The translations under genes and the position numbers were made by a program. This document shows, one piece after another, positions 1 to 64,000 of a stretch of DNA of 64,000 nt. Source of the stretch: Puniceicoccaceae bacterium. GTDB lineage: Bacteria; Verrucomicrobiota; Verrucomicrobiia; Opitutales; Coraliomargaritaceae. The notes beneath the pieces were generated by a model that was not told the origin of the DNA, made no database searches, and worked only from the letters and a program-made list of their open reading frames with translations. Numbering within the stretch: the first letter of the stretch is position 1; every line of letters begins with the position of its first letter. The stretch is taken from positions 1 to 64,000 of the forward strand of contig PBYS01000117.1 in the NCBI GenBank assembly GCA_002729725.1, written 5' to 3'.

Positions 1-814
1 AGAATTCGCCGTTGTTGAGCAGGCCGCCTTCATCGCCACTGGGGACAGTGTATTCACTTCCAGTTCGAGCGAAATATAATCGATAGTCGCCACTGCCGGT
101 GACATCGCTGTTGTAGTCTTGCACTATGACTGTGTAGCTACCGGCAACGCTTGTAGTGTAAGCGACTTCGGTAGAATTTGTTCCGCTATTTGAAGTGAGC
201 AAGTTACCTTGGGGTCCATACAGCAACAACATGGGGGTGAAGGCGCTACCGTTGGTTTCGCTGATGCCAAGTCGGATCGTCTCACCCGCTCCGGTGGAGA
301 TGGACCATAGATCGATGTCTGCGCGGTCGATGGTGCCGTCGTAGAATTCGCCGTTGTTGAGCAGGCCGCCTTCATCGCCACTAGGAACGGTATAAGTTCC
401 TTTAGATTGGGCGGCATAGATTTGGTAGGAGCCCACTCCATCGGCCGGGTTGTCGTAGTCATGCACTTCGATCGTATACGTGCCTGAACTGGTCGCTTTA
501 TAGGTTAAATTCGTTGAGTTGGTTCCTGAATTGCTCGCAACTTGGGTGTGGTCTGGGCTGATTAAGCGCAGCTGGGGTTGGAAGTCGGTTCCAGATATTA
601 CAGAAATTCCGACACGCAGCGTTACAGCTTCTGTGAGTTCGATGGTCCACGAGCCGGTATCGCCCATCGAAGACAGCGTGCCGTTTTTGGTTTCACCATT
701 GCCGATCGTCCCTGCCGATAAAGTCGAGAGTAATAGCGAGCCTGTCAATATGAGGCAGTTGAGTAATCCTTTGAGTTGCGGGCTTTTGATTGAACGCCAA
801 TTTGTAGTGCTCAT
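1..814 (-). CDS. Secreted protein with tandem PPC-like repeats (3' end beyond window)
   Basis: The reading frame is open from an ATG at 814 to the window edge, giving 271 codons without a stop. The start MSTTNWRSIK leads into a hydrophobic stretch (LLNCLILTGSLLLSTLSAG) that fits a Sec signal peptide, so the product is probably exported. The mature part has at least two copies of a unit of about 114 residues, containing motifs such as SNSGTNST, GTYTIEVHDYD and GSYTVIVQDYN. These resemble bacterial pre-peptidase C-terminal (PPC) beta-sandwich domains. The linker VPSGDEGGLLNNGEF recurs exactly 342 nt apart (near 344 and near 2), so a third unit is starting where the window ends. It lies 52 nt downstream of the next gene's stop on the same strand. 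The enzymatic part, if any, is not visible. Confidence 0.75.
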   Translation of the reverse strand, partial: MSTTNWRSIKSPQLKGLLNCLILTGSLLLSTLSAGTIGNGETKNGTLSSMGDTGSWTIELTEAVTLRVGISVISGTDFQPQLRLISPDHTQVASNSGTNSTNLTYKATSSGTYTIEVHDYDNPADGVGSYQIYAAQSKGTYTVPSGDEGGLLNNGEFYDGTIDRADIDLWSISTGAGETIRLGISETNGSAFTPMLLLYGPQGNLLTSNSGTNSTEVAYTTSVAGSYTVIVQDYNSDVTGSGDYRLYFARTGSEYTVPSGDEGGLLNNGEF

Positions 815-866
815 ATTGCTCAGTGTTTGGAGGTGTGTTGTTGGGCTGGAAATACTTTAGTGCGCG

Positions 867-3800
867 CTAGTCGATGACTTTGACGCGAAAGAATTGGTAA
901 CCGCCTTCTTCTAGTGTGATGCTAAAGCTGACTTCGCCGCCTGTTCCTGGCACCTTGCCTGGTAGCTCTTGCCAGTTCTCAGCGTCGAGACTTACGTTCC
1001 CTTCCATCTTGTAGGTTTTGCCAGTTCGACTCTTCCAGCGGATTGTTAATGTGTTCGCTTCGATGACGATGGCGCCTTCGTTAGCGAATTCAAAGCGATC
1101 GCTTGCGTCCAGAGGATCCGTTCCCCAGCCATTTTGTTCGTCGCCGTCGGATATGCCATCGCCGTCGGAGTCGTCATTGAGTGTGTGGGTTCCTAAGGCA
1201 ATCTCCTCGGCTTCGGTGAGTCCATCTCCGTCGTCGTCATCCGTTGTGCTATTGACCACGACGATGTTGAAGATCTTTTCGAGGTAGCGGTTATTGGTGC
1301 TAGTCGCGCGCAGGCGTATGCTACGATTGGGGCCTGCTTCAAAGTTGAGCGAGGTGGCTAGGCGCAGTTCGTTACCTAGAATGTTGAATTGATGATTATT
1401 TGTGCTTCCATCGCCATTGACTAGAGCGAATGTGGCCCCGCCCTCTCCGGCGTCAGTGGCACTTAGATAGCCGAGTATGGAGCCGGCGTTGGCGTCTTCT
1501 GAAATGACGACGCTGCTCACTATAATGTCACTCGGGGCGTTATTGTAGAAGTCGGTGAGATCGGGGCCTACATAGGTGGCGCGCAAGATAGTGCCTGCTT
1601 CCACTACTGTGATGGTGAACAATGAGCTATCGAGTTCGACTAGGCTGTCGGGGTCGAGCACGTTACCTAAGCCGCTATTGTAGTCGGAATAAGCAATGCT
1701 GTCTTCGTCGAAAGCGCCCAGTTGCGTGCTTTCGACCAGTGTGGTCACGACCAGCGAGGGGTCGAGTGTGACGCTTCCGTCGGTGGAAACCACGAAATCA
1801 AAAGTGGTATTCGGGGTGGGGAGATAGGGCAGGTCATCGGGGCGCAATACGATTTGGAATTCGCCTGCGATGCTGGCGTCGCCGCCTGTTTCCAGTTGGC
1901 TATACTCCGTGCCGGGTGTGGGCCCACTGAGAAACATGCGTAGTGTGCCAGTTGAGCTTTGCTCAAAGTCTCCCGTAATTTCGAGGCTGGATTCGGTGGC
2001 CAAGACTCCGGAATTTGCTTGGCGTGGGGCATCGATGGTCACGCGCTCACCTGTGAAAACGGTATATCCTCCGTCGTTGAGCGTCAGTGGTCGAGTGATG
2101 GTCGTGGGCGCTTCGGTGACGACGTAGAGAGTGCCTGTATTCAGGATGCTCGGCAAGTCGATGACGGGGACGCGGAGAAGTCCATTATTAATCACATCTC
2201 CATCGATTAAACCGTTTGCGGTGAATGAGGCACCGCTGGAGATCGTCAGCGGCCCGTCGCTGAGTGTGAGCGTTTCTTGAGCACCCAGGGTAAAGGTTGT
2301 GTCTGGATTGACCGTCAAGCTGCCAAGCGAAACGGTAGATGGCTGATCGTCGGCGGGAGCTTCACGATCTGTGTTGCTGACTGCGTCGTCTTCGGGTCCA
2401 GCATTATTCAAGGTGGGCCCATAGATCGCGGTAACCGTGAGATTGTCGGTGACCGTGCTAAAGCTCGAATCCCATGCTAGGAATACCCATCCATACTGGG
2501 CGGATACCGTTGGTGGGAGCGCTGCTTCGCCGTGGGGCACTGTTTGTGTGGTGGCACCACCACCGCTGCGTGAGCCTTTGTTGCCATAGTTGAAAGTCAC
2601 GGTGTAGCTGGCCTCCGTGTATTGTGCGGTCACGGTTAGATCGCTCGATACATTGGAAAAGTCGCGATCCCAGCCAGTGAAGCTCCAGCCGGAATCGGGT
2701 GTAATGGTCGGAGCAAAGGCTGCGTAATTCTCTTGAATATTCTGTATTAGCTCGCCGCCACCAGAACGCTCGCCCAGAGTACCAGGCTCGAACGTGACCG
2801 TGAATGTAGTGATTGGTTCTACGGCGGTTTGGACGGTTAGGTAGCCGTAACTGTCATCAAGGTTGGCGCTACCTCGAAAACGGACACCGTCACCGCCGAA
2901 GCTGGCTGCATGTGAGGCATATACGGTAGCAGTCGCTGTTGTTGGAACCCCATGAAAGCCACACCAGGAAGTGGCCGCAACGGGCGCCGGGCCCTTGAAA
3001 GTAACGTTCTCCAACGAACGGGCACCATAAAAAGGACAGTCAGTAATGCTCACTAGAGTGCTCGGTAGGATCACGTGCCGGATCGAAGAAAATGCGAACA
3101 TATCTCGAAGCGTTGTAAAGCCTTCAGGGAGTTCAACTTCGATGATTGACTTATTATTCTTAAAAGCCCCGTCTGCTAGGATTACAGACCGCCCTTGCAC
3201 TGTTTCAGGGACAACAACACTGCCGAACGCATCAGATGCATCCATCAAGATGGCATACACGGCATTGAAAATGTAATTGAGTCCGTCAGCGCTGTAATCG
3301 TAGTTGAGCTTGGTGTTGTAGAAGGCGCCATCATCAATTCGCTCGATCGTGGTGGGTATCGAAATCGATGCCAAGCTGGTGCAATTAGAGAAGCAGGAGG
3401 GTGGCAAGTGGGTGATGCCTTCAGGCAGGGTTACCGAAGTTAAATTAATTGCGCCACTGAATGCGCCGTAGTCAATCGTGGTGACGCCACTTGGTAGGGT
3501 GTAAGCGGCAGTGGCCTTTGCTGCCGGGTATTGATGCAATTGCGTTTGTGCGAAATTAAAGAAAACACCGTTCTGTGATTTATATGTAGTGTTGCCTGCC
3601 GCGACATCAATTGCGGTGAGGCTATTGCAACCTCGGAAGGCACCCGTCGAGATGGAGGTGACGCCCTGGGGGATGCTGATGCTTTTGAGACTTTGGCAGT
3701 TCTCAAAAGCGCCATAGCCAATTCTGGTAAGGTTGCTTGAAATCGGAACGTTTTCCAGGCTGGTGCAGGACTGGAACATATGTGTAGAAATATTGCTGAA

Positions 3801-4124
3801 TCCTTGTGCATATGAGATACTTATAAGATCACTGCATCTTCTGAATGTCTGACTGCCGCTTACCGAGGTAACGGTATTCGGTATTGAGATGGAGGTTAGA
3901 GCAGAGCAATCTCTAAGGGCGCTGCTGCCGATAGTGGTAACCGGCAATCCATCGATCGTGTCAGGAATGCGCATCGCGCCGATTGCGGCCTCGTCGCAAT
4001 CTGTAATGGTGATCGAGCTGCCATCGGATGTGTAGGTCAGATCGGCAACGGATGCCGCTTTTAGACCGCAAGTGATTAAGAGAGCGCAAGCTACTCTTAA
4101 AATTAAACATTTCCTAATCTGCAT
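867..4124 (-). CDS. Large secreted BspA-type leucine-rich repeat protein
   Basis: This is a 1085-residue exported protein. A signal peptide (residues 1 to about 24) is followed by BspA/LRR_5 repeats to about residue 420, with recurring motifs such as SIPNTVTSV, SISIPQGVTSI and VTLPEGITHL. Two InlB B-type repeats follow at about 435-575, each with TVTF near its start and an RSGGG motif. Next come a low-complexity beta-rich region, a cadherin-like segment near 880-960 and an Asp-rich calcium-binding stretch (DDDDGDGLTEAEE, DDSDGDGISDGDE). The C-terminus has the module SRTGKTYKMEGNVSLDAENW common in verrucomicrobial secreted proteins. A purine-rich AAAGGAAA lies just before the ATG. The modules suggest surface adhesion or substrate binding, but no catalytic residues are apparent. 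A role in polysaccharide or host contact is inference. Confidence 0.8.
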   Translation of the reverse strand: MQIRKCLILRVACALLITCGLKAASVADLTYTSDGSSITITDCDEAAIGAMRIPDTIDGLPVTTIGSSALRDCSALTSISIPNTVTSVSGSQTFRRCSDLISISYAQGFSNISTHMFQSCTSLENVPISSNLTRIGYGAFENCQSLKSISIPQGVTSISTGAFRGCNSLTAIDVAAGNTTYKSQNGVFFNFAQTQLHQYPAAKATAAYTLPSGVTTIDYGAFSGAINLTSVTLPEGITHLPPSCFSNCTSLASISIPTTIERIDDGAFYNTKLNYDYSADGLNYIFNAVYAILMDASDAFGSVVVPETVQGRSVILADGAFKNNKSIIEVELPEGFTTLRDMFAFSSIRHVILPSTLVSITDCPFYGARSLENVTFKGPAPVAATSWCGFHGVPTTATATVYASHAASFGGDGVRFRGSANLDDSYGYLTVQTAVEPITTFTVTFEPGTLGERSGGGELIQNIQENYAAFAPTITPDSGWSFTGWDRDFSNVSSDLTVTAQYTEASYTVTFNYGNKGSRSGGGATTQTVPHGEAALPPTVSAQYGWVFLAWDSSFSTVTDNLTVTAIYGPTLNNAGPEDDAVSNTDREAPADDQPSTVSLGSLTVNPDTTFTLGAQETLTLSDGPLTISSGASFTANGLIDGDVINNGLLRVPVIDLPSILNTGTLYVVTEAPTTITRPLTLNDGGYTVFTGERVTIDAPRQANSGVLATESSLEITGDFEQSSTGTLRMFLSGPTPGTEYSQLETGGDASIAGEFQIVLRPDDLPYLPTPNTTFDFVVSTDGSVTLDPSLVVTTLVESTQLGAFDEDSIAYSDYNSGLGNVLDPDSLVELDSSLFTITVVEAGTILRATYVGPDLTDFYNNAPSDIIVSSVVISEDANAGSILGYLSATDAGEGGATFALVNGDGSTNNHQFNILGNELRLATSLNFEAGPNRSIRLRATSTNNRYLEKIFNIVVVNSTTDDDDGDGLTEAEEIALGTHTLNDDSDGDGISDGDEQNGWGTDPLDASDRFEFANEGAIVIEANTLTIRWKSRTGKTYKMEGNVSLDAENWQELPGKVPGTGGEVSFSITLEEGGYQFFRVKVID

Positions 4125-4259
4125 GATTTCCTTTCGAAAAATGGCTTTGGTTCAGATGGCTCGACTGTAATGGCTGAATGATTAGGTTGTAGTGTCGCTA
4201 ATGTTATATATTTGTAAAACTAATTATTGTGCGGTTTACTATTTAATGAGTGAGCGCTC

Positions 4260-4973
4260 TTATCGGAGCGTGCCGGTCTGGAGATAGTGTATCACCTCTT
4301 GGATCACTGCTTGCTTTTTCATGATCATCGGATGAGTGGCGTGGAGCACTTTGTAGGCGCGCATGCCTGCGACGCGGGCGCTGGTAGTGGAAACCTTGCC
4401 GTCGTCATGGCCGGGGATCATGAGTGAGTTGATCCAGTTGATGCTGCGATCGCCCGTGATGACGGCGCAGTCGAAATTGATTGCGGGCAGTTGGCCTATG
4501 AAGCTGTCTTTGCCGGTGCCGAGTTGTTGCCCAGCCGGGCCGTTGATTTTTTGAAAGAGCCACCAATGGCCAATTTTATCGACGACTTCGCTGCCGGCGT
4601 TGGGCGGGCTAAGCATGACGACGCGAGCGAGCTTGGGCAATGGGGTGGTGGCTTGGATCTGGCGCACGAGAATGCCACCGAGTGAGTGGGTGACGATGTG
4701 CACTTTTGTGGCCTTGGTGGTCTGTGTGCGTATTTGCTGATGGACGCTTTCTGCCAGCTGCTCGATGCCATGCTGACGTGAGTCGTAGCTCAGGTTGTGC
4801 ACTTGGTAGCCTTCGTTGACGAGTGCGCGCTGCATCTTGTTCATGGAGGCGGCGCTGCGGGCGAGGCCGTGGAGTAGGACAACGTGCTCTTGGGCTTGGG
4901 TGCTTCCGTAAGTGAGGCTCATGATCACTAGTATATAGAGGAGGCGTATGGGGTGGGGCAGTGTGCGGCTCAT
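4260..4973 (-). CDS. Exported alpha/beta-hydrolase (lipase/esterase-like)
   Basis: This 237-residue protein begins with a signal peptide (MSRTLPHPIR, then a hydrophobic run to TQAQ). The fold is clear from the oxyanion-hole motif VVLLHGLARS, the nucleophile elbow THSLGG (Ser97), a late acidic residue in PGHDDGKVS (Asp190/191) and the candidate catalytic His214 in HATHPM. It resembles small PGAP1/lipase-class esterases. The frame is open further upstream, to 5147, but the extra 58 residues lie in the preceding regulator and look non-coding. The ATG at 4973 overlaps the regulator's stop as ATGA, which fixes the start and implies translational coupling. An ester-hydrolase role is known for the family; the substrate is unknown. 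Confidence 0.8.
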   Translation of the reverse strand: MSRTLPHPIRLLYILVIMSLTYGSTQAQEHVVLLHGLARSAASMNKMQRALVNEGYQVHNLSYDSRQHGIEQLAESVHQQIRTQTTKATKVHIVTHSLGGILVRQIQATTPLPKLARVVMLSPPNAGSEVVDKIGHWWLFQKINGPAGQQLGTGKDSFIGQLPAINFDCAVITGDRSINWINSLMIPGHDDGKVSTTSARVAGMRAYKVLHATHPMIMKKQAVIQEVIHYLQTGTLR

Positions 4974-5542
4974 TGTAGGAATTGGTCGAGGAAGTGAGTC
5001 AGTAGATCTTCCGCGGGGTCGGGTTCGCTGACGTTGAGCTTGCCGCTTTGCTGTAGTAGGCAGATGCCATGCAGGGTGGACCACAGGATCTTTGCTTTTT
5101 GGCGCGCGAGTGTGGGGGAGCTGCTGAGTGGTATCATGGCGTCGCATACCTGGTCGAAAATCGCGTGAATGGCGGCGTGATAGTCGTCGGAATTATAGTT
5201 GAGCGGCTGGGCAAAGAGTAGGGACCACAGCTGCGGCTCCGCGTGATGGAAGTCCAAGTAAGCCTGCGCGATGCGACGGATGCGGCTTTCGCTTGTTTCG
5301 CCGGGTTGATGGAGTGTGCGCAGGCTGTCGGCGAAGCTGTGCATGCTCTCGATATTGATGGCTGCGATGAGACCATCGATGTTTTCAAAGACATTATAAA
5401 GCGTGCCGGGCGTGTAGCCGATCGCTTGGGCGACCTTGCGTGCTGTCAGGGCGCTGGGGCCCTGTTCGATGACGATTTGGCGACCGGCTTGGATTGCCAA
5501 TTGTTTGAGTTCTTCGCGGGAGTGGTCTTTACGGCGGGCCAT
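4970..5542 (-). CDS. TetR-family transcriptional regulator
   Basis: This 190-residue protein has the N-terminal TetR helix-turn-helix (ALTARKVAQAIGYTPGTLYN followed by VFENIDGL, residues 30-60) and an all-helical C-terminal ligand domain. It is followed with a 4-nt overlap by an exported hydrolase and lies divergent to a large DUF2339 membrane protein. Two tandem palindromic sites lie between the divergent starts and are good candidates for its operators. It probably represses its own operon and perhaps the divergent gene. The inducer cannot be inferred. Confidence 0.88.
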   Translation of the reverse strand: MARRKDHSREELKQLAIQAGRQIVIEQGPSALTARKVAQAIGYTPGTLYNVFENIDGLIAAINIESMHSFADSLRTLHQPGETSESRIRRIAQAYLDFHHAEPQLWSLLFAQPLNYNSDDYHAAIHAIFDQVCDAMIPLSSSPTLARQKAKILWSTLHGICLLQQSGKLNVSEPDPAEDLLTHFLDQFLQ

Positions 5543-5573
5543 GTGTTTATGTGTTGAGAGTTTTTTTATTATT

Positions 5574-5588
5574 ATGAACGTTGTTTAA
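5574..5588. promoter_or_regulatory. Operator-like half-degenerate palindrome, copy 1
   Basis: The site ATGAACGTTGTTTAA matches the perfect palindrome at 5597-5611 at 12 of 15 positions. The two copies start 23 nt apart, about two helical turns. It lies 31 nt upstream of the TetR start. A role as a TetR operator is inference from position and symmetry. Confidence 0.5.
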
Positions 5589-5596
5589 AATTAATA

Positions 5597-5611
5597 TTGA
5601 ACATTGTTCAA
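5597..5611. promoter_or_regulatory. Operator-like perfect palindrome, copy 2
   Basis: TTGAACATTGTTCAA has perfect 7-bp arms (TTGAACA/TGTTCAA) around one central base. It lies between the divergent TetR start (5542) and the DUF2339 start (5633). It is a typical size and position for a TetR-family dimer site and would affect both transcripts. Confidence 0.6.
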
Positions 5612-5632
5612 TTATATTTTTTAAGATTCGGC

Positions 5633-8272
5633 ATGTTAGAAATATTTGGGCTACTGCTTGTCTTGGGTTTGATTGCGACGCTGATATTGCCTTGGGTGAA
5701 TTTGGGGCGGATTAGCCGCACCCGCAGTGAACTGGAGCGACTCAAGCGTGAGCTAGGGGAGCTGCAGGATCGCAAAGACGCGGCGCTTATTCGGGAGGAC
5801 GACAGGGCTTCATTGATGAAGACCGTCGAGGCCAAGCCAACAGAATCCACGGCTTCGCCATCGTGCGAAGCAGGAACTCGGCCTGTGAAAAAGGCCGAGT
5901 CAGCCATGGGGGCGAATGCGGAGATTCGCGATCCCGAGAACGCAACTCTCCGGAGTTGCTCTGCGCCTGAGTCGGTCGAGTCTGCTGAGCCGCAAGACTG
6001 GTTCGGCAAGGTTGCCGTTTGGGTCGGGGGGATTGCTTTATTGATGGCGGGCTTTTACATGATTAAATACTCGATCGAATCTGGCTGGCTGACGCCGCTG
6101 GTTCGCCTTTGGTTGACGGTGGTTTTTGGGGGCCTGCTCTGCGGGGCTGGGTTTGTGATTGGGGTGAAATCGTCGATGGCTGCCAATCAGCGCATCGGTC
6201 AGGCCTTGGCCGGGGCGGGCATTGCGTGCTTGTATTTTGCAGCCTACGCAGCCGTGCATATGCATGGATATGTGTCGTTGGGGCTGGGCTTTGTGGCTAT
6301 GGTGTTGGTTACGGTGTTAGCGGTGCTGCTGTCGCTTAAGAATGGGGCGCCGATTGCGATGATGGGCTTGGTGGGGGGATTTCTCACGCCTTGGCTGATG
6401 TCGACGGGCCCGAATGATACGGTGATGCTGTTTGGCTATCTGTTTTTGTTATTCTGTGGGGCGCAGTTTCTATGCGTATGTCGTGGCTGGTGGGCGCTTT
6501 TATTGGGCTCTTTGGCGGGGGTTTATCTGTGGTCGGCCGCGGTAATTGTAGGCAATGTCTGTGGTCACTTGGATCAGCTGGCGGGTGTTTTGATCTTCGT
6601 AGTGGGTGTCTGTGGAGTGAATGCAGTCTGGGTCTTGCTGGCGAAGAAAGATACTGTGCTGGATGCATCGGCGCTCCCTTGGTTGACGGTCATTCGTTGG
6701 CTGACTTGGGGCGGAGGGCTCGTGCAGGGCTTGGTTCTCGTTTTGATCGGCGGTTTTGCCGCAGTCGATATGGCGCTTTTCAGTGTTCTAAGTGTAGGTG
6801 CGCTGTTGCTAGCTGTGCTGCGTGAAGATGACTTTATTTGGGCCGCGTGGTTGGCCTTGGGCGCGGTGGCGGCGGGCACGCTTGCTAGTATAGATAGTGC
6901 GATGTTGAGCTGCTTGATCGCGCCCTTGGGTTTGCTGAGCTTGTTTTTTGTGCTTGGGCACTGGCGTGGGCTGGTGTCGGGGCGGGTTTTGACATGGCGC
7001 GCGCTGTCTGTGACGGCAGCACTCAGTGCAGTGCCCTTACTCTATGCGAACCAGGAGTGGGTGGTGGGGGGCGTCGCTGTGTTCCATCGCTCCGCTTGGC
7101 TGTGGCTGGCGGCGGTGGTGGCTGGTTTATTGGCGCTGGCGGGTGAACATATTCTTCGCCGAGAGAGCGATGCCGAGGTGGCGGGTGAGTATTCGGCCTT
7201 TGCAGTGTTTTTGTTCGGCTTCGGGCTGTGGACTTATCTGCCGACGGATTACTTAGAGCAAGCTGCTGCGATCTTAGTCATCGGCACTGCAGTTTATTGG
7301 AAGCTGCGTGCTTTCGGGCGATCGGCTTTGGTGGCTTCTGTGCTGGGGTTGGCCTGGGCGGCATGCATGTTCGACCATGCTGCCGATGCGGTGGGCTATT
7401 TCTTCCGCGAGCAGGTGGGGGCTGGGGCTGCGCAGGATGGGATGGCTGCCTTGGCTTGGGTGTTGGGCTTTGTGGGAGTCGTCACCGTGTGGGGCTGTTT
7501 TCGGACTGTCTGGGATACGGCAGTGAGCAAAGTTGTGACTCGGATACTGGGTGGGGTGAGCCTGCTGGGCTTTGTGGCGATCTATCAATGGCTGGATGCG
7601 TCGTGTATGCCGTCCGAATGGTCGTCGGCGACTGTTGAGGGAGGCTTGACCGCGCTGCTGGCGGTGGCAGCTGTGGGCTTTGTCTATCTTGCGCGCGTGT
7701 GGATGTCCTGCCATCAGGGGAGCATGATTGTGGCGGGCTTGGTAGCGCTGCGGGTGGCTTGGCTTCACTTGGCGGATGCGGGGGCGGCGGGGGAGCGTTT
7801 CTTCTTCAATGCACTGTTGTTGCAGTTCGGCCTGCCCTTTGCGGCATCCTGTGCCCTGGCATGGCAGAGTGGGGCGGGCGGCAATGAGCGTATGCGCCGT
7901 GTGTATCAAGTGGCGGCTATGCTGCTCGGCTTTGTCTGGGCGACTTTTCTAGTGCAGGATTATTATGGCGGCAGTTATCTATGCGGCGATGGGACTTCGA
8001 CTGCGGAGATCTACACCTATTCGCTTGTTTGGCTCTTGTTGGCGGTGACTTATCAGGCGATCGGCCTGTGGCGTCAGCAGTCAGTGATACATGTTGGCTC
8101 CTTGGTTTTACTGCTGATCACTATTGGCAAAGTCTTTCTGGTTGATGCCGCCGAGTTAGAGGGCCTGTTGCGAGTCTTGTCTTTCCTCGGCTTGGGCTTG
8201 GCTCTGATCGGAATTGGATTCTTCTATAATAAAGTGGTATTTGCTCCGCAATTGGAGCGCAGGGCTGACTAA
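5633..8272 (+). CDS. DUF2339 polytopic membrane protein
   Basis: The product is about 879 residues. An N-terminal membrane segment (MLEIFGLLLVLGLIATLIL) is followed by a charged coiled coil (RTRSELERLKRELGELQDR) and a hydrophilic linker to about residue 125. Some two dozen closely packed hydrophobic segments follow to the end, the hallmark of DUF2339 membrane proteins of unknown function. The frame could start at a TTG at 5597, but that lies inside the palindromic operator. The ATG at 5633 opens directly on the hydrophobic helix and is preferred. No good Shine-Dalgarno sequence is visible. Divergent arrangement with a TetR gene suggests repression by it. No function is known for the family. 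Confidence 0.8.
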   Translation: MLEIFGLLLVLGLIATLILPWVNLGRISRTRSELERLKRELGELQDRKDAALIREDDRASLMKTVEAKPTESTASPSCEAGTRPVKKAESAMGANAEIRDPENATLRSCSAPESVESAEPQDWFGKVAVWVGGIALLMAGFYMIKYSIESGWLTPLVRLWLTVVFGGLLCGAGFVIGVKSSMAANQRIGQALAGAGIACLYFAAYAAVHMHGYVSLGLGFVAMVLVTVLAVLLSLKNGAPIAMMGLVGGFLTPWLMSTGPNDTVMLFGYLFLLFCGAQFLCVCRGWWALLLGSLAGVYLWSAAVIVGNVCGHLDQLAGVLIFVVGVCGVNAVWVLLAKKDTVLDASALPWLTVIRWLTWGGGLVQGLVLVLIGGFAAVDMALFSVLSVGALLLAVLREDDFIWAAWLALGAVAAGTLASIDSAMLSCLIAPLGLLSLFFVLGHWRGLVSGRVLTWRALSVTAALSAVPLLYANQEWVVGGVAVFHRSAWLWLAAVVAGLLALAGEHILRRESDAEVAGEYSAFAVFLFGFGLWTYLPTDYLEQAAAILVIGTAVYWKLRAFGRSALVASVLGLAWAACMFDHAADAVGYFFREQVGAGAAQDGMAALAWVLGFVGVVTVWGCFRTVWDTAVSKVVTRILGGVSLLGFVAIYQWLDASCMPSEWSSATVEGGLTALLAVAAVGFVYLARVWMSCHQGSMIVAGLVALRVAWLHLADAGAAGERFFFNALLLQFGLPFAASCALAWQSGAGGNERMRRVYQVAAMLLGFVWATFLVQDYYGGSYLCGDGTSTAEIYTYSLVWLLLAVTYQAIGLWRQQSVIHVGSLVLLLITIGKVFLVDAAELEGLLRVLSFLGLGLALIGIGFFYNKVVFAPQLERRAD

Positions 8273-8408
8273 GCGCAGGCTTTTGCAAAGTACAGAAAAT
8301 AATCGGCTTTTTTGAAATCGGGGATTGACGAACGCGCTTCTTCCCTCTTTTTTCCGTCGCTCGCTTCCCAATTGAGGCGATAAACCACATTTTTTTAACT
8401 CCTCTAAC

Positions 8409-8443
8409 GCAGGTCTAGGAAACGGAGCCTCTGCTCCACCTGC
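8409..8443 (+). promoter_or_regulatory. Structured leader hairpin just upstream of rplC
   Basis: A two-part stem is visible: an outer GCAGGT (8409-8414) pairs with ACCTGC (8438-8443), and an inner GGAGC (8424-8428) pairs with GCTCC (8433-8437) around a CTCT loop. It ends 11 nt before the rplC ATG, and the only GGAG near the start lies inside the inner stem. This could be an r-protein autoregulatory leader that masks the ribosome site. That role is inference. Confidence 0.4.
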
Positions 8444-8454
8444 CTATTAGTATT

Positions 8455-9099
8455 ATGAACGTAGCCCTACTTGGTAAAAAGATAGGAATGACTCAGGTAT
8501 TTGACGACAACAATCGTCTAGTGCCTGTGACTGTCATTGAAGCAGGACCCTGCCCAGTAACGCAGATTAAGTCCTCCGAAAAAGACGGATATGATGCCGT
8601 CCAAATCGGTTTCCGTCCACAAAAAGAGCACCGTCTCTCTAAAGCAGCCCTCGGCCACTTTAAAAAGGCCGGCGTTGAGCCTGTTGCAGAACTCCAAGAG
8701 TTCCGCACAAATGGCGATGTCGAGTTGAACCTTGGCGATGTGCTGACTGTAGAGAAGTTTGAGTCGGGCCAAAAGATCGATGTGATCGGCACCTCCAAGG
8801 GACGTGGTTTCCAAGGTGTTGTGAAGCGCTACGGTTTTGCGGGTGGTCCCGCCTCTCACGGTTCGATGTTCCACCGCCGTGGTGGTTCATATGGTATGTG
8901 CCAATGGCCAGGCCACGTGATCAAGGGTAAAAAGATGCCCGGTCACATGGGCGATGTGCGTCGCACAGTCCAAAACCTTGAAATTGTTAAAGTTATCGCT
9001 GAGAAAAACCTGATTTTGGTTAAGGGAAGTATTCCTGGCTCGCGTGGCTCCCTCGTCACTGTTCGCACAGCGGTTAAAACTAAAAAAGCCCAAGCGTAA
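8455..9099 (+). CDS. rplC: 50S ribosomal protein L3
   Basis: This 214-residue protein has the L3 signature: GKKIGMTQVF at the start, then the ASHGSMFHRRGGSYG loop and PGHMGD near the peptidyl-transferase centre. It is the first gene of this ribosomal block. In the canonical S10 operon rpsJ precedes rplC, but here rpsJ lies at 34977 after fusA. A structured leader precedes the ATG. Confidence 0.98.
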   Translation: MNVALLGKKIGMTQVFDDNNRLVPVTVIEAGPCPVTQIKSSEKDGYDAVQIGFRPQKEHRLSKAALGHFKKAGVEPVAELQEFRTNGDVELNLGDVLTVEKFESGQKIDVIGTSKGRGFQGVVKRYGFAGGPASHGSMFHRRGGSYGMCQWPGHVIKGKKMPGHMGDVRRTVQNLEIVKVIAEKNLILVKGSIPGSRGSLVTVRTAVKTKKAQA

Positions 9100-9125
9100 G
9101 CTGAGCGACGAAAGGAAACAATACG

Positions 9126-9770
9126 ATGAAACTTAAAGTTTATACAGCCGATGGATCTTCAAGCTCTGAGAAAGAGTTTGCTCTTCCAGCCTTCGAGGGC
9201 GACAAGGGGGTAGCAGCGCTACGTCAAGTCGTGCTCGCACACCAGGCCAACGCTCGCCAAGGAAACGCCTCGACTAAGACCCGTGCAGAAGTTGCCGGTT
9301 CTGGTAAGAAGCTTTTCCGTCAAAAAGGTAGCGGCACAGCCCGTCAAGGTTCACGCCGCGTGCCTCACCAACGTCATGGTGGTATCGCTCACGGCCCAAA
9401 ACCTCGCGACTTCTCGCAAAAGATCAATCGCAAGATGAAGGATCTCGCGTTCAGCCGCGCACTTTTCGAGCGTGCAACTGAAGGTGGCCTTTCCGTGATT
9501 GAGTCTGTCGAAGTGAAGGAGCCAAAAACAAAGCTCTTCAATCAAGTGCTCACAGCGGTTCTTCCGACTCGCGGTAAGGTCTTGATCGTTGATGACCAAT
9601 TTGAAAACAATGCCGCTCTGGCAGCCCGCAATATCGAAGGGGTCTCCCTTTCTGAAGCTGGCAACCTCAGCACTCTGGATGTTGTGCGCTATCGCCACAT
9701 CATCGTCAGCGCTAAGGGCATCGAAACTATCATCGCACGTGCCAATGGCGCAAAGGGAGGTGAGTCATGA
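9126..9770 (+). CDS. rplD: 50S ribosomal protein L4
   Basis: This 214-residue L4 carries the extended-loop signature GSGTARQGSRR and HGPKPRDFSQK that lines the exit tunnel. L4 represses its own operon in E. coli; whether it does so here is unknown. The gene lies 26 nt after rplC, and its stop overlaps the rplW start by 4 nt (ATGA), indicating coupled translation. Confidence 0.98.
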   Translation: MKLKVYTADGSSSSEKEFALPAFEGDKGVAALRQVVLAHQANARQGNASTKTRAEVAGSGKKLFRQKGSGTARQGSRRVPHQRHGGIAHGPKPRDFSQKINRKMKDLAFSRALFERATEGGLSVIESVEVKEPKTKLFNQVLTAVLPTRGKVLIVDDQFENNAALAARNIEGVSLSEAGNLSTLDVVRYRHIIVSAKGIETIIARANGAKGGES

Positions 9771-10057
9771 TTATTGCCGATAAAATTCTTCTCGAATACC
9801 GAGTCACTGAAAAAGCAGCACTCTTGTCTGCGAATTTCAACCAATACACATTTGAGGTCGCTCCTAGCGCCAACCGTATCGAGGTTGCTCGCGCCGTGGC
9901 TAAGGTCTTCAATGTCGAGGTGACAAACGTAAACATTCTTAACAAAAAGCCTAAGGTGAAGAACGACCGCTCACGTCGCGGTAAGACTGGCACTTCGGGC
10001 GGCCACAAAAAGGCTATCGTGACTCTTAAAGAGGGCGATAAGATCGAACTCGTCTAA
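9767..10057 (+). CDS. rplW: 50S ribosomal protein L23
   Basis: This 96-residue L23 shows YRVTEKAALL at the start and the conserved region IEVARAVAKVFNVEVTNVN, followed by a basic loop. L23 sits at the exit tunnel and docks trigger factor and SRP. Its start is coupled to rplD by a 4-nt overlap. Confidence 0.97.
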   Translation: MIIADKILLEYRVTEKAALLSANFNQYTFEVAPSANRIEVARAVAKVFNVEVTNVNILNKKPKVKNDRSRRGKTGTSGGHKKAIVTLKEGDKIELV

Positions 10058-10077
10058 GAACGAAGGGACCCAATAAC

Positions 10078-10923
<846 letters not shown>

Positions 10924-10939
10924 ACCGATTTAACTAGCT

Positions 10940-11203
10940 ATGTCTCGTTCCGTAAAAAAAGGTTTCTTTGTTGATCCACACCTCGCTAAAAAGGTGCAGG
11001 TTGCACAGGCCAACAACGACCGCAAGCCGATCCAAACATGGTCGCGCCGCTCAACAATCACTCCCGACTTCGTCGGCCTTAACTTCAATGTGCACAACGG
11101 TCGCAGCTTCTTGCCCGTCTACGTCACTGAGAATATGGTCGGTCACAAGCTCGGAGAGTTTGCACCCACTCGCACCTTCAAGGGGCATCCCACTGGTAAG
11201 TAA
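10940..11203 (+). CDS. rpsS: 30S ribosomal protein S19
   Basis: This 87-residue S19 shows [33 protein letters not shown] and the C-terminal [14 protein letters not shown], a complete family signature. It contacts the 16S rRNA head. It is followed after 23 nt by an unexpected exported-protein gene instead of rplV. Confidence 0.98.
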
Positions 11204-11226
11204 ACTCTCTCTTTCACGCTAACGCT

Positions 11227-11601
11227 ATGCAATTTCCACGCACAATTCGCACACTTAAGCTGGCTGGCTTATTCCTCCTCGGGGGGATGCTAGCAGCTAG
11301 TGCGCTGAGTGCTGGAGTGCCCGCTTTCGTTAAAGAGTCCATTTACAGCCCGAATGCCGCAGCCGTGGCTGAGGTTGTGCCCACACTCGCTGCCGACGTC
11401 GTTATTCTCGATGGAGGTCTAGAGCAGGGGATTCGCTTAGGAATGGTTTGCCGCATCACGCGTGGCCTACAATCCATTGGCGAGCTTATCATTATCGAAT
11501 CACGTAGCGACCATTCCGCAGGGCTCATCCTCGATCTGGTCAAAGACTCCACCATACAAGCGGGCGACATTGCCCGAATTAAAACACTTCAAAACAGCTG
11601 A
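11227..11601 (+). CDS. Small exported protein of unknown function embedded in the S10 operon
   Basis: This 124-residue protein starts with a basic stretch and a hydrophobic helix (LAGLFLLGGMLAASALSAG, about residues 13-31), typical of a signal peptide or membrane anchor. The remaining region is beta-rich, with VVILDGGLEQGIRLGMVC, GELIIIESRSDHSAGLI and IQAGDIARI. This arrangement resembles the SH3-like C-terminal domain seen in FlgT-type and surface beta-barrel proteins, but that is only a pattern match. It starts 23 nt after rpsS and ends 5 nt before rplV, so it must be co-transcribed and probably co-translated with ribosomal genes. I do not recognise a named family. A cell-envelope role is inference. 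Confidence 0.75.
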   Translation: MQFPRTIRTLKLAGLFLLGGMLAASALSAGVPAFVKESIYSPNAAAVAEVVPTLAADVVILDGGLEQGIRLGMVCRITRGLQSIGELIIIESRSDHSAGLILDLVKDSTIQAGDIARIKTLQNS

Positions 11602-11606
11602 ATCTC

Positions 11607-11942
<336 letters not shown>

Positions 11943-11964
11943 GCTTTAACGACACCTACGAATT

Positions 11965-12597
11965 ATGGGACAGAAAGTACATCCAACCGGCTTCCGCCTT
12001 GCAGTAACCCGCGACTGGGACTCCCGCTGGTACGCAAACAAGGACAAATTCCCTGAGTATATCAAGGAAGACCACACCATCCGCACATTCCTCACAGAGA
12101 AGCTTCGCTACGCATCCGTGCCACGCATCTTCATCGAACGTGCTTCGGGTCGTATCCGTGTTAAGATTTTCACCGCACGCCCAGGTGTTGTCATCGGCCG
12201 TAAAGGTGCCGAGCTTGATAAGATCAAGGCAACGCTCAATAAGAAGGTCGGCAAGGAAATCATGCTCGACATTCAAGAAGTCAAGCGCCCCGACCTTTCC
12301 GCACAACTAGTTGCTGAAAACGTAGCCTTGCAGCTTGAGCGCCGTATCGCATTCCGTCGCGCAATGAAGCGTGCGGTTCAAACCACAATGGGCATGGGTG
12401 CTGATGGTATCCGTATCCAGTGTGCAGGTCGCCTCGGTGGTGCTGACATCGCTCGCACAGAGCAACAACGTCAAGGTCGTGTGCCTCTTCAAACACTTCG
12501 TGCGAACATTAACTACGGCTTCTCCGAAGCTAGCACTGTGTATGGCATCATCGGCGTTAAATGCTGGATCTGCCTACCTGACGAAGAAAACGCTTAA
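11965..12597 (+). CDS. rpsC: 30S ribosomal protein S3
   Basis: This 210-residue S3 begins MGQKVHPTGFRL. It has the KH-domain motif PGVVIGRKGAELDKI and the C-terminal GADGIRIQCAGRLGGADIAR and NINYGFSEA, all typical. It forms part of the mRNA entry channel. Upstream rplV ends 22 nt before, in canonical order. Confidence 0.98.
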   Translation: MGQKVHPTGFRLAVTRDWDSRWYANKDKFPEYIKEDHTIRTFLTEKLRYASVPRIFIERASGRIRVKIFTARPGVVIGRKGAELDKIKATLNKKVGKEIMLDIQEVKRPDLSAQLVAENVALQLERRIAFRRAMKRAVQTTMGMGADGIRIQCAGRLGGADIARTEQQRQGRVPLQTLRANINYGFSEASTVYGIIGVKCWICLPDEENA

Positions 12598-12654
12598 GGC
12601 GAGTCTTCCCTTCGAAACGAATTTTTACTTTTAACATTTTAAACAGAGCGAACC

Positions 12655-13071
12655 ATGGCACTTCTTCCATCACGCACAAAATACCGTAAGGTTCACAAAG
12701 GTCGTATTTACGGCACTGCACAATCTTGTAATTCACTCGCTTTTGGCGACTTCGGTATCCAATCACTCACTCGCGGTCGTATGACCTCTCGTCAAATCGA
12801 AGCGGCTCGTGTTGCTATGACACGTAGCCTCAAGCGTAAAGGTAAGGTTTGGATCCGCGTCTTCCCTCACAAGCCTGTGACCAAGAAGCCTGCGGAAACT
12901 CGTATGGGTAAAGGTAAAGGTTCTGTTGAATACTGGTGTGCGGTCATTAAGCCCGGCACTATGCTCTTCGAAGTTGCTGGTTGTTCCGCAACTGCCGCTC
13001 GTGAAGCCCTCCGCCTTGCGGATACAAAGCTTCCATTCCACTGCCGCTTCGTTTCACGCGAAGAAGCATAA
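12655..13071 (+). CDS. rplP: 50S ribosomal protein L16
   Basis: This 138-residue L16 has the family signatures [28 protein letters not shown] and [14 protein letters not shown]. It helps form the tRNA binding region of the large subunit. A gap of 57 nt separates it from rpsC, the longest gap in this part of the operon apart from that before rplN. Confidence 0.98.
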
Positions 13072-13098
13072 CACTTTTAGAGATAGGAAACTATTACT

Positions 13099-13302
13099 AT
13101 GAACACTAAAGAAATCCGCGAAATGTCCGAAGTCGAAATTGAAAAGTCGCTTCGCGATACACGTGATGCCCGCGTCAACCTCCGTATGCGCAAGCAAACT
13201 GGTCAAGTCGAGCACCCACACGAATTCAAAGACATGAGCCGTCAAATCGCTCGTCTCGAAACCATCCTTAAAGAAAAGAAGTTGGCCGCAGCCAGCGCCT
13301 AA
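13099..13302 (+). CDS. rpmC: 50S ribosomal protein L29
   Basis: This is a 67-residue two-helix protein of L29 length, with IREMSEVEIEKSL, LRMRKQTGQVEHP and a C-terminal helix IARLETILKEKKL. It lies in canonical order between rplP and rpsQ. Confidence 0.95.
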   Translation: MNTKEIREMSEVEIEKSLRDTRDARVNLRMRKQTGQVEHPHEFKDMSRQIARLETILKEKKLAAASA

Positions 13303-13322
13303 TCTCTTAGCAGCCTACGCAT

Positions 13323-13604
13323 ATGGAAGCCACAGCAACACGCAACTCTCGTAAAGTCTTGGTCGGAACCGTTTCAAAACGTTCCGGTGACAAGACAATC
13401 AAAGTCACTTACTCTTACAAAGTCCCGCACCCTCTCTATAAGAAGGAAATTAAGCGTAAGACTGTTGTGCACGCACACGACGAAAAAAACGAGTGCGGTC
13501 TGGGTGACAAAGTTGAAATTATGGAAACTCGTCCGCTCAGCAAGCTGAAGCGCTGGCGTGTGACCAAGGTGCTCGAAGTCGCTCCAAAGCTGGGCGAAGA
13601 ATAG
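13323..13604 (+). CDS. rpsQ: 30S ribosomal protein S17
   Basis: This 93-residue S17 is an OB-fold protein with LVGTVSKRSGDKTIKV, HPLYKKEIKRKT and GDKVEIMETRPLSKLKRW, the usual signature. Its order, 20 nt after rpmC, is canonical. Confidence 0.97.
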   Translation: MEATATRNSRKVLVGTVSKRSGDKTIKVTYSYKVPHPLYKKEIKRKTVVHAHDEKNECGLGDKVEIMETRPLSKLKRWRVTKVLEVAPKLGEE

Positions 13605-13662
13605 GGCGCACTGCAGCCACGAACACGACACAATTTATAAATCCTAATAAGGAGATTTAGCT

Positions 13663-14025
13663 ATGATTCAGATGAACAGCCGCGTTTTTGTCGCGGATAA
13701 CACCGGCGCCAAATCCGCCGAGATGATCCGCCGCCTTGGCCAAAACAAGGACACTGCCGATGTCGGTGATGTTGTTGTGTGTGCCGTCAAGGAAGCCTCC
13801 ACCGACTCCTCTGTTAAAAAGGGTGAAGTCGTTCGTGGCGTTGTCGTTCGCACCAAGGCTCCAGTCCGCCGTGCAGATGGCAGCTACCTACGTTTCGATA
13901 ACAACGCGATTGTTATTATCAATGCCGATGGTAACCCCAAAGGCACACGTATTTTCGGACCGGTTGCTCGTGAGCTCCGCGCAAAATACATGAAAATCAT
14001 CTCTCTAGCACCGGAGGTTCTCTAA
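13663..14025 (+). CDS. rplN: 50S ribosomal protein L14
   Basis: This 120-residue L14 begins [20 protein letters not shown]. It has [20 protein letters not shown] and a C-terminal [15 protein letters not shown], complete for the family. A clear Shine-Dalgarno sequence (AAGGAGATT) precedes the ATG at good spacing. Confidence 0.98.
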
Positions 14026-14027
14026 TC

Positions 14028-14270
14028 ATGGCACAAGCAATCAAACGCGAACAAGAAGTCGTCGTCATTTCGGGCGCACACAAAGGCAAGCGCGGCAAGG
14101 TCCTCTCTGTAAAAGCAGGTGAGCGTGTCCTCGTCGAAGGCGTCAACATGATCACTAAGTTCCAACGCAAGACTCAGGAAAACCCAGAGGGTGGTTCGGT
14201 CGAGCGTGAAGCTCCCATTCATTACTCCAACGTGATGAGCGCCGAGAAATTTGACGCGAAGAAAAAGTAA
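14028..14270 (+). CDS. rplX: 50S ribosomal protein L24
   Basis: This 80-residue L24 has the KOW motif [18 protein letters not shown] and [17 protein letters not shown]. It starts 2 nt after rplN. It is the last gene of the block: a strong terminator follows at 14292, whereas in most bacteria rplE, rpsN, rpsH, rplF and others follow directly. Confidence 0.96.
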
Positions 14271-14272
14271 AT

Positions 14273-15280
14273 TTACTTCATAAACATTTTCAAAAGGGCG
14301 TGTCGAGAGACACGCCCTTTTTTTGTCGACTCGTCACGATAAATGGGGAGCAGGTATTGTTGATTCAGGTCCAGCCCTGGAACGTATAAAATCATCTCAA
14401 GCTCCCAGAAATGGGGTGGGGCGCCTTGGATGTGAGTCGCAGGGGCTGACTCGGGTAACTCGAATTGCGCGCAAGCGTAGCCTGGGCTCGCCTGCAGCTG
14501 TGTGCGGTCGGCCTGTTCTTGTGCTTCGTAGAGCACTTCATGCACGAGGCGCTTGCTGCGGTTCTTGCCACTGCCACTGGTGACATAGTATTCTTTGATG
14601 CAGCGCAGGTAGAACTTCGCAGAAGACGGTGAGCGTACGCTGGCAGGCAAGCGGACCTTTAGCTGCACGGATTCGCCCAGGTGCATTGGGAAGCGAGGAT
14701 AGATTAATTGAGTCTTCGCAAATTTTAAGGCGTGACGTAGCTTCTTCACGGTGATCACAAAGCTTGCGATCACGATCAAGTTCATGACGATCGCAGACAG
14801 GCGAAGCAGCCACGGGGCGGAATCGTCTTCGTGAAGAATGCAGTTCGGGATCGAGGCGAAGATCGTGATGAAAACAAAGGCAGCCAGGCTCGTTTGGACT
14901 GGCCTCCAGCGCGGGGGGCAAAAGCCTTGGCGGTCCCAGGGGTAGTCCGCCATGGCGGGATTGTTGGGATGTTGCTGCGCTAGCTTGCGGCATGTTGCCA
15001 ATAGGCGAGCTTGCTTGTAGCCCATTTTCCAGATGATGAGGCCTGCCATTAGGAAGACTAAACCGGCAGCGGTGAGCAGCCACATCGGTCCGTTAACTTT
15101 GCTTGCATTCAACTCGACGATCCCAAGGCTTCCCAGGGTGAAGTAGAGGCCGAAAGCAACAAAGGGCAGTCCGAATAAAAACATCGATTTCGGAGAGAGG
15201 GGCGCATGGATGCCTACGGGGCCTGTATCCCTATTTTTGAGACGATAGGGGACCTTCTCATTTGTGCTGGACATGAGCAA
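14273..15280 (-). CDS. Membrane protein of unknown function
   Basis: This 335-residue protein has two N-terminal membrane helices (SMFLFGLPFVAFGLYFTLG and MWLLTAAGLVFLMAGLIIW). A cytoplasmic-looking loop with WDRQGFCPPRWRP is followed by two more helices (SLAAFVFITIFASIPN and LSAIVMNLIVIASFVITV). The C-terminal beta-rich domain spans about 200 to 335. I do not recognise the family; it is loosely reminiscent of DUF3592-type membrane proteins. Its stop is 2 nt from the rplX stop on the other strand, so the terminator hairpin of the ribosomal operon encodes its C-terminal residues. An internal ATG at 15274 is an alternative start. Confidence 0.7.
   Translation of the reverse strand: MLMSSTNEKVPYRLKNRDTGPVGIHAPLSPKSMFLFGLPFVAFGLYFTLGSLGIVELNASKVNGPMWLLTAAGLVFLMAGLIIWKMGYKQARLLATCRKLAQQHPNNPAMADYPWDRQGFCPPRWRPVQTSLAAFVFITIFASIPNCILHEDDSAPWLLRLSAIVMNLIVIASFVITVKKLRHALKFAKTQLIYPRFPMHLGESVQLKVRLPASVRSPSSAKFYLRCIKEYYVTSGSGKNRSKRLVHEVLYEAQEQADRTQLQASPGYACAQFELPESAPATHIQGAPPHFWELEMILYVPGLDLNQQYLLPIYRDESTKKGRVSRHALLKMFMK
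14292..14324 (+). terminator. Rho-independent terminator of the ribosomal operon
   Basis: A 13-bp stem (AAAAGGGCGTGTC at 14292-14304 with its complement at 14309-14321) closes on a GAGA tetraloop and runs into a T tract. It lies 22 nt after rplX. It also lies inside the last codons of the convergent gene, encoding part of its KKGRVSRHA tail. Confidence 0.92.
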
Positions 15281-15419
15281 TGTTGGAGCTGACTTGTATT
15301 TTTACCAGTGTTTTAAAAGGCTAAATGCGCAATCACAGCGTGAATTGGGGGATTTGACTAGTTGGGCGTTCACAAAAATTGAGTCGCTTTATTAGCGCAG
15401 CTTGTTACAAGTGTAGGTT

Positions 15420-15929
15420 ATGCTGAAGGATGTAATGGAGTCAATTCTACGCTTAGTTGAAGCGATTTTTGGCTATACCGCAGGGGAGCCAGATTTCAAT
15501 ATCGTACTCGGCGTGTGCATTTTCGCATGGGTTCTCGCAGCACGCATATTCATGGCAATTTTTTCGAGTAAGCGTGGTATTTTCTCTGCGTTTTTTGCCT
15601 TCGCCATACCCATGCTGCTTGGCCTGATGGGCTATGCCATGGCGGAATTGTTTATCGTCCCGCTAGTCAGTAAAGGTGCGGGTTGGAGCATCTATGCCAT
15701 CCCCAGTGCGATCTGGGTGCTATTTATTTTTCTTTCAATTGTTGTCTTTGCGAAGCGAATTTGGGCGCTCCCTTCAGGCGTGAGTTTATTTATCTATATA
15801 GTGGCCACTGCGGCTGCCATTGGCGTTTACTTCGGGGCGCAGGTAACCTTGGGAGTCATAGAATATGGTGAAGGTCAACTGGAGCAACGCGATCGTAGCG
15901 TAAAGAGCGACCTAGAGTCCTTCATGTAG
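15420..15929 (+). CDS. Small four-helix membrane protein, unknown function
   Basis: This 169-residue protein has hydrophobic segments around residues 28-48 (IVLGVCIFAWVLAARIFMAI), 55-80, 92-110 and 118-140, then a charged tail. It shows no recognisable motif. It precedes a TonB-like gene by 74 nt on the same strand, so a link with membrane energy transduction is possible but not demonstrated. ExbB-type signatures are absent. Confidence 0.55.
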   Translation: MLKDVMESILRLVEAIFGYTAGEPDFNIVLGVCIFAWVLAARIFMAIFSSKRGIFSAFFAFAIPMLLGLMGYAMAELFIVPLVSKGAGWSIYAIPSAIWVLFIFLSIVVFAKRIWALPSGVSLFIYIVATAAAIGVYFGAQVTLGVIEYGEGQLEQRDRSVKSDLESFM

Positions 15930-16003
15930 CCAGCCCTGGAAGGGGGAGGATTTTTCCGTCCACTCAGCTCCGACTTTGACAAAGCGTGTTTGGAGGCGCT
16001 TTA

Positions 16004-16675
16004 GTGAAGCCTGCATATGCCATCACTTTTACCGCCTCAAAAAAATCATTCGGCTCTGGGCTGAGTTTGTTGCTGGGCTGTGGGGTGGCTTTGATCATTA
16101 TGTTATTAGTTCCGCTGACTCAGCTCACGCAACCACAGCGGGAGTCCGTGGAGTCCATTGAAGCCGTGGAGCTGGCTGTGCCCCCTCCGCCGCGACGCTT
16201 AGAAGAGCCTCCTCCGCCGCGCAAAATGGAAGAGAAGGAGCCGCCGCCCGAACTGGATCAGCCGCCGCCGATGCCCAGCCTGGAGCAACTAGAGATCGCG
16301 CTCAATCCCGGCACTGGGGGGGATATGAGTTTAGACATAGGGTTAGGAGTCGATTTCTCCACTGAGTCTGCTGTGCAGTTAGAAAAAATCTTCGGCTTTG
16401 GAGAGCTCGACGAAGTGCCGCGCCTAGTGAGGGAAGGGCGGTTCCGATATCCGCCCAATTCTCCACGTGGCCGTGGGGAGGCATTTGTCAATTTGCTGAT
16501 TTATGTTGAGGCCGATGGACGCATCTCGGTGCAACGTGTGGTCGATTACTCGCACAAAGAATTCATCGAGGCCGCCAAACGAATGGCTGAAGGTTCTCGC
16601 TTCTCGCCCCCATTGCGAAATGGCCTAGCCGTGCGCTCACAGTATGAATGGCCCATCCGCATCCCTTTAAGGTAA
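16004..16675 (+). CDS. TonB-like energy transducer protein
   Basis: The product is about 223 residues. It has an N-terminal cytoplasmic tail, one membrane helix (LSLLLGCGVALIIMLLVPL), a Pro/Glu-rich periplasmic spacer (PPPPRRLEEPPPPRKMEEKE and on) and a C-terminal alpha/beta domain with FVNLLIYVEADGRISVQRVV and FSPPLRNGLAVRSQYEWPI, as in TonB family C-termini. GTG at 16004 is chosen because GGAGG sits 7 nt upstream; an in-frame GTG at 15986 lacks one. ExbB and ExbD genes are not adjacent. It would couple inner-membrane proton motive force to outer-membrane receptors if those partners exist elsewhere. Confidence 0.72.
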   Translation: MKPAYAITFTASKKSFGSGLSLLLGCGVALIIMLLVPLTQLTQPQRESVESIEAVELAVPPPPRRLEEPPPPRKMEEKEPPPELDQPPPMPSLEQLEIALNPGTGGDMSLDIGLGVDFSTESAVQLEKIFGFGELDEVPRLVREGRFRYPPNSPRGRGEAFVNLLIYVEADGRISVQRVVDYSHKEFIEAAKRMAEGSRFSPPLRNGLAVRSQYEWPIRIPLR

Positions 16676-16827
16676 TGGAGCCGTCAAACTTGGTTTTAGT
16701 AATAGGCGCAATTTTGGGCTAAAATTGAGTTCGGGCTCCTTGGTTCATTTTTTCTTGGCTTGCATCAACAATTGACTGTATCGCTGCTGCCGATGAGCAG
16801 CGAACAGCTCGCTCGCGAGCTTAGATT

Positions 16828-17135
16828 ATGAAGAAATTACTACTTGTCGGATGGGATGCCGCTGATTGGCGAATCATTCGTCCACTACTCGATCTGGAAA
16901 AATGCCAAACTTTCAACGGCTAATCAATAATGGCGTTTGGGGGAATCTTGCCACGCTCCAACCTGCCCTCTCTCCCATGCTCTGGACGAGTATCGCAACT
17001 GGTAAACGTGCCGAGAAGCACGGCATTCATGGTTTTACCGAAGCAGATCCATCGACCGGTGGAGTCCGACCAATCACTAACCTCAGTCGTAAAGCCAAGG
17101 CTATTTGGAAAATTCTCAGCCAAAGAGGAACATGT
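16828..17135 (+). pseudogene. Type I phosphodiesterase/nucleotide pyrophosphatase fragment, frameshifted and truncated
   Basis: The frame from ATG 16828 reads [20 protein letters not shown] and stops at 16923. The next frame continues the same protein: [39 protein letters not shown] and on to ILSQRG. A single-base deletion near 16900 would explain the shift. The metal-site Asp (GWDAADW) and the nucleophile Thr region ([11 protein letters not shown]) of the alkaline-phosphatase superfamily are present. Only about 100 residues remain of a family usually several hundred long. Similarity ends near 17130, where minus-strand RND sequence begins, so the locus is a deletion junction. Confidence 0.75.
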
Positions 17136-17815
17136 AAATGCGAGTGAAGCGGTCCTGCGGCGCATTACTCGGGCGCAGCAAAATGGCACCGAGTGCGGGG
17201 CTGAGGCTGAGTGATACGATGGTCGATATCACCACCGCGCCAGAGATGGTGAGCGCAAACTGTTGGTAGAATTGACCCGAGATGCCAGGGATGTAGGCGG
17301 TCGGCACGAAGATCGCGACCATCACTAAGGAGGTGGCGATTACCGCTCCGGTGACTTCCGACATGGCGGCAAAGGTGCCGATTAGTGAGATCGGGATGGC
17401 GAGGAAGGGGATGATGGCGGCGCGCCAGGATTGTAGGAAGATTACGATCACTAAGACCACGAAGAGGATGGCCTGAAGCAGGGTGATTTGCACTTCGTCG
17501 ATCGACTGCTGAATGAACTGGGTGGGATCGTAAATGATTTTATACTCCAAATCATCTGGGAAATCTTTTTCCAGCTCAGCCATGGTGGCGCGTATTGCGC
17601 TCGCAGTCTCCAATGCGTTCGAGCCGGGACGTTGAAAGATCGGCATCGCGAGCGCGGGTGTTTTGCTCGCGCAGTGCTGCGACTACATCGCTGGGGATCA
17701 TCGACAAGGAGGACAATTTTTCCGGGTTCAACCAGATGCGCATGGAATACTCACGTGCTCCAGATAAGCGTGCGTCACCCACGCCTTGAATGCGGCGCAG
17801 CTGCTCGCGCACTTA
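17116..17815 (-). pseudogene. RND efflux permease remnant with nonsense codon, frameshift and internal deletions
   Basis: Reading the minus strand from the adaptor fusion, RND permease sequence (AcrB-like VQNRVAIAEPRLPDEV, GVTVTKNSPDILLVVQ) reaches NYAIT, then an in-frame TAA (17813-17815), then VREQLRRIQGVGDARL and SMRIWLNPEKLSSLSM. The match then jumps frame, past about 55 missing residues, to NALETASAIRATMAELEKDF and LFVVLVIVIFLQSWRAAIIP. After GTFAAM it jumps again to SEVTGAVIATSLVMVAIFVP, skipping the transmembrane segment that carries the proton-relay aspartates. It ends at YMFLFG. Intact permeases exceed 1000 residues, and less than a third is left. It cannot function. Confidence 0.85.
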
Positions 17816-18962
17816 AGTGATCGCGTAGTTACTGACGTAGAGTTTGTCGTAGGTGCCCCCCGGCGACATCATTTGCACCACCAGTAAGATGTCGGGGCTG
17901 TTCTTGGTGACGGTGACACCTGCGCTGCGAACTTCGTCGGGTAAGCGGGGCTCGGCAATGGCGACGCGATTTTGCACCAGCACCTGTGCCTGATCCAAGT
18001 CGGTGCCGATCGCTGTATCGGGAATGAGGATACGGTCGGCTTTTTCCGTGGTGGCGGCACGTATGCGGGCGAAGAGCCCCGGTGTGAGGAATTCATCTTC
18101 GTTTTGGAACAAGGCACGCACAGTGAGTGTGGCGGTGTTGGGGTTGAGCTGATTACTGGAGAAGTTGATGATGCCCTGGTGTGGATAGCCCTCTTCATCG
18201 TCGAGGCCCAGCCAAGCAGGGATTTGCGCATCGGAGTGACGGCCCTCACTTTCGCCATTGAAATAGCGACGCAGGCTGCGCAGGAAGGCACGTTCGTCGA
18301 CTTCGTAGTAGGCGTAGATGGGGCTGTGCGGCACGATGGTCGTGAGTTCAGTTTCTGAGGCGACCACCAGATTCCCCACTGTGACTTCGCGGCGGTCGGC
18401 AATGCCGTCGATTGGTGCGATGACTTGCGTGAACTCGAGGTCCAAGTGAGCGGCTTCCAGCGAGGCGATGGCGGCGGCGACATCGGCTTCCGCCTGCAGT
18501 GCTTCACTGTTACGAATGTCGGCCTCCTCTTGGCTGATCGCGTTGACTTCGATCAGCTTTTCAGCGCGCTTCAAGTTTGCTTTGGCGAGTGAACGCGCAG
18601 CTTCGGCTTGATTGACCTGTGCTTGCAGGCGGTTGACCTGTGCCTGAAATGGGCGTGCATCGATCACGTAGAGCAGATCGCCGGCCTTTACTTTTTGTCC
18701 TTCAGTGAAGTGAATCGATTCGATGTAGCCACTCACACGCGGGCGCACGTCGACGATTTCGACCGCTTCCAGGCGACCGGTGTAGTCGGCATACTCAGCA
18801 ATGTGTTGTTGCGTGGGGTTGGCGACTGGCACCGGCAGAGCTGCGTTGGCAGCGGGGGAGGCGGGGCGTGGCGGGCTCAGGCTGAGCGAAATCGGGCCCC
18901 ACCGCGCAGCCGGAAAGCACGAGCGATAGGACAGTCATGGATGTCAAGAGTGGTTGGATCAT
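17813..18962 (-). pseudogene. Collapsed outer-membrane factor / periplasmic adaptor / RND fusion
   Basis: From ATG 18962 the minus strand encodes a NodT-type outer-membrane lipoprotein start (MIQPLLTSMTVLSLVLSGC, then AVGPDF). It loses frame near 18880, where an HlyD/AcrA-type adaptor takes over in another frame (SPAANAALPVPVANPTQQHI, EYADYTGRLEAVEIVDVRPR, then lipoyl and hairpin segments). After DTAIGTDLDQAQVLV, near 17975, the adaptor passes without a stop into RND permease sequence. An open frame of 339 residues runs 18832-17813 and could be translated. It lacks a signal sequence in frame and the adaptor's C-terminus, so it is unlikely to work. Three genes of one efflux operon have been merged by deletions. 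Confidence 0.82.
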
Positions 18963-19277
18963 GGCTTGGTCGTTTGCGAGGTCGGTAGTGGTCGGTCGTC
19001 TTGTCGCGTATTATGCGGCGTGGCGCTTTGCGTGCCTGTTGAAACTCAGCGTGCGTGGCTGACCGATGCCGCCCGGGAGCCCGAGCAAATTGTGGCCTGT
19101 GTATTGGCGCAAGGGACTCGGCTGCGGGCTGGCTGCTCTGTTACCTTCCGCTGGAGTGCGGTTGGTTCTTTGAACTCCGAAGATGCGATCCGCCAAGCGG
19201 TCGTGACGACCGTAGCGCGCGGCGTTGAGTTCGAGGGTGTCTTTGATTCCGATCATAATATAAATTTGTTAGTAGTT
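18963..19277. other. Non-coding or unrecognised stretch between regulator and efflux remnant
   Basis: Together with 19293-19358 this leaves nearly 400 nt without a gene I can support. Open frames exist on both strands (81 residues on minus from 19256; 116 on plus from 18954), but neither shows a recognisable family, signal peptide or hydrophobic pattern. The minus-strand end nearest 19290 should contain the former efflux promoter; the rest may be eroded coding sequence. Confidence 0.4.
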
Positions 19278-19292
19278 GACTGTTTAGTAAAG
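19278..19292. promoter_or_regulatory. Operator-like site upstream of the dead efflux operon
   Basis: GACTGTTTAGTAAAG matches a site upstream of the nearby TetR gene (19994-20008, GACTATTTGGTAAAG) at 13 of 15 positions. It lies where the promoter of the minus-strand efflux operon would be. A TetR-operator role is inferred from the pairing. Confidence 0.5.
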
Positions 19293-19358
19293 AATCGGAC
19301 CTGAGTATCTGCCGACAATTGTGCATCAGCAATGGGTGGAGGCAGCGGGCCAGCGCTC

Positions 19359-19976
19359 TTAGGCGACTGAGATTTCGGGCAGCTGTTGAATGCGGAGGAT
19401 ACGGGCAGCTGCGACGGGAAGATCCTTGAGTATCTCCGGGTCGTTTTTCATGCGCGCTTGGGTAATCATACCCTCATAGAGGTTAAACAGAATGCGTGTG
19501 GCTTCTTTGGTATCCATTTCAGGGATATCTCCATTGGCGACCGCCTCCGTGATGGTCGCTTCGAAGTAGCGCTGGAAGCGGCTTAGCATCTGGTTCACCT
19601 TATCGGCTAGCTCCGGCTCGATGGTTGAGATCTCGGCGCCGATGTTAAAGAAGGGGCAGCCCAAGACGCAGCCATGTTCGGCCGCGACTTGCTGGGTGCG
19701 CTCGTAAGCTTCCTGGAGTTTACGGGCCAGGCGCTCCAAGGGCGGGCGCGAGGGTGAAAAAGTCGCATCTAGGCGAGGTTGGATCTGAGTCCACACATGG
19801 TCCATTGCGGCGATACCGAGATCGAGCTTGGACTTGAAAAAGTAATAAAAGCTGCCCTTTTTGACCTCTGCCTTTTCGCAGATGACATCAATCGTCAACG
19901 AGCCATAGCTGCGTTCCCACATCAGGAGCACCATCGCGTCGAGGAGTTGATTTTTGGCATTACTTGTTCGTCCCAT
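19359..19976 (-). CDS. TetR/AcrR-family regulator, probable repressor of the decayed efflux operon
   Basis: This 205-residue protein has an N-terminal helix-turn-helix (TIDVICEKAEVKKGSFYYFF then KSKLDLG) and a TetR C-terminal domain with a conserved GCPFFNIGAEI segment. ATG 19976 (MGRTSNAKNQ) is preferred over a TTG four codons upstream. The frame is intact. It lies just upstream of, and on the same strand as, the collapsed efflux operon, and similar operator-like sites occur before both. The regulator has therefore outlived its apparent target. Confidence 0.85.
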   Translation of the reverse strand: MGRTSNAKNQLLDAMVLLMWERSYGSLTIDVICEKAEVKKGSFYYFFKSKLDLGIAAMDHVWTQIQPRLDATFSPSRPPLERLARKLQEAYERTQQVAAEHGCVLGCPFFNIGAEISTIEPELADKVNQMLSRFQRYFEATITEAVANGDIPEMDTKEATRILFNLYEGMITQARMKNDPEILKDLPVAAARILRIQQLPEISVA

Positions 19977-19993
19977 AGGATGCACCAATAGAT

Positions 19994-20008
19994 GACTATT
20001 TGGTAAAG
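19994..20008. promoter_or_regulatory. Operator-like site upstream of the TetR/AcrR gene
   Basis: GACTATTTGGTAAAG lies 17 nt upstream of the preferred TetR start. It is shared (13 of 15) with 19278-19292. This is consistent with autorepression, but inferred only from the repeat. Confidence 0.45.
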
Positions 20009-20037
20009 TAAAGTCGTTCTGCTATTTTTTCTAGCGA

Positions 20038-21531
20038 TTACTCTGCTTCGGTGCGCGGAGTGACGCTATAAAACTCTGAGGTGGCTGCGGCATCGCTGCG
20101 GGTAATGATGCTGCTGCCTTCAGAGTCGCTCAATTCAGCCCATGTGCTGGCTGCAGTACCCAGAGTTTGGCTGCTTACGATTTTAAGGTCGTTGCTTCCG
20201 TTAAGGGTGAATACGGCTTCACCGTCGACTTGCACCAATCGTAGGTCCACGCTTTCTTCGAAGGTTTCGGGCGTATCGCTACTGATCTTTGTCAGCAGGC
20301 TGATGTTTACGCCATTGGTGTCTTGGCTGAAATTGTAGGCAAAGTTCTTAGAGGCATTAATATACAAAGGAGCAAGATCTCCCGAATCGTTGAACAGCAG
20401 CGAGTTTTCAGTATTGGCAATACTGAAGCTACCATTGATGGCCCCGCTGGCATTGCCGGAGGAGTCGATGTGAATGTTACCTTGTTTGGTGGAAAATTCG
20501 TCCGTGTAGTAGATGTCTACGAGTTCTTCGCTCAAGTCAGTGCTGCCGGCATAGTCGTTAATATCGCCCGTGCGGTTGTTTCCTGTTTGGCTATTATAGT
20601 AGCTTTCCTTCATCTCGATAGGGATGAATAGGGAGCTGTAGCGCCAGTTGCCAGACAGCTCTGCCAGGTTTAGGGAAGAGGGGAGCTTGCTGATAATGAT
20701 GAGTTCCACATATTCGTCTGCTTCCGTTTTGACGTGTACAATCACATCTTTGGCAGCATTGATGTTCATGGTCATCGGGCTGGTATCGTCGCCCGGGGCG
20801 ATTACGGGGCGAACACCATTGACAGATATGCTGCCTGAAAAGAGTCCACTGAAAGAGCCATCATTGATGGTGAGTGTGCCCCAATTACTTTCGAAATCTT
20901 CAATACGGTATAGATCGACCAATCGCTCACCTTCCCGCGCGTAATCGCTAATATCAGAGTGACGTTGATTATTGGTACTCTGATTATAGTAGGTCTCCTG
21001 CATCGCAGAGCCAATATAAGCGTTGCCCAGGCCCCATTTGCCGTCGAGTTCACTTAGGCTCAGGCTTGCCGGTTGCCGCAGGACAATGCTGAGCTCTTGG
21101 CTGTTGGAGTCCGCAGTGGAATGAGTAATGATGTCTTTCGCTAGATTCACGTAAGCCGGGCTGGCATCGGATAAAGATTCGCCGTCATCTTTGGCCAGTA
21201 GGCGCCCCCGGTTATAGTCGAGAATTTGGGCTGCTGCGCCTCCGCTGATATTGCCGGAGGCGTCGATACTCAGGCTGCTGGCCTCGGTGGCAAAATCACT
21301 GCTATAGTAAGTATCAACTAAAAGTTCTCCACTCTGCGCATAATCCTGAGAGTCGCTGGATCTGCGTGTTTCGCCTGTGCTCACATTATAGTAAGTTTCG
21401 ATGAGAGCGGCGGGAGTTTCGAGTCGCAGTTCTCTCCAATTCCCGGAAAGATCGGCTGTGTCGTCCGCGTAGGTCGTGCATGTGACGCTTAGGATTGCGA
21501 GTGTGGATGTGAGTTTTTGGTAGGTAGGCAT
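20038..21531 (-). CDS. Secreted protein with three tandem repeats, unknown function
   Basis: This 497-residue protein has a signal peptide (ending near TTYADD). Three repeats of about 140 residues follow. Each opens with a lipocalin-like GNW or GKW motif (DLSGNWRELRL; ELDGKWGLGNA; ELSGNWRYSSL), then ETYYN or ESYYN, a DYA motif and LVD(I/L/T)Y, and a glycine-rich beta segment. The repeats differ from one another, so the duplication is old. The C-terminal piece is short and Ser-rich. The GxW opening suggests beta-barrel or calycin-like units, but I do not recognise the family. The gene stands alone, with about 100 nt to its downstream neighbour. Confidence 0.75.
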   Translation of the reverse strand: MPTYQKLTSTLAILSVTCTTYADDTADLSGNWRELRLETPAALIETYYNVSTGETRRSSDSQDYAQSGELLVDTYYSSDFATEASSLSIDASGNISGGAAAQILDYNRGRLLAKDDGESLSDASPAYVNLAKDIITHSTADSNSQELSIVLRQPASLSLSELDGKWGLGNAYIGSAMQETYYNQSTNNQRHSDISDYAREGERLVDLYRIEDFESNWGTLTINDGSFSGLFSGSISVNGVRPVIAPGDDTSPMTMNINAAKDVIVHVKTEADEYVELIIISKLPSSLNLAELSGNWRYSSLFIPIEMKESYYNSQTGNNRTGDINDYAGSTDLSEELVDIYYTDEFSTKQGNIHIDSSGNASGAINGSFSIANTENSLLFNDSGDLAPLYINASKNFAYNFSQDTNGVNISLLTKISSDTPETFEESVDLRLVQVDGEAVFTLNGSNDLKIVSSQTLGTAASTWAELSDSEGSSIITRSDAAATSEFYSVTPRTEAE

Positions 21532-21631
21532 AATTTTCGTAACTATTTCGCTGCAAGTCGTGCAGTCAATGATTAGAATCGCATATCTTAATTATGTGAT
21601 TGCTATATGGCCTGCTCCAGGCGGCGAATGC

Positions 21632-22390
21632 TTATTTATTTTGTTTCACGTATTCAACGAAGCGCACGAGCCCTTGCAGTGCTTGTGCGAACATTTGCGG
21701 CCGGACTGTTTCACTGTCGTATTGGTGGCCCGTGTAATTTGAGTTGAATTCAAGTTGAATGCAGGGAGTGCCCATGGCCGTGACAAATTTCGTAACGGTC
21801 TGGTGTGCAGTGGCCGCGAAGTAATCCATTGAAAAATTCGACATGCCTTCCTGCTGTAGATAGGACATGAGCGAGGTCACAATCCAGCGGTTGCCGCGAA
21901 TGCTTGCACCATTCATAGTTCCGAAGTCCACATCGTAGGGGCGGTACCAATGCGAGGCGTGGATATCGAGCACCAGTCGAGGCTGTTCCGTTTCGATGAG
22001 TTGTGCCAGTGTACGTTTAAAGTCGTTGTCATCGTAGTAGTTTGGATCGGAGGGGCTGGCATAGGTGGTGTAGATCACGGTGGAGTCCGTCAGTTCCGCA
22101 AGCATGACAGCCAGTGATCCAGTGCCACCATCTGGAAAGCGCAGTTTTCCCTCGCGCGTGGGGCGAGTGGCGTGAGGGGCTACGATCAGCACATTCGAAC
22201 TGCCGTGTTTGATTTCAAACCAAGACTCGCCGGCTGGGGCGAACTCTGCGCTGTTGTGTGCGAATGTCTCTTCGATTTCAATGGCACGATCAACATGTTT
22301 TTTGGTGATGATCGCCTTCTCGGGCAAGGTCGCGCATCCCGCCAGCAGCGAGAGTAGGATGATTTGGAGGATTAATACTGAATGACGCAT
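21632..22390 (-). CDS. Lipoprotein resembling N-formylglutamate amidohydrolase/poly-gamma-glutamate hydrolase folds
   Basis: This 252-residue protein begins MRHSVLILQIILLSLLAGCA, with lipobox LAGC, so it is a lipoprotein. The mature part shows VLIVAPHATRPTREGK, LVLDIHASHW and CIQLEFNSNYTGH. His and Glu/Asp residues in such positions could bind zinc as in N-formylglutamate amidohydrolase-like enzymes. ATG 22390 is preferred to a GTG seven codons upstream because it gives a compact lipoprotein signal. It is probably a periplasmic zinc hydrolase; the substrate is unknown. Confidence 0.65.
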   Translation of the reverse strand: MRHSVLILQIILLSLLAGCATLPEKAIITKKHVDRAIEIEETFAHNSAEFAPAGESWFEIKHGSSNVLIVAPHATRPTREGKLRFPDGGTGSLAVMLAELTDSTVIYTTYASPSDPNYYDDNDFKRTLAQLIETEQPRLVLDIHASHWYRPYDVDFGTMNGASIRGNRWIVTSLMSYLQQEGMSNFSMDYFAATAHQTVTKFVTAMGTPCIQLEFNSNYTGHQYDSETVRPQMFAQALQGLVRFVEYVKQNK

Positions 22391-22528
22391 GATTCTTTTA
22401 TATTCGGGCACAACGAAGCACTAACTGAGCCGATCCATTGGCAGTAGATGAAGTATGCGTTTTTTTTGGCGAACTATACGGCTAGGGCTTGGCCAAAGTC
22501 AGTCGTGTGTGCCCCTTTGCTTTAAGCT

Positions 22529-24496
22529 TTAGTCGATAACTTGAAAAATATGAGCGGGACAGGTCTGCGGGTTGAGCTCAAGATAAGGAGTGGTGTCGTG
22601 CCAGATGTACTCTGTGGGCTTGGCGGCAAATTGATCGACGAGGCGTAGCATGCCAGCGTGGGCGAGGCCGAGGGCTTCTCCGCTGAGGTCGAGAGTGCCG
22701 ACTTGTTTATTTTCCCAGTCCATATTGACGATCACGATGAAACGGTCGGTCTTATCAAAGTTCTGTTTTAAGTAGGCGATGATATGGCTGTTGTTACAGG
22801 GGATGAACTGTACGTTGAAGGTGCGTTGGAAAGCCTCATGATTGTTACGTAGCGCATTTACACGGGCGATTTCAGCTTTAATATTGCCTGGCTTGTTGAG
22901 GTCCCAAGCTTTGAGCTGATACTTTTCGCTGTGGTTATTTTCCTCTTTGCCAGGAAAGGGTTCGTGGTCGAGCAGTTCGTAGGCGGGCCCATAAATACCG
23001 ACATTGGAGGAGAGAGTGGCGGCGAGTATGTAGCGGCCGATGAAGGTGGCGCGGTTGCCAGTCTGAAGGTCGGCGTGTAGAATGTCGGGTGTGTTGGGCC
23101 AGAAGTTGGGCCAGAAATAGTCCTTGGAATCGCCCTGTGTCAGTTCTTCGACGTATTGCTGCAGTTCGGCTGCAGTGTTACGCCAAGTGAAATATGTGTA
23201 GCCGTGGGTGAAGCCACCTTTGGCTAGGAAATACTTGCGCTTGGGGCGAGTGAAAGCTTCGGCGAGGAAAATGACTTCGGGGTGCTGAGCCTTAATATTA
23301 AGAATGCACCAGCGCCAGAATTCCATCGACTTGGTGTGGGGATTGTCGACTCGGAAAACTTTGACGCCTTGCTCGATCCAGAATTCGAAGACGCCCTTGA
23401 GCTCTTCCCAGAGGTTTTCCCAGTCGTCAGATTCGAAGTTAATCGGTAGGATGTCTTGATATTTCTTGGGTGGGTTTTCGGCGTATTGGACGGTGCCATC
23501 TGGGCGCCAGCGGAACCATTGCGGGTGCTCTTTGACCCAAGGGTGATCCGGTGCGCATTGAAAGGCTATGTCGAGGGCGACTTCCATGCCGCGCATTTCG
23601 GCTTCGTCGAGGAAGTGTTGGAAGTCCTCGAGCGTGCCGAGTTCGGGGAGGATGGATTTGTGGCCACCTTCTGCTGCGCCCACTGCCCACGGACTGCCGA
23701 CGTCCTCAGGTCCGGGGGTGAGGGTGTTGTTTTTACCTTTACGGAACTCGCGACCGATCGGGTGGATTGGTGGGAAGTAAACGATGTTAAAGCCCATCTC
23801 GTGAATCTCGGGCAGGCGCTTGGCGGCATCTTTGAAGCTGCCATGTGTGTGGCCGTCATAGACGCAAGAGCGTGGGAAATATTCATACCATGCGCTGAAC
23901 GCGGCCAGTTCGCGCTCGATCAGCATTAGCGAGCGAGGGCTGGTGGTTTCCCACGCGCGCTGCGGGTAGCTGCGCGCGATATCGGCTACGTGGCGGCTGT
24001 AAGCGAGGCTAATGCGCGTCTGAATGTCGGCGCTAGAGTCGGCCAAGTGGGCGGCCCATTCACGCAGTTGTTCGGCGTGCTCTTCATTCGCACGGTCGGC
24101 TGCCTGCTCTAGCAGTTCGGCGCCAATGCGGCATTCTAGATCGAGCGGGACGCCTTCCTGATGCTTCTTTTGGAAGCCTTCATACCAGCTGCCGTAATGA
24201 TCGACTACGCCGGCGACTTCATATTCGAAGAGCCCAATACTGTCGGTGCGGTAGGTTGTCTCGAATTCGTCATTGCCGAGCGCTTGCATTGGCAGCACTT
24301 GCCAATGCTCGGCGTTTACTTTACGAACGCGCAGTTCGACCTGTAACAGGTCGTGAGAGTCGGCGAAGGCATTCGCTTTAAAGACGATCCAGTCGCCGAT
24401 GACGCGTTTAAAGGGATTGCGTCCGTCGTCGATGGACGGAGTGACGTGGTCAATGACGACACGACGAGTGCCTGCGGTTTTGGCTAGAAGAGACAT
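22529..24496 (-). CDS. glgE: Alpha-1,4-glucan:maltose-1-phosphate maltosyltransferase
   Basis: This 655-residue GH13_3 enzyme transfers maltose from maltose-1-phosphate to the non-reducing end of alpha-1,4-glucan. Visible signatures are the N-terminal RVVIDHVTPSIDDGRNPFKR, the core IVYFPPIHPIGREFRKGKNN, the nucleophile region VFRVDNPHTK (Asp384), the acid/base AEAFTRPK (Glu413) and NFWPNTPDIL. The 29-residue spacing of nucleophile and acid matches characterised GlgE. It lies 32 nt downstream of a GlgM/GlgA-type synthase on the same strand, the natural partner that makes maltose-1-phosphate. Length is normal and the frame intact. No TreS/Pep2 genes are in the window. Confidence 0.93.
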   Translation of the reverse strand: MSLLAKTAGTRRVVIDHVTPSIDDGRNPFKRVIGDWIVFKANAFADSHDLLQVELRVRKVNAEHWQVLPMQALGNDEFETTYRTDSIGLFEYEVAGVVDHYGSWYEGFQKKHQEGVPLDLECRIGAELLEQAADRANEEHAEQLREWAAHLADSSADIQTRISLAYSRHVADIARSYPQRAWETTSPRSLMLIERELAAFSAWYEYFPRSCVYDGHTHGSFKDAAKRLPEIHEMGFNIVYFPPIHPIGREFRKGKNNTLTPGPEDVGSPWAVGAAEGGHKSILPELGTLEDFQHFLDEAEMRGMEVALDIAFQCAPDHPWVKEHPQWFRWRPDGTVQYAENPPKKYQDILPINFESDDWENLWEELKGVFEFWIEQGVKVFRVDNPHTKSMEFWRWCILNIKAQHPEVIFLAEAFTRPKRKYFLAKGGFTHGYTYFTWRNTAAELQQYVEELTQGDSKDYFWPNFWPNTPDILHADLQTGNRATFIGRYILAATLSSNVGIYGPAYELLDHEPFPGKEENNHSEKYQLKAWDLNKPGNIKAEIARVNALRNNHEAFQRTFNVQFIPCNNSHIIAYLKQNFDKTDRFIVIVNMDWENKQVGTLDLSGEALGLAHAGMLRLVDQFAAKPTEYIWHDTTPYLELNPQTCPAHIFQVID

Positions 24497-24528
24497 TGCG
24501 GGAGATATTGAGAATGAGAAATGGGTAA

Positions 24529-25740
24529 TTAAGAGTTCTTGAGAGAGGCGTAGAGATTACGCGTTTGTTCGGCGATACTCTTCCAGCTGAATTGTTCGAC
24601 GGCACGCTTGCGACCGGCTTTCGCGAAGCGTTCGCGCTTCGCGGGGTCGTCCATTAGTCGATTGACCTGATGCGCGAGGTCTTTGGCATAAGCGGTTGGA
24701 TGTAGTGGGGCGAAGGGGCTCTCATTTTGTTGCGCTACAGGGACTAGAAAGCCAGTCTCATCGTGAACGACAACTTCGGGAATGCCGCCGACTGCGGAGC
24801 CGACTACGGGAGTCTCGCAGGCCATCGCTTCGAGATTGATGATACCGAAGGGCTCGTAAATGGAGGGGCAGCAGAAGACGGCCGCGCCTGAGTAGAGTTG
24901 AATGATGTCAGTCTTATCGACCATTTCGTCGACCCAGTAAATGCCATCGCGCTCTTTACTGGCCTCCGTTACGGCGGCTTTCATTTCGGCGGCGATCTCT
25001 TGAGTGTCGGGGGCGCCGGCGCAGAGCACTACGTTATAGTGATTGTTCATGTATTTGATCGCTTCGACCAAATACATGATGCCTTTCTGGCGGGTGATAC
25101 GTCCGACGAAGAGCACGTAAGGCTTGTCGTTGGGGATCTTAAACTTAGTCAATGCGGGGCTGGGGTCGACTGGCTGGTATTCTTCGGTGTCGATGCCGTT
25201 ATAGATAACATGGACTTTTTCGGGCGAGACATTGAAGTGTTTTAAAATGTCGGTTTTGGTGCCTTGGGACACCGCGATTACGGCGTCGGCCATCTCGAGT
25301 GCGGTCTTTTCGACCCAGCTGCTGAAGTCGTAGCCGCCTTGCAGTTGTTCACGCTTCCAGGGGCGGAGTGGCTCTAGGGAATGCCCCGTAATCACTAGCG
25401 GGATCCCATAGTTCATCTTAGTCATGATGCCAGCCAGGTGAGTGTACCATGTGTGGCAGTGCACGACGTCCGCTTCGTTGCCGTCGGCATTGTAACTGAT
25501 TGCGCGCTGTGAGCTGCCGAAAATGGAGTGTAAATGCTTGGGCGCGCCGAATTGGCTGGTGTCGACGGGGTAGCCTTTGACTTTGAGCGGATAGTCGGAT
25601 TCAGTCTGATCGCCGAAGGCGCGCACGTCGACATCGACGTCGGACAGTTTAGAAAGTTCTCGGGTTAAATACTCAACGTGCACTCCTGCGCCGCCGTAGT
25701 TATAAGGTGGATATTCGTTACTGTAGATGAGTGCATTCAT
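24529..25740 (-). CDS. glgM: GT4 glycogen/maltose-1-phosphate synthase (GlgM/actinobacterial GlgA type)
   Basis: This 403-residue GT4 glycosyltransferase starts MNALIYSNEYPPYNYGGAGV, the donor-binding Gly-rich loop. It has VIAVSQGTKTDIL, VIYNGIDTEEY, VLFVGRITRQKGI and the C-terminal CCPSIYEPFGIINLEAMACE loop with its conserved EPFG. This family uses ADP-glucose, adding glucose to glucan or to glucose-1-phosphate (making maltose-1-phosphate). Pairing with glgE argues for the latter, which is inference from context. It is the first gene of the two-gene unit. Confidence 0.85.
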   Translation of the reverse strand: MNALIYSNEYPPYNYGGAGVHVEYLTRELSKLSDVDVDVRAFGDQTESDYPLKVKGYPVDTSQFGAPKHLHSIFGSSQRAISYNADGNEADVVHCHTWYTHLAGIMTKMNYGIPLVITGHSLEPLRPWKREQLQGGYDFSSWVEKTALEMADAVIAVSQGTKTDILKHFNVSPEKVHVIYNGIDTEEYQPVDPSPALTKFKIPNDKPYVLFVGRITRQKGIMYLVEAIKYMNNHYNVVLCAGAPDTQEIAAEMKAAVTEASKERDGIYWVDEMVDKTDIIQLYSGAAVFCCPSIYEPFGIINLEAMACETPVVGSAVGGIPEVVVHDETGFLVPVAQQNESPFAPLHPTAYAKDLAHQVNRLMDDPAKRERFAKAGRKRAVEQFSWKSIAEQTRNLYASLKNS

Positions 25741-25898
25741 AGATGAGCTTAATTTATTTAAGTGGACGCTTTATACGTGCTTTTTTATTCTAAAATAGGG
25801 ACAGGCTCAAGGCTTTTTAGAATCTCTACTAGTCGCTTGAATTTACGCTAAAATCGAATCTGTTAGCTGACGAATAAACGATTCTACTACATCTTATT

Positions 25899-26501
25899 AT
25901 GAAAAAATCACTCTCTCTTCTTTTCGCGACTTCATTTGTCTTTGCCTCCTCACTATTCGCCAGCGTGGAAACCGGTGCGAAAGCGCCTGATTTTACACTG
26001 AGTGATACCACGGGAGTGTCGCACAGTTTGTCTGATTTCGCTGGCAAGTATGTGGTGCTGGAGTGGACAAATCACCATTGTCCCTTTGTCATGAAGCACT
26101 ACGGGGCTGGGGATATGCAGGCGCTACAAAAGTCGATGACCGAGGACGGTGTTGTTTGGCTGCAGGTCGTTTCTTCGGCCGAGGGGAAGCAGGGCTATGT
26201 GACAGCCGCGGAGGGAGAAGCTTTACGTAAGGATAAAGAAATGCATTCGACTGCGATGCTGTTGGACGCATCGGGGCAGGTCGGGCGTGCTTATGGAGCT
26301 CGCACGACGCCTCACATGTATCTTATCGATCCGGAAGGTACTTTAATTTACCAAGGAGCAATCGATAGCATTAAGTCGACGCGTCAACGTGACATTGCTA
26401 AGGCTAAAAATTATGTGCAGGCCGCTTACGATAGCGCGCAGGCGGGAGAGCCTATTGCTGATGCGAACACCGTGCCTTACGGGTGCAGCGTCAAATATTA
26501 G
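25899..26501 (+). CDS. Exported thioredoxin-fold protein (redoxin)
   Basis: This 200-residue protein has a signal peptide (MKKSLSLLFATSFVFASSLF). A redoxin fold follows: APDFTLSDTTGVSHSLSDFA, VVLEWTNHHCPFVMKHY, then the cis-Pro region ARTTPHMYLIDPEGTL. Only one Cys (HHCPF) occupies the usual CXXC site, so it resembles single-cysteine AhpC/TlpA-like proteins. It is probably a periplasmic peroxiredoxin or thiol protein. Divergent from glgM. Confidence 0.82.
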   Translation: MKKSLSLLFATSFVFASSLFASVETGAKAPDFTLSDTTGVSHSLSDFAGKYVVLEWTNHHCPFVMKHYGAGDMQALQKSMTEDGVVWLQVVSSAEGKQGYVTAAEGEALRKDKEMHSTAMLLDASGQVGRAYGARTTPHMYLIDPEGTLIYQGAIDSIKSTRQRDIAKAKNYVQAAYDSAQAGEPIADANTVPYGCSVKY

Positions 26502-26527
26502 CAGAGCGGCGAAAAGCACCAAAACTG

Positions 26528-26552
26528 CCCTGCGCCCCGTGCCCCGCGCCCC
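26528..26552 (-). other. Potential G-quadruplex motif after proC
   Basis: On the minus strand the run pattern is GGGG-N3-GGGG-N3-GGGG-N4-GGG, from C runs at 26528-26530, 26535-26538, 26542-26545 and 26549-26552. It lies just beyond the proC stop between convergent genes. Folding is predicted from the pattern only. Confidence 0.4.
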
Positions 26553-26567
26553 ATGAAGGGTCGTTGT

Positions 26568-27374
26568 TTATTCGGCAGCGAGCTCCAGTGAGCGTGCTTT
26601 TGCGGCTGCGAGCGCTTGGTCGACCAAACTGCGGAATCCGCCTGTTTGAAATACCTTGAGCGCGGCGGCGGTCGTGCCTCCTGGGGAGGTCACTGCGTCG
26701 CGCAGTGCTTCCGGTGTTTCTTCACTTTCTGCGAGTAGCATTGCGGCGCCGAGTAGTGTGTCGATGGCAAGGGCGTCGGCGAGCCCTTCGTCGAGGCCGC
26801 AATTGACGCCCGCTTCGCGCAGTGCGGCTGCAAATTCAAATACGTAGGCGGGGCCACTGCCGCTGAGTGCAGTGACAGCGTCTAGGTCGGACTCTTCCAC
26901 TTCGTGGAAGTTGCCCAAGGAGCTGAGTGTGTTCTCGACGATAGTATTGTCTTTGTCAGACAACCCGCGGAGTGGAGCATAGGCCGTCACACCCGCGCCG
27001 ATTTGGCCCGGAGTGTTGGGCATGGTGCGCACCACGTTGCGCGCATGTGCAAACTTCTCGCTTAAGCGAGTCAGCGGAGTGCCTGCGAGGATGGAGAGTA
27101 TTAATTTTCCGCGTGCGGCTTCGGCGAGTTCGGGGCTGATCGCCGCGAACTGTTGAGGCTTGCAGGCGAGCACTACGGCCTCGGCCTCATACAGGGCAGG
27201 CGTGATGTCTTCTAGAAACTGGATACCCGTTGCTTCGGCTAGTGCAGGGCCGGTGGGATCGTCGCCACAGGTGCAGGCGATCTCTTCGGGGGCGTAGTGT
27301 TCCTTATCGAGGAGTCCGCGGACGATGGCTGAGGCCATGCGGCCGGCTCCAATAAATGCAATGCGTATGGACAT
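26568..27374 (-). CDS. proC: Pyrroline-5-carboxylate reductase
   Basis: This 268-residue enzyme reduces pyrroline-5-carboxylate to proline with NAD(P)H. It shows the Rossmann start RIAFIGAGRMASAIVRGLL, VVRTMPNTPGQIG, the family signature ALSGSGPAYVFEFAAAL and the C-terminal VTSPGGTTAAALKVF. Length is normal. It lies 91 nt downstream of a two-component hybrid gene on the same strand and converges with the redoxin. Confidence 0.96.
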   Translation of the reverse strand: MSIRIAFIGAGRMASAIVRGLLDKEHYAPEEIACTCGDDPTGPALAEATGIQFLEDITPALYEAEAVVLACKPQQFAAISPELAEAARGKLILSILAGTPLTRLSEKFAHARNVVRTMPNTPGQIGAGVTAYAPLRGLSDKDNTIVENTLSSLGNFHEVEESDLDAVTALSGSGPAYVFEFAAALREAGVNCGLDEGLADALAIDTLLGAAMLLAESEETPEALRDAVTSPGGTTAAALKVFQTGGFRSLVDQALAAAKARSLELAAE

Positions 27375-27465
27375 GAGTTAGTGTGTGTATGCCAGTTGAT
27401 GTAGATGATCTAGCAGCTGGGCGATTGAAATTTTAAGCCTGTTACTAAGCTTGTGGCTAAGCCTT

Positions 27466-28578
<1,113 letters not shown>

Positions 28579-28697
28579 AATAGCGCTTTTATTGAGGTGG
28601 ATGACCGTAGATGAATGGATCTTTCTACTGTCAAGTGTGACTGACTCTTTGGCTTAGGTAAAACAGAAAACGCTAGATGGTTTATCGGCAATGTACC

Positions 28698-29357
28698 TCA
28701 CTTGGATGTTTGGATATTTACGTTTTTTTCGTCAATGACAGCCGTCCGGCTCATCATATCGTGCCCCATTTGTCGGCGTTTGTTGAAAAATAGCGTCGCG
28801 AGGGTGGCGATTAGTCCGAAAGGGAAAAATAGGTAGAGCGTCAGTGTTTTTAGGCCGCCGCGTACGATACCGGCCATGATTGGCGGGGCTCCAAGTGTTA
28901 CGGTGCTGACGCTGCGTATGCGGCAGATGCGTTTGCCTAGTGAGCTGCCAGCGAAAAATCCTTCTCCGATGGCAAAGTAGATCCAGAAGGTGAGCATTTG
29001 CAATTCGTTGGCGACAGCCAGCGCGCGGACTAGGCTTTTGCTGGGTTCTGGAATGGTGGCGCCTGTTGTGGCGCCGTTTTCACTATACCACGTGATCAAC
29101 GCCTGGGTCCATTCTGTGAGTTCAGTGAACGCAGCTGGGTGTGACTGCGGTAATACGATCTTCCAGATGATGACCGAGGCTACGGCCGAAATCAGGATGA
29201 AGTCCAGTATGAAGGCGAACGCGCGCAGGGGGATGCTGGCGGTCGGCATGGGGCCGTCCTTGCGAAAGATTGAGTCGAGCAAGTTGCCCGCGCTGGGAGG
29301 CGTGGGCTGTGACTCTTCTTTTGGGGGCTCGTCCTGGTTGGGGGCGGGGGAACTCAT
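28698..29357 (-). CDS. RDD-family membrane protein
   Basis: This 219-residue protein has a Pro-rich soluble N-terminus, then the RDD start [19 protein letters not shown]. Further helices ([20 protein letters not shown] with GKRICRIR) follow, with the typical basic ending. Its ATG overlaps the folD stop by 4 nt (ATGA), indicating coupled translation. RDD proteins are of mostly unknown role; some are linked to ion exchange. Confidence 0.88.
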
Positions 29358-30229
29358 CCGGCTTGGGCAGCTTTAAATGCACGCAGTGTGTTGTGCATGA
29401 GCATGGCGACGGTCATTGGGCCGACGCCGCCGGGGACGGGTGTGATTTGTGACGCTTTGGGCGCGACTGCGTCGAACTCAACATCACCTACTAGGCGGTA
29501 GCCCCGTTTCTTGCTCGGATCCTCGACGCGGTTGATGCCGACGTCGATGACTGCGACGCCGTCTTGAACCATGTCGCCTGTTACGAAATTTGCTCGGCCT
29601 ATGGCAGCGATTAGGATGTCCGCTTGGCGTGTGATGCTGGGCAGGTCTTGTGTGCGGGAGTGGCAAATGGTGACCGTGGCGTTGCCTGGGAGTGCCTTAC
29701 GCATCATGAGTAGTGCGGCAGGCTTGCCTACGATTTGACTACGGCCTAGCACGACGACGTGTTTACCTTCGGTCTCGATCTCGCTACGCTTGATTAGTTC
29801 GACGATGCCCGCAGGCGTGCAGGCGACGAAGCCGCTGTCATCTTCTTGGCATAGTTTACCGATGTTTAGAGTGTTGAATCCGTCGACATCCTTGTTGGGC
29901 AGTACGCGATTGAAAGTCTCTGTTTCGTCGATATGCGATGGGAGTGGTGCTTGTATAAGGATTCCGTTGATGTCGGGGGCGGCATTTAGGCTGTCGATTT
30001 GTGCAAATAGCGCTTCTTTACTGACATCTTCTGGTAGCAGGTAGAGGCGACTTTCGATGCCGATGCGTTCGGCTGTCTTTTCCTTTTTGCGCACGTAGGA
30101 AACCGATGCCGGGTCGTCGCCGACTCTAATAAAGGCCACGACTGGCTTCTTGCCTTGGATTTGACCCACCTGAACGGTGAGTTCTTCGATAATGGATTCT
30201 GCAATAGCGTTGCCGTCGATGAGTTTCAT
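29354..30229 (-). CDS. folD: Methylenetetrahydrofolate dehydrogenase/cyclohydrolase
   Basis: This 291-residue bifunctional enzyme interconverts 5,10-methylene-, methenyl- and 10-formyl-tetrahydrofolate. Signatures are [15 protein letters not shown] (catalytic Lys), [45 protein letters not shown] and [13 protein letters not shown]. The frame is open upstream to 30607, but those 126 residues lie in the transporter gene and are not FolD-like. ATG 30229 begins [17 protein letters not shown] is nearly adjacent to the start. Confidence 0.95.
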
Positions 30230-30276
30230 TCCTCCAAAGAACGCCAAGGCTTGCTGGATTGGCAACTCTGAAATGC

Positions 30277-31488
30277 TTACTGCACTAGCATTCCGGCAAT
30301 TGCTCCGCTTGAGAAATTTGCCAGTGAAGCGGCGAGCAGGGCACGCATGCCTAATTGCGCGATTTCGCTGCGGCGCTCTGGTATCAGGCTGCCGAGTCCG
30401 CCGAGTAGGATTGCGATCGATGAGAAGTTGGCGAAGCCGCAAAGAGCGAAGGTTAGGATTGCTTGGCTGCGCAGGTTGAGCGTCTCTTGTATATGGGTGA
30501 ATTCGAGGAAGGCTACAAATTCGTTGAGCACGATTTTTTGGCCAATGATCGCGCCGCCCTGAATTGCCTGCTCCCATGGGATGCCGAGTATCCATGCGAG
30601 CGGGCAAAATGCGTAGCCCAGTAATAGTTGTATGCTTAGGCCTTCCATCCCGAGGCGGTCGCCCACATTGCCAAGTATGCCATTGCTTAGTGCGATCAGC
30701 CCGACGAATGCGATGAGCATGGCGCCTACGTTAAGCGCGAGCTTGAGCCCGTCGCTGGCACCTTGCGCAGCCGCATCAAATACATTGACTGGGGCCCCTT
30801 CAATGTCTTCGGGCAGCTTTTCGTTGTTCGGCTCTTCAGTCTCGGGTAGCAGTAGTTTGGCGAAGAGTAGGCCTGAGGGGGCGGCCATGAAGCAGGCAGC
30901 CAGTAGGAATTCCAAGCTGACCCCCATGCTGGCGTAGCCGGCCATGACGCTACCAGCTATAGAGGATAGCCCGCCCACCATAATTGCGAAAAACTCCGAC
31001 TTGGTCATTCTGCTAAGGTAGGGTTTGATGACGAGCGGGGCCTCGGTTTGTCCCACAAAAATGTTGGCTGTCGCACTGAGGGACTCCGCGCGGCTGGTGC
31101 CGAGTAGCTTTTGGATTACACCGCCTAGTGAGGCGACTATAATAGGCATCACTCTTAAGAAGTAGAGAACGGAGATCAGTGAGGAGAAGAATATGATCAC
31201 TGGTAATACGGTGAATGCGAAGAGGAAGCCTAAGTTGTGTTGGTGTCCTGCGAGTCCTCCGAATAGAAATTCGATGCCCACGAAGCCGAAGCTAATGACG
31301 TCGCCCACCATGACGGAGAGTACTTCGAGCCCAAATTTGCCCCATGGGGAGAATAATACCAATGCGCCAAATCCGAATTGTATCAGGATGGCTCCTATGA
31401 CTGTGCGCCAGTTGATGTCTTTACGAGAGCTTGAGCATAGCCAAGCGAAGGCGATTAAGGAACAATATCCGAATAGGCTAGTGAGCAT
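30277..31488 (-). CDS. Concentrative nucleoside transporter (CNT/NupC family)
   Basis: This 403-residue polytopic protein has CNT motifs [62 protein letters not shown] and a C-terminal [20 protein letters not shown]. It imports nucleosides using sodium or proton gradients. It lies 47 nt upstream of folD on the same strand, so nucleoside uptake and folate-linked one-carbon metabolism may be co-expressed. Confidence 0.93.
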
Positions 31489-31687
31489 GCGCGCAGATTG
31501 AGAGTCGGTGCTGTATTTGCAAGCTTGAGAATTATGGTATCTTTCTCTCGAGTGTGCGGCCCTTGCGGGCTTTTCGAATCGGTCCCAGCGCGCTTGTGGC
31601 CTGTGCTCGTGGGCTAACGGGGGAGTGGCTTATGTGAAGCATGGCAAGGCCCTGCTTGATTACCTCGAAAAAAATGCAAAAAGGTGC

Positions 31688-31715
31688 TTGCACAGGAAAG
31701 GCCAAGCGCTACTTT
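31688..31715 (+). promoter_or_regulatory. Possible promoter of the rpsL operon
   Basis: TTGCAC (31688-31693), a 16-nt spacer and TACTTT (31710-31715) lie 34 nt upstream of the rpsL ATG. The -35 match is good and the -10 match poor. No other candidate in the 261-nt gap looked better. Confidence 0.3.
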
Positions 31716-31749
31716 CGCCGTCTTTCTCTAATTCCAGCGATCAATTTCA

Positions 31750-32130
31750 ATGCCAACAATTAACCAACTAGTCCGCAACCCTCGTGTTGTTCAAAAGGTA
31801 AAATCCAAGTCTCGTCACCTGGACAAGAACCCATTTCGCCGTGGTGTCTGTGTTCAAGTTATGACTCGTACGCCTAAAAAGCCGAACTCTGCTATCCGTA
31901 AGGTGGCTAAGGTTCGTTTGACTAATGGCATCGAAGTGATTGCCTACATTCCTGACGAAGGTCACAATCTGCAAGAGCACAGTATCGTGCTTGTGCGTGG
32001 TGGTCGTGTGAAGGACCTTCCCGGTGTGCGTTATCACATCGTGCGTGGCGCGCTTGACTGTGTCGGTGTTGAGAAGCGTCGCCGTAGTCGCTCGAAGTAT
32101 GGTGTGAAACGTCCTAAGGATGCTTCCTGA
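31750..32130 (+). CDS. rpsL: 30S ribosomal protein S12
   Basis: This 126-residue S12 begins [12 protein letters not shown]. It has the decoding-site loops [16 protein letters not shown] and [17 protein letters not shown], with the lysines of a streptomycin-sensitive allele. It is the first gene of the str block. Confidence 0.98.
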
Positions 32131-32141
32131 GGCCTGCTAAG

Positions 32142-32182
32142 TGTTTCTTAGTTTAGCTGTTTCTTAATTTAGCTGTTTCTTG
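32142..32182 (+). repeat. 16-nt tandem repeat between rpsL and rpsG
   Basis: TGTTTCTT recurs at 32142, 32158 and 32174, an exact 16-nt period. The last two units share TTTAGCTGTTTCTT. The 86-nt gap is pyrimidine-rich, and more TTTCTT elements continue to the rpsG start. No protein is encoded. Confidence 0.7.
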
Positions 32183-32216
32183 ATTCTGATTTCTTAAATC
32201 TTATTTCTTTCTTACT

Positions 32217-32690
<474 letters not shown>

Positions 32691-32738
32691 TCTGATGACT
32701 TCCTCGCCCCACTCGTTCTTTTCCAGTCTAATTGTTTT

Positions 32739-34886
32739 ATGTCCGCTACTAGCACAGCGTCAGCTAACTCGCCTAAGCGTAAGTTCCCCTTGGAGCATAC
32801 GCGCAACATCGGCATAGCTGCGCATATCGATGCAGGCAAAACAACGACGACGGAAAGAATTTTATTTTACGCAGGTGTCGTCCATAAGATGGGCGAAGTT
32901 CATGAAGGTAGCGCTGTTACCGATTGGATGGATCAAGAGCGCGAACGTGGTATTACCATCACTTCGGCCGCGATCACCTGCAACTGGACTAATCAAGAAG
33001 GTCCATTTGCCGGAATCTGTAATAAGATTAACATTATCGACACCCCCGGGCACGTCGATTTTACGGCAGAGGTCGAACGCTCGCTGCGAGTGCTCGATGG
33101 CACCGTAGGTGTCTTTTGTGCCGTCGCTGGCGTGCAGCCGCAGTCCGAAACGGTCTGGCGCCAAATGACCAAGTATAAGGTCCCGCGCATCGCATTCGTA
33201 AACAAAATGGACCGCGTGGGCGCGGATTTTTTTGCGGCCATTGAGTCCATGCGCGATCGCCTCGCTGCGAATGCACACGCCATCTTTTTACCGATTGGTT
33301 CGGAGGAAGATTTTGTCGGTCTGATCGATCTCGCATCCATGGATGCCCGTATTTACGATGCCGCCGATGCTTCAGGTATGACATTTGAGCTGGGGCCGAT
33401 CCCCGCTGATTATGTCGATCAAGCTCAAGAGTATCGCGAGAAGCTGATCGAAGCGCTGGCCGACTTTGATGATGCGCTGGCGGATAAGTATTTGGAGGGC
33501 GAAGAGCTCAGTGCCGACGATATTCGTGCAGCCATTCGTAAAGCCACCATTTCACTTGATTTCTGTGGTGTGATTCCTGGCAGCGCCTTTAAAAATAAGG
33601 GCGTGCAGGCCGTCTTAGAATCGGTTGTCAATTATTTGCCTTGTCCGCTCGATCTACCGCCTATGAAGGGGGAGACAGAAGCCGGCCGCGATGTTGAAGT
33701 TGCGCCCGATGACAACGCCAAGTTTACAGGACTCGCTTTCAAGTTAATGAACGACGGTTATGTCGGTAAGCTAGTTTTCATGCGAGTCTACTCCGGTAGC
33801 TTGGCTAAGGGGACCGCACTTTATAATCCACGCACCGGTAAAACCGAACGCATTTCGCGCTTACTGGTCATGAAGGCTGACTCACGCGAAGATATTGACG
33901 TCGCCTACTCGGGGGATATATGCGCCATTGTTGGTGCTCGCGATGTTGTGACCGGGGATACTCTCTGCGCAAAGGGCGTGGACATACGTTTAGAACCGCC
34001 GACATTTCCAGAGCCAGTGATCTCGATGTCGATCGAGCCCAAGACCTCCGCTGACCAGGAAAAGATGGCGACTGGTTTGCAGCGCTTGTCCGAAGAAGAT
34101 CCAACTTTTGTTGTCAGTAGCGACGAAGAGACTGGCCAGACGATCATCGCTGGCATGGGTGAGTTGCACCTCGAAATCATTAAGGATCGTCTTTTCCGCG
34201 AATTTAAAGTCGGCGCCGAAGCCGGACGCCCGCAGATTGCCTACCGCGAAACCGTTTCAGCCAATTCAGAAGGCGAGGGTAAGTTCGTGCGTCAAACTGG
34301 TGGCAGTGGCCAATATGGCCATGCCCGTATTAAGTTGGAGCCGCTCGAACGCGGCGCTGGTGTCGAAATCGTCGACAAGACCGTTGGCGGCGTCATTCCA
34401 AAAGAATTTATTAAGCCAACCTTGGATGGTATTCGTGAAGCGACTAACAACGGTTCCGTTTGTGGTTATCCCGTTGTCGATGTGAAAGTCACCCTCTTTG
34501 ATGGTTCTTTCCACGAAGTCGATTCCTCCGAGATGTCTTTCAAGATGGCCGGTATTTTCGCCTTCCGCGATGCTATGGAAAAGGCGAGCCCACAGCTGCT
34601 CGAGCCCATGATGAAGGTCGAAGTCGAAACACCTGACGAGTATCAAGGTGATATCATGGGGGATCTCAATCGTCGACGCGGTCAGATTCAGAATGTAACT
34701 GGTAAGTCCGCTTTCATTTCGATTTCCGCCCTAGTGCCGCTGCAAGAGATGTTTGGCTACGCCACCATCGTGCGTTCGCTCAGTAAAGGACGCGCTTCCT
34801 ATAGTATGGAGCCCGAATCCTTCGAGCCGGTCCCGCAGAACATCCTTAATAAAATTTTAGAAACCTCCACTCGGGGGCGCTATTAA
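32739..34886 (+). CDS. fusA: Elongation factor G
   Basis: This 715-residue translocation GTPase has the G1 loop NIGIAAHIDAGKTTTTERIL, RGITITSAAITC (switch), DTPGHVDFTAEV and VNKMDR, followed by domains II-V including FKVGAEAGRPQIAYRE. Length is normal for EF-G. tuf does not follow; rpsJ does. Confidence 0.98.
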   Translation: MSATSTASANSPKRKFPLEHTRNIGIAAHIDAGKTTTTERILFYAGVVHKMGEVHEGSAVTDWMDQERERGITITSAAITCNWTNQEGPFAGICNKINIIDTPGHVDFTAEVERSLRVLDGTVGVFCAVAGVQPQSETVWRQMTKYKVPRIAFVNKMDRVGADFFAAIESMRDRLAANAHAIFLPIGSEEDFVGLIDLASMDARIYDAADASGMTFELGPIPADYVDQAQEYREKLIEALADFDDALADKYLEGEELSADDIRAAIRKATISLDFCGVIPGSAFKNKGVQAVLESVVNYLPCPLDLPPMKGETEAGRDVEVAPDDNAKFTGLAFKLMNDGYVGKLVFMRVYSGSLAKGTALYNPRTGKTERISRLLVMKADSREDIDVAYSGDICAIVGARDVVTGDTLCAKGVDIRLEPPTFPEPVISMSIEPKTSADQEKMATGLQRLSEEDPTFVVSSDEETGQTIIAGMGELHLEIIKDRLFREFKVGAEAGRPQIAYRETVSANSEGEGKFVRQTGGSGQYGHARIKLEPLERGAGVEIVDKTVGGVIPKEFIKPTLDGIREATNNGSVCGYPVVDVKVTLFDGSFHEVDSSEMSFKMAGIFAFRDAMEKASPQLLEPMMKVEVETPDEYQGDIMGDLNRRRGQIQNVTGKSAFISISALVPLQEMFGYATIVRSLSKGRASYSMEPESFEPVPQNILNKILETSTRGRY

Positions 34887-34976
34887 TCGGGATTAAGCAA
34901 GAAAGCATTTAGTCTCAATTTCAAAAGCACATTTTAACTGAAACATCAGTAAACCTTAACCAAACAAATATAAAAT

Positions 34977-35285
34977 ATGAGCACACCACGTATCCGTATT
35001 CGCCTTAAAGGCTTTGATTATCGCGTAATTGACCAGTCCGCTGCGGACATCGTCGAAACAGCTAAGCGCTCTGGCGCTCGCGTTGCTGGTCCTGTGCCCC
35101 TTCCAACTAAGATCGAAAAGTTCACTGTGAATCGTTCCGTTCACGTTAACAAAAAGTCGATGGATCAGTTTGAAGTTCGCACACATAAGCGCCTGATCGA
35201 TATCGTCGAGCCAACTGCAGCCACAGTGGACGAGCTCAAGAAGCTCAACCTCCCTGCTGGTGTTGATATTTCCATTAACGTCTAG
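34977..35285 (+). CDS. rpsJ: 30S ribosomal protein S10
   Basis: This 102-residue S10 shows [37 protein letters not shown] and [16 protein letters not shown]. It sits 90 nt after fusA and ends the str block, instead of leading the rplC operon 26 kb away. A terminator follows. Confidence 0.98.
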
Positions 35286-35331
35286 TTAATGCACCGTAGG
35301 TGCGACTCACGCCGTATCACGTCATATTTCC

Positions 35332-35368
35332 AAAAGCCCGCTGCTTGTAAAAGCTGCGGGCTTTTTTT
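35332..35368 (+). terminator. Rho-independent terminator after rpsJ
   Basis: AAAAGCCCGC (35332-35341) pairs with GCGGGCTTTT (35356-35365), with a possible inner GCTT/AAGC extension, followed by a run of T. It lies 47 nt after the rpsJ stop. Confidence 0.9.
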
Positions 35369-35399
35369 GTGTCACTCCCACAGGTATCTGAAGCGCGTT

Positions 35400-35882
35400 C
35401 TAAGCGCTTCGGCTCCACTGCTTTTCTATCTCTTTCATTTGATCGAAGTCGCCGCGTTCACAGGCGTTTACAAAACCGTCGGCGAAGGATTTGAGTGTGT
35501 CCCAGCGCTTGCGTATGCCGGCGGCTTCTTCTTGGGTGATCCGTTCGTCGAGGCCAGCGTTGGCGATTTCTCCGAGTAGAGAGGCAAATTGACTGACCAT
35601 CTCATGCGTGGCTGGGTTCAGTGCGTCATGTTTTGCGGATGCGACATTGTTTGGCACGAAATAACCGTCCGCTTGCGCAGCCAACCATTTGATCAATTGA
35701 TTGTCGCCGCAAGCCTCGTTGAGGGCGCAGACTCTGTCTAGCGGATTTTTGGAGCCGCTTTGAGTTTCACCTACTGGTTGCGACCACTTATAGATGAGGG
35801 ACTGTGATATGCCGAGTTCGGCGGCGAGTGCCTTCGGAGAGCTGTCAACGAAGCAAGTTTTGATAATTTCGTGGGATTGCAC
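35400..35882 (-). CDS. HTH regulator resembling phage CII/Cro-type proteins
   Basis: This 160-residue protein has an N-terminal helix-turn-helix, SPKALAAELGISQSLIYKWS, then DRVCALNEACGDNQLIKWLA and a helical C-terminal region (ITQEEAAGIRKRWDTL). The layout matches small phage-like regulators (Phage_CP76 type), though no phage genes are nearby. It is divergent from the YqiJ/flotillin gene pair and could regulate it. That link is inference from position. Confidence 0.65.
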   Translation of the reverse strand: MQSHEIIKTCFVDSSPKALAAELGISQSLIYKWSQPVGETQSGSKNPLDRVCALNEACGDNQLIKWLAAQADGYFVPNNVASAKHDALNPATHEMVSQFASLLGEIANAGLDERITQEEAAGIRKRWDTLKSFADGFVNACERGDFDQMKEIEKQWSRSA

Positions 35883-35991
35883 AGCTAATGATTTTTAGAA
35901 ATTACTTATTTTGGCAAGGTGATTGTATAAAATCTCTCGCTTATTGTAATATATTTGCTCACTTTTCCTGTTATTATTTTGCCCCACTCAA

Positions 35992-36663
35992 ATGATTGAA
36001 GAACTGTTTACTGAAGCCTTGCGTTGGTACAACATGCCCTGGACTCTAATGCTGATCCTAGTCATGTTGTATTGGTCGATTGCGGTTATCGGAGTCGTGG
36101 ACCTGGATTTTTTAGGCTTCGATTTTGACGTGGACGCCGATGTCGATGTGGATGCCGACGCTGATATTGATGCCAATACGGGTGGTGGGGCACTCACTGG
36201 CTTGATGGAGTTTATTCATCTCGGCAGCCTGCCTCTGATGGTCGTGGTGTCGGGCTTGGTGATTTGTGCCTGGTCGATGGCTTTAATTGGCAACTTTTAT
36301 TTAAATTCCGGAGGTTCCGGGATCATTGGTTTTGCGCTGTCCGCTGCGGTCGCAGTGCCGGGCTTGATCGTTTCGTCCTTGGCCTTGTGGCCGGTGGCGG
36401 TCTTTTACCAGCGACTCGAAGACAAGACCGACGGCAATTTGACGATGATTGGGCGAACATGCCATGTGCGTTCAGACCGAGTGGATGCAAGTTTTGGTCA
36501 AGCCGAGGTCAGCACGCCGGAAGGTCCTTTGGTGGTGAATGTGCGCCTTGCTTCGGAGAGTGCCCCGTTGCAAGCGGGAGATACAGCATTGATCATTAGC
36601 GAAGATGCGCAGCGTATGCTTTATACAGTCAGGAAGATAACCAACGAATTAACCAAGATCTAA
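35992..36663 (+). CDS. YqiJ/NfeD-like membrane protein with Asp-rich segment
   Basis: This 223-residue protein has an N-terminal helix (WTLMLILVMLYWSIAVIGVV), an acidic segment with alternating Asp (DVDADVDVDADADIDAN, about residues 44-60), two more helices and a C-terminal OB-fold-like domain (LTMIGRTCHVRSDRVDASFG to YTVRKI). This matches the YqiJ family, the usual partner of flotillins such as YqiK. It lies 6 nt upstream of the flotillin gene. It probably assembles with flotillin in the inner membrane. Confidence 0.8.
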   Translation: MIEELFTEALRWYNMPWTLMLILVMLYWSIAVIGVVDLDFLGFDFDVDADVDVDADADIDANTGGGALTGLMEFIHLGSLPLMVVVSGLVICAWSMALIGNFYLNSGGSGIIGFALSAAVAVPGLIVSSLALWPVAVFYQRLEDKTDGNLTMIGRTCHVRSDRVDASFGQAEVSTPEGPLVVNVRLASESAPLQAGDTALIISEDAQRMLYTVRKITNELTKI

Positions 36664-36669
36664 AATAAT

Positions 36670-38748
36670 ATGAATATGATACAGTCACTTGCCATTATTG
36701 AATCTGTGGGCCTCACAGTGTTGCTAGGAGTCGCTGCGGCGATTGTTGGTTTGTTGGTCACACTTATAAAAATGTACCGTAAGGTCGACCAAGGCTATGC
36801 ACTCGTGCGCAATGGTTTTGGCGGCACACAGGTTTCATTTGCGGGCATGGTGAGTGTGCCAGTGCTGCACAAACTGGAAATCATGGACTTACGGGTGCAG
36901 CACTTGCCCTTGGATCGTCGTGGTAAGGATGGTTTGATCTGTCAGGATAATGTGCGAGCGGATATCAGTGTGGGCTTCTACGTGCGAGTGAATCCGCATG
37001 AAAATGATGTGAAAGCGGTCGCGAAGGCAGTCGGCTGTGAGCGTGCGTCGGATCTGGATAAAATTCGCGAGCTCTTCGATGCCAAGTTCTCGGAAGCTTT
37101 GAAGACTGCAGGTAAGCAATTCGACTTTGAAAGCCTCTACACCGACCGCATTGATTTTCGTAATAAGATCATCGAAGTTATCGGGCAGGATTTGAATGGC
37201 TACGCGCTGGAAGACGTGGCAATTGATTATCTGGAGCAAACTCCACTTGAAGCTTTAAATCCCGACAATATCCTCGACTCCGAGGGCATTAAGAAGATTG
37301 CCGAGCGCACGGCGACTCAGGCGATTCTGGAAAACGAGATTGCGAATAAGCGCATTCAAACCATCAAGCAGAACGATGTGCAGCGTATTGAGGCAGTGTT
37401 GGAGATGGAGAAACAACAAGCGGAGGCTGAAGAGAAGCAAAAGCGTGAAATTTCCGTGATTCGTTCGCGTGAGGAAGCTGAAGCGAAGCGCGTTGCTGAA
37501 GAGCAACGCCTACGCGCCGAGCAAGCTCAGATCAACACTGACGAAGAATTACAAATCGCTCTTGAAAACATGCAGCGCCAGGTGATCGTGGCAGAAAAGA
37601 ATAAGCAGAAGACCGAAGCGGTAGAAACCGAGCGTGTCGAACGTGACCGTCAACTCGAAGTCGTGGAGCGCGATAAGGTCACTACATTGGCGGACATCGA
37701 AAAGACCAAGGCGGTCGAAATTGAAAAGCGCAATATCCAAGATGTCATTAAAGAGCGTGTGATGGTTGAGAAGACCGTCGTGATCGAGCAAGAAAAGATC
37801 AAAGATACCGAGTCCTTTGCCACTGCTGATCGTCAAAAGCGCATCGCAATTACAGATGCGGAAGAAAAGGCCGAACGCGAGAAGCTAACCCGACTGAAGG
37901 AAGCTGAAGCTAGCCAAGAGGCTGAAAAGTTGAAGGCTGACGAAGAATATTACAAGGAGGTCCGCCGGGCCGAGTCTAGCAAGCAAGCTACTGAGCTGTC
38001 TGCGCAAGAGATGATCATCGCCGCTGAAGCAGAAGAAGCCGCTTCGGTCAAACAAGCGCTCGCCAAGAAGCACCTCGCAGAAGGCGTTGCGGCGGAAACC
38101 GCGGCCGAAGGTCTAGGCGATGCCAAGGTCTTGGAAGCAAGGGCTGCTGCCAGCTTGAGGCAGGGCGAAGCCGATGCTAAATCTGCCTCATTGAAGTTCG
38201 AAGCCGATGCCAAGGGCATTACCGAAAAGGCTGCTGCGATGAAACTCTTCAACGAAGCGGGCAAGGAGCACGAAGAGTTTAAACTTCGCCTCGAAAAGGA
38301 CAAAGAGGTCGAGCTCGAAAGCATTCGTGTTAACGAAAATATCGCGCGTCATCAGGCCCAAGTGCTCTCTGATTCGCTTAAGAATACTAAGGTTGATATC
38401 GTGGGTGGTAGCACCGAATTTTATAACGATATCATTGGCGCTGTGACTCGTGGTAAGTCCTTTGAGCGCACCTTGAGTAGCAGTCCCGCACTGACTGATG
38501 TGAAGGAGACCTTCTTCAATGGAGACCCTGAATATTTCCGAGCTCAGGTTTCAAACTGGTTGAAAGACTTCAACATCGATGTGGCCACAGTGAAGGACTT
38601 GTCGATCGCTAACTTGATGATGAAGTTGGCTTCGGAAACTAATGATGAAGATCAGCTCAGCCGCATCCGCGGACTGGCCGGCATGGCTGAGAAGTTCGGT
38701 CTGGCCAATGAGCGTGTGCAACAGTTCCTTAGTATGGGGCAAAAATAG
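36670..38748 (+). CDS. Flotillin-family (YqiK-like) SPFH protein
   Basis: This 692-residue protein has an N-terminal membrane helix (SVGLTVLLGVAAAIVGLLVT) and an SPFH domain (VDQGYALVRNGFGGTQVSFA to about residue 215). A long coiled coil rich in Glu, Lys and Ala runs from about residue 225 to 560. The C-terminal flotillin region contains TKVDIVGGSTEFYNDIIGAV. Flotillins scaffold membrane microdomains in oligomers. It is co-directional with the YqiJ-like gene and followed after a hairpin by a giant ATPase. Confidence 0.92.
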   Translation: MNMIQSLAIIESVGLTVLLGVAAAIVGLLVTLIKMYRKVDQGYALVRNGFGGTQVSFAGMVSVPVLHKLEIMDLRVQHLPLDRRGKDGLICQDNVRADISVGFYVRVNPHENDVKAVAKAVGCERASDLDKIRELFDAKFSEALKTAGKQFDFESLYTDRIDFRNKIIEVIGQDLNGYALEDVAIDYLEQTPLEALNPDNILDSEGIKKIAERTATQAILENEIANKRIQTIKQNDVQRIEAVLEMEKQQAEAEEKQKREISVIRSREEAEAKRVAEEQRLRAEQAQINTDEELQIALENMQRQVIVAEKNKQKTEAVETERVERDRQLEVVERDKVTTLADIEKTKAVEIEKRNIQDVIKERVMVEKTVVIEQEKIKDTESFATADRQKRIAITDAEEKAEREKLTRLKEAEASQEAEKLKADEEYYKEVRRAESSKQATELSAQEMIIAAEAEEAASVKQALAKKHLAEGVAAETAAEGLGDAKVLEARAAASLRQGEADAKSASLKFEADAKGITEKAAAMKLFNEAGKEHEEFKLRLEKDKEVELESIRVNENIARHQAQVLSDSLKNTKVDIVGGSTEFYNDIIGAVTRGKSFERTLSSSPALTDVKETFFNGDPEYFRAQVSNWLKDFNIDVATVKDLSIANLMMKLASETNDEDQLSRIRGLAGMAEKFGLANERVQQFLSMGQK

Positions 38749-38776
38749 GCGCTAGCCGACACTAAGCTGCTAGGGG

Positions 38777-38801
38777 CAGCGACAGCGCGCAGCTGTCGCT
38801 G
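38777..38801 (+). other. Strong hairpin between flotillin and ATPase genes
   Basis: CAGCGACAGC (38777-38786) pairs perfectly with GCTGTCGCTG (38792-38801) around a GCGCA loop. No T tract follows, so it is more likely an mRNA processing or partial-attenuation element than a full terminator. Confidence 0.55.
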
Positions 38802-38845
38802 TCTTCTGCGGCGACTTTATATAAACAGCAGGCAATTGATCCAGT

Positions 38846-41800
38846 ATGGCTAGTCAGAATCCAGCGACAGAGCAAAAACTCGAAGGGGGCGCTTATGAGG
38901 TGATTCGTAATCGCCTGACGACTCAAAGCAGTGCGCTCTTGGAGCGCGTGCAGCAGCTTGATGCGGAGCGTAAATCCGTGTTCGGTGCGGTGGACACTCA
39001 CTTGCTGGCGACCGATCGAATACAGACGGGGAACAATTGCATCCCGCGCGGCATGATTGCATTGCCGGGAGGGCGTTTTATTTTCGGCTACAATGTGCAC
39101 ATGGGCCTGAAGTCGCAGGTGGAGGTGACGGATGTTTTTGCCAAGTTTCGCTACGATGCCTCGGATCACTCTTTTCATGAGGAGCCGCTGGTGGCACTCG
39201 AGTCCAGTGAGTTTGAGGCGGACTTTCAGTACCTTTATAAATATTATAAAAATACTTTCTTTGCGAAGTTTATGATCGTCGGCCCACACCTGTTGATGGT
39301 GTTTCAGATTAGTGACGATCTGCGTGATGTTAAGGTATTCAAATGGCTGATACAGGGCGATACTTTAAGTTACCTCGGTAATCGCTTCGAGCACGAGTAT
39401 GTGTTTCCCGATCAACACTCGTTTAAATGGACGCGGGCGCATCGCGACCTACACCGTACGGGCAGCTTTCCGCACGTCTCGATCGATGATCGCTTGTTTG
39501 TAGAAACCATCGGAGGCGATCTAACGATTAAGGTTGAAGACAATACCGACAGTGGGGAGGGGATTTATTCCGAGCCTGTTGAGAATCCTGATCAAACGCT
39601 GGACGATGCTGACATTCACTATGCATGTGTGGGCAGCCTGATTTTTCTTCGCATTACGCCCTACCAGGAGAAGCAGACGCGCTATTTCATTTATAACGAA
39701 AAGGTGAAAGAAGTGAAGCGCGTGGATTCGGTGGCACACTCCTGTGTGATGTTGCCCGAAGATCACGGGGTGATTTTTGCGGACGGGTATTACCTTCACA
39801 ATGGCGATTTTAAGCGCTTCAGTCATGCCACCGGCGAGATGACCTTTGAGCGCGTGTTGAAAGCACCTAATGGAGAGGATTTTCTCTATGTGTTTTACCA
39901 GCAAAGTGAGGGCCTGTATCAATTGCTCTCCTATAATCTCATTGCTCAAAAAGTTGAGAGTCCGATCGAAGCACACGGCTACAGTACATTTGAGGATGGC
40001 TCGCTGATCTATTTTAAAGCACATGAGGAGCCGCAAAAGCACCACACCTTGCAAATCTGGCAGACTCCGTATGCGACGGAAGAGCTGACTGTCGACGCGA
40101 GTAGCGATAATTATTTATTTAAGATTGGTAACGCCAGCATTGTGCGCTGCATCGCAGAGTGTCACAGCATCTATAATTTGTTGCAGCGCGAAGATGCCTA
40201 CGAGGGGCTCTACCTAGATCTGGTGAAGACCTGTGTGGCCACCATTGATAGCTACTTCTGGCTCGGCTCTGAGGATGCGTTTAATCTCAAAGATACACTG
40301 TCTCAGATTCGTGATACCGGCCAGGCCGCCATTGCGGAATTTGAGAAAGTGCAGCGCATTCGCAAGTCGACCTTGAAGCAGACTCAGCTGGTGCAAACAC
40401 AGGCGCGCAAACTCTTTACCGAGCTTGCGGGCGCGCAGCCGGAAGATGTGCGCGTTTTTGTCGATTATTTGGCTCATCTGCGTCGATTGCGGGGCGAAGT
40501 GATTGGCCTACGGGATCTAAAATACGTCGATATCGCACTGTGTGATGAGCTGGAAGAGGGCGTCGCCACTCAAATGGATTCGCTTGCGCAAGCGACCGTT
40601 GAGTTCCTGCTGCAACCACAGGCGCTGACTCCTTACCACCAGCAATTGCAGCAAGTGGAGAGCGCGATGCCGGAGATCAAAACCGCCGCCATGGCGAAGG
40701 ATCTGCTGGGCGAGCTCGATGGCACCGGTGAGCAACTCGAAATGCTGATCGAAATGGTCTCGAACCTTAAGATCGAAGATGCCACCGAGACCACGCGCAT
40801 CATCGACACCATTTCAGATATTTTTACCGAGCTCAATCGACTCAAGGCCGAGGTGAAACGCTCGCGCCAGGAGCTGATGCGCAAGGAGGGCTCGGCGCAA
40901 TTTCAAGCGCAGATCAAGTTACTGGAGCAATCAGTCGCCAACTATCTGGACATCGCCGATGAGCCCGAGCGCTGTGATGAGTTCTTGACCAAGGCGGTCG
41001 TGCAGCTGGAAGAGCTAGAGGGTAAATACGCGGAGTTTGATGAGTTTATCGAGCTCTTGGCCGACAAGCGGGCGGAACTTTACAATACCTTCGAGTCGAA
41101 GAAGGCGAGTTTGCAGGAGGCGCGCAATCGCCGCGTGAGCAAGCTGGTACAATCTGCAGAGCGCATTTTAAAAGGCATCGAAAATCGCGCCAAAGCTCTC
41201 AAAGAAATCAATGATATTAGCGGGTATTTTGCTTCTGACCTGATGGTCGACAAAGTCCGCGATCTAGTCGAAGAGCTCAAAGCATTAGGAGAGGGCATGA
41301 AGGGCGACGAGTTGCTGACGCGGCTTAAAACCATTCAGGGCGATGCGGTGCGGCAGCTCAAAGATAAACAAGAGCTCTTCGTCGATGGAGAAAACCTCAT
41401 TAAGTTCGGGCGTCACGCTTTTACTGTGAATACGCAGACACTCGAATTGACATCAGTCTTGCGTGAGGGGGCGCTGTATACCCATCTCTCGGGCACTCAG
41501 TTTTACGAGAAGATGCAGGATGCCGAATTGCTGGAGACTCAGCCAGCGTGGCAGATGCATGGCTGCTCGGAGAACGATCAAGTGTATCGTGCCGAGTATT
41601 TGGCCTACAAATATTTGGAGGCGCTGGGGGTCGAGGACTATTTACAACTCAGTGAGGAGGCGCGTCTGGAATCGGTGCGCGATTTTATGGCGCCCCGTTA
41701 TCAAGAGTCCTATACTAAGGGTGTGCACGACTTTGATGCCTGCGCGATTCTCAATCAGCTGGCGCAAACACATTCTAATATTGGTTTACTGCGCTACAAC

Positions 41801-43981
41801 CCTGCCGTCCGCGCTTGCGCCTTAGTTTTTTGGCACAGCCAAGCTGGGCAGAGCTTGACTAACCATCTACGCGAGCGGATCGATGCTTTCGGCCAGATGC
41901 TGCGCCTCTTTCCGAATCATCATACGCAGAAAAATTACATCGATGAGCTTAGAGAGGCCATTGCTCGCTTTGCCCAGGAGAGTGCATTTTTTGAATCGAT
42001 CGAGTACGCCACTGCTGCGGAGTATCTGTTTTATGAAATCGTCCAGGATGCCGATCTTTATTGCACTAAAGAGGCCGCCGATTTGATCGATCGTTTTAAG
42101 CGAGAGCTTTCCACTAAGCGCTTTGAGGAAGCCTATCAAGGTGCGGTGCAGCAAGTCAGCGGCGATGTACTGAGCGAGTATCGTGTGATTCATGATTGGT
42201 TGGAGGGCTATGCTGTCACACATCAGCTAGATGCGGACTTGCGGGTATTCCTGCCCGAGGCAGCCGCACATTTACTGCGCGGTGGTCTCGAGCGTCGTAA
42301 AATTCTCAACGTGCCGATCAAAAATACCGTTGCTGGCCTCAAGGGGGACCACCGCATCATCGCCGATGGGGGGGCTTATCACTTTAATTACCTCGAGTTT
42401 ATGCAACGCATGCGAAAGTTCGAGGCTCAGGATCAAGCCCTTTATTTTCGCTACGAGTCTCGCAAGAAGGAACTTCTAGAACAACAAGAGGCCGAGCTGC
42501 GCCTCAACGAGTTTAAGCCGCAAGTCTTGAGCGCCTTCGTGCGCAATCGCTTGCTGGATGAAGTCTACCTTCCCTTGATCGGTGAGAACTTTGCCAAGCA
42601 AATCGGTAGTGCCGGTGAGGATACACGCACCGACCGCATGGGCTTGCTTTTGTTGATCTCGCCGCCGGGCTATGGTAAGACAACCTTGATGGAGTATGTG
42701 GCTAATCGCCTGGGGATCACCTTTGTCAAAGTCAATGGTCCCTCGCTCGGGCACGACGTCACTTCGCTTGATCCCTCACAATGCCCCAACTTGGCAGCTC
42801 GGCAGGAAGTAGAAAAAATTAACTTAGCCTTCGAGATGGGGGATAATGTGTTGATCTATCTAGATGATATTCAGCACACCAATCCCGAGCTCTTGCAAAA
42901 GTTTATCTCCCTCTGTGATGGCACCCGCCGTATTGAGGGCGTGTATAAGGGGAAGTCGCGCACATACGATTTCCGCGGACGCAAAGTTGCGGTGGTGATG
43001 GCCGGCAATCCATACACCGAGGCCGGGGGCAAATTTCAGATTCCCGACATGTTGGCGAATCGCGCCGACACTTATAACCTTGGTGATATCATTGGTGAAA
43101 ACAGCCAGCACTTTGAGGCCTCCTATATTGAGAATTCCCTAACCTCGAATCGCACCTTGGGCATACTTGCTGGCAAGGATCGCAAGGATGTGTATGCCGT
43201 GATGCAAATTGCGGAGACCGATCAGCGTGAAGGCGTAAGCTTCGTTTCTTCCTACTCGATGGAGGAGATCAACGACATGGTCGCTGTGATGAAGATGATG
43301 ATGCGGGTGCGTGATACCATCTTGCGGGTCAATCTAGAGTATGTGCGCTCCGCTGCGCAGGCAGATGATTATCGCACCGAACCATCCTTTAAACTGCAAG
43401 GCTCGTATCGTAATATGAATCGGATCGCGGAGAAGCTCTTGCCTATCATGTCGGACGCTGAAGTTGAGCAGATCATCGTTGATCACTACACCGGCGAGGC
43501 ACAGACACTCACCGATGGGGCCGAAGCCAATCTGCTTAAGTTCAAAGAGATTGAAGGCAAGCTCAGCGAGGCAGAACAGGCACGCTGGGATGAAATTAAG
43601 AAACGTTTCAATCGAAAGAAATTGCTCGGTGGCAGCGAAGGCGACCCCATCAATCGGGTGGTGGCTCAATTGTCAGACTTCAAGGAAGGGCTGGATGGGA
43701 TTGGACAAGCCTTGGCAGCTGGCCGTAGCGATGCTGAAAATGGCATCGGTGGTGCGATACGTGAACTGGTGAATGTGGTACAAGATCAGGGGGCCCTTTC
43801 GCTCGATCGTGCCAGTGCGCATCAAACAGACATAGAACTCTCTTCATCTCATGCCCATCTACAAGAAGTTGCCTTCAGTTTGGATGAGTCGTCGCTCACG
43901 ATTTTAAATACGCTGATCACATCGATCGACTCTTTGCTCAGTCGCATTAGCGTGAATCACAATGATGGGTCTTCGCAGTAA
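38846..43981 (+). CDS. Giant AAA ATPase (DUF3686-type, annotated as DNA-repair ATPase)
   Basis: This 1711-residue soluble protein has a beta-rich N-terminal region (to about 480) with repeated blade-like segments, then long coiled coils (about 490-900). A second domain follows before a C-terminal AAA module with Walker A ISPPGYGKTTLMEYVANRLG (about residues 1270-1290) and Walker B VLIYLDDIQH (about 1334-1343). A tail of about 300 residues ends in helices. Such proteins carry DUF3686 and are commonly labelled DNA-repair ATPases, with weak functional proof. It follows the flotillin gene after 97 nt on the same strand, which suggests membrane-domain remodelling or stress. The family label is from memory. 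Confidence 0.75.
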   Translation: MASQNPATEQKLEGGAYEVIRNRLTTQSSALLERVQQLDAERKSVFGAVDTHLLATDRIQTGNNCIPRGMIALPGGRFIFGYNVHMGLKSQVEVTDVFAKFRYDASDHSFHEEPLVALESSEFEADFQYLYKYYKNTFFAKFMIVGPHLLMVFQISDDLRDVKVFKWLIQGDTLSYLGNRFEHEYVFPDQHSFKWTRAHRDLHRTGSFPHVSIDDRLFVETIGGDLTIKVEDNTDSGEGIYSEPVENPDQTLDDADIHYACVGSLIFLRITPYQEKQTRYFIYNEKVKEVKRVDSVAHSCVMLPEDHGVIFADGYYLHNGDFKRFSHATGEMTFERVLKAPNGEDFLYVFYQQSEGLYQLLSYNLIAQKVESPIEAHGYSTFEDGSLIYFKAHEEPQKHHTLQIWQTPYATEELTVDASSDNYLFKIGNASIVRCIAECHSIYNLLQREDAYEGLYLDLVKTCVATIDSYFWLGSEDAFNLKDTLSQIRDTGQAAIAEFEKVQRIRKSTLKQTQLVQTQARKLFTELAGAQPEDVRVFVDYLAHLRRLRGEVIGLRDLKYVDIALCDELEEGVATQMDSLAQATVEFLLQPQALTPYHQQLQQVESAMPEIKTAAMAKDLLGELDGTGEQLEMLIEMVSNLKIEDATETTRIIDTISDIFTELNRLKAEVKRSRQELMRKEGSAQFQAQIKLLEQSVANYLDIADEPERCDEFLTKAVVQLEELEGKYAEFDEFIELLADKRAELYNTFESKKASLQEARNRRVSKLVQSAERILKGIENRAKALKEINDISGYFASDLMVDKVRDLVEELKALGEGMKGDELLTRLKTIQGDAVRQLKDKQELFVDGENLIKFGRHAFTVNTQTLELTSVLREGALYTHLSGTQFYEKMQDAELLETQPAWQMHGCSENDQVYRAEYLAYKYLEALGVEDYLQLSEEARLESVRDFMAPRYQESYTKGVHDFDACAILNQLAQTHSNIGLLRYNPAVRACALVFWHSQAGQSLTNHLRERIDAFGQMLRLFPNHHTQKNYIDELREAIARFAQESAFFESIEYATAAEYLFYEIVQDADLYCTKEAADLIDRFKRELSTKRFEEAYQGAVQQVSGDVLSEYRVIHDWLEGYAVTHQLDADLRVFLPEAAAHLLRGGLERRKILNVPIKNTVAGLKGDHRIIADGGAYHFNYLEFMQRMRKFEAQDQALYFRYESRKKELLEQQEAELRLNEFKPQVLSAFVRNRLLDEVYLPLIGENFAKQIGSAGEDTRTDRMGLLLLISPPGYGKTTLMEYVANRLGITFVKVNGPSLGHDVTSLDPSQCPNLAARQEVEKINLAFEMGDNVLIYLDDIQHTNPELLQKFISLCDGTRRIEGVYKGKSRTYDFRGRKVAVVMAGNPYTEAGGKFQIPDMLANRADTYNLGDIIGENSQHFEASYIENSLTSNRTLGILAGKDRKDVYAVMQIAETDQREGVSFVSSYSMEEINDMVAVMKMMMRVRDTILRVNLEYVRSAAQADDYRTEPSFKLQGSYRNMNRIAEKLLPIMSDAEVEQIIVDHYTGEAQTLTDGAEANLLKFKEIEGKLSEAEQARWDEIKKRFNRKKLLGGSEGDPINRVVAQLSDFKEGLDGIGQALAAGRSDAENGIGGAIRELVNVVQDQGALSLDRASAHQTDIELSSSHAHLQEVAFSLDESSLTILNTLITSIDSLLSRISVNHNDGSSQ

Positions 43982-44067
43982 AGTTCTTCGGAGACGAAGA
44001 CATGAATCTTAAAGATTAATAAAGCGCGTGACGAGAGAGTATTCTCAACTTACTTAACTCAATTATT

Positions 44068-44096
44068 GGACGAAGTTTGTTCGTCTAAATCTTTTT
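44068..44096 (+). terminator. Weak terminator after the ATPase gene
   Basis: GACGAA (44069-44074) pairs with TTCGTC (44080-44085) around a five-base loop. A CTTTTT run follows six bases later. The stem is short, so termination is likely partial. Confidence 0.4.
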
Positions 44097-44141
44097 GAGA
44101 GGAGTTTTGTGTCAAAGCAGTGTCAGTAACATTGGCGTGAT

Positions 44142-44618
44142 ATGAAAACTACCACACTTTGTGCATTCGGCTCCGTAATTCTAATGCAAGCAGCATCAGC
44201 CTCACTCGTGGGCTCTTGGGCTTTTGATGGTGATTCTTTTATTTATAATGGAAATGGTATTGGGATCAGTAGCGATTATGCAGGAACCATCGCTGCTTCG
44301 GAGTGGAATCGTATTACCATTACATTCGATGACTCGCAATTGTCGTATTATATAAATGGTTCTTTGGTGAACCAGGTGAGCAGCACTGCGGATCGGTTTA
44401 ATGTCGGTAGCTCATTACTCATACTCGTGGATAATGGTGCTGAGACTAGTGAGGCATTGCTCAATAATTTAGCTTTCTGGGATCACACTTTGAGCGAGGT
44501 TGAAGTATCTGGTTTCGGTGGAGCCAGTGCGGGCGCGATTGTTCCAGAGCCTTCTGTTTATGCGATGTTGATCGGGCTGGCTGCCTTGGGGGTTAGCATG
44601 ATCCGCCGCCGTTCTTAA
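44142..44618 (+). CDS. PEP-CTERM protein with a shortened LamG-like domain
   Basis: This 158-residue exported protein has a signal peptide and a concanavalin/LamG-like segment (GIGISSDYAGTIAASEWNRI, SYYINGSLVNQV). The C-terminal sorting signal VPEPSVYAMLIGLAALGVSM ends in RRRS, the PEP-CTERM tripartite signal. PEP-CTERM tails are processed by exosortase; no exosortase gene is in the window. Related LamG proteins have about 80-90 extra residues between the start SLVGSWAFDGDS and the FIYNGNGIGIS part, so an in-frame deletion at DGDS is likely. A terminator follows. Confidence 0.75.
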   Translation: MKTTTLCAFGSVILMQAASASLVGSWAFDGDSFIYNGNGIGISSDYAGTIAASEWNRITITFDDSQLSYYINGSLVNQVSSTADRFNVGSSLLILVDNGAETSEALLNNLAFWDHTLSEVEVSGFGGASAGAIVPEPSVYAMLIGLAALGVSMIRRRS

Positions 44619-44636
44619 GGAATTATATATAATATT

Positions 44637-44664
44637 CGGGCAGCTTTGATTTGCCCGATTTTTT
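44637..44664 (+). terminator. Rho-independent terminator after the PEP-CTERM gene
   Basis: CGGGCA (44637-44642) pairs with TGCCCG (44652-44657), followed by A and six T. It lies 18 nt after the stop and before the start of the next gene. Confidence 0.8.
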
Positions 44665-44698
44665 AATTTTACCGCGATGGCCTTTGGGCCTTTTCACC

Positions 44699-46735
44699 AT
44701 GAAATCATTTATTCGTCGTGCATTTGCACACTCATCACTGGCCTTGGTAGCTTTGTTGCCTGCCTCAATCTTTGCGGCGGAGCCTGTGGGGCTTTGGGAA
44801 TTTGAAGATCCATCTGATCTCGGCGCAGCCAGTATCGGAAGCCCATTGCTACTGAACGGCACGGTGACTGCATCTGTGGATGTGCCGGGTGCCGCGGATG
44901 TTGCGCGAACTGCCTATTTGACAGTGACGAACCCTATCGGAGCGAATGGAGATGAGGCCGCGACTCGAAGCAATCAGTTCACCATTGTGATTGATATGAT
45001 GGTGCCTGATTTTACCGACGGTGGTGCGGACAATGGTAACTTCACCGGAATTCTAGAATTTAATAGTGGGGGAGATGGTGATTATTTTATCCGTAAGCAG
45101 ACGGGGAATACGGAACTTGGTGTCGCAGCAATTAATTACACCGGTAGTAGTGGCACATTTTTGAGTAATACATGGTATCGTTTCGTCTATGCGGTCGATA
45201 ACGGCGGAGTGGGCCGCAGTGTCTATTTGAATGGTGTTAAAATTGGTGATAACAATAGTAACAACACTCTCGATTATGACCGCGCTTCGATTGCATCCAC
45301 ATTTGGAATCTTTCAGGATAATACGACTGCTGAACAGTCACGGGTGATCGTCAGTAATATCGCGCTGTATGATGAGCGCTTGAGTGATCAGGAAATCGCT
45401 GATAACAATGCAGCCTTCACTGCATGGTCGGGGGATACCAGTGGTTTGGACATTAATGGCAGCCAGTTTAGTATCGCATCCATGAGCGAACCAGTTGGCC
45501 CAGTGACGGCAAACTTCGCCCTGAACCAATACACGCTGACGGTCGTTTCCGCTCACGGTTCTCCGGTACCAGCAGTTGGCGAGCACCTCTATAGCCATGG
45601 CGCGGAAGTCGACGCATCTGTCGAGCCTGTCAGCCAAGGGAAAACACGTAATATCATCACGGGCTGGTCGACGACGGGCGCGAATAGTGCCAGCGGCTAC
45701 GAATCATCCGTCAATCTGGAACTGACCGGTGATACGACCCTCACCTGGAATTGGGAAACACAAGTATTACTGGAAATCGACAGTGGTGCTGAAGCTAAGC
45801 TCAAGCCCATGGATGCCGGCAAGTGGTATCCAATCAACACTACAGTTCATATCGAGAGTGTGCCTGGACCGTTTTTCACCTTCGTCGAATGGCGTGGTGA
45901 TCTCGGCGAGGCCGATGCGACTCAAGCAAGTCTCAGCCTATTGCTCGATCAGCCGCGCGCGCTCGTCGCTGACTTCTCGCCAGTCTTAGCTGCCAATGGC
46001 ACACCACACTGGTGGTTAGACAATCAAGGTCTGGTCTCTGATGGGAATTTTGATGCCGCTGAATCTTCCGATCCAGATGGTAATGGTCTGACCGCTGCTC
46101 AGGAGTTCGTCGCTGGACTGCCAGTCGGTGGACAGTTGAAAGTAGGCATGGACATTCCAAGCGTCGCTTCGCCGACCATCAACATCACTTGGGGCAGTCA
46201 ACTCGGCCGTCGTTATACCGTGAAGTCCGCTCCGGATTTGAGCACAACCTTTACTGCGATCGATGACGCTGTCGAAGGAGATGGCAACTTAATGGAAATT
46301 TCTGTCGCCGGTCCTGGCGCTGGTAATGATCAAGCCTTCTTCACGGTCGAAGTGGAGGCCTCTCCAGTGGCAACGAGTGCAGATGCCGACGCCGCGATAT
46401 CTTCTCCGGGCACCGCGCAGTTCAACTTCGCCCGGGCGATGGCACACATACCGGCGGGCTCATTCATTATGGGCGAGGATAGCGCTGGTATCGCCGACGT
46501 TCGTCCAGAGCATACTGTGCACCTCGATGCCTTCTATATGGATAAATTTGAGGTGTCCCGAGGTGAGTGGATCGCTGTCGCTACTTGGGCCAATGCCAAT
46601 GGATACGACTTGCCGACCGTTTTGCATGTTTACGACTTCGTGCCCTCCGATGACCACCCGGCTGTGCCGATCACCTGGTATGAAGCAGTGAAATGGTGTA
46701 ATGCGCGCAGTGAAATGGAAGGTCTCGTGCCATGA
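44699..46735 (+). CDS. Secreted LamG protein ending in a truncated sulfatase-modifying-factor domain
   Basis: The product is about 678 residues from ATG 44699. It has a signal peptide and a concanavalin/LamG domain (EPVGLWEFEDPSDLGAASIG to about residue 245). An InlB-like repeat region (LNQYTLTVVSAHGSPVPAVG) and a verrucomicrobial C-terminal unit (WGSQLGRRYTVKSAPDLSTT) follow. The start of an FGE-sulfatase domain is then seen: IPAGSFIMGEDSAGIADVRP, FYMDKFEVSRGEW, PVPITWYEAVKWCNARSEME. That domain normally needs about 250 residues; only about 95 remain, and the cysteine-bearing C-terminus is absent. An upstream in-frame start at 44651 would lie in the terminator and is rejected. Truncation at 46735 leaves the FGE domain inactive. 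Confidence 0.8.
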   Translation: MKSFIRRAFAHSSLALVALLPASIFAAEPVGLWEFEDPSDLGAASIGSPLLLNGTVTASVDVPGAADVARTAYLTVTNPIGANGDEAATRSNQFTIVIDMMVPDFTDGGADNGNFTGILEFNSGGDGDYFIRKQTGNTELGVAAINYTGSSGTFLSNTWYRFVYAVDNGGVGRSVYLNGVKIGDNNSNNTLDYDRASIASTFGIFQDNTTAEQSRVIVSNIALYDERLSDQEIADNNAAFTAWSGDTSGLDINGSQFSIASMSEPVGPVTANFALNQYTLTVVSAHGSPVPAVGEHLYSHGAEVDASVEPVSQGKTRNIITGWSTTGANSASGYESSVNLELTGDTTLTWNWETQVLLEIDSGAEAKLKPMDAGKWYPINTTVHIESVPGPFFTFVEWRGDLGEADATQASLSLLLDQPRALVADFSPVLAANGTPHWWLDNQGLVSDGNFDAAESSDPDGNGLTAAQEFVAGLPVGGQLKVGMDIPSVASPTINITWGSQLGRRYTVKSAPDLSTTFTAIDDAVEGDGNLMEISVAGPGAGNDQAFFTVEVEASPVATSADADAAISSPGTAQFNFARAMAHIPAGSFIMGEDSAGIADVRPEHTVHLDAFYMDKFEVSRGEWIAVATWANANGYDLPTVLHVYDFVPSDDHPAVPITWYEAVKWCNARSEMEGLVP

Positions 46736-46739
46736 TTCG

Positions 46740-47381
46740 TTATTTATACAGTATATCTACGGCTTGCCGCAATTGCCCGAGCATTGTGAGTGGCATGCTT
46801 TGCCGGATGTAATCGAAGGCAGCCTGCAATTACGATTCACCGCGAAAGGGCGACCGCTCGCCTCGGGTGACGCTATCATCTTGCCATGGGAGCGAAATGG
46901 TGTGCAAGTGAGCATCGTATGGAAAAACGGCACGAATGTTCGGCAGTTTTTCCCACCCTCCAAAGGCGGCATTCGTGTCGAATTGGATCAATTGCAGGCC
47001 GGCTCCGGTTCCTTTTTACGCACTGCAAAACGCTATATTGGGCTAGGGGTGCATCATATACTCATCGGCACAGATCACATTTTCTTTGTCTTCGGACTGC
47101 TCCTACTCGTATCCAGTCCTCGTAAATTGCTCTGGACGGTGACTTCTTTCACGCTCGCGCACAGTATCACATTAGGCCTGTCGATTTTTGAAATCCTCCG
47201 CTTTCCGTCATCGGTGGTAGAGACGCTGATCGCCCTCAGCATTGTGTTACTGGCCAAGGAGATCCTCATGGCGCAACGCGGCGAGCACGGACTCGCTTGG
47301 AAATACCCTTGGGCCATTGCCTTCATCTTCGGACTGGTGCATGGGCTCGGATTCGCCGGGGCTCTATCACTCTGCGAGTAG
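46740..47381 (+). pseudogene. HupE/UreJ-type membrane protein fragment
   Basis: Directly after the truncated FGE gene, another frame encodes EGSLQLRFTAKGRPLASGDA and WERNGVQVSIVWKNGT, then helices with VHHILIGTDHIFFVFGLLLL, SFTLAHSITLGLSIF and FGLVHGLGFAGAL, the signature of HupE/UreJ_2 proteins. It has no N-terminal signal or proper start of its own; the frame opens inside the FGE gene. It ends prematurely just after GFAGAL, where further helices are expected. It is a double-truncated remnant. Confidence 0.78.
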
Positions 47382-47473
47382 GCAGTGTGGGGCGCCTTTT
47401 CGGTTGCGCAGTCGTAGGTCTGTGAATCACAACGGACAACGACAGCCCGTGCAGTCAAGTCTTTCTGACTAGC

Positions 47474-48217
47474 TCAACTTTTTTTACTATTTTCTTTTTC
47501 GAAAGTGACGACTGGGATTTCTTCGCCTTGGGATTCGACAGCGGTGGTGAAGCCCAATTCACCGGAGAGGCTCCTGAGTGCTTCGTGAGCCAGCGCGCGT
47601 TCTTCTTCGGCACTTGGGACCTCTAGTGAGGGCATGCTATCCTGTGCCACACGTGCGCGACCAGCAGCTTTGGCCCGTGCGTCTTCGACCATGTGCTCCA
47701 GGCGGTTCATGGTCTCGCTGGCGCCTCCGATGTCGGCGGTCATACTGCTGGCCATTTCTGATAGGTCGGCTGTGGCTTCCTTCACTTTCAGTTCATTGAT
47801 CTTGGCTTGCAAAGATTCTATCTTCTTTTGCGCTTCTTTGACGCTGGCCTCGCGGTTGCGCGACATTTCCTGATAGGTTTTTTCGGCGGCTTCTAATTGG
47901 TCGCGATTAGTGGTGAGTTCGTTGCGCACTTCGCTGAGCTTGAGTGCTTGGCGACCAGCGAGTTCTTGATTACCGGCAGTAACGTTGGCTTTGATCTTGG
48001 TGAGCAGCTGCGCTTCTTGTTGCTCCTGGCTATTCACTTGAGTGATCAGTTTCTCAACCATCGCGGCATGCGCAGCCAATCCTTGATTGTAGCGTTGGAT
48101 CTGCTTTCGCAGATTCTCTTTTTCCGCTCCGAGGAGTGCCTCAGGGTTGGTTTTTTCTAATTCAGTGACGGCTGAGCCAAATAGACTTTTGAAGAAATGG
48201 AGTACGCGCTTAATCAT
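47474..48217 (-). CDS. PspA/IM30-family membrane-stress protein
   Basis: This 247-residue protein is mostly coiled-coil. It begins MIKRVLHFFKSLFGSAVTEL, an amphipathic N-terminal helix, then NPEALLGAEKENLRKQIQRY and an alternating Glu/Lys/Gln coiled coil to about residue 170. A short C-terminal helix ends the protein. It resembles PspA/IM30 effectors that bind damaged inner membrane. It is about 3.5 kb from the flotillin/ATPase module but on the opposite strand. Confidence 0.82.
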   Translation of the reverse strand: MIKRVLHFFKSLFGSAVTELEKTNPEALLGAEKENLRKQIQRYNQGLAAHAAMVEKLITQVNSQEQQEAQLLTKIKANVTAGNQELAGRQALKLSEVRNELTTNRDQLEAAEKTYQEMSRNREASVKEAQKKIESLQAKINELKVKEATADLSEMASSMTADIGGASETMNRLEHMVEDARAKAAGRARVAQDSMPSLEVPSAEEERALAHEALRSLSGELGFTTAVESQGEEIPVVTFEKENSKKS

Positions 48218-48304
48218 AGCTCAGTAAGATATCTGATCGCGAGCGATTTGCCTATTATAAACTTAAACCGATTTTCTCATTCCTGAGACCTCGATTCATG
48301 GGAC

Positions 48305-48868
48305 TTACTTCTTGGGCAGTATGACTCGGCGGCGGGGGATCACACGACGGCGGCTTTCTCCGCTGTTATTATTAGATGTGCTGGCATTTCTGATCGTTGG
48401 GGGCAGTGTGGGGGGCGTGGCTTTGGTATTTGGCTGGCTGACGGAGGAGACCACGGGGAGTGGGGCGTCGCTGACGCTCATGAGCGTCAAGCGCTCGGAG
48501 CGGCCGTTCATATTGACGGTGAGTGTGCGTGAGTCAGCGTCGTAGCCTCGCACGCTGATGCCACCGTCGGCTTGGTTTTCTTGAATCCAATAGCCCTTTT
48601 GCTCGCTTTTATTGAAGACACTAAACTGGTAATGCTGGTTCAGTTTGACCACGCCGCGAAATTCAATTTCCCGGCTGATCGGGCCGTTGGCCTGCACTAC
48701 AGGCTTGGGCGGTTCTGGCTTTTTCTCGCCGTATCCAGGTGGGAGAAAGGGGTTGCTACTTTCTAATGACTCCGCGTGGCTGCTTATGGCCAGCGTGAGT
48801 GCGAGGCTGAGCGTGAGTAGCCCACGGCCTGTCACTTGCTGTATGAAATTTGTGTGGAGCGGATTCAT
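48305..48868 (-). CDS. GspC-like protein of the type II secretion cluster
   Basis: This 187-residue exported protein has a signal or anchor segment (LLTLSLALTLAISSHA), a Pro-rich linker (PEPPKPVVQANGP), a small beta domain (SREIEFRGVVKLNQHYQFSV and RTLTVNMNGRSERLTLMSV) and a basic tail. The size and beta domain resemble the GspC homology region, which binds the secretin, but identity is uncertain. It lies 3 nt after gspD, ending the operon. Confidence 0.55.
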   Translation of the reverse strand: MNPLHTNFIQQVTGRGLLTLSLALTLAISSHAESLESSNPFLPPGYGEKKPEPPKPVVQANGPISREIEFRGVVKLNQHYQFSVFNKSEQKGYWIQENQADGGISVRGYDADSRTLTVNMNGRSERLTLMSVSDAPLPVVSSVSQPNTKATPPTLPPTIRNASTSNNNSGESRRRVIPRRRVILPKK

Positions 48869-48871
48869 CGT

Positions 48872-51043
48872 CTAGCGGCGTAGTGAGCGGGGTTTAGTGC
48901 TGTTTGTGCTGGGCTCTGTGTCGTCTGCCTGGTCTTCTTCGAACTTACTGCCTTTTAGGTAGATGTCAGACGTGGTGCTGGTCTCGATATATTGTTTAAT
49001 GACTTCGGTTTCGGAGGCTTTATCGATGTAGTCTCGTGATAGATGTTCGGCCTGATCTGGATTTTTAAGTACAGTAGGGCGAATGAAAATAATGATTTCT
49101 GTTCGGCTGTAGTCTTCGGTGTTACCTCCGAAGATATCACGAATGCCAGGGAGACGACCGACAATCGGAAAGTAACTGTTAGTGTCGCCACCAGAATTCT
49201 CTTGGAGTCCGCCTAATACGATGATTTGACCATCTTTCACACTTACGGTAGAAGTGGCTTCACGCACGCCGATGACGGGTTGTTCATTTTCGTCTATAAA
49301 TACTTTATCGACGATGTTTTCGACCTTTTGCTCGATGACCATTTGTACGGTGCCATCGGCTCCGATGAGTGGTGTGACTGTCAATTGTATACCAATGTCG
49401 CGATATTCAACTGAGCTGCTACTGGTACCGCTACTATTATTGTAATTGGTTGAAGAGGTGATGATTGGCTGGGAACGACTGACATTGATAATGCCTTCTT
49501 CGTTGTGGCTGACGACGATACGTGGAGCGGAGAGTACACGTGTGTCGCTATCGTTGTTGGTGGGGGAAATAGAGGAACTGAGCAGAAAATCGCTCGACGA
49601 GTTACTGAGCGGTATCGTTCCTCCCACGCTAGATGTTGCTGAGTTGCCCGGACCATTTATAGAAATTCCGCCAGCTGTTCCGATCAACAGGTCTTCAATT
49701 GACTTACTGGCACCATTGTAAGTCATGCTTATGCTACTTAATCCGCTGGTTTGTTTTTCGCTTAGGCTGACTTGGGTGATCACTGCTTCGATCAGCACTT
49801 GTGGTAATGGAATATCGATTTTCTCAATCAGCTCGCGGAGTGTTTTGAGGTCTTGTTGCGTGCCGTAGGCGACGATCGAGTTGGTGCGCTCGTCGGCGGA
49901 GAGGCCGACAAAATTAGAGAATTGGAGCGAGCTGTTGGCTTCGGTGCCGCCGCTACCGGCTACGGTAGGTGTGGGGACGGCTGGAGCGTTGTTGTTATTC
50001 CCATTGTTTTCGTTGCGCTGGCCGTTGCTACGTTCGTTCTCACGGGCGACTTTGGCGTCTTCTTCGCGGCCTTCTTCTTGTCCGGAAATAATGTCTTCGA
50101 TGATGGGGACCACCTCTTCGGCTTTGGCTTGGCGGAGTTGGAAGACTTCGCTGCCGGTGAGTGGGGCGGCATCGACATCGACACTCTCGATCACGTCTAA
50201 GATGATTTGTAGGTTCCCTGGGTGCGTGATGAGGATGAGCTGATTGGTGCGCTCATCGGCGGTCACGCTGGTATTGCCTTCTAGATAGCTATTGAGCGGG
50301 CCTTGGATGAGGTTCTCCAGGCGGTCTTGCATCTCGGAGGCTTGCACGTAGTCGAGCTTGATAAATTTCACTTGCTCGCGAATGCTCTGGGGCTGATCGG
50401 CTTCGTTGAGGATGGACTCGATGCGTTGCAGGTTGACCAGGGCATCGGAGATGAGCAGTGCGTTGGACTTAGGAAAGGGGAGAAAACTGGAATTTTGAGA
50501 AATCAGGTTTTGCACGAGTGGTACGGCCCCTTCAGTGGCGTTGAGATACTCAAGTTTAAAGAGTTTGGCGTAGATTTGTTGGCTGGGGTCGAGCTCTAGT
50601 GTGCTGCCTGCAAGCATTTGTGGCACGTGTGTGTTTACGTTGGTGGCAGGCACGGCCTTCATAAAACGGCCGCCCATGTCGGTGAGCATGATACCGTTGA
50701 GAGAGAGCAAGCTTTCGATCGCGAGCACGGCTTCGCGTTTGCTTAGGGCGCCGCGGGAGTTGAAGGTGAATTTGAGTGCGGGCAGGTCCTGACGGCGCAA
50801 AATGATCTTATCGGTCATTTGCTCCAGCAGGGTGAGCACTTGCTCGGCGCTGTCTTCGACGAGTATTAGCTCGCCGATCATGGCTTCGGGCTCTTTGAGC
50901 GCGGGCTCGGCGGGTATGGAGGGAACCACGAGTTCGGCGGTGCTGTTACGGCTTGAGGACGCGGGGGTGTCTGTTTCTTGCGCGTCGGAAAAAGAGGCAA
51001 GCGCGATGAAGGCGCTGAGGCTTAGGATGGAGAAGCGGATCAT
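48872..51043 (-). CDS. gspD: Type II secretion secretin GspD
   Basis: This 723-residue outer-membrane secretin has a signal peptide (ending near SFSDAQ) and N-terminal N0/N1-N3 repeats (VNLQRIESILNEADQPQSI, TNQLILITHPGNLQIILDVI). A charged Asn/Gly/Glu-rich insert sits near residue 335-365. The secretin core has VLIEAVITQVSLSE, RDIGIQLTVTPLIGADGTV, GQIIVLGGLQENSGG and EIIIFIRPTVL. It forms the exit channel. Its ATG overlaps the gspM stop (ATGA). Confidence 0.94.
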   Translation of the reverse strand: MIRFSILSLSAFIALASFSDAQETDTPASSSRNSTAELVVPSIPAEPALKEPEAMIGELILVEDSAEQVLTLLEQMTDKIILRRQDLPALKFTFNSRGALSKREAVLAIESLLSLNGIMLTDMGGRFMKAVPATNVNTHVPQMLAGSTLELDPSQQIYAKLFKLEYLNATEGAVPLVQNLISQNSSFLPFPKSNALLISDALVNLQRIESILNEADQPQSIREQVKFIKLDYVQASEMQDRLENLIQGPLNSYLEGNTSVTADERTNQLILITHPGNLQIILDVIESVDVDAAPLTGSEVFQLRQAKAEEVVPIIEDIISGQEEGREEDAKVARENERSNGQRNENNGNNNNAPAVPTPTVAGSGGTEANSSLQFSNFVGLSADERTNSIVAYGTQQDLKTLRELIEKIDIPLPQVLIEAVITQVSLSEKQTSGLSSISMTYNGASKSIEDLLIGTAGGISINGPGNSATSSVGGTIPLSNSSSDFLLSSSISPTNNDSDTRVLSAPRIVVSHNEEGIINVSRSQPIITSSTNYNNSSGTSSSSVEYRDIGIQLTVTPLIGADGTVQMVIEQKVENIVDKVFIDENEQPVIGVREATSTVSVKDGQIIVLGGLQENSGGDTNSYFPIVGRLPGIRDIFGGNTEDYSRTEIIIFIRPTVLKNPDQAEHLSRDYIDKASETEVIKQYIETSTTSDIYLKGSKFEEDQADDTEPSTNSTKPRSLRR

Positions 51044-51600
51044 TGCAGGTTGGAGTCTTTTAGATCGAAAGAGTTGATTTCATAGCGCACATCGAGTTGC
51101 TCGGGGTTACGCTGGTTTTTCTGAATGCGGACATTCTGTAGATTGATGTAGGGGGTCTCTTGCTTGATTAGGTCGTTGAGCCGGATTAGTTGTGCAATGG
51201 AAATGCTTTTGAGGCGCACACGCAGGTTGTGATCGTTGAAAATTTCGCCTTCACGGGTGCGGACTGAGTCGATGTCGGCCTGGCCCGAGAGGCCAATTTG
51301 GCGTGTAAGACTATCGACGCGCCCAGAGAGTTGTGCAGCATCGTAGGTTTTTGAGGGGTCGACACGTTCCAGTGCGGTCGCAAGGCCCTCGGCAAAGAAG
51401 TCGCTGCGATCGAGCCATTCCTGTTGGGTGGTGAGCTCGATGGTGGAGAGTTTACGCTGGGCATTCCAATCGGACATGCGGCCGAGCCAGTTGTTGCTCC
51501 AGATGAAGAGGATGACTAAAATAAAACTAAGCGAGAGTAGTTTCTCGCGCAGGCTCATGCGCTTATAAAAGCGTCGGGTGCTGTGCTTGAGTGTGCTCAT
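51040..51600 (-). CDS. GspM/PilO-like type II secretion inner-membrane protein
   Basis: This 186-residue protein has an N-terminal membrane helix (LLSLSFILVILFIWSNNWLG), a coiled segment and a small ferredoxin-like domain (NLRVRLKSISIAQLIRLNDL), as in GspM/PilO. Overlaps with the upstream and downstream genes (4 nt each) indicate a coupled operon. Position between the L-like gene and gspD supports GspM. Confidence 0.72.
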   Translation of the reverse strand: MSTLKHSTRRFYKRMSLREKLLSLSFILVILFIWSNNWLGRMSDWNAQRKLSTIELTTQQEWLDRSDFFAEGLATALERVDPSKTYDAAQLSGRVDSLTRQIGLSGQADIDSVRTREGEIFNDHNLRVRLKSISIAQLIRLNDLIKQETPYINLQNVRIQKNQRNPEQLDVRYEINSFDLKDSNLQ

Positions 51601-52937
51601 TTCTGGTCACCTTTCGGTTGCATGGCTGGCAGCGTGGTTTTAGGGAGCGGGATCGTCTTGGCACTGATTCGTTGGGGTTGGGTAACACTTGGTGCATGGC
51701 TGACGCTACTTGTGGGCAGCGGCGGAGTGGGAGCTATGCGAGCCTCTGGTTCGGGCTCTGGTTGGAACTCGCGATGCGTGTAGTCCAGGGAAACGGAGAA
51801 GGTGACTTTGGTTTGTCCTGCGCGTTTGAGCGATTTGGGGGGGTCGACCAATTCGAAGGTGCCAGACTTGCGCAGTGCGTCGGTATAGGCGTTGAGCTCA
51901 TTAATGGTGTTAGCCTTGCCTTCGATTGTGATGCGGTTGTTACCTTCAATAATCGTTTCGTCGTATTCGATCCCTGTGGTGCCGAGGGCGGTGCGGATAT
52001 TATTGGCGGCTCGCAGGATGGCGATGGGACGCAGCTCGTTTTGTGCGACCTGCTCCAGCTTGTTCATGAGGCTTTGGGTGTCTTCGACCCGGCGCACACT
52101 GCTGGCTTGGCGGTCAATTTTTGCCTGGCGGGTGCCGAGCCAAAATTGTCCTGCAAACAAGAGGCCCTCAAGTAAGATGAGAAAGAGTGCAAAGAGCGCG
52201 GCGTAGCCTAAGATGCGGGTGATGAGTGCGGTGGTGCGACGGGCGCTGCGTTCTTGCGTCTTGTAATCGGCCGGGCGAATGTCGGCTTGCCAGAGCACGT
52301 GCTCGTCGGGTGTGAGTGGAGACCAGTGACCGTTGCTGGGGGCGTTCCCGATCGTTTCAAATTGAAAAGTGGGCTGGCCGTTTTCAGAGATCTCGACGGG
52401 CAAAGCGCGTAGCTGAATGGTTTGGCTGTCGGAGGAGTCGGGGGGAGACGTGACCGGTGTCGCATCGCCCGGGGACAGGCTTGGGGGCAGGCTGCGGATC
52501 TGCTCGGGCATGGATTCGCCGCTGGGCCAGTGGAAGGTAGTGTCGTAGGACTCGCCTTGGAGTCGGACTTGGGTGTCGCTATTAAAACGAGCGCCGTAGA
52601 GTGTGGCGAAGTCGGGCAGCACCCAGGTGTAGTTTTCGAGTTCGCTGTAGCCAGCGCGCTTGAGTCGTTCGTTAACCGCGGCGTAGATTAATAGGCTTTG
52701 ACCGTCGGGAGCAGTTAAAAAGCCCCAGCGTAATTGTTCCAGCGGGAAGGGGGCGATGGCCTCCATGCTGAGCTCTGCAAAGTCGGCGAGCTCATTGGCT
52801 GCGAGTGCCGGGGGCACTTCGACCGTTTCGACGAAGAAATACTCCGCAGGCAGCAAGAGTACGTCTGGCTGTGAAGTGGGCTCGTTTTCGGGGGCTATGT
52901 TGGTCGGGTTGCTCACGGCTGGTGTGTTCGGGCTCAA
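51597..52937 (-). CDS. GspL-like inner-membrane protein
   Basis: This 446-residue protein has a cytoplasmic actin-like region starting near VLLLPAEYFFVETVEVPPAL and reaching about residue 240. A membrane helix (ILGYAALFALFLILLEGLLF) and a periplasmic ferredoxin-like domain follow (VEDTQSLMNKLEQVAQNELR to about residue 395), then a Pro-rich tail. This fits GspL, or a PilM/PilN fusion. It is translated in overlap with gspK (4 nt) and the M-like gene. Confidence 0.75.
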   Translation of the reverse strand: MSPNTPAVSNPTNIAPENEPTSQPDVLLLPAEYFFVETVEVPPALAANELADFAELSMEAIAPFPLEQLRWGFLTAPDGQSLLIYAAVNERLKRAGYSELENYTWVLPDFATLYGARFNSDTQVRLQGESYDTTFHWPSGESMPEQIRSLPPSLSPGDATPVTSPPDSSDSQTIQLRALPVEISENGQPTFQFETIGNAPSNGHWSPLTPDEHVLWQADIRPADYKTQERSARRTTALITRILGYAALFALFLILLEGLLFAGQFWLGTRQAKIDRQASSVRRVEDTQSLMNKLEQVAQNELRPIAILRAANNIRTALGTTGIEYDETIIEGNNRITIEGKANTINELNAYTDALRKSGTFELVDPPKSLKRAGQTKVTFSVSLDYTHREFQPEPEPEARIAPTPPLPTSSVSHAPSVTQPQRISAKTIPLPKTTLPAMQPKGDQK

Positions 52938-54130
52938 AATGAACCGCTTTCTTCCTCGATGTCTAGTGCCGAATAGCGCGCGGGTGGACTAGTTGGGCGT
53001 CCTTGGCTATATTCGGATACTTGCAAAATAGTGAATGGGTATGCGATGGCGTCCTGTTCGCTGGTGGCGCCGGTCTTGGGCGCGTCGGAGGAATCGCTGC
53101 CGGGGGCGTTCCCACTGGTGCTGCCTGCGTCGCCTTCTTCTGTGCTGAAATTGGGTTCAACCAGAGCGCTTACGCTGAAGGGAACTTGCCCTCGCCAAAG
53201 GTTAACAGTGACGCGTAGTAGGCTGACTTCGACACCGCTGTACTCGCTGTTCGCGGAGTCGGGCACTTGTTGTAGGTAGGGCAAGTCATCGAGACCATCG
53301 AAGAGATGATCTTCATCGTAGCCGTCTTGAAGGGCCAGCAGTTCCATTACGGATTGGGGGCTGCTGTTGAGATTGGTGGCTCCTGTGTGTAGCACGGATA
53401 CCATATTGTCGAGTTGGGCAAAGAGTTCATTGGGCTGCCCGTCTTCGTCGAAAAATTCATCTTCCCAGATTTCGATCAATCGTAATTCTTCCAGGCTTTG
53501 TAAGGGGGCGTTGGCTGCGCGGTAGGGAGGATCGCGTCGTAAGTAGTCTTCCGACTCTGCCCCGTTGAGTCGGCGGCCATCGTTTTCGTCGATCCAGTCG
53601 AGCAGCATGCTGCTCAGTTCACGGGCGGTGCCGAAATCAAAGTCGAAGCTCTCTTCCAGCATGCGATTGAGCATTTCTTCACTCATGGTGTTGATCGGGA
53701 GCTTGCCGCTTTCGTCTTGGATCTGGATGTCGACTTGCCAGCCATTGGGCACAGTGATGCCTGCATACTCGATCGGATCGGCCCAGCCTTGTTCAGGGGC
53801 GAAGAGCTTGCCGTCGTCGATGAGGGCGACTTCCTGAATGGAGGCTAGCGCGACTTCCAACATACTGTAGCTGAAGGAGCGTACGTCGGCTGGCTCGTTG
53901 AAAATAGCGCGATATTCGAGGTCTTCGATCGCTTCGTCGATGAAGCGGGTGATGATGAAGGAGAGCAGTAGTGTGATCGCGAGCACGGCGACCAGCACGC
54001 TGCCGCGCTGGTGGTCCGAAGTGTGAATTTTGGACTTGGAGGCAGATGGCAAGGGCGTGCGGCCATGGCGGGCCACCCGACTGCGGTCTTCATAAGTGAA
54101 GCCCTTACGCTGATGCTTGGTTAAATCCAT
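52934..54130 (-). CDS. gspK: Type II secretion minor pseudopilin GspK
   Basis: The product is about 398 residues. A basic leader precedes a hydrophobic segment RGSVLVAVLAITLLLSFIIT, then the GspK domain with VDIQIQDESGKLPINTMSEE, LLDWIDENDGRRLNGAESED and a long insertion-rich C-terminus. ATG 54130 sits 1 nt after the gspJ stop. An upstream in-frame start would lie in gspJ and is less likely. GspK caps the pseudopilus tip. Confidence 0.88.
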   Translation of the reverse strand: MDLTKHQRKGFTYEDRSRVARHGRTPLPSASKSKIHTSDHQRGSVLVAVLAITLLLSFIITRFIDEAIEDLEYRAIFNEPADVRSFSYSMLEVALASIQEVALIDDGKLFAPEQGWADPIEYAGITVPNGWQVDIQIQDESGKLPINTMSEEMLNRMLEESFDFDFGTARELSSMLLDWIDENDGRRLNGAESEDYLRRDPPYRAANAPLQSLEELRLIEIWEDEFFDEDGQPNELFAQLDNMVSVLHTGATNLNSSPQSVMELLALQDGYDEDHLFDGLDDLPYLQQVPDSANSEYSGVEVSLLRVTVNLWRGQVPFSVSALVEPNFSTEEGDAGSTSGNAPGSDSSDAPKTGATSEQDAIAYPFTILQVSEYSQGRPTSPPARYSALDIEEESGSF

Positions 54131-54131
54131 T

Positions 54132-55016
54132 TTAAAAAAGTAATACACTCCTTGAAGGGACGGGTATCGTGATGCTGCGCTCTTTTGTTTCACCTTCGTA
54201 ATCGAAAGTAAGTTTTAGGAAGCGTGGGAGGATGAATTGTTCCTCGCCATCGCCTTCTTGAGGCTCGGTTTCGGTCTCCCATTTTTCGAAGCTCTCGTCC
54301 CAGTAGACGTATTCGACCTTGGTAATTAGATCGCTGAGCGGTGTGCGGCGCAGGTCGCTGATGTCTTCGGAATCTTCTTGCAGTGGGGTATACCAGAGCA
54401 AGCTGAGGCCTTCGTTGTCTTTGAAATAAAGGTAGACCTCTATGCCCACGATGGGTGCGTTGTCGGTTTGGACGAGTAGGGGAGGTGCGTCTTTGAGTCG
54501 GAAGTGTAAGAGAGGATCTTGATATTCGGCAAAGCCAGGAGGCTGGGCCCAGTCGATGGGATCTTCGGCGACACTGATCAGCCCGCCGCCTGTGTCTGCA
54601 GTGCTCTCTGTGTCTTCGTCTTGTTCGTCGCCGTTGCGCTCGTCTTGATTATTGGGCGTGGTGACCTCTGGCGTGGTGTTCTGAACTTGTTCGTCACGAT
54701 TGCCATTTTCAGTCGTGCTGGAGTTGTCACCGGATTCGTTTGATTCGTTGTTGATTGCGATTTCTGTTCCGGCGGAGGACAGGCTCGCTTGTAGGAATTC
54801 GGCGACTCCATCGACATGATCTTCAAAAAAATGGCGGTCTTGGCGCTCCATCCACACGTCGGTGACGGAAACCATTAAGGTCGCTGCTGCGGCCAATAGG
54901 GCGCCGGCGATGGTGACCGCGAGGATTACTTCGAGCAGCGTGAAGGCAGAGGTGCTGGCGCGGAGCTTGGTGTGTTCGGGCAAGCGGTGGGTGGACTGTG
55001 GCGACAGTGAGTGCAT
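54132..55016 (-). CDS. gspJ: Type II secretion minor pseudopilin GspJ
   Basis: This 294-residue protein has a prepilin leader cut at SAFTLLEVILAVTIAGALLA (Ala before Phe). A coiled segment (VSVTDVWMERQDRHFFEDHV) precedes an unusual Asp/Glu/Asn-rich insert near residues 95-140. The rest fits a beta-rich GspJ domain (TKVEYVYWDESFEKWETETE). ATG 55016 overlaps the gspI stop by one base (TGATG); longer upstream frames overlap gspI and are not prepilin-like. Confidence 0.8.
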   Translation of the reverse strand: MHSLSPQSTHRLPEHTKLRASTSAFTLLEVILAVTIAGALLAAAATLMVSVTDVWMERQDRHFFEDHVDGVAEFLQASLSSAGTEIAINNESNESGDNSSTTENGNRDEQVQNTTPEVTTPNNQDERNGDEQDEDTESTADTGGGLISVAEDPIDWAQPPGFAEYQDPLLHFRLKDAPPLLVQTDNAPIVGIEVYLYFKDNEGLSLLWYTPLQEDSEDISDLRRTPLSDLITKVEYVYWDESFEKWETETEPQEGDGEEQFILPRFLKLTFDYEGETKERSITIPVPSRSVLLF

Positions 55017-55660
55017 CAGAAATTGAATCCTCCACGACTGTCCTCGAGTGCTTCGCGTTTGTCTTGTAGTAAGTCGGAGCGCTCGTCGCTTTCCGACCAA
55101 GTGGGGCGCAGCAAATAGAGCATTTCGCTGTAGTCGCTGGGCAGGCCTTCGGGGGGATCGCTAAAGCGAATGTAGAGCTGCACCTGAAATAGATCGACTA
55201 CGTTGGTGGGAGCGATTTGGGCTTCCCAAGAAGCATCGCCGCAGTGGAAGCTTTCGTAATCGCCGCCGTCTTCGGCGTCATCGAGGCTGGGCTCGAGTAG
55301 TAGCTGCATGCGCACGGCGCGAATGTCGGCATTGAACAGATCGTAATTGGCTGCGCTCTCCCGGGCGAGTAGTGCATTCACAAAGGCCGACATCAAGACG
55401 GTGCTCGTCATGGCAAAGATGGCGACCGCGATCAGCACTTCGACTAGCGTGAAGGCGGCGTGGCTGTGGCGCAAATGGGACGCGAGGGGCGCGAGTGGCG
55501 CGGCTGCGCCGCGAGTGGGCAGTCGGAAATGAGTGGGGCGATGCTCTGGTATTGGAGTTCTGCCTTTGGGCGGTCGCGCCTCTTTGGCGACTCCTGTGCA
55601 GCCGCCTAAAAGCGGGAGCCCCACTTTGGGGAGGCTTCGTTTTGCGCTCATGGCTTTCAC
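55016..55660 (-). CDS. gspI: Type II secretion minor pseudopilin GspI with an abnormally long leader
   Basis: This 214-residue protein has its prepilin motif HAAFTLVEVLIAVAIFAMTS only at residue 70, whereas leaders are usually 5-25 residues. Residues 10 to 60 are Pro/Gly/Arg-rich (VGLPLLGGCTGVAKEARPPK) and look like inserted or low-complexity sequence. GTG 55660 overlaps the gspH stop (GTGA), so this start may be real; an ATG at 55651 is an alternative. The mature part fits GspI. Confidence 0.78.
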   Translation of the reverse strand: MKAMSAKRSLPKVGLPLLGGCTGVAKEARPPKGRTPIPEHRPTHFRLPTRGAAAPLAPLASHLRHSHAAFTLVEVLIAVAIFAMTSTVLMSAFVNALLARESAANYDLFNADIRAVRMQLLLEPSLDDAEDGGDYESFHCGDASWEAQIAPTNVVDLFQVQLYIRFSDPPEGLPSDYSEMLYLLRPTWSESDERSDLLQDKREALEDSRGGFNF

Positions 55661-56202
55661 TTCGGACTCCTGACTAAGCTGGAAAATGGGTCGAAAATGA
55701 TGCGCTCGGGACTGCCGCTGCCGCTGTCGATTTCGGCAGCGAAGGGGCTGGAGCTGCGGTCGGGGGCGAAACTCACTTCTTTGGTCTCGAGTTGGCTACG
55801 GCTGGCCTCGGGAAAGGGGCCCATGCCCTTTGCGGGCGGCACTAAATAAAAGCGGATTTCACCGTCGCCGTTTTTGAATTCGGGACTGAGAGGGAATTGC
55901 TCGCCATTGCTGACGATCAAGGAGCCGCTCTCTTTGTCGAAACTGAGGCTGGCCGGAATGCGTTCGCTGGCGGCTTGGAAACGCGCAGAGCGGATGGCTG
56001 TGCGCAGCGTTTCCTTGGGGTCGATCTGGTCGTCGAAACTTAGAAAAGTCGTGAAGTTCGCAATAATCACACTCGATGCGAGCGCGATTAAGGCAAAGAC
56101 CAGAATGATCTCAAGCAGACTGAAGCCTGCTTGTGAGTGGTGCCCCTTGGATATGCGGCGGCTGGTGAGTGAATTACTGGCTGCTCCAGTTTCCAATATC
56201 AT
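55657..56202 (-). CDS. gspH: Type II secretion minor pseudopilin GspH
   Basis: This 181-residue protein has a prepilin leader with [20 protein letters not shown] at about residue 25, then [20 protein letters not shown] and a short beta domain. Gly precedes Phe at the cut site. Its start lies 28 nt inside the gspG end. It fits GspH by position and motif. Confidence 0.82.
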
Positions 56203-56623
56203 CCCCGCTCTCTACGCCGTCTACACCGAGTGACCAGATGTCAAAGCTGCGGCTACCGCTGACGTTGCGGCTGCCGGGAAAGCGGTATTGATAAGGCTGG
56301 CCCCAGGGGTCGACGGGGGCTTCTTTGATGTAGGGGCCCTTCCAGCGCTGTGCTTTGTCCGCGGGAGCTTTGATTAGCGCACTTAGGCCCTGCTCGGTGG
56401 TGGGGAAGTTACCCACATCTAAGCGGTAGCGAGTCAGTGCGAGCTCGGAGTTGCTAGTTACAAATAATCGTGCCGCCTCCTCTTGGTTGTCGCCGAAAAT
56501 GCCTGTCAACTGGTTGAGCGCCACGCTGGCAAGTAGGGCGACCAATGCGATCGCAATGAGGATTTCGAGCAAGCTGAAGCCGCTGTTTCGGTGGGTGGAT
56601 TTAAGCAGTCTGGATTGTTTCAT
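56174..56623 (-). CDS. gspG: Type II secretion major pseudopilin GspG
   Basis: This 149-residue major pseudopilin has the leader [20 protein letters not shown], the GspG loop [19 protein letters not shown] and the calcium-site region [16 protein letters not shown]. It is the first gene of the cluster. gspE and gspF are not in the window and must lie elsewhere if the system is complete. Confidence 0.93.
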
Positions 56624-56820
56624 TTCTTGGAAATTCGTGCAAAAGTTATCAATGGATCGTCGGATGGGAAGAATTGTTTCACTGCTTTATGTGACACTTA
56701 GGTGACTGTAGTGCAACTTTAGTCCAAGCAGCAATGGTGATTCACGCGTGATTCAGGCGTTAAGGCTGCATTCTGGCAGTGTGTGGTAGTTGAGTGCTTG
56801 TGCTGTTTTTTTGGGGGGGC

Positions 56821-57276
56821 TCAGCGAGCAAAAGGCGGACGTGAACGACCAGGAGGCTCGGCGCGAATGCGAGCCACTTCGTCGCGGATATCGGGGCTGA
56901 AAAATTCCTCGCCCTTGGATACGGCGTTGATTGCTTGCTCTAGCTCTTCGATGCCTGAAATTTTGTTAATAAAGCCGTCGGCCTTGCCGTTGACTGCAAT
57001 CTTGACGCTCTGATGAGTCGTTTTACCGGAAAATATGAGTATTTTGATTTTAGGAAACTTGGACTTAAGGCGGTGTAAAATTTCGAGCCCATTGACTTCG
57101 GGCAGTTGAATGTCGACGATCACGAGGTCGGGCGCGAGATCGATGCATTTTTCGATGCCCTCACCACCATCGCCTGTCATGCCGAGCAGCTCCAGCTCGG
57201 GATAGGTGGTCGCGATAAATGTGGAAAGTAAATCCCGCAAGATTTCCTCGTCTTCGATGATATAAACGGTTTTCAT
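56821..57276 (-). CDS. Receiver-only response regulator
   Basis: The product is about 151 residues from ATG 57276. The receiver shows VYIIEDEEILRDLL, phospho-acceptor Asp55 in LVIVDIQLPEVNG, ILIFSGKTT and Lys105. The C-terminus is short and basic (RAEPPGRSRPPFAR) where NarL/LuxR-type regulators carry a DNA-binding helix-turn-helix, so none is present. It is upstream and divergent to the moxR gene. It may act by protein contact, or be a truncated LuxR-type regulator. An upstream start at 57306 is possible. Confidence 0.82.
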   Translation of the reverse strand: MKTVYIIEDEEILRDLLSTFIATTYPELELLGMTGDGGEGIEKCIDLAPDLVIVDIQLPEVNGLEILHRLKSKFPKIKILIFSGKTTHQSVKIAVNGKADGFINKISGIEELEQAINAVSKGEEFFSPDIRDEVARIRAEPPGRSRPPFAR

Positions 57277-57449
57277 GCGCGCATAAAGTGGATAAGAAGT
57301 TGCCATAAACTGTGTTTTGGGCCTGTGTATCTGTCGAGGGTTTTTAGTGAGTATTTTGGTTTGGCTGATCGTTGGTTAACTAAGGAGGTTGACCCCGAAA
57401 TGCTTTCTATTGATTGTCTTATAAATGGATATTACCTAATTTTTACATT

Positions 57450-58418
57450 ATGTCAGATGCCCCAGTGATCCCTGCACCACGAGCCCTTGATACGGTCGAT
57501 CGGTTGCGAAAGAATATTGAACGCACCATTCGCGGAAAAACCGAAGCGGTCGATCGCACATTGATCTGTTTATTAGCCGGCGGGCACTTGCTGATCGAGG
57601 ATTTACCTGGTCTGGGGAAGACGACCTTAGCTTATTGCTTGGCCCGTTCGATTGATTGCTCCTTTTCGCGGATACAGTTTACCAGCGATATGCTGCCCTC
57701 AGATATTATCGGGGTCTCTATCTACGATGAAAAGTCGAAAGATTTTCAGTTCAAGCGCGGACCAATCTTTGCCAACATAGTCTTGGCTGATGAAATTAAC
57801 CGTACGACGCCTAAGACACAATCCAGTTTATTGGAAGTGATGGGACGGGGGAAGCTTTCGGTGGATGGGCAAACTTACACTGTGCCGCCGCCTTTTATGG
57901 TGATTGCGACTCAAAACCCAGTCGATTATGAGGGCACCTTTCCGCTGCCCGAGAGTCAGATGGATCGCTTTTTGATGCGGATGGAAATGGGCTATCCGGA
58001 ATTTGAATACGAACTGGATATTTTGAAAGGTGGGCATTTGCACTATGATCACCTTGAAGCGACGCCAGTGGTCTCGCGCGTTGAAGTAATGGAGCTGCAG
58101 GAATATACGCGACGTGTCTACGTGGAAGATACGGTCGCCGAATACATCGTGCGTCTGGCTGCGGCGACGCGTCAGCAGTCTGATTTTCGCTCAGGCGTGA
58201 GCCCGCGTGGCACACTTTCGCTTAAGATAGCGGCCCAAGCCTGTGCGCTTTCGCAAGGGCGTGCTTTTGTGCTACCGGAAGATGTGCAGCGTATGTTGCA
58301 TCCTGTATTTTCGCATCGCTTAGCTCTGCGCAAATCAATGTCGGACCCGATGGAAGAGCGGCGTTCGGTTGAGGCTCTGTTAACGCAATTGGAAACGCGC
58401 GTTAAGGAGCCTGTCTAA
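57450..58418 (+). CDS. MoxR-family AAA ATPase
   Basis: This 322-residue protein has Walker [21 protein letters not shown], Walker [21 protein letters not shown], sensor [20 protein letters not shown] and the AAA lid. ATG 57450 ([10 protein letters not shown]) is chosen over an upstream in-frame start at 57414. Known MoxR/DUF58/transglutaminase clusters act in envelope or protein-folding tasks. The DUF58 gene follows 8 nt later. Confidence 0.93.
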
Positions 58419-58426
58419 GTGAGCAG

Positions 58427-59578
58427 ATGACTGATTCGCACATTGAGGTGTCACGCTGGCACGACTGGACCGACCCTGATTTTTTTATGGAGGGGCGTCA
58501 GCAGGAGCGTCGCATCCTGCCCTTGTTCATGCGGCAGATTTTGCCTAAGCAATTACAGCGCACCAAGCTGACTTTGACGGGCTGGATGTTAATTGTCGTC
58601 GCGCTGGGCATCGGTTCAGCCGCGTATAATACATCTAGCAATATCTTATTTATGACGCTTTCGCTTCTGCTGAGTAGCTTGGTCTTGAGTGGCATTTTAG
58701 CGCAGGTCAATTTTCGCAAACTAAACTGGAGCCTAGCGGCGCCCGAGCATCTGCAGGTGGGGGAGGTTGGGATGGCGGAGGTCGCCTTAAAAAACGAAAA
58801 ACAGCTCTTTCCGTCGATGAGTGTGGTTTTTCGGGTGAGCAGCACGGCTGATCCTGCGGGACAGTCCTTGTATTTGGCACGCTCCATTTCCGCGGGCGCG
58901 TCCGCCTCGTTGGAGTGGACCTTTGTGCCCGAAAAGCGAGGTCCGTTTATGGTGCGCTTGCACGGGGTAGAATCGCACTTTCCATTTGGTTTTTTGCTGA
59001 AAGGCTTGAGCGCCCTGACGGAGGAGACCATTTGGGTGTGGCCGACACGTGTGGATTATAGTTTCTCGCCAACCGTAGATGGGCGACGGCACCAGACTGG
59101 GGTGTCGCGACGTCAGGCAGGTGCGGGCAATGATCTACTCAATGTGCGCAACTACGAGGCCGGCGATCCACCGCGTTTGATCCATTGGAAGGCCACCGCG
59201 CGTATGAACCGACTGATGGTTCGACAATTGGCGCAGGAGGGGCAGAGTGGATTTCATGTCCGCGTCGATGTGCCCGATCGCGATTGGAATGCAGAGCAAG
59301 TTGAGACATTGTGTTCAACTGCTTGTGCCCTGGCGGAAGACCTCTTTCACGCTGGACGCTTAGAGACGGTCAGTGTGGGCGATGAAGCGGTGGCCGTGCG
59401 CGGCTTACGTGAAGTGCATGCATTTTTTGATCAGCTCGCGCGGCTCGAATATGCGCCTCATTTAGTGATGACTGAGGCGGGGGCCGATCAGCAGCGACGT
59501 AATTTGATTCGTTTTAGACCGTGCGGGGAGAGCGGGGTATCAATTCATGTCAATGGGGAGCAAGCAGGCGAGGCTTAG
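58427..59578 (+). CDS. DUF58-domain membrane-associated protein
   Basis: This 383-residue protein has two N-terminal membrane helices (LTGWMLIVVALGIGSAAYNT and LFMTLSLLLSSLVLSGILA), a beta-rich region and the DUF58 motif NDLLNVRNYEAGDPPRLIHW with WKATARMNRLMVRQL. It starts 8 nt after the MoxR gene and overlaps the transglutaminase gene by 32 nt. The usual MoxR partner; its molecular role is unknown. Confidence 0.9.
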   Translation: MTDSHIEVSRWHDWTDPDFFMEGRQQERRILPLFMRQILPKQLQRTKLTLTGWMLIVVALGIGSAAYNTSSNILFMTLSLLLSSLVLSGILAQVNFRKLNWSLAAPEHLQVGEVGMAEVALKNEKQLFPSMSVVFRVSSTADPAGQSLYLARSISAGASASLEWTFVPEKRGPFMVRLHGVESHFPFGFLLKGLSALTEETIWVWPTRVDYSFSPTVDGRRHQTGVSRRQAGAGNDLLNVRNYEAGDPPRLIHWKATARMNRLMVRQLAQEGQSGFHVRVDVPDRDWNAEQVETLCSTACALAEDLFHAGRLETVSVGDEAVAVRGLREVHAFFDQLARLEYAPHLVMTEAGADQQRRNLIRFRPCGESGVSIHVNGEQAGEA

Positions 59579-61724
59579 CACAGAAGAGCTGCACGAGCTA
59601 AAACAACTGATGGGGGCATTGCTTGCGATGCTTTCCTTTTGGTCGTTGTTGTCCTTGGATGTTGGGAGCATGCCGATACTCGTTCTGGGGGGGCTCACCG
59701 CAGCGGTCGCGTTTTGTTTCCCGCGTTGGGTGGCTGGCATTCCAGCGGTGGTTTGGCGCTGGGCCGGGCCGGTGATCTTGCTAATGATTGTGGGCGATTT
59801 CTTGCTCCACATTCCTGAGTTTATCCCACCTTTGGTGCGGATGGTGGTCCTGTTGCTCATTTATCGCGTGCTGGCGCCGCGGAATCTGCGCGAAGACAAA
59901 CAAGTGATTTTGCTTTGCCTCTTTTGTGTGGTCATCTCAGGTGTGCTGACGGTTTCTTTGCTGTTCGCCTTGCAGATATTACTGTTTGCGCCACTGGCGA
60001 TGGCGCTGCTGTTTGTGATTTGTTTGGTCGATCGTGGCAAGGAGGCAGGCCCCCATGTGATCGATTGGACATCCTTTGAATGGTCGCAATTTATACGCCG
60101 CGTGTGGCAGGTGCTGGACTTGCGGATCATTGTCTTGTGCTCGGCTATGTTCGCGCTGGTGGTCGCGGTCTCTAGCTTGTTATTTATCCTGACCCCGCGC
60201 TTTGATTTCAACCGGGCGCTCCCTTTTCTCGAACTGAGCACGCAGGCGCGGTCTGGCTTTAGCGAAGAAGTGGCGCTCGGTGATGTGAGTGAGATACAGG
60301 AAGATAATAGTGTCGCGCTGCGCATTGACGTGCCTGACATTGATGTCGTGAGCGCAGTTCCTTATTGGCGGATGCTGGTGCTGGATAAATATGCCGCAGG
60401 ACGCTTCCGTATTTCGCATAGCCTACGAGCCAAGCCGTTTCGAACCTTTGCTGAGCGACGAGAATTACAATTGTCCGTCGTGCCGTTTTCGCAACATCAA
60501 GGGGATCTGTGGACCTTTTACATGGAAGGTGGGATTAGCCGCTACCTACCGCTACCGGGAGATTTTGTGGCGCTACGCTTCCAGAAGCTTCAGGAGATCG
60601 AGTGGGTGCCCGATGTGCGGGTGCTGGGGCTCGATTCCGTCGGGCAAAACGTATTTTCCTATCAGGTCGAGGATTTGCAATTCAATCTGCGAATCCCTGT
60701 TGGAGAGGGTGAGCGGGAGGTCTTAGATTCATTGCCCCTAGAGGTCGAAGAGGATGAACTACTCGCCTATCCTTTGACGACGATTGAGCTGGATATGCCC
60801 GCTGAATCCAAAGCTGCATTGCACGAGATCAATCGTGGCTTAGTGGGCGAGACGCCGCTGAGTGCGGTGGATTATAGCCGTGCCGTAACGAATTACCTTT
60901 GGCAGAATTTTGCTTATTCATTGATGCCTGACGGTGAGCGTCGCACCGGGCAGGACCCCGTCGTTTCTTGGTTGGGCAGCGGCAGTCAGGGGCACTGCGA
61001 GTTGTTTGCCGGCTCATTTATCTTGCTGGCGCGCGAGGCGGGCTATGCGGCACGTATGGTCGTCGGCTATGCCGGAGGCTCTTGGAATACTTTGGAAGAT
61101 TATTTCGTGGTGAGGAATCGTGATGCACACGCATGGGTCGAGATCTACGATGCCGAAAATGAGAGTTGGCTGCGAGTCGATCCCACGCCAGGCCACGGTT
61201 CCAGTGATCCAGAAATGCTGGTGCAGGGGAGCATGACCTTTGACTCCGGTTGGTCGGCTTGGGTGGATAGCTTGCGTATTCAATGGTATCGCCGAATCGT
61301 GAATTTTGAGCAGCAGGATCAGGTTGAACTGGCGATGACTTTGAAGGATGTCTTGCTCGATTATTACGCCGCTTTGAAGCAGCGGCTGAGTGAGTGGGGC
61401 CTCGCGATTAAATCATGGGTGGCGGCTCCATTGGATCTTGGGCGCTTGCAGCCATTGATCGTCCTATTAGCATTGGGAGTTGCAGTGGTGGCGATTTGGC
61501 GTGTGCGTTATACACTGCTGGGTTTCATTCATCGTCTGCTACGACGGCCCAAGGCGCTCGATCCTGTACGCCGGCAGGCTGGTCGCTACTTAAGCAAATT
61601 AAAAATTGAAGGCATTCAGTCGCCGGTAGTGGCAGAGCTACAAGCGCTGCGCTTTGGCCCAGAGCTAAGTGCGCGGGCCGCGAAGTCAGTATTTTCTAGA
61701 GCACGAAAAGCGCTGCGAGGCTGA
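59547..61724 (+). CDS. TgpA-like transglutaminase-core membrane protein
   Basis: This 725-residue protein has N-terminal membrane helices to about residue 230 (MPILVLGGLTAAVAFCFPRW and more; DUF3488-like). A periplasmic region follows, then a transglutaminase core with Cys in SGSQGHCELFAGSFILLARE, His in NRDAHAWVEIYD and Asp in WLRVDPTPGHG, forming a Cys-His-Asp triad. A C-terminal membrane helix (LIVLLALGVAVVAIW) precedes a cytoplasmic DUF4129-like tail. It overlaps the DUF58 gene, completing the cluster. Confidence 0.9.
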   Translation: MSMGSKQARLSTEELHELKQLMGALLAMLSFWSLLSLDVGSMPILVLGGLTAAVAFCFPRWVAGIPAVVWRWAGPVILLMIVGDFLLHIPEFIPPLVRMVVLLLIYRVLAPRNLREDKQVILLCLFCVVISGVLTVSLLFALQILLFAPLAMALLFVICLVDRGKEAGPHVIDWTSFEWSQFIRRVWQVLDLRIIVLCSAMFALVVAVSSLLFILTPRFDFNRALPFLELSTQARSGFSEEVALGDVSEIQEDNSVALRIDVPDIDVVSAVPYWRMLVLDKYAAGRFRISHSLRAKPFRTFAERRELQLSVVPFSQHQGDLWTFYMEGGISRYLPLPGDFVALRFQKLQEIEWVPDVRVLGLDSVGQNVFSYQVEDLQFNLRIPVGEGEREVLDSLPLEVEEDELLAYPLTTIELDMPAESKAALHEINRGLVGETPLSAVDYSRAVTNYLWQNFAYSLMPDGERRTGQDPVVSWLGSGSQGHCELFAGSFILLAREAGYAARMVVGYAGGSWNTLEDYFVVRNRDAHAWVEIYDAENESWLRVDPTPGHGSSDPEMLVQGSMTFDSGWSAWVDSLRIQWYRRIVNFEQQDQVELAMTLKDVLLDYYAALKQRLSEWGLAIKSWVAAPLDLGRLQPLIVLLALGVAVVAIWRVRYTLLGFIHRLLRRPKALDPVRRQAGRYLSKLKIEGIQSPVVAELQALRFGPELSARAAKSVFSRARKALRG

Positions 61725-61726
61725 TT

Positions 61727-62170
61727 TCAGTGCGAGTCTCGCAAGCGGATCTGGTGGCTTTGGTCCTCGTTGATGGTCAGATATAGGTGCCAAGTCTCTT
61801 CTGGCAGGGCGTCGGGGATACGTTCGGGCCATTCCACTGCGAAGCACCAAGGCGATTTGAGGAAATCTTCAATCATCAGGGCGTCGAGGTCGGCGCCGGA
61901 TTCGAGTCGATAGGCGTCCAAGTGAATGAGTTGGCGGCTGCCTTGATAGATCGTGTAGAGGTTGTAGGTCGGGCTGGTGACGGCCTCTTGAATGTCCCAA
62001 GCACGAGCCAGCCCGCGAACGAAGGTGGTTTTACCCGCACCCAGATCACCATGCAACGCGAGCACTGCATCGGGCGGGAGTAAGGCGGCCACACGTCCCG
62101 CAAGCGCTTCAGTTTCGTTGGCTGTTTGCGAGCGTATGCCACTACGTAGTTGTTCCAATAAATCGATCAT
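61727..62170 (-). CDS. tsaE: tRNA threonylcarbamoyladenosine biosynthesis ATPase TsaE
   Basis: This 147-residue protein has the Walker [19 protein letters not shown] and [21 protein letters not shown] and [17 protein letters not shown], as in TsaE. It drives the TsaD/TsaB complex forming t6A37 in tRNA. Its ATG overlaps the thiL stop by 4 nt. Confidence 0.94.
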
Positions 62171-63141
62171 TGTTCGGTCAAATGCTCAAAACCTTTAACC
62201 CATGGCAAGGCTTCTTTGCTGTCTGCATCGAGATAGCGTGCTTCGCCAGTGAGTGTCTCTAGTCGGCCAATGCGTGTGAGCGGGGTCTCGGGGAAGCGTT
62301 GCTGCCAACTTGTTTCAAACTCTGCCGTCATGCAGTTGGCTCGCAGGCAGAGCAAGAGCTCGTAGTCCTCGCCATCGCAAAATGCGTGTTCAATGGCGGA
62401 GCGGCCGGTGGCACTTGCGCGGCGATGAGCATCTGGGGATAAGGGCAGTGCAGGCAGTTTGATGTGGGCAGCGCAGTTTGCAGGAATGAGCGCATTTAAG
62501 TCTTTGGCAATGCCGTCGGTGATATCCATCATTGCGGTGCATTGGCCAGATTGCGCCAGCCACTGACCTTCGGCAAGCCGTGGTTCGAAGCTGTGGTGCT
62601 TATGGTAAATACTGCCACCGAGTGTGCCTGTGACGTAGAGCGTGTCGCCGGCTTGGGCGCCGCTGCGTAAGATCGCTTGGCTGCGCATGTAGCCCGTCTG
62701 ACTTAGCGAAGCGGTGAACTGCCCCTCTGGTAAGGTGCCGATATCACCTCCGACGATGGGCACCTGGTAGCGCGTGCAGCTCTGGCGTATGCCAAGTATA
62801 AACTCCTGTAACCAGTCGACTCGTAGGTTCGGTGCGCAGAGTAAGTTGAGCAAGGCGGGGCCAGGATAGCCTCCCATTGCGGCGATGTCGCTCAAGTTAC
62901 GCTTGATCAATTTCTCACCTGCCGCGCGGGCCGTCACCGTGTCGTCAAAGTGACGGCCGTAGCTGACGCTATCAGTGGTTAACAGTTGGCGATCGACCTG
63001 TGAGGTGTCGATCAGGGCGCAATCATCGCCCATGCCTGTGGGGCTAGGGGGCGAAACATCGCCCAACCACTCGCCGATGGCGTGGATCAATTTTACTTCG
63101 CCAAGTGCGTAAATGGAGTCTGCGGGCTGGTCGGTAAACAT
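62167..63141 (-). CDS. thiL: Thiamine-monophosphate kinase
   Basis: This 324-residue enzyme phosphorylates thiamine monophosphate to the diphosphate. It shows [66 protein letters not shown] and [14 protein letters not shown]. Normal length; coupled to tsaE. Confidence 0.94.
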
Positions 63142-63163
63142 GGCGCGAGTGTTGCTTGGACGA

Positions 63164-63949
63164 TTAGCTCAATTCAAGTAAGACGGGGCAGTGATCGGAG
63201 CCGATCACTTGGTCGAGAATGTCGACTTGGGTGATGCGCTCGCTGAGCGCCTCGGATACGCAGAAGTAATCGATGCGCCACCCGACGTTGCGCTTGCGCG
63301 CGCCGGCCCGGTAGGACCACCAGCTGTAGCGCTCAGGAGTGTCAGGATGCACTTGGCGAAAGCTGTCAATAAAGCCTGCTTCCAGGATCGCGTCGAAACG
63401 TGCGCGCTCTTCGTCGGTGAAGCCCGCGTTCTTGCGGTTAGTCTTTGGGTTTGCCAAGTCGATCTCTGTGTGGGCGACATTCAGGTCGCCGCAGAATACG
63501 ACTGGCTTGTTCGCCTCCAAGCCTTTGACGAAGGCGAGAAAGTCGACATCCCATTCTGTAGTGCGGTAGTCGAGTCGGCGCGGGCGTTTATTCTCGTCGT
63601 GATTTTGAGAGTTCGGCGTATAGACGGTTACCAAATAGTAATCGTCAAACTCCGCCGTAATGACGCGTCCCTCGTTGTCATGCTTCTCAATGCCGAGCCC
63701 ATATTGCACCGAGAGTGGTTCGACTTTTGACAGAATTGCGGTGCCGGAGTAGCCCTTCTTAGTGGCGCAGTTCCAATACACGTAGGGGTAGCCTTCGAAG
63801 CTAAAGCCGTCGACTAAGTCATCAGAGATCTTAGTTTCCTGTAGGCAGAGCACATCTGGTTGTTCGCTAGCGAGAAAATCAAGAAAACCTTTTTTGAGAA
63901 CCGCACGCAGACCGTTCACATTCCATGAGAGTAATTTCAAACTTGTCAT
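63164..63949 (-). CDS. xthA: Exodeoxyribonuclease III (AP endonuclease)
   Basis: This 261-residue enzyme of the exonuclease III family repairs abasic sites in DNA. It shows [67 protein letters not shown] and the ending [12 protein letters not shown], all key active-site motifs. ATG 63949 is preferred over a GTG at 63973. It starts the run upstream of thiL. Confidence 0.95.
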
Positions 63950-64000
63950 GGCAGCAGCTTCGAGCTTCGCCACAGGCGGGGCAATCGCTTAGTTGGTAGC

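What the first reader, a model, noticed from the sequence alone, without database searches (positions are those of the whole stretch)
35992..43981. YqiJ, flotillin and a 1711-residue AAA ATPase as one putative membrane-remodelling unit
Three co-directional genes encode a membrane partner with an acidic loop, a long flotillin and a giant coiled-coil AAA protein, with PspA/IM30 3.5 kb away. Giant ATPases of this type are called DNA-repair proteins on thin evidence. Co-location with flotillin and PspA argues instead for a role in envelope stress, for example remodelling flotillin oligomers or extracting proteins from microdomains.
Basis: partly seen in the sequence, partly recalled or inferred. 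Interest (0 to 1): 0.65.

Follow-up and report, generated by a model that had tools for sequence, protein, structure and literature searches.

The report
Flotillin operon with giant AAA+ ATPase
A bacterial chromosome carries a conserved three-gene set, a small membrane protein, a membrane-domain scaffold (flotillin) and a giant ATP-driven machine, that almost always occurs as a unit across many phyla and is often beside membrane-stress genes; this makes the machine's standard label 'DNA repair ATPase' probably wrong, but the gene set itself was already described in 2024.

Summary
Three co-directional genes at 35992-43981 encode a YqiJ-like membrane protein, a YqiK-type SPFH/flotillin and a DUF3686-DUF7902-AAA+ protein. 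A weak PspA/IM30 gene lies 3,493 bp downstream, convergent. The operon class is not new: Ravi et al. 2024 (PMC11237479) predicted it as a PspA-linked 'band-7/flotillin + beta-propeller/coiled-coil AAA+ + YqiJ' operon. I add quantitative and structural support. In 387 genomes of the phylum, 33 of 34 with the ATPase carry this flotillin type, and none carries that flotillin without the ATPase. Across 100 loci, 93 have the flotillin directly upstream on the same strand. Recurrent neighbours are PspA, CesT/Tir and regulators, not DNA-repair genes. PspA is enriched in ATPase genomes (20/34 versus 19/353). A CII-like regulator recurs beside the unit in 11 loci, including this window (35400-35882, minus strand), apparently unreported. 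The AAA+ module has its catalytic residues invariant and is structurally nearest to MoxR-type remodelling chaperones (CbbQ, NorQ), not Vps4. Best reading: a flotillin-anchored ATP-driven remodeller serving envelope maintenance together with PspA. The coupling is strong; the mechanism is inferred.

The parts
35400..35882 (-). CII-like (Phage_CP76) helix-turn-helix regulator, divergent from yqiJ; candidate regulator of the unit
   Evidence: Pfam PF06892 38.2 bits, PHROG 101 CII-like activator 52.5 bits; 87% identical in sister genome G003 at the same place; homologues beside the unit in 11 loci
35883..35991 (.). 109-bp divergent intergenic region, presumed regulatory region for the unit and the CII-like gene
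   Evidence: sequence; no promoter-like match on the + strand there; role inferred
35992..36663 (+). YqiJ-like membrane protein (223 aa) with acidic loop
   Evidence: Pfam PF21001 27.1 bits, cut-off 23; loop net charge about -9 median in 92 homologues
36670..38748 (+). YqiK-type SPFH/flotillin (692 aa): N-terminal membrane helix, SPFH, long coiled coil, C-terminal add-on domain
   Evidence: 26% identity over 424 aa to E. coli YqiK, E=2e-36; C-terminal add-on present in 93 of 96 unit flotillins
38846..43981 (+). Giant DUF3686-DUF7902-AAA+ ATPase (1711 aa): beta-propeller (about residues 50-410), coiled coils (about 480-845), helical middle region, AAA+ (about 1230-1590)
   Evidence: Pfam; AlphaFold models pLDDT 87.5 (1-850) and 85.5 (845-1711); fold searches; motif conservation
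47474..48217 (-). Divergent PspA/IM30-like protein, probable loosely linked partner, convergent with the ATPase
   Evidence: Pfam PF04012 36.2 bits, cut-off 33.9; only PspA match in the genome; in sister genome G003 it lies 393 bp from the ATPase with different genes beyond

Best explanation
The three genes make one membrane-associated machine. The YqiK-type flotillin, anchored by its N-terminal helix and assembled through its coiled coil, with YqiJ as membrane partner, forms a platform or cage on the inner membrane. The giant ATPase docks on it from the cytoplasm through its beta-propeller and coiled-coil half. It uses a hexameric, MoxR-like AAA+ ring to remodel a flotillin-bound client: the flotillin assembly itself, a membrane complex, or the PspA scaffold. 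The machine serves envelope maintenance or stress, together with PspA-type proteins when the genome has them. Shown here: genetic linkage, phyletic co-occurrence, correlated divergence, an intact AAA+ active site, PspA and regulator context, and absence of recurrent DNA-repair neighbours. Inferred: physical complex, oligomeric state, client, stress role.
For: In the phylum sample 33/34 ATPase genomes have the unit-type flotillin, and that flotillin never occurs without the ATPase. They stay together in G171 and G357, where 7-8 kb upstream of the ATPase holds no flotillin and it lies on another contig. 93 of 100 loci have a co-directional flotillin upstream, median gap 127 bp, and 88 also yqiJ. 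ATPase-flotillin distances correlate r=0.88 and ATPase-YqiJ r=0.78 (n=89; shared ancestry contributes). PspA occurs at 30 loci and is over the family cut-off in 20/34 ATPase genomes versus 19/353 others. It is just upstream of yqiJ-flotillin in nine phylum genomes. PspF lies divergent from PspA in three loci. Walker A, Walker B (DD), sensor-1 N1388, R1406 and sensor-2 R1522 are 100% conserved in 120 sequences. The AAA+ module is nearest to CbbQ (Z 17.4) and NorQ (16.7), ahead of dynein (14.9) and ClpA (13.5). Precedents: the SPFH protein YdjI brings PspA to the membrane in B. subtilis (PMC8581546), and HflK/C forms a membrane complex with the AAA+ protease FtsH (PMC13220708).
Against: No interaction, structure of the complex, expression or phenotype was tested. 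Fourteen of 34 ATPase genomes have no PspA over cut-off, so PspA cannot be obligatory. E. coli has yqiJ-yqiK without the ATPase, so flotillin does not generally need it. In P. aeruginosa deletion of SPFH genes gave little phenotype (PMC13086221). Co-occurrence counts are not corrected for relatedness, and the flotillin profile was built from ATPase-linked copies. A MoxR-like module usually has a VWA partner; none recurs here.
Confidence: 0.6

Rival explanations
1. The ATPase is a DNA-repair or DNA-processing enzyme, as annotated (Pfam DUF3686 'ATPase involved in DNA repair'; NCBI 'DNA repair ATPase'), and sits by flotillin for another reason.
For: Annotation only. Walker-A-region similarity to RuvB, shared by many AAA+ proteins. 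In eight loci a PDDEXK_3 (GxxExxY) gene lies near the unit, in most of them directly upstream of the ATPase.
Against: No DNA-repair family recurs: the 25 commonest Pfam families among 114 flanking proteins hold none, and none exceeds 3 members. The S24 domain of the divergent Bacteroidota regulator has lost its catalytic Ser and Lys, so it is not an evident SOS repressor. Near-absolute coupling is to a membrane protein.
Confidence: 0.07
2. A PspA-centred ESCRT-like system: the ATPase is a Vps4 analogue that disassembles PspA/IM30 polymers, with flotillin and YqiJ only as the membrane receptor.
For: PspA linked or present in many genomes; in Kiritimatiellota a CII-PspA-YqiJ-Flot-ATPase array; in the sister genome PspA lies 393 bp from the ATPase. 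Ravi et al. suggest ESCRT-like roles.
Against: Flotillin, not PspA, is the constant partner (33/34 versus 20/34). The AAA+ module has a pre-sensor-1 hairpin and is nearest to MoxR, unlike Vps4's classic AAA type.
Confidence: 0.2
3. An ATP-dependent quality-control chaperone for membrane proteins: flotillin/YqiJ gathers unfolded or damaged proteins and the ATPase unfolds or hands them on, comparable to FtsH-HflKC but without a protease.
For: SPFH precedent with an AAA+ protease (PMC13220708); S. aureus FloA-NfeD stabilises unfolded proteins, as cited in PMC13086221; no protease domain found in the ATPase.
Against: No client or degradation partner identified; conserved PspA and regulator context points to a specific stress response.
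Confidence: 0.25

Closest known systems
Band-7/flotillin + beta-propeller/coiled-coil AAA+ + YqiJ/YuaF operon of Ravi et al. 2024 (PMC11237479)
   Same: Same three proteins and architectures; the abbreviated form without the CesT/Tir-PspA dyad is described there too.
   Different: In the window PspA is downstream and convergent, no CesT/Tir gene was found, and a CII-like regulator stands divergent upstream. The paper's main text does not mention CII, LexA or MoxR.
E. coli YqiJ-YqiK / B. subtilis YuaF-FloT (NfeD-SPFH operons)
   Same: YqiK is a clear homologue over SPFH and coiled coil; order small membrane protein then flotillin.
   Different: No giant ATPase in E. coli; the C-terminal part of the flotillin differs; YqiJ similarity is weak in a pairwise test.
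FtsH-HflK/C
   Same: SPFH membrane assembly paired with an AAA+ motor.
   Different: The motor here has no protease domain and is MoxR-like with propeller and coiled coils.
MoxR-type AAA+ chaperones (CbbQ, NorQ)
   Same: Closest solved AAA+ structures (Z 17.4, 16.7); dedicated remodelling chaperones.
   Different: No VWA partner gene recurs; about 1,200 extra N-terminal residues; helix-2 insert not demonstrated.
PspA-YdjGHI of B. subtilis (PMC8581546)
   Same: SPFH protein plus membrane proteins plus PspA acting together.
   Different: No giant ATPase; different membrane partners.

Membership tests
Ravi et al. flotillin-AAA+-YqiJ operon (abbreviated form) | band-7/SPFH protein with membrane helix, coiled coil and flotillin-like C-terminus | tested here: met
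   YqiK homology E=2e-36, 99.9% probability; Band_7 hit in 2 of 12 relatives
Ravi et al. [quoted passage not shown]
   Model 1-850: strands 52-406 matching beta-propellers (best Z about 8.5, modest), then long helices; AAA+ at the C-terminus
Ravi et al. flotillin-AAA+-YqiJ operon (abbreviated form) | YqiJ/YuaF-type membrane protein encoded alongside | tested here: met
   PF21001 27.1 bits, cut-off 23
Long form of that operon (with CesT/Tir-PspA dyad) | CesT/Tir-PspA genes in the operon | tested here: not met
   No CesT hit in the window; PspA is convergent and 3.5 kb away
MoxR AAA+ family | pre-sensor-1 beta-hairpin and best structural match to MoxR members | tested here: met
   Strands 518-523/526-531 before the sensor-1 strand; CbbQ Z 17.4, NorQ Z 16.7
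MoxR AAA+ family | helix-2 insert | tested here: inconclusive
   No clear beta-alpha-beta insert in the predicted secondary structure; not examined in a superposition
MoxR AAA+ family | VWA-domain partner gene | tested here: inconclusive
   None among recurrent neighbours; could be encoded elsewhere
Vps4 / classic AAA | classic AAA module without pre-sensor-1 hairpin | tested here: not met
   Hairpin present in the model; best matches are MoxR-type
DNA-repair ATPase (annotation) | linked to DNA-repair genes | tested here: not met
   No recurrent repair family among flanking proteins
DNA-repair ATPase (annotation) | biochemical or genetic role in repair | not testable with these tools
   No paper in the library contains 'DUF3686', and none both 'DNA repair ATPase' and 'flotillin'
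PspA/IM30 (window 47474-48217) | PF04012 match over curated cut-off | tested here: met
   36.2 bits, cut-off 33.9; weak, sister copy 33.4

The most novel reading that the evidence does not exclude
The giant ATPase is a dedicated remodelling motor of a flotillin scaffold, a MoxR-type counterpart of FtsH-HflKC and Vps4-ESCRT-III, switched on by lineage-specific stress regulators (CII-like HTH, PspF, or XRE with a dead S24 domain). To my knowledge it would be the first AAA+ machine assigned to the flotillin branch of SPFH proteins.
Probability: 0.35. Interest if true: 0.75.

Novelty: new member of a known kind. Interest (0 to 1): 0.45.

Why it matters
Bacterial flotillins have many proposed roles and few mechanisms. 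A motor that virtually never occurs without one flotillin type, found in Bacteroidota, Verrucomicrobiota, Planctomycetota, Bacillota, Actinomycetota, Deinococcota and Pseudomonadota, gives a concrete, testable partner. It also means that a widely propagated annotation, 'DNA repair ATPase', is probably misleading.

Tried and rejected
DNA-repair reading: flanking-gene census, no recurrent repair family. SOS control: the XRE regulator's S24 domain lacks catalytic Ser/Lys. Sigma-54 promoters near PspF-linked loci: a strict TGGC-N7-TTGC-type scan found none in L054, L055 or L062. Anti-phage defence: no meaningful PADLOC hit and no phage homologue. Recent horizontal transfer: the ATPase tree largely follows phyla (7 label changes, the minimum), so patchiness fits loss or old spread, although 12 plasmid-collection records carry it. 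A 3,320-aa 'fusion' in L091 is an artefact of masked N bases. Search of solved structures by sequence with the flotillin profile: no hit. No claim is made that any part of the models lacks a known fold.

Full report
WHAT IS THERE. The window lies in a 4.7-Mb, 125-contig, near-complete genome of a Verrucomicrobiota-type bacterium; the closest named relative by ATPase is Cerasicoccus maritimus. Downstream of rpsL-rpsG-fusA-rpsJ stand yqiJ (35992-36663), a flotillin gene (36670-38748) and a giant ATPase gene (38846-43981), all on the + strand with gaps of 6 and 97 bp. The YqiJ-like protein passes the Pfam YqiJ_N cut-off. The flotillin has no Pfam hit of its own but is a YqiK homologue. The ATPase carries DUF3686, DUF7902 and AAA. 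The ORF at 35289-35579 that follows rpsJ is probably not a gene: the overlapping minus-strand ORF 35400-35882 is 87% conserved in sister genome G003 and encodes a CII-like helix-turn-helix protein. A weak PspA/IM30 lies at 47474-48217 on the minus strand.

IS IT A UNIT? In 387 genomes of the phylum the ATPase family occurs in 34. A profile of unit flotillins finds 33 genomes at 495 bits or more, all among the 34, and then a gap down to five genomes at about 175 bits. The five weaker ones carry PspA beside a different SPFH gene and have no ATPase. Fisher p is about 5e-47, not corrected for relatedness. In G171 and G357 the two genes lie on different contigs with 7-8 kb of flotillin-free DNA upstream of the ATPase, so they co-occur without close linkage. 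Several named loci without a nearby flotillin carry one elsewhere in the genome. Of 122 loci examined, 100 have at least 5 kb upstream; 93 of these have the flotillin co-directional and upstream, 88 yqiJ as well, and one (L132) has the pair divergent. Pairwise distances of ATPase and flotillin correlate r=0.88. The set spans Bacteroidota, Verrucomicrobiota, Planctomycetota, Kiritimatiellota, Bacillota, Thermodesulfobacteriota, Chlorobiota and Pseudomonadota, with Actinomycetota and Deinococcota from plasmid records.

WHAT ELSE TRAVELS WITH IT. Clustering of flanking genes gives PspA at 30 loci, an XRE regulator at 18 (17 of them divergent and upstream) and CesT/Tir at 14. PspF lies divergent from PspA in three loci of one family (TIGR02974, 322 bits, below that model's equivalog cut-off). 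A PLD-type protein occurs at six. The CII-like protein occurs at 11: divergent from yqiJ in the window, L064, L075, L082, L096 and L131, and upstream on the PspA side in L041, L045, L053, L057 and L093, the last two being the same genome. In L053 the order is CII-PspA-YqiJ-Flot-ATPase, the first three genes nearly touching. The window and its sister therefore hold the same five parts in another layout. In sister G003 PspA lies 393 bp from the ATPase and none of the genes beyond it match the window's, so its nearness to the unit outlasts a change of flank; with two close genomes this is suggestive only. PspA is over cut-off in 20/34 ATPase genomes and 19/353 others.

DNA REPAIR. No Pfam repair family is among the 25 commonest in 114 flanking proteins, and the top count is 3. 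Sequence similarity to RuvB is limited mostly to the Walker A region. The one DNA-enzyme-like recurrence is a small PDDEXK_3 gene at eight loci.

STRUCTURE. Models of residues 1-850 (pLDDT 87.5) and 845-1711 (85.5) show a propeller-like domain (best Z about 8.5 to WD40 propellers, modest), long coiled coils, a helical middle part and a C-terminal AAA+ module. The AAA+ module aligns best to CbbQ and NorQ (Foldseek alone ranks RuvB and NorQ together at the top), and the model has a beta-hairpin before sensor 1. Walker A GYGKT, the Walker B aspartates (DD, not DE), N1388, R1406 and R1522 are invariant in 120 sequences. It is therefore very probably an active ATPase; the second Walker B aspartate in place of the usual glutamate is unexplained.

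MECHANISM. Shown: coupling of genes, active-site conservation and context. Inferred: the flotillin/YqiJ platform recruits the ATPase, which remodels a client at the membrane. The client may be the flotillin assembly, a membrane complex or PspA; the constant partner is flotillin, which favours the first two. Experimental precedent for an SPFH-PspA link exists in B. subtilis (PMC8581546) and for an SPFH-AAA+ complex in HflKC-FtsH (PMC13220708).

WHAT WAS KNOWN. Ravi et al. 2024 describe the operon, including the beta-propeller AAA+ and abbreviated versions, and propose assembly of sub-membrane complexes. Their main text does not mention MoxR, CII or LexA; supplementary files were not readable here. 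My additions are the near-absolute phyletic coupling, the MoxR-like placement, the invariant active site, the lineage-specific regulators, and a direct test against the repair label.

LIMITS. The 80 named loci are the best-scoring of more than 591 matches, so biased to close relatives. Co-occurrence was measured in one phylum without phylogenetic correction, and the flotillin profile came from ATPase-linked copies. Z-scores rank a pre-selected list. Only single chains were modelled. No literature phenotype for the ATPase was found in the open library.

Noticed in passing
window 44142-47381: Three genes between the ATPase and PspA (a PEP-CTERM laminin-G protein, an FGE-sulfatase-domain protein, a HupE/UreJ protein) are absent from the corresponding 393-bp gap in sister genome G003 (L064), so they were gained here or lost there.
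   Followed up: partly
L040, L048, L051, L052, L074, L125, L133 upstream of the ATPase; L054:4331-4774: Small GxxExxY/PDDEXK_3 genes repeatedly occupy the space just upstream of the ATPase, mostly between it and the flotillin; possibly a repeatedly inserted element.
   Followed up: partly
L047 (G135:C24:48461-50306): Three tandem PspA-like genes directly upstream of yqiJ-flotillin-ATPase.
   Followed up: no
G061, G062, G063, G079, G298: A different SPFH gene (about 175 bits) with PspA beside it and no giant ATPase, apparently a separate PspA-SPFH pairing in the same order.
   Followed up: no
L032, L076, L094, L102, L106, L110 and other Bacteroidota loci: Divergent XRE regulator with an S24-like domain that has lost catalytic Ser/Lys, upstream of CesT-PspA-YqiJ-flotillin-ATPase.
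   Followed up: partly
window 48872-54193 (-): Secretin gene and three adjoining genes, likely a type II secretion or type IV pilus cluster; not near PspA in sister genome G003.
   Followed up: no
L033 (plasmid pQBR103) 3986-17190: The unit sits in one long array with YjfI, PspA, DUF2491, DUF350, DUF1190 and a glutathionylspermidine synthase-like gene on a megaplasmid, joining two operon types that Ravi et al. list separately.
   Followed up: partly
window 42866-42868 (ATPase residue D1341): The Walker B motif is DD rather than DE in all 120 homologues, an uncommon but invariant choice.
   Followed up: no
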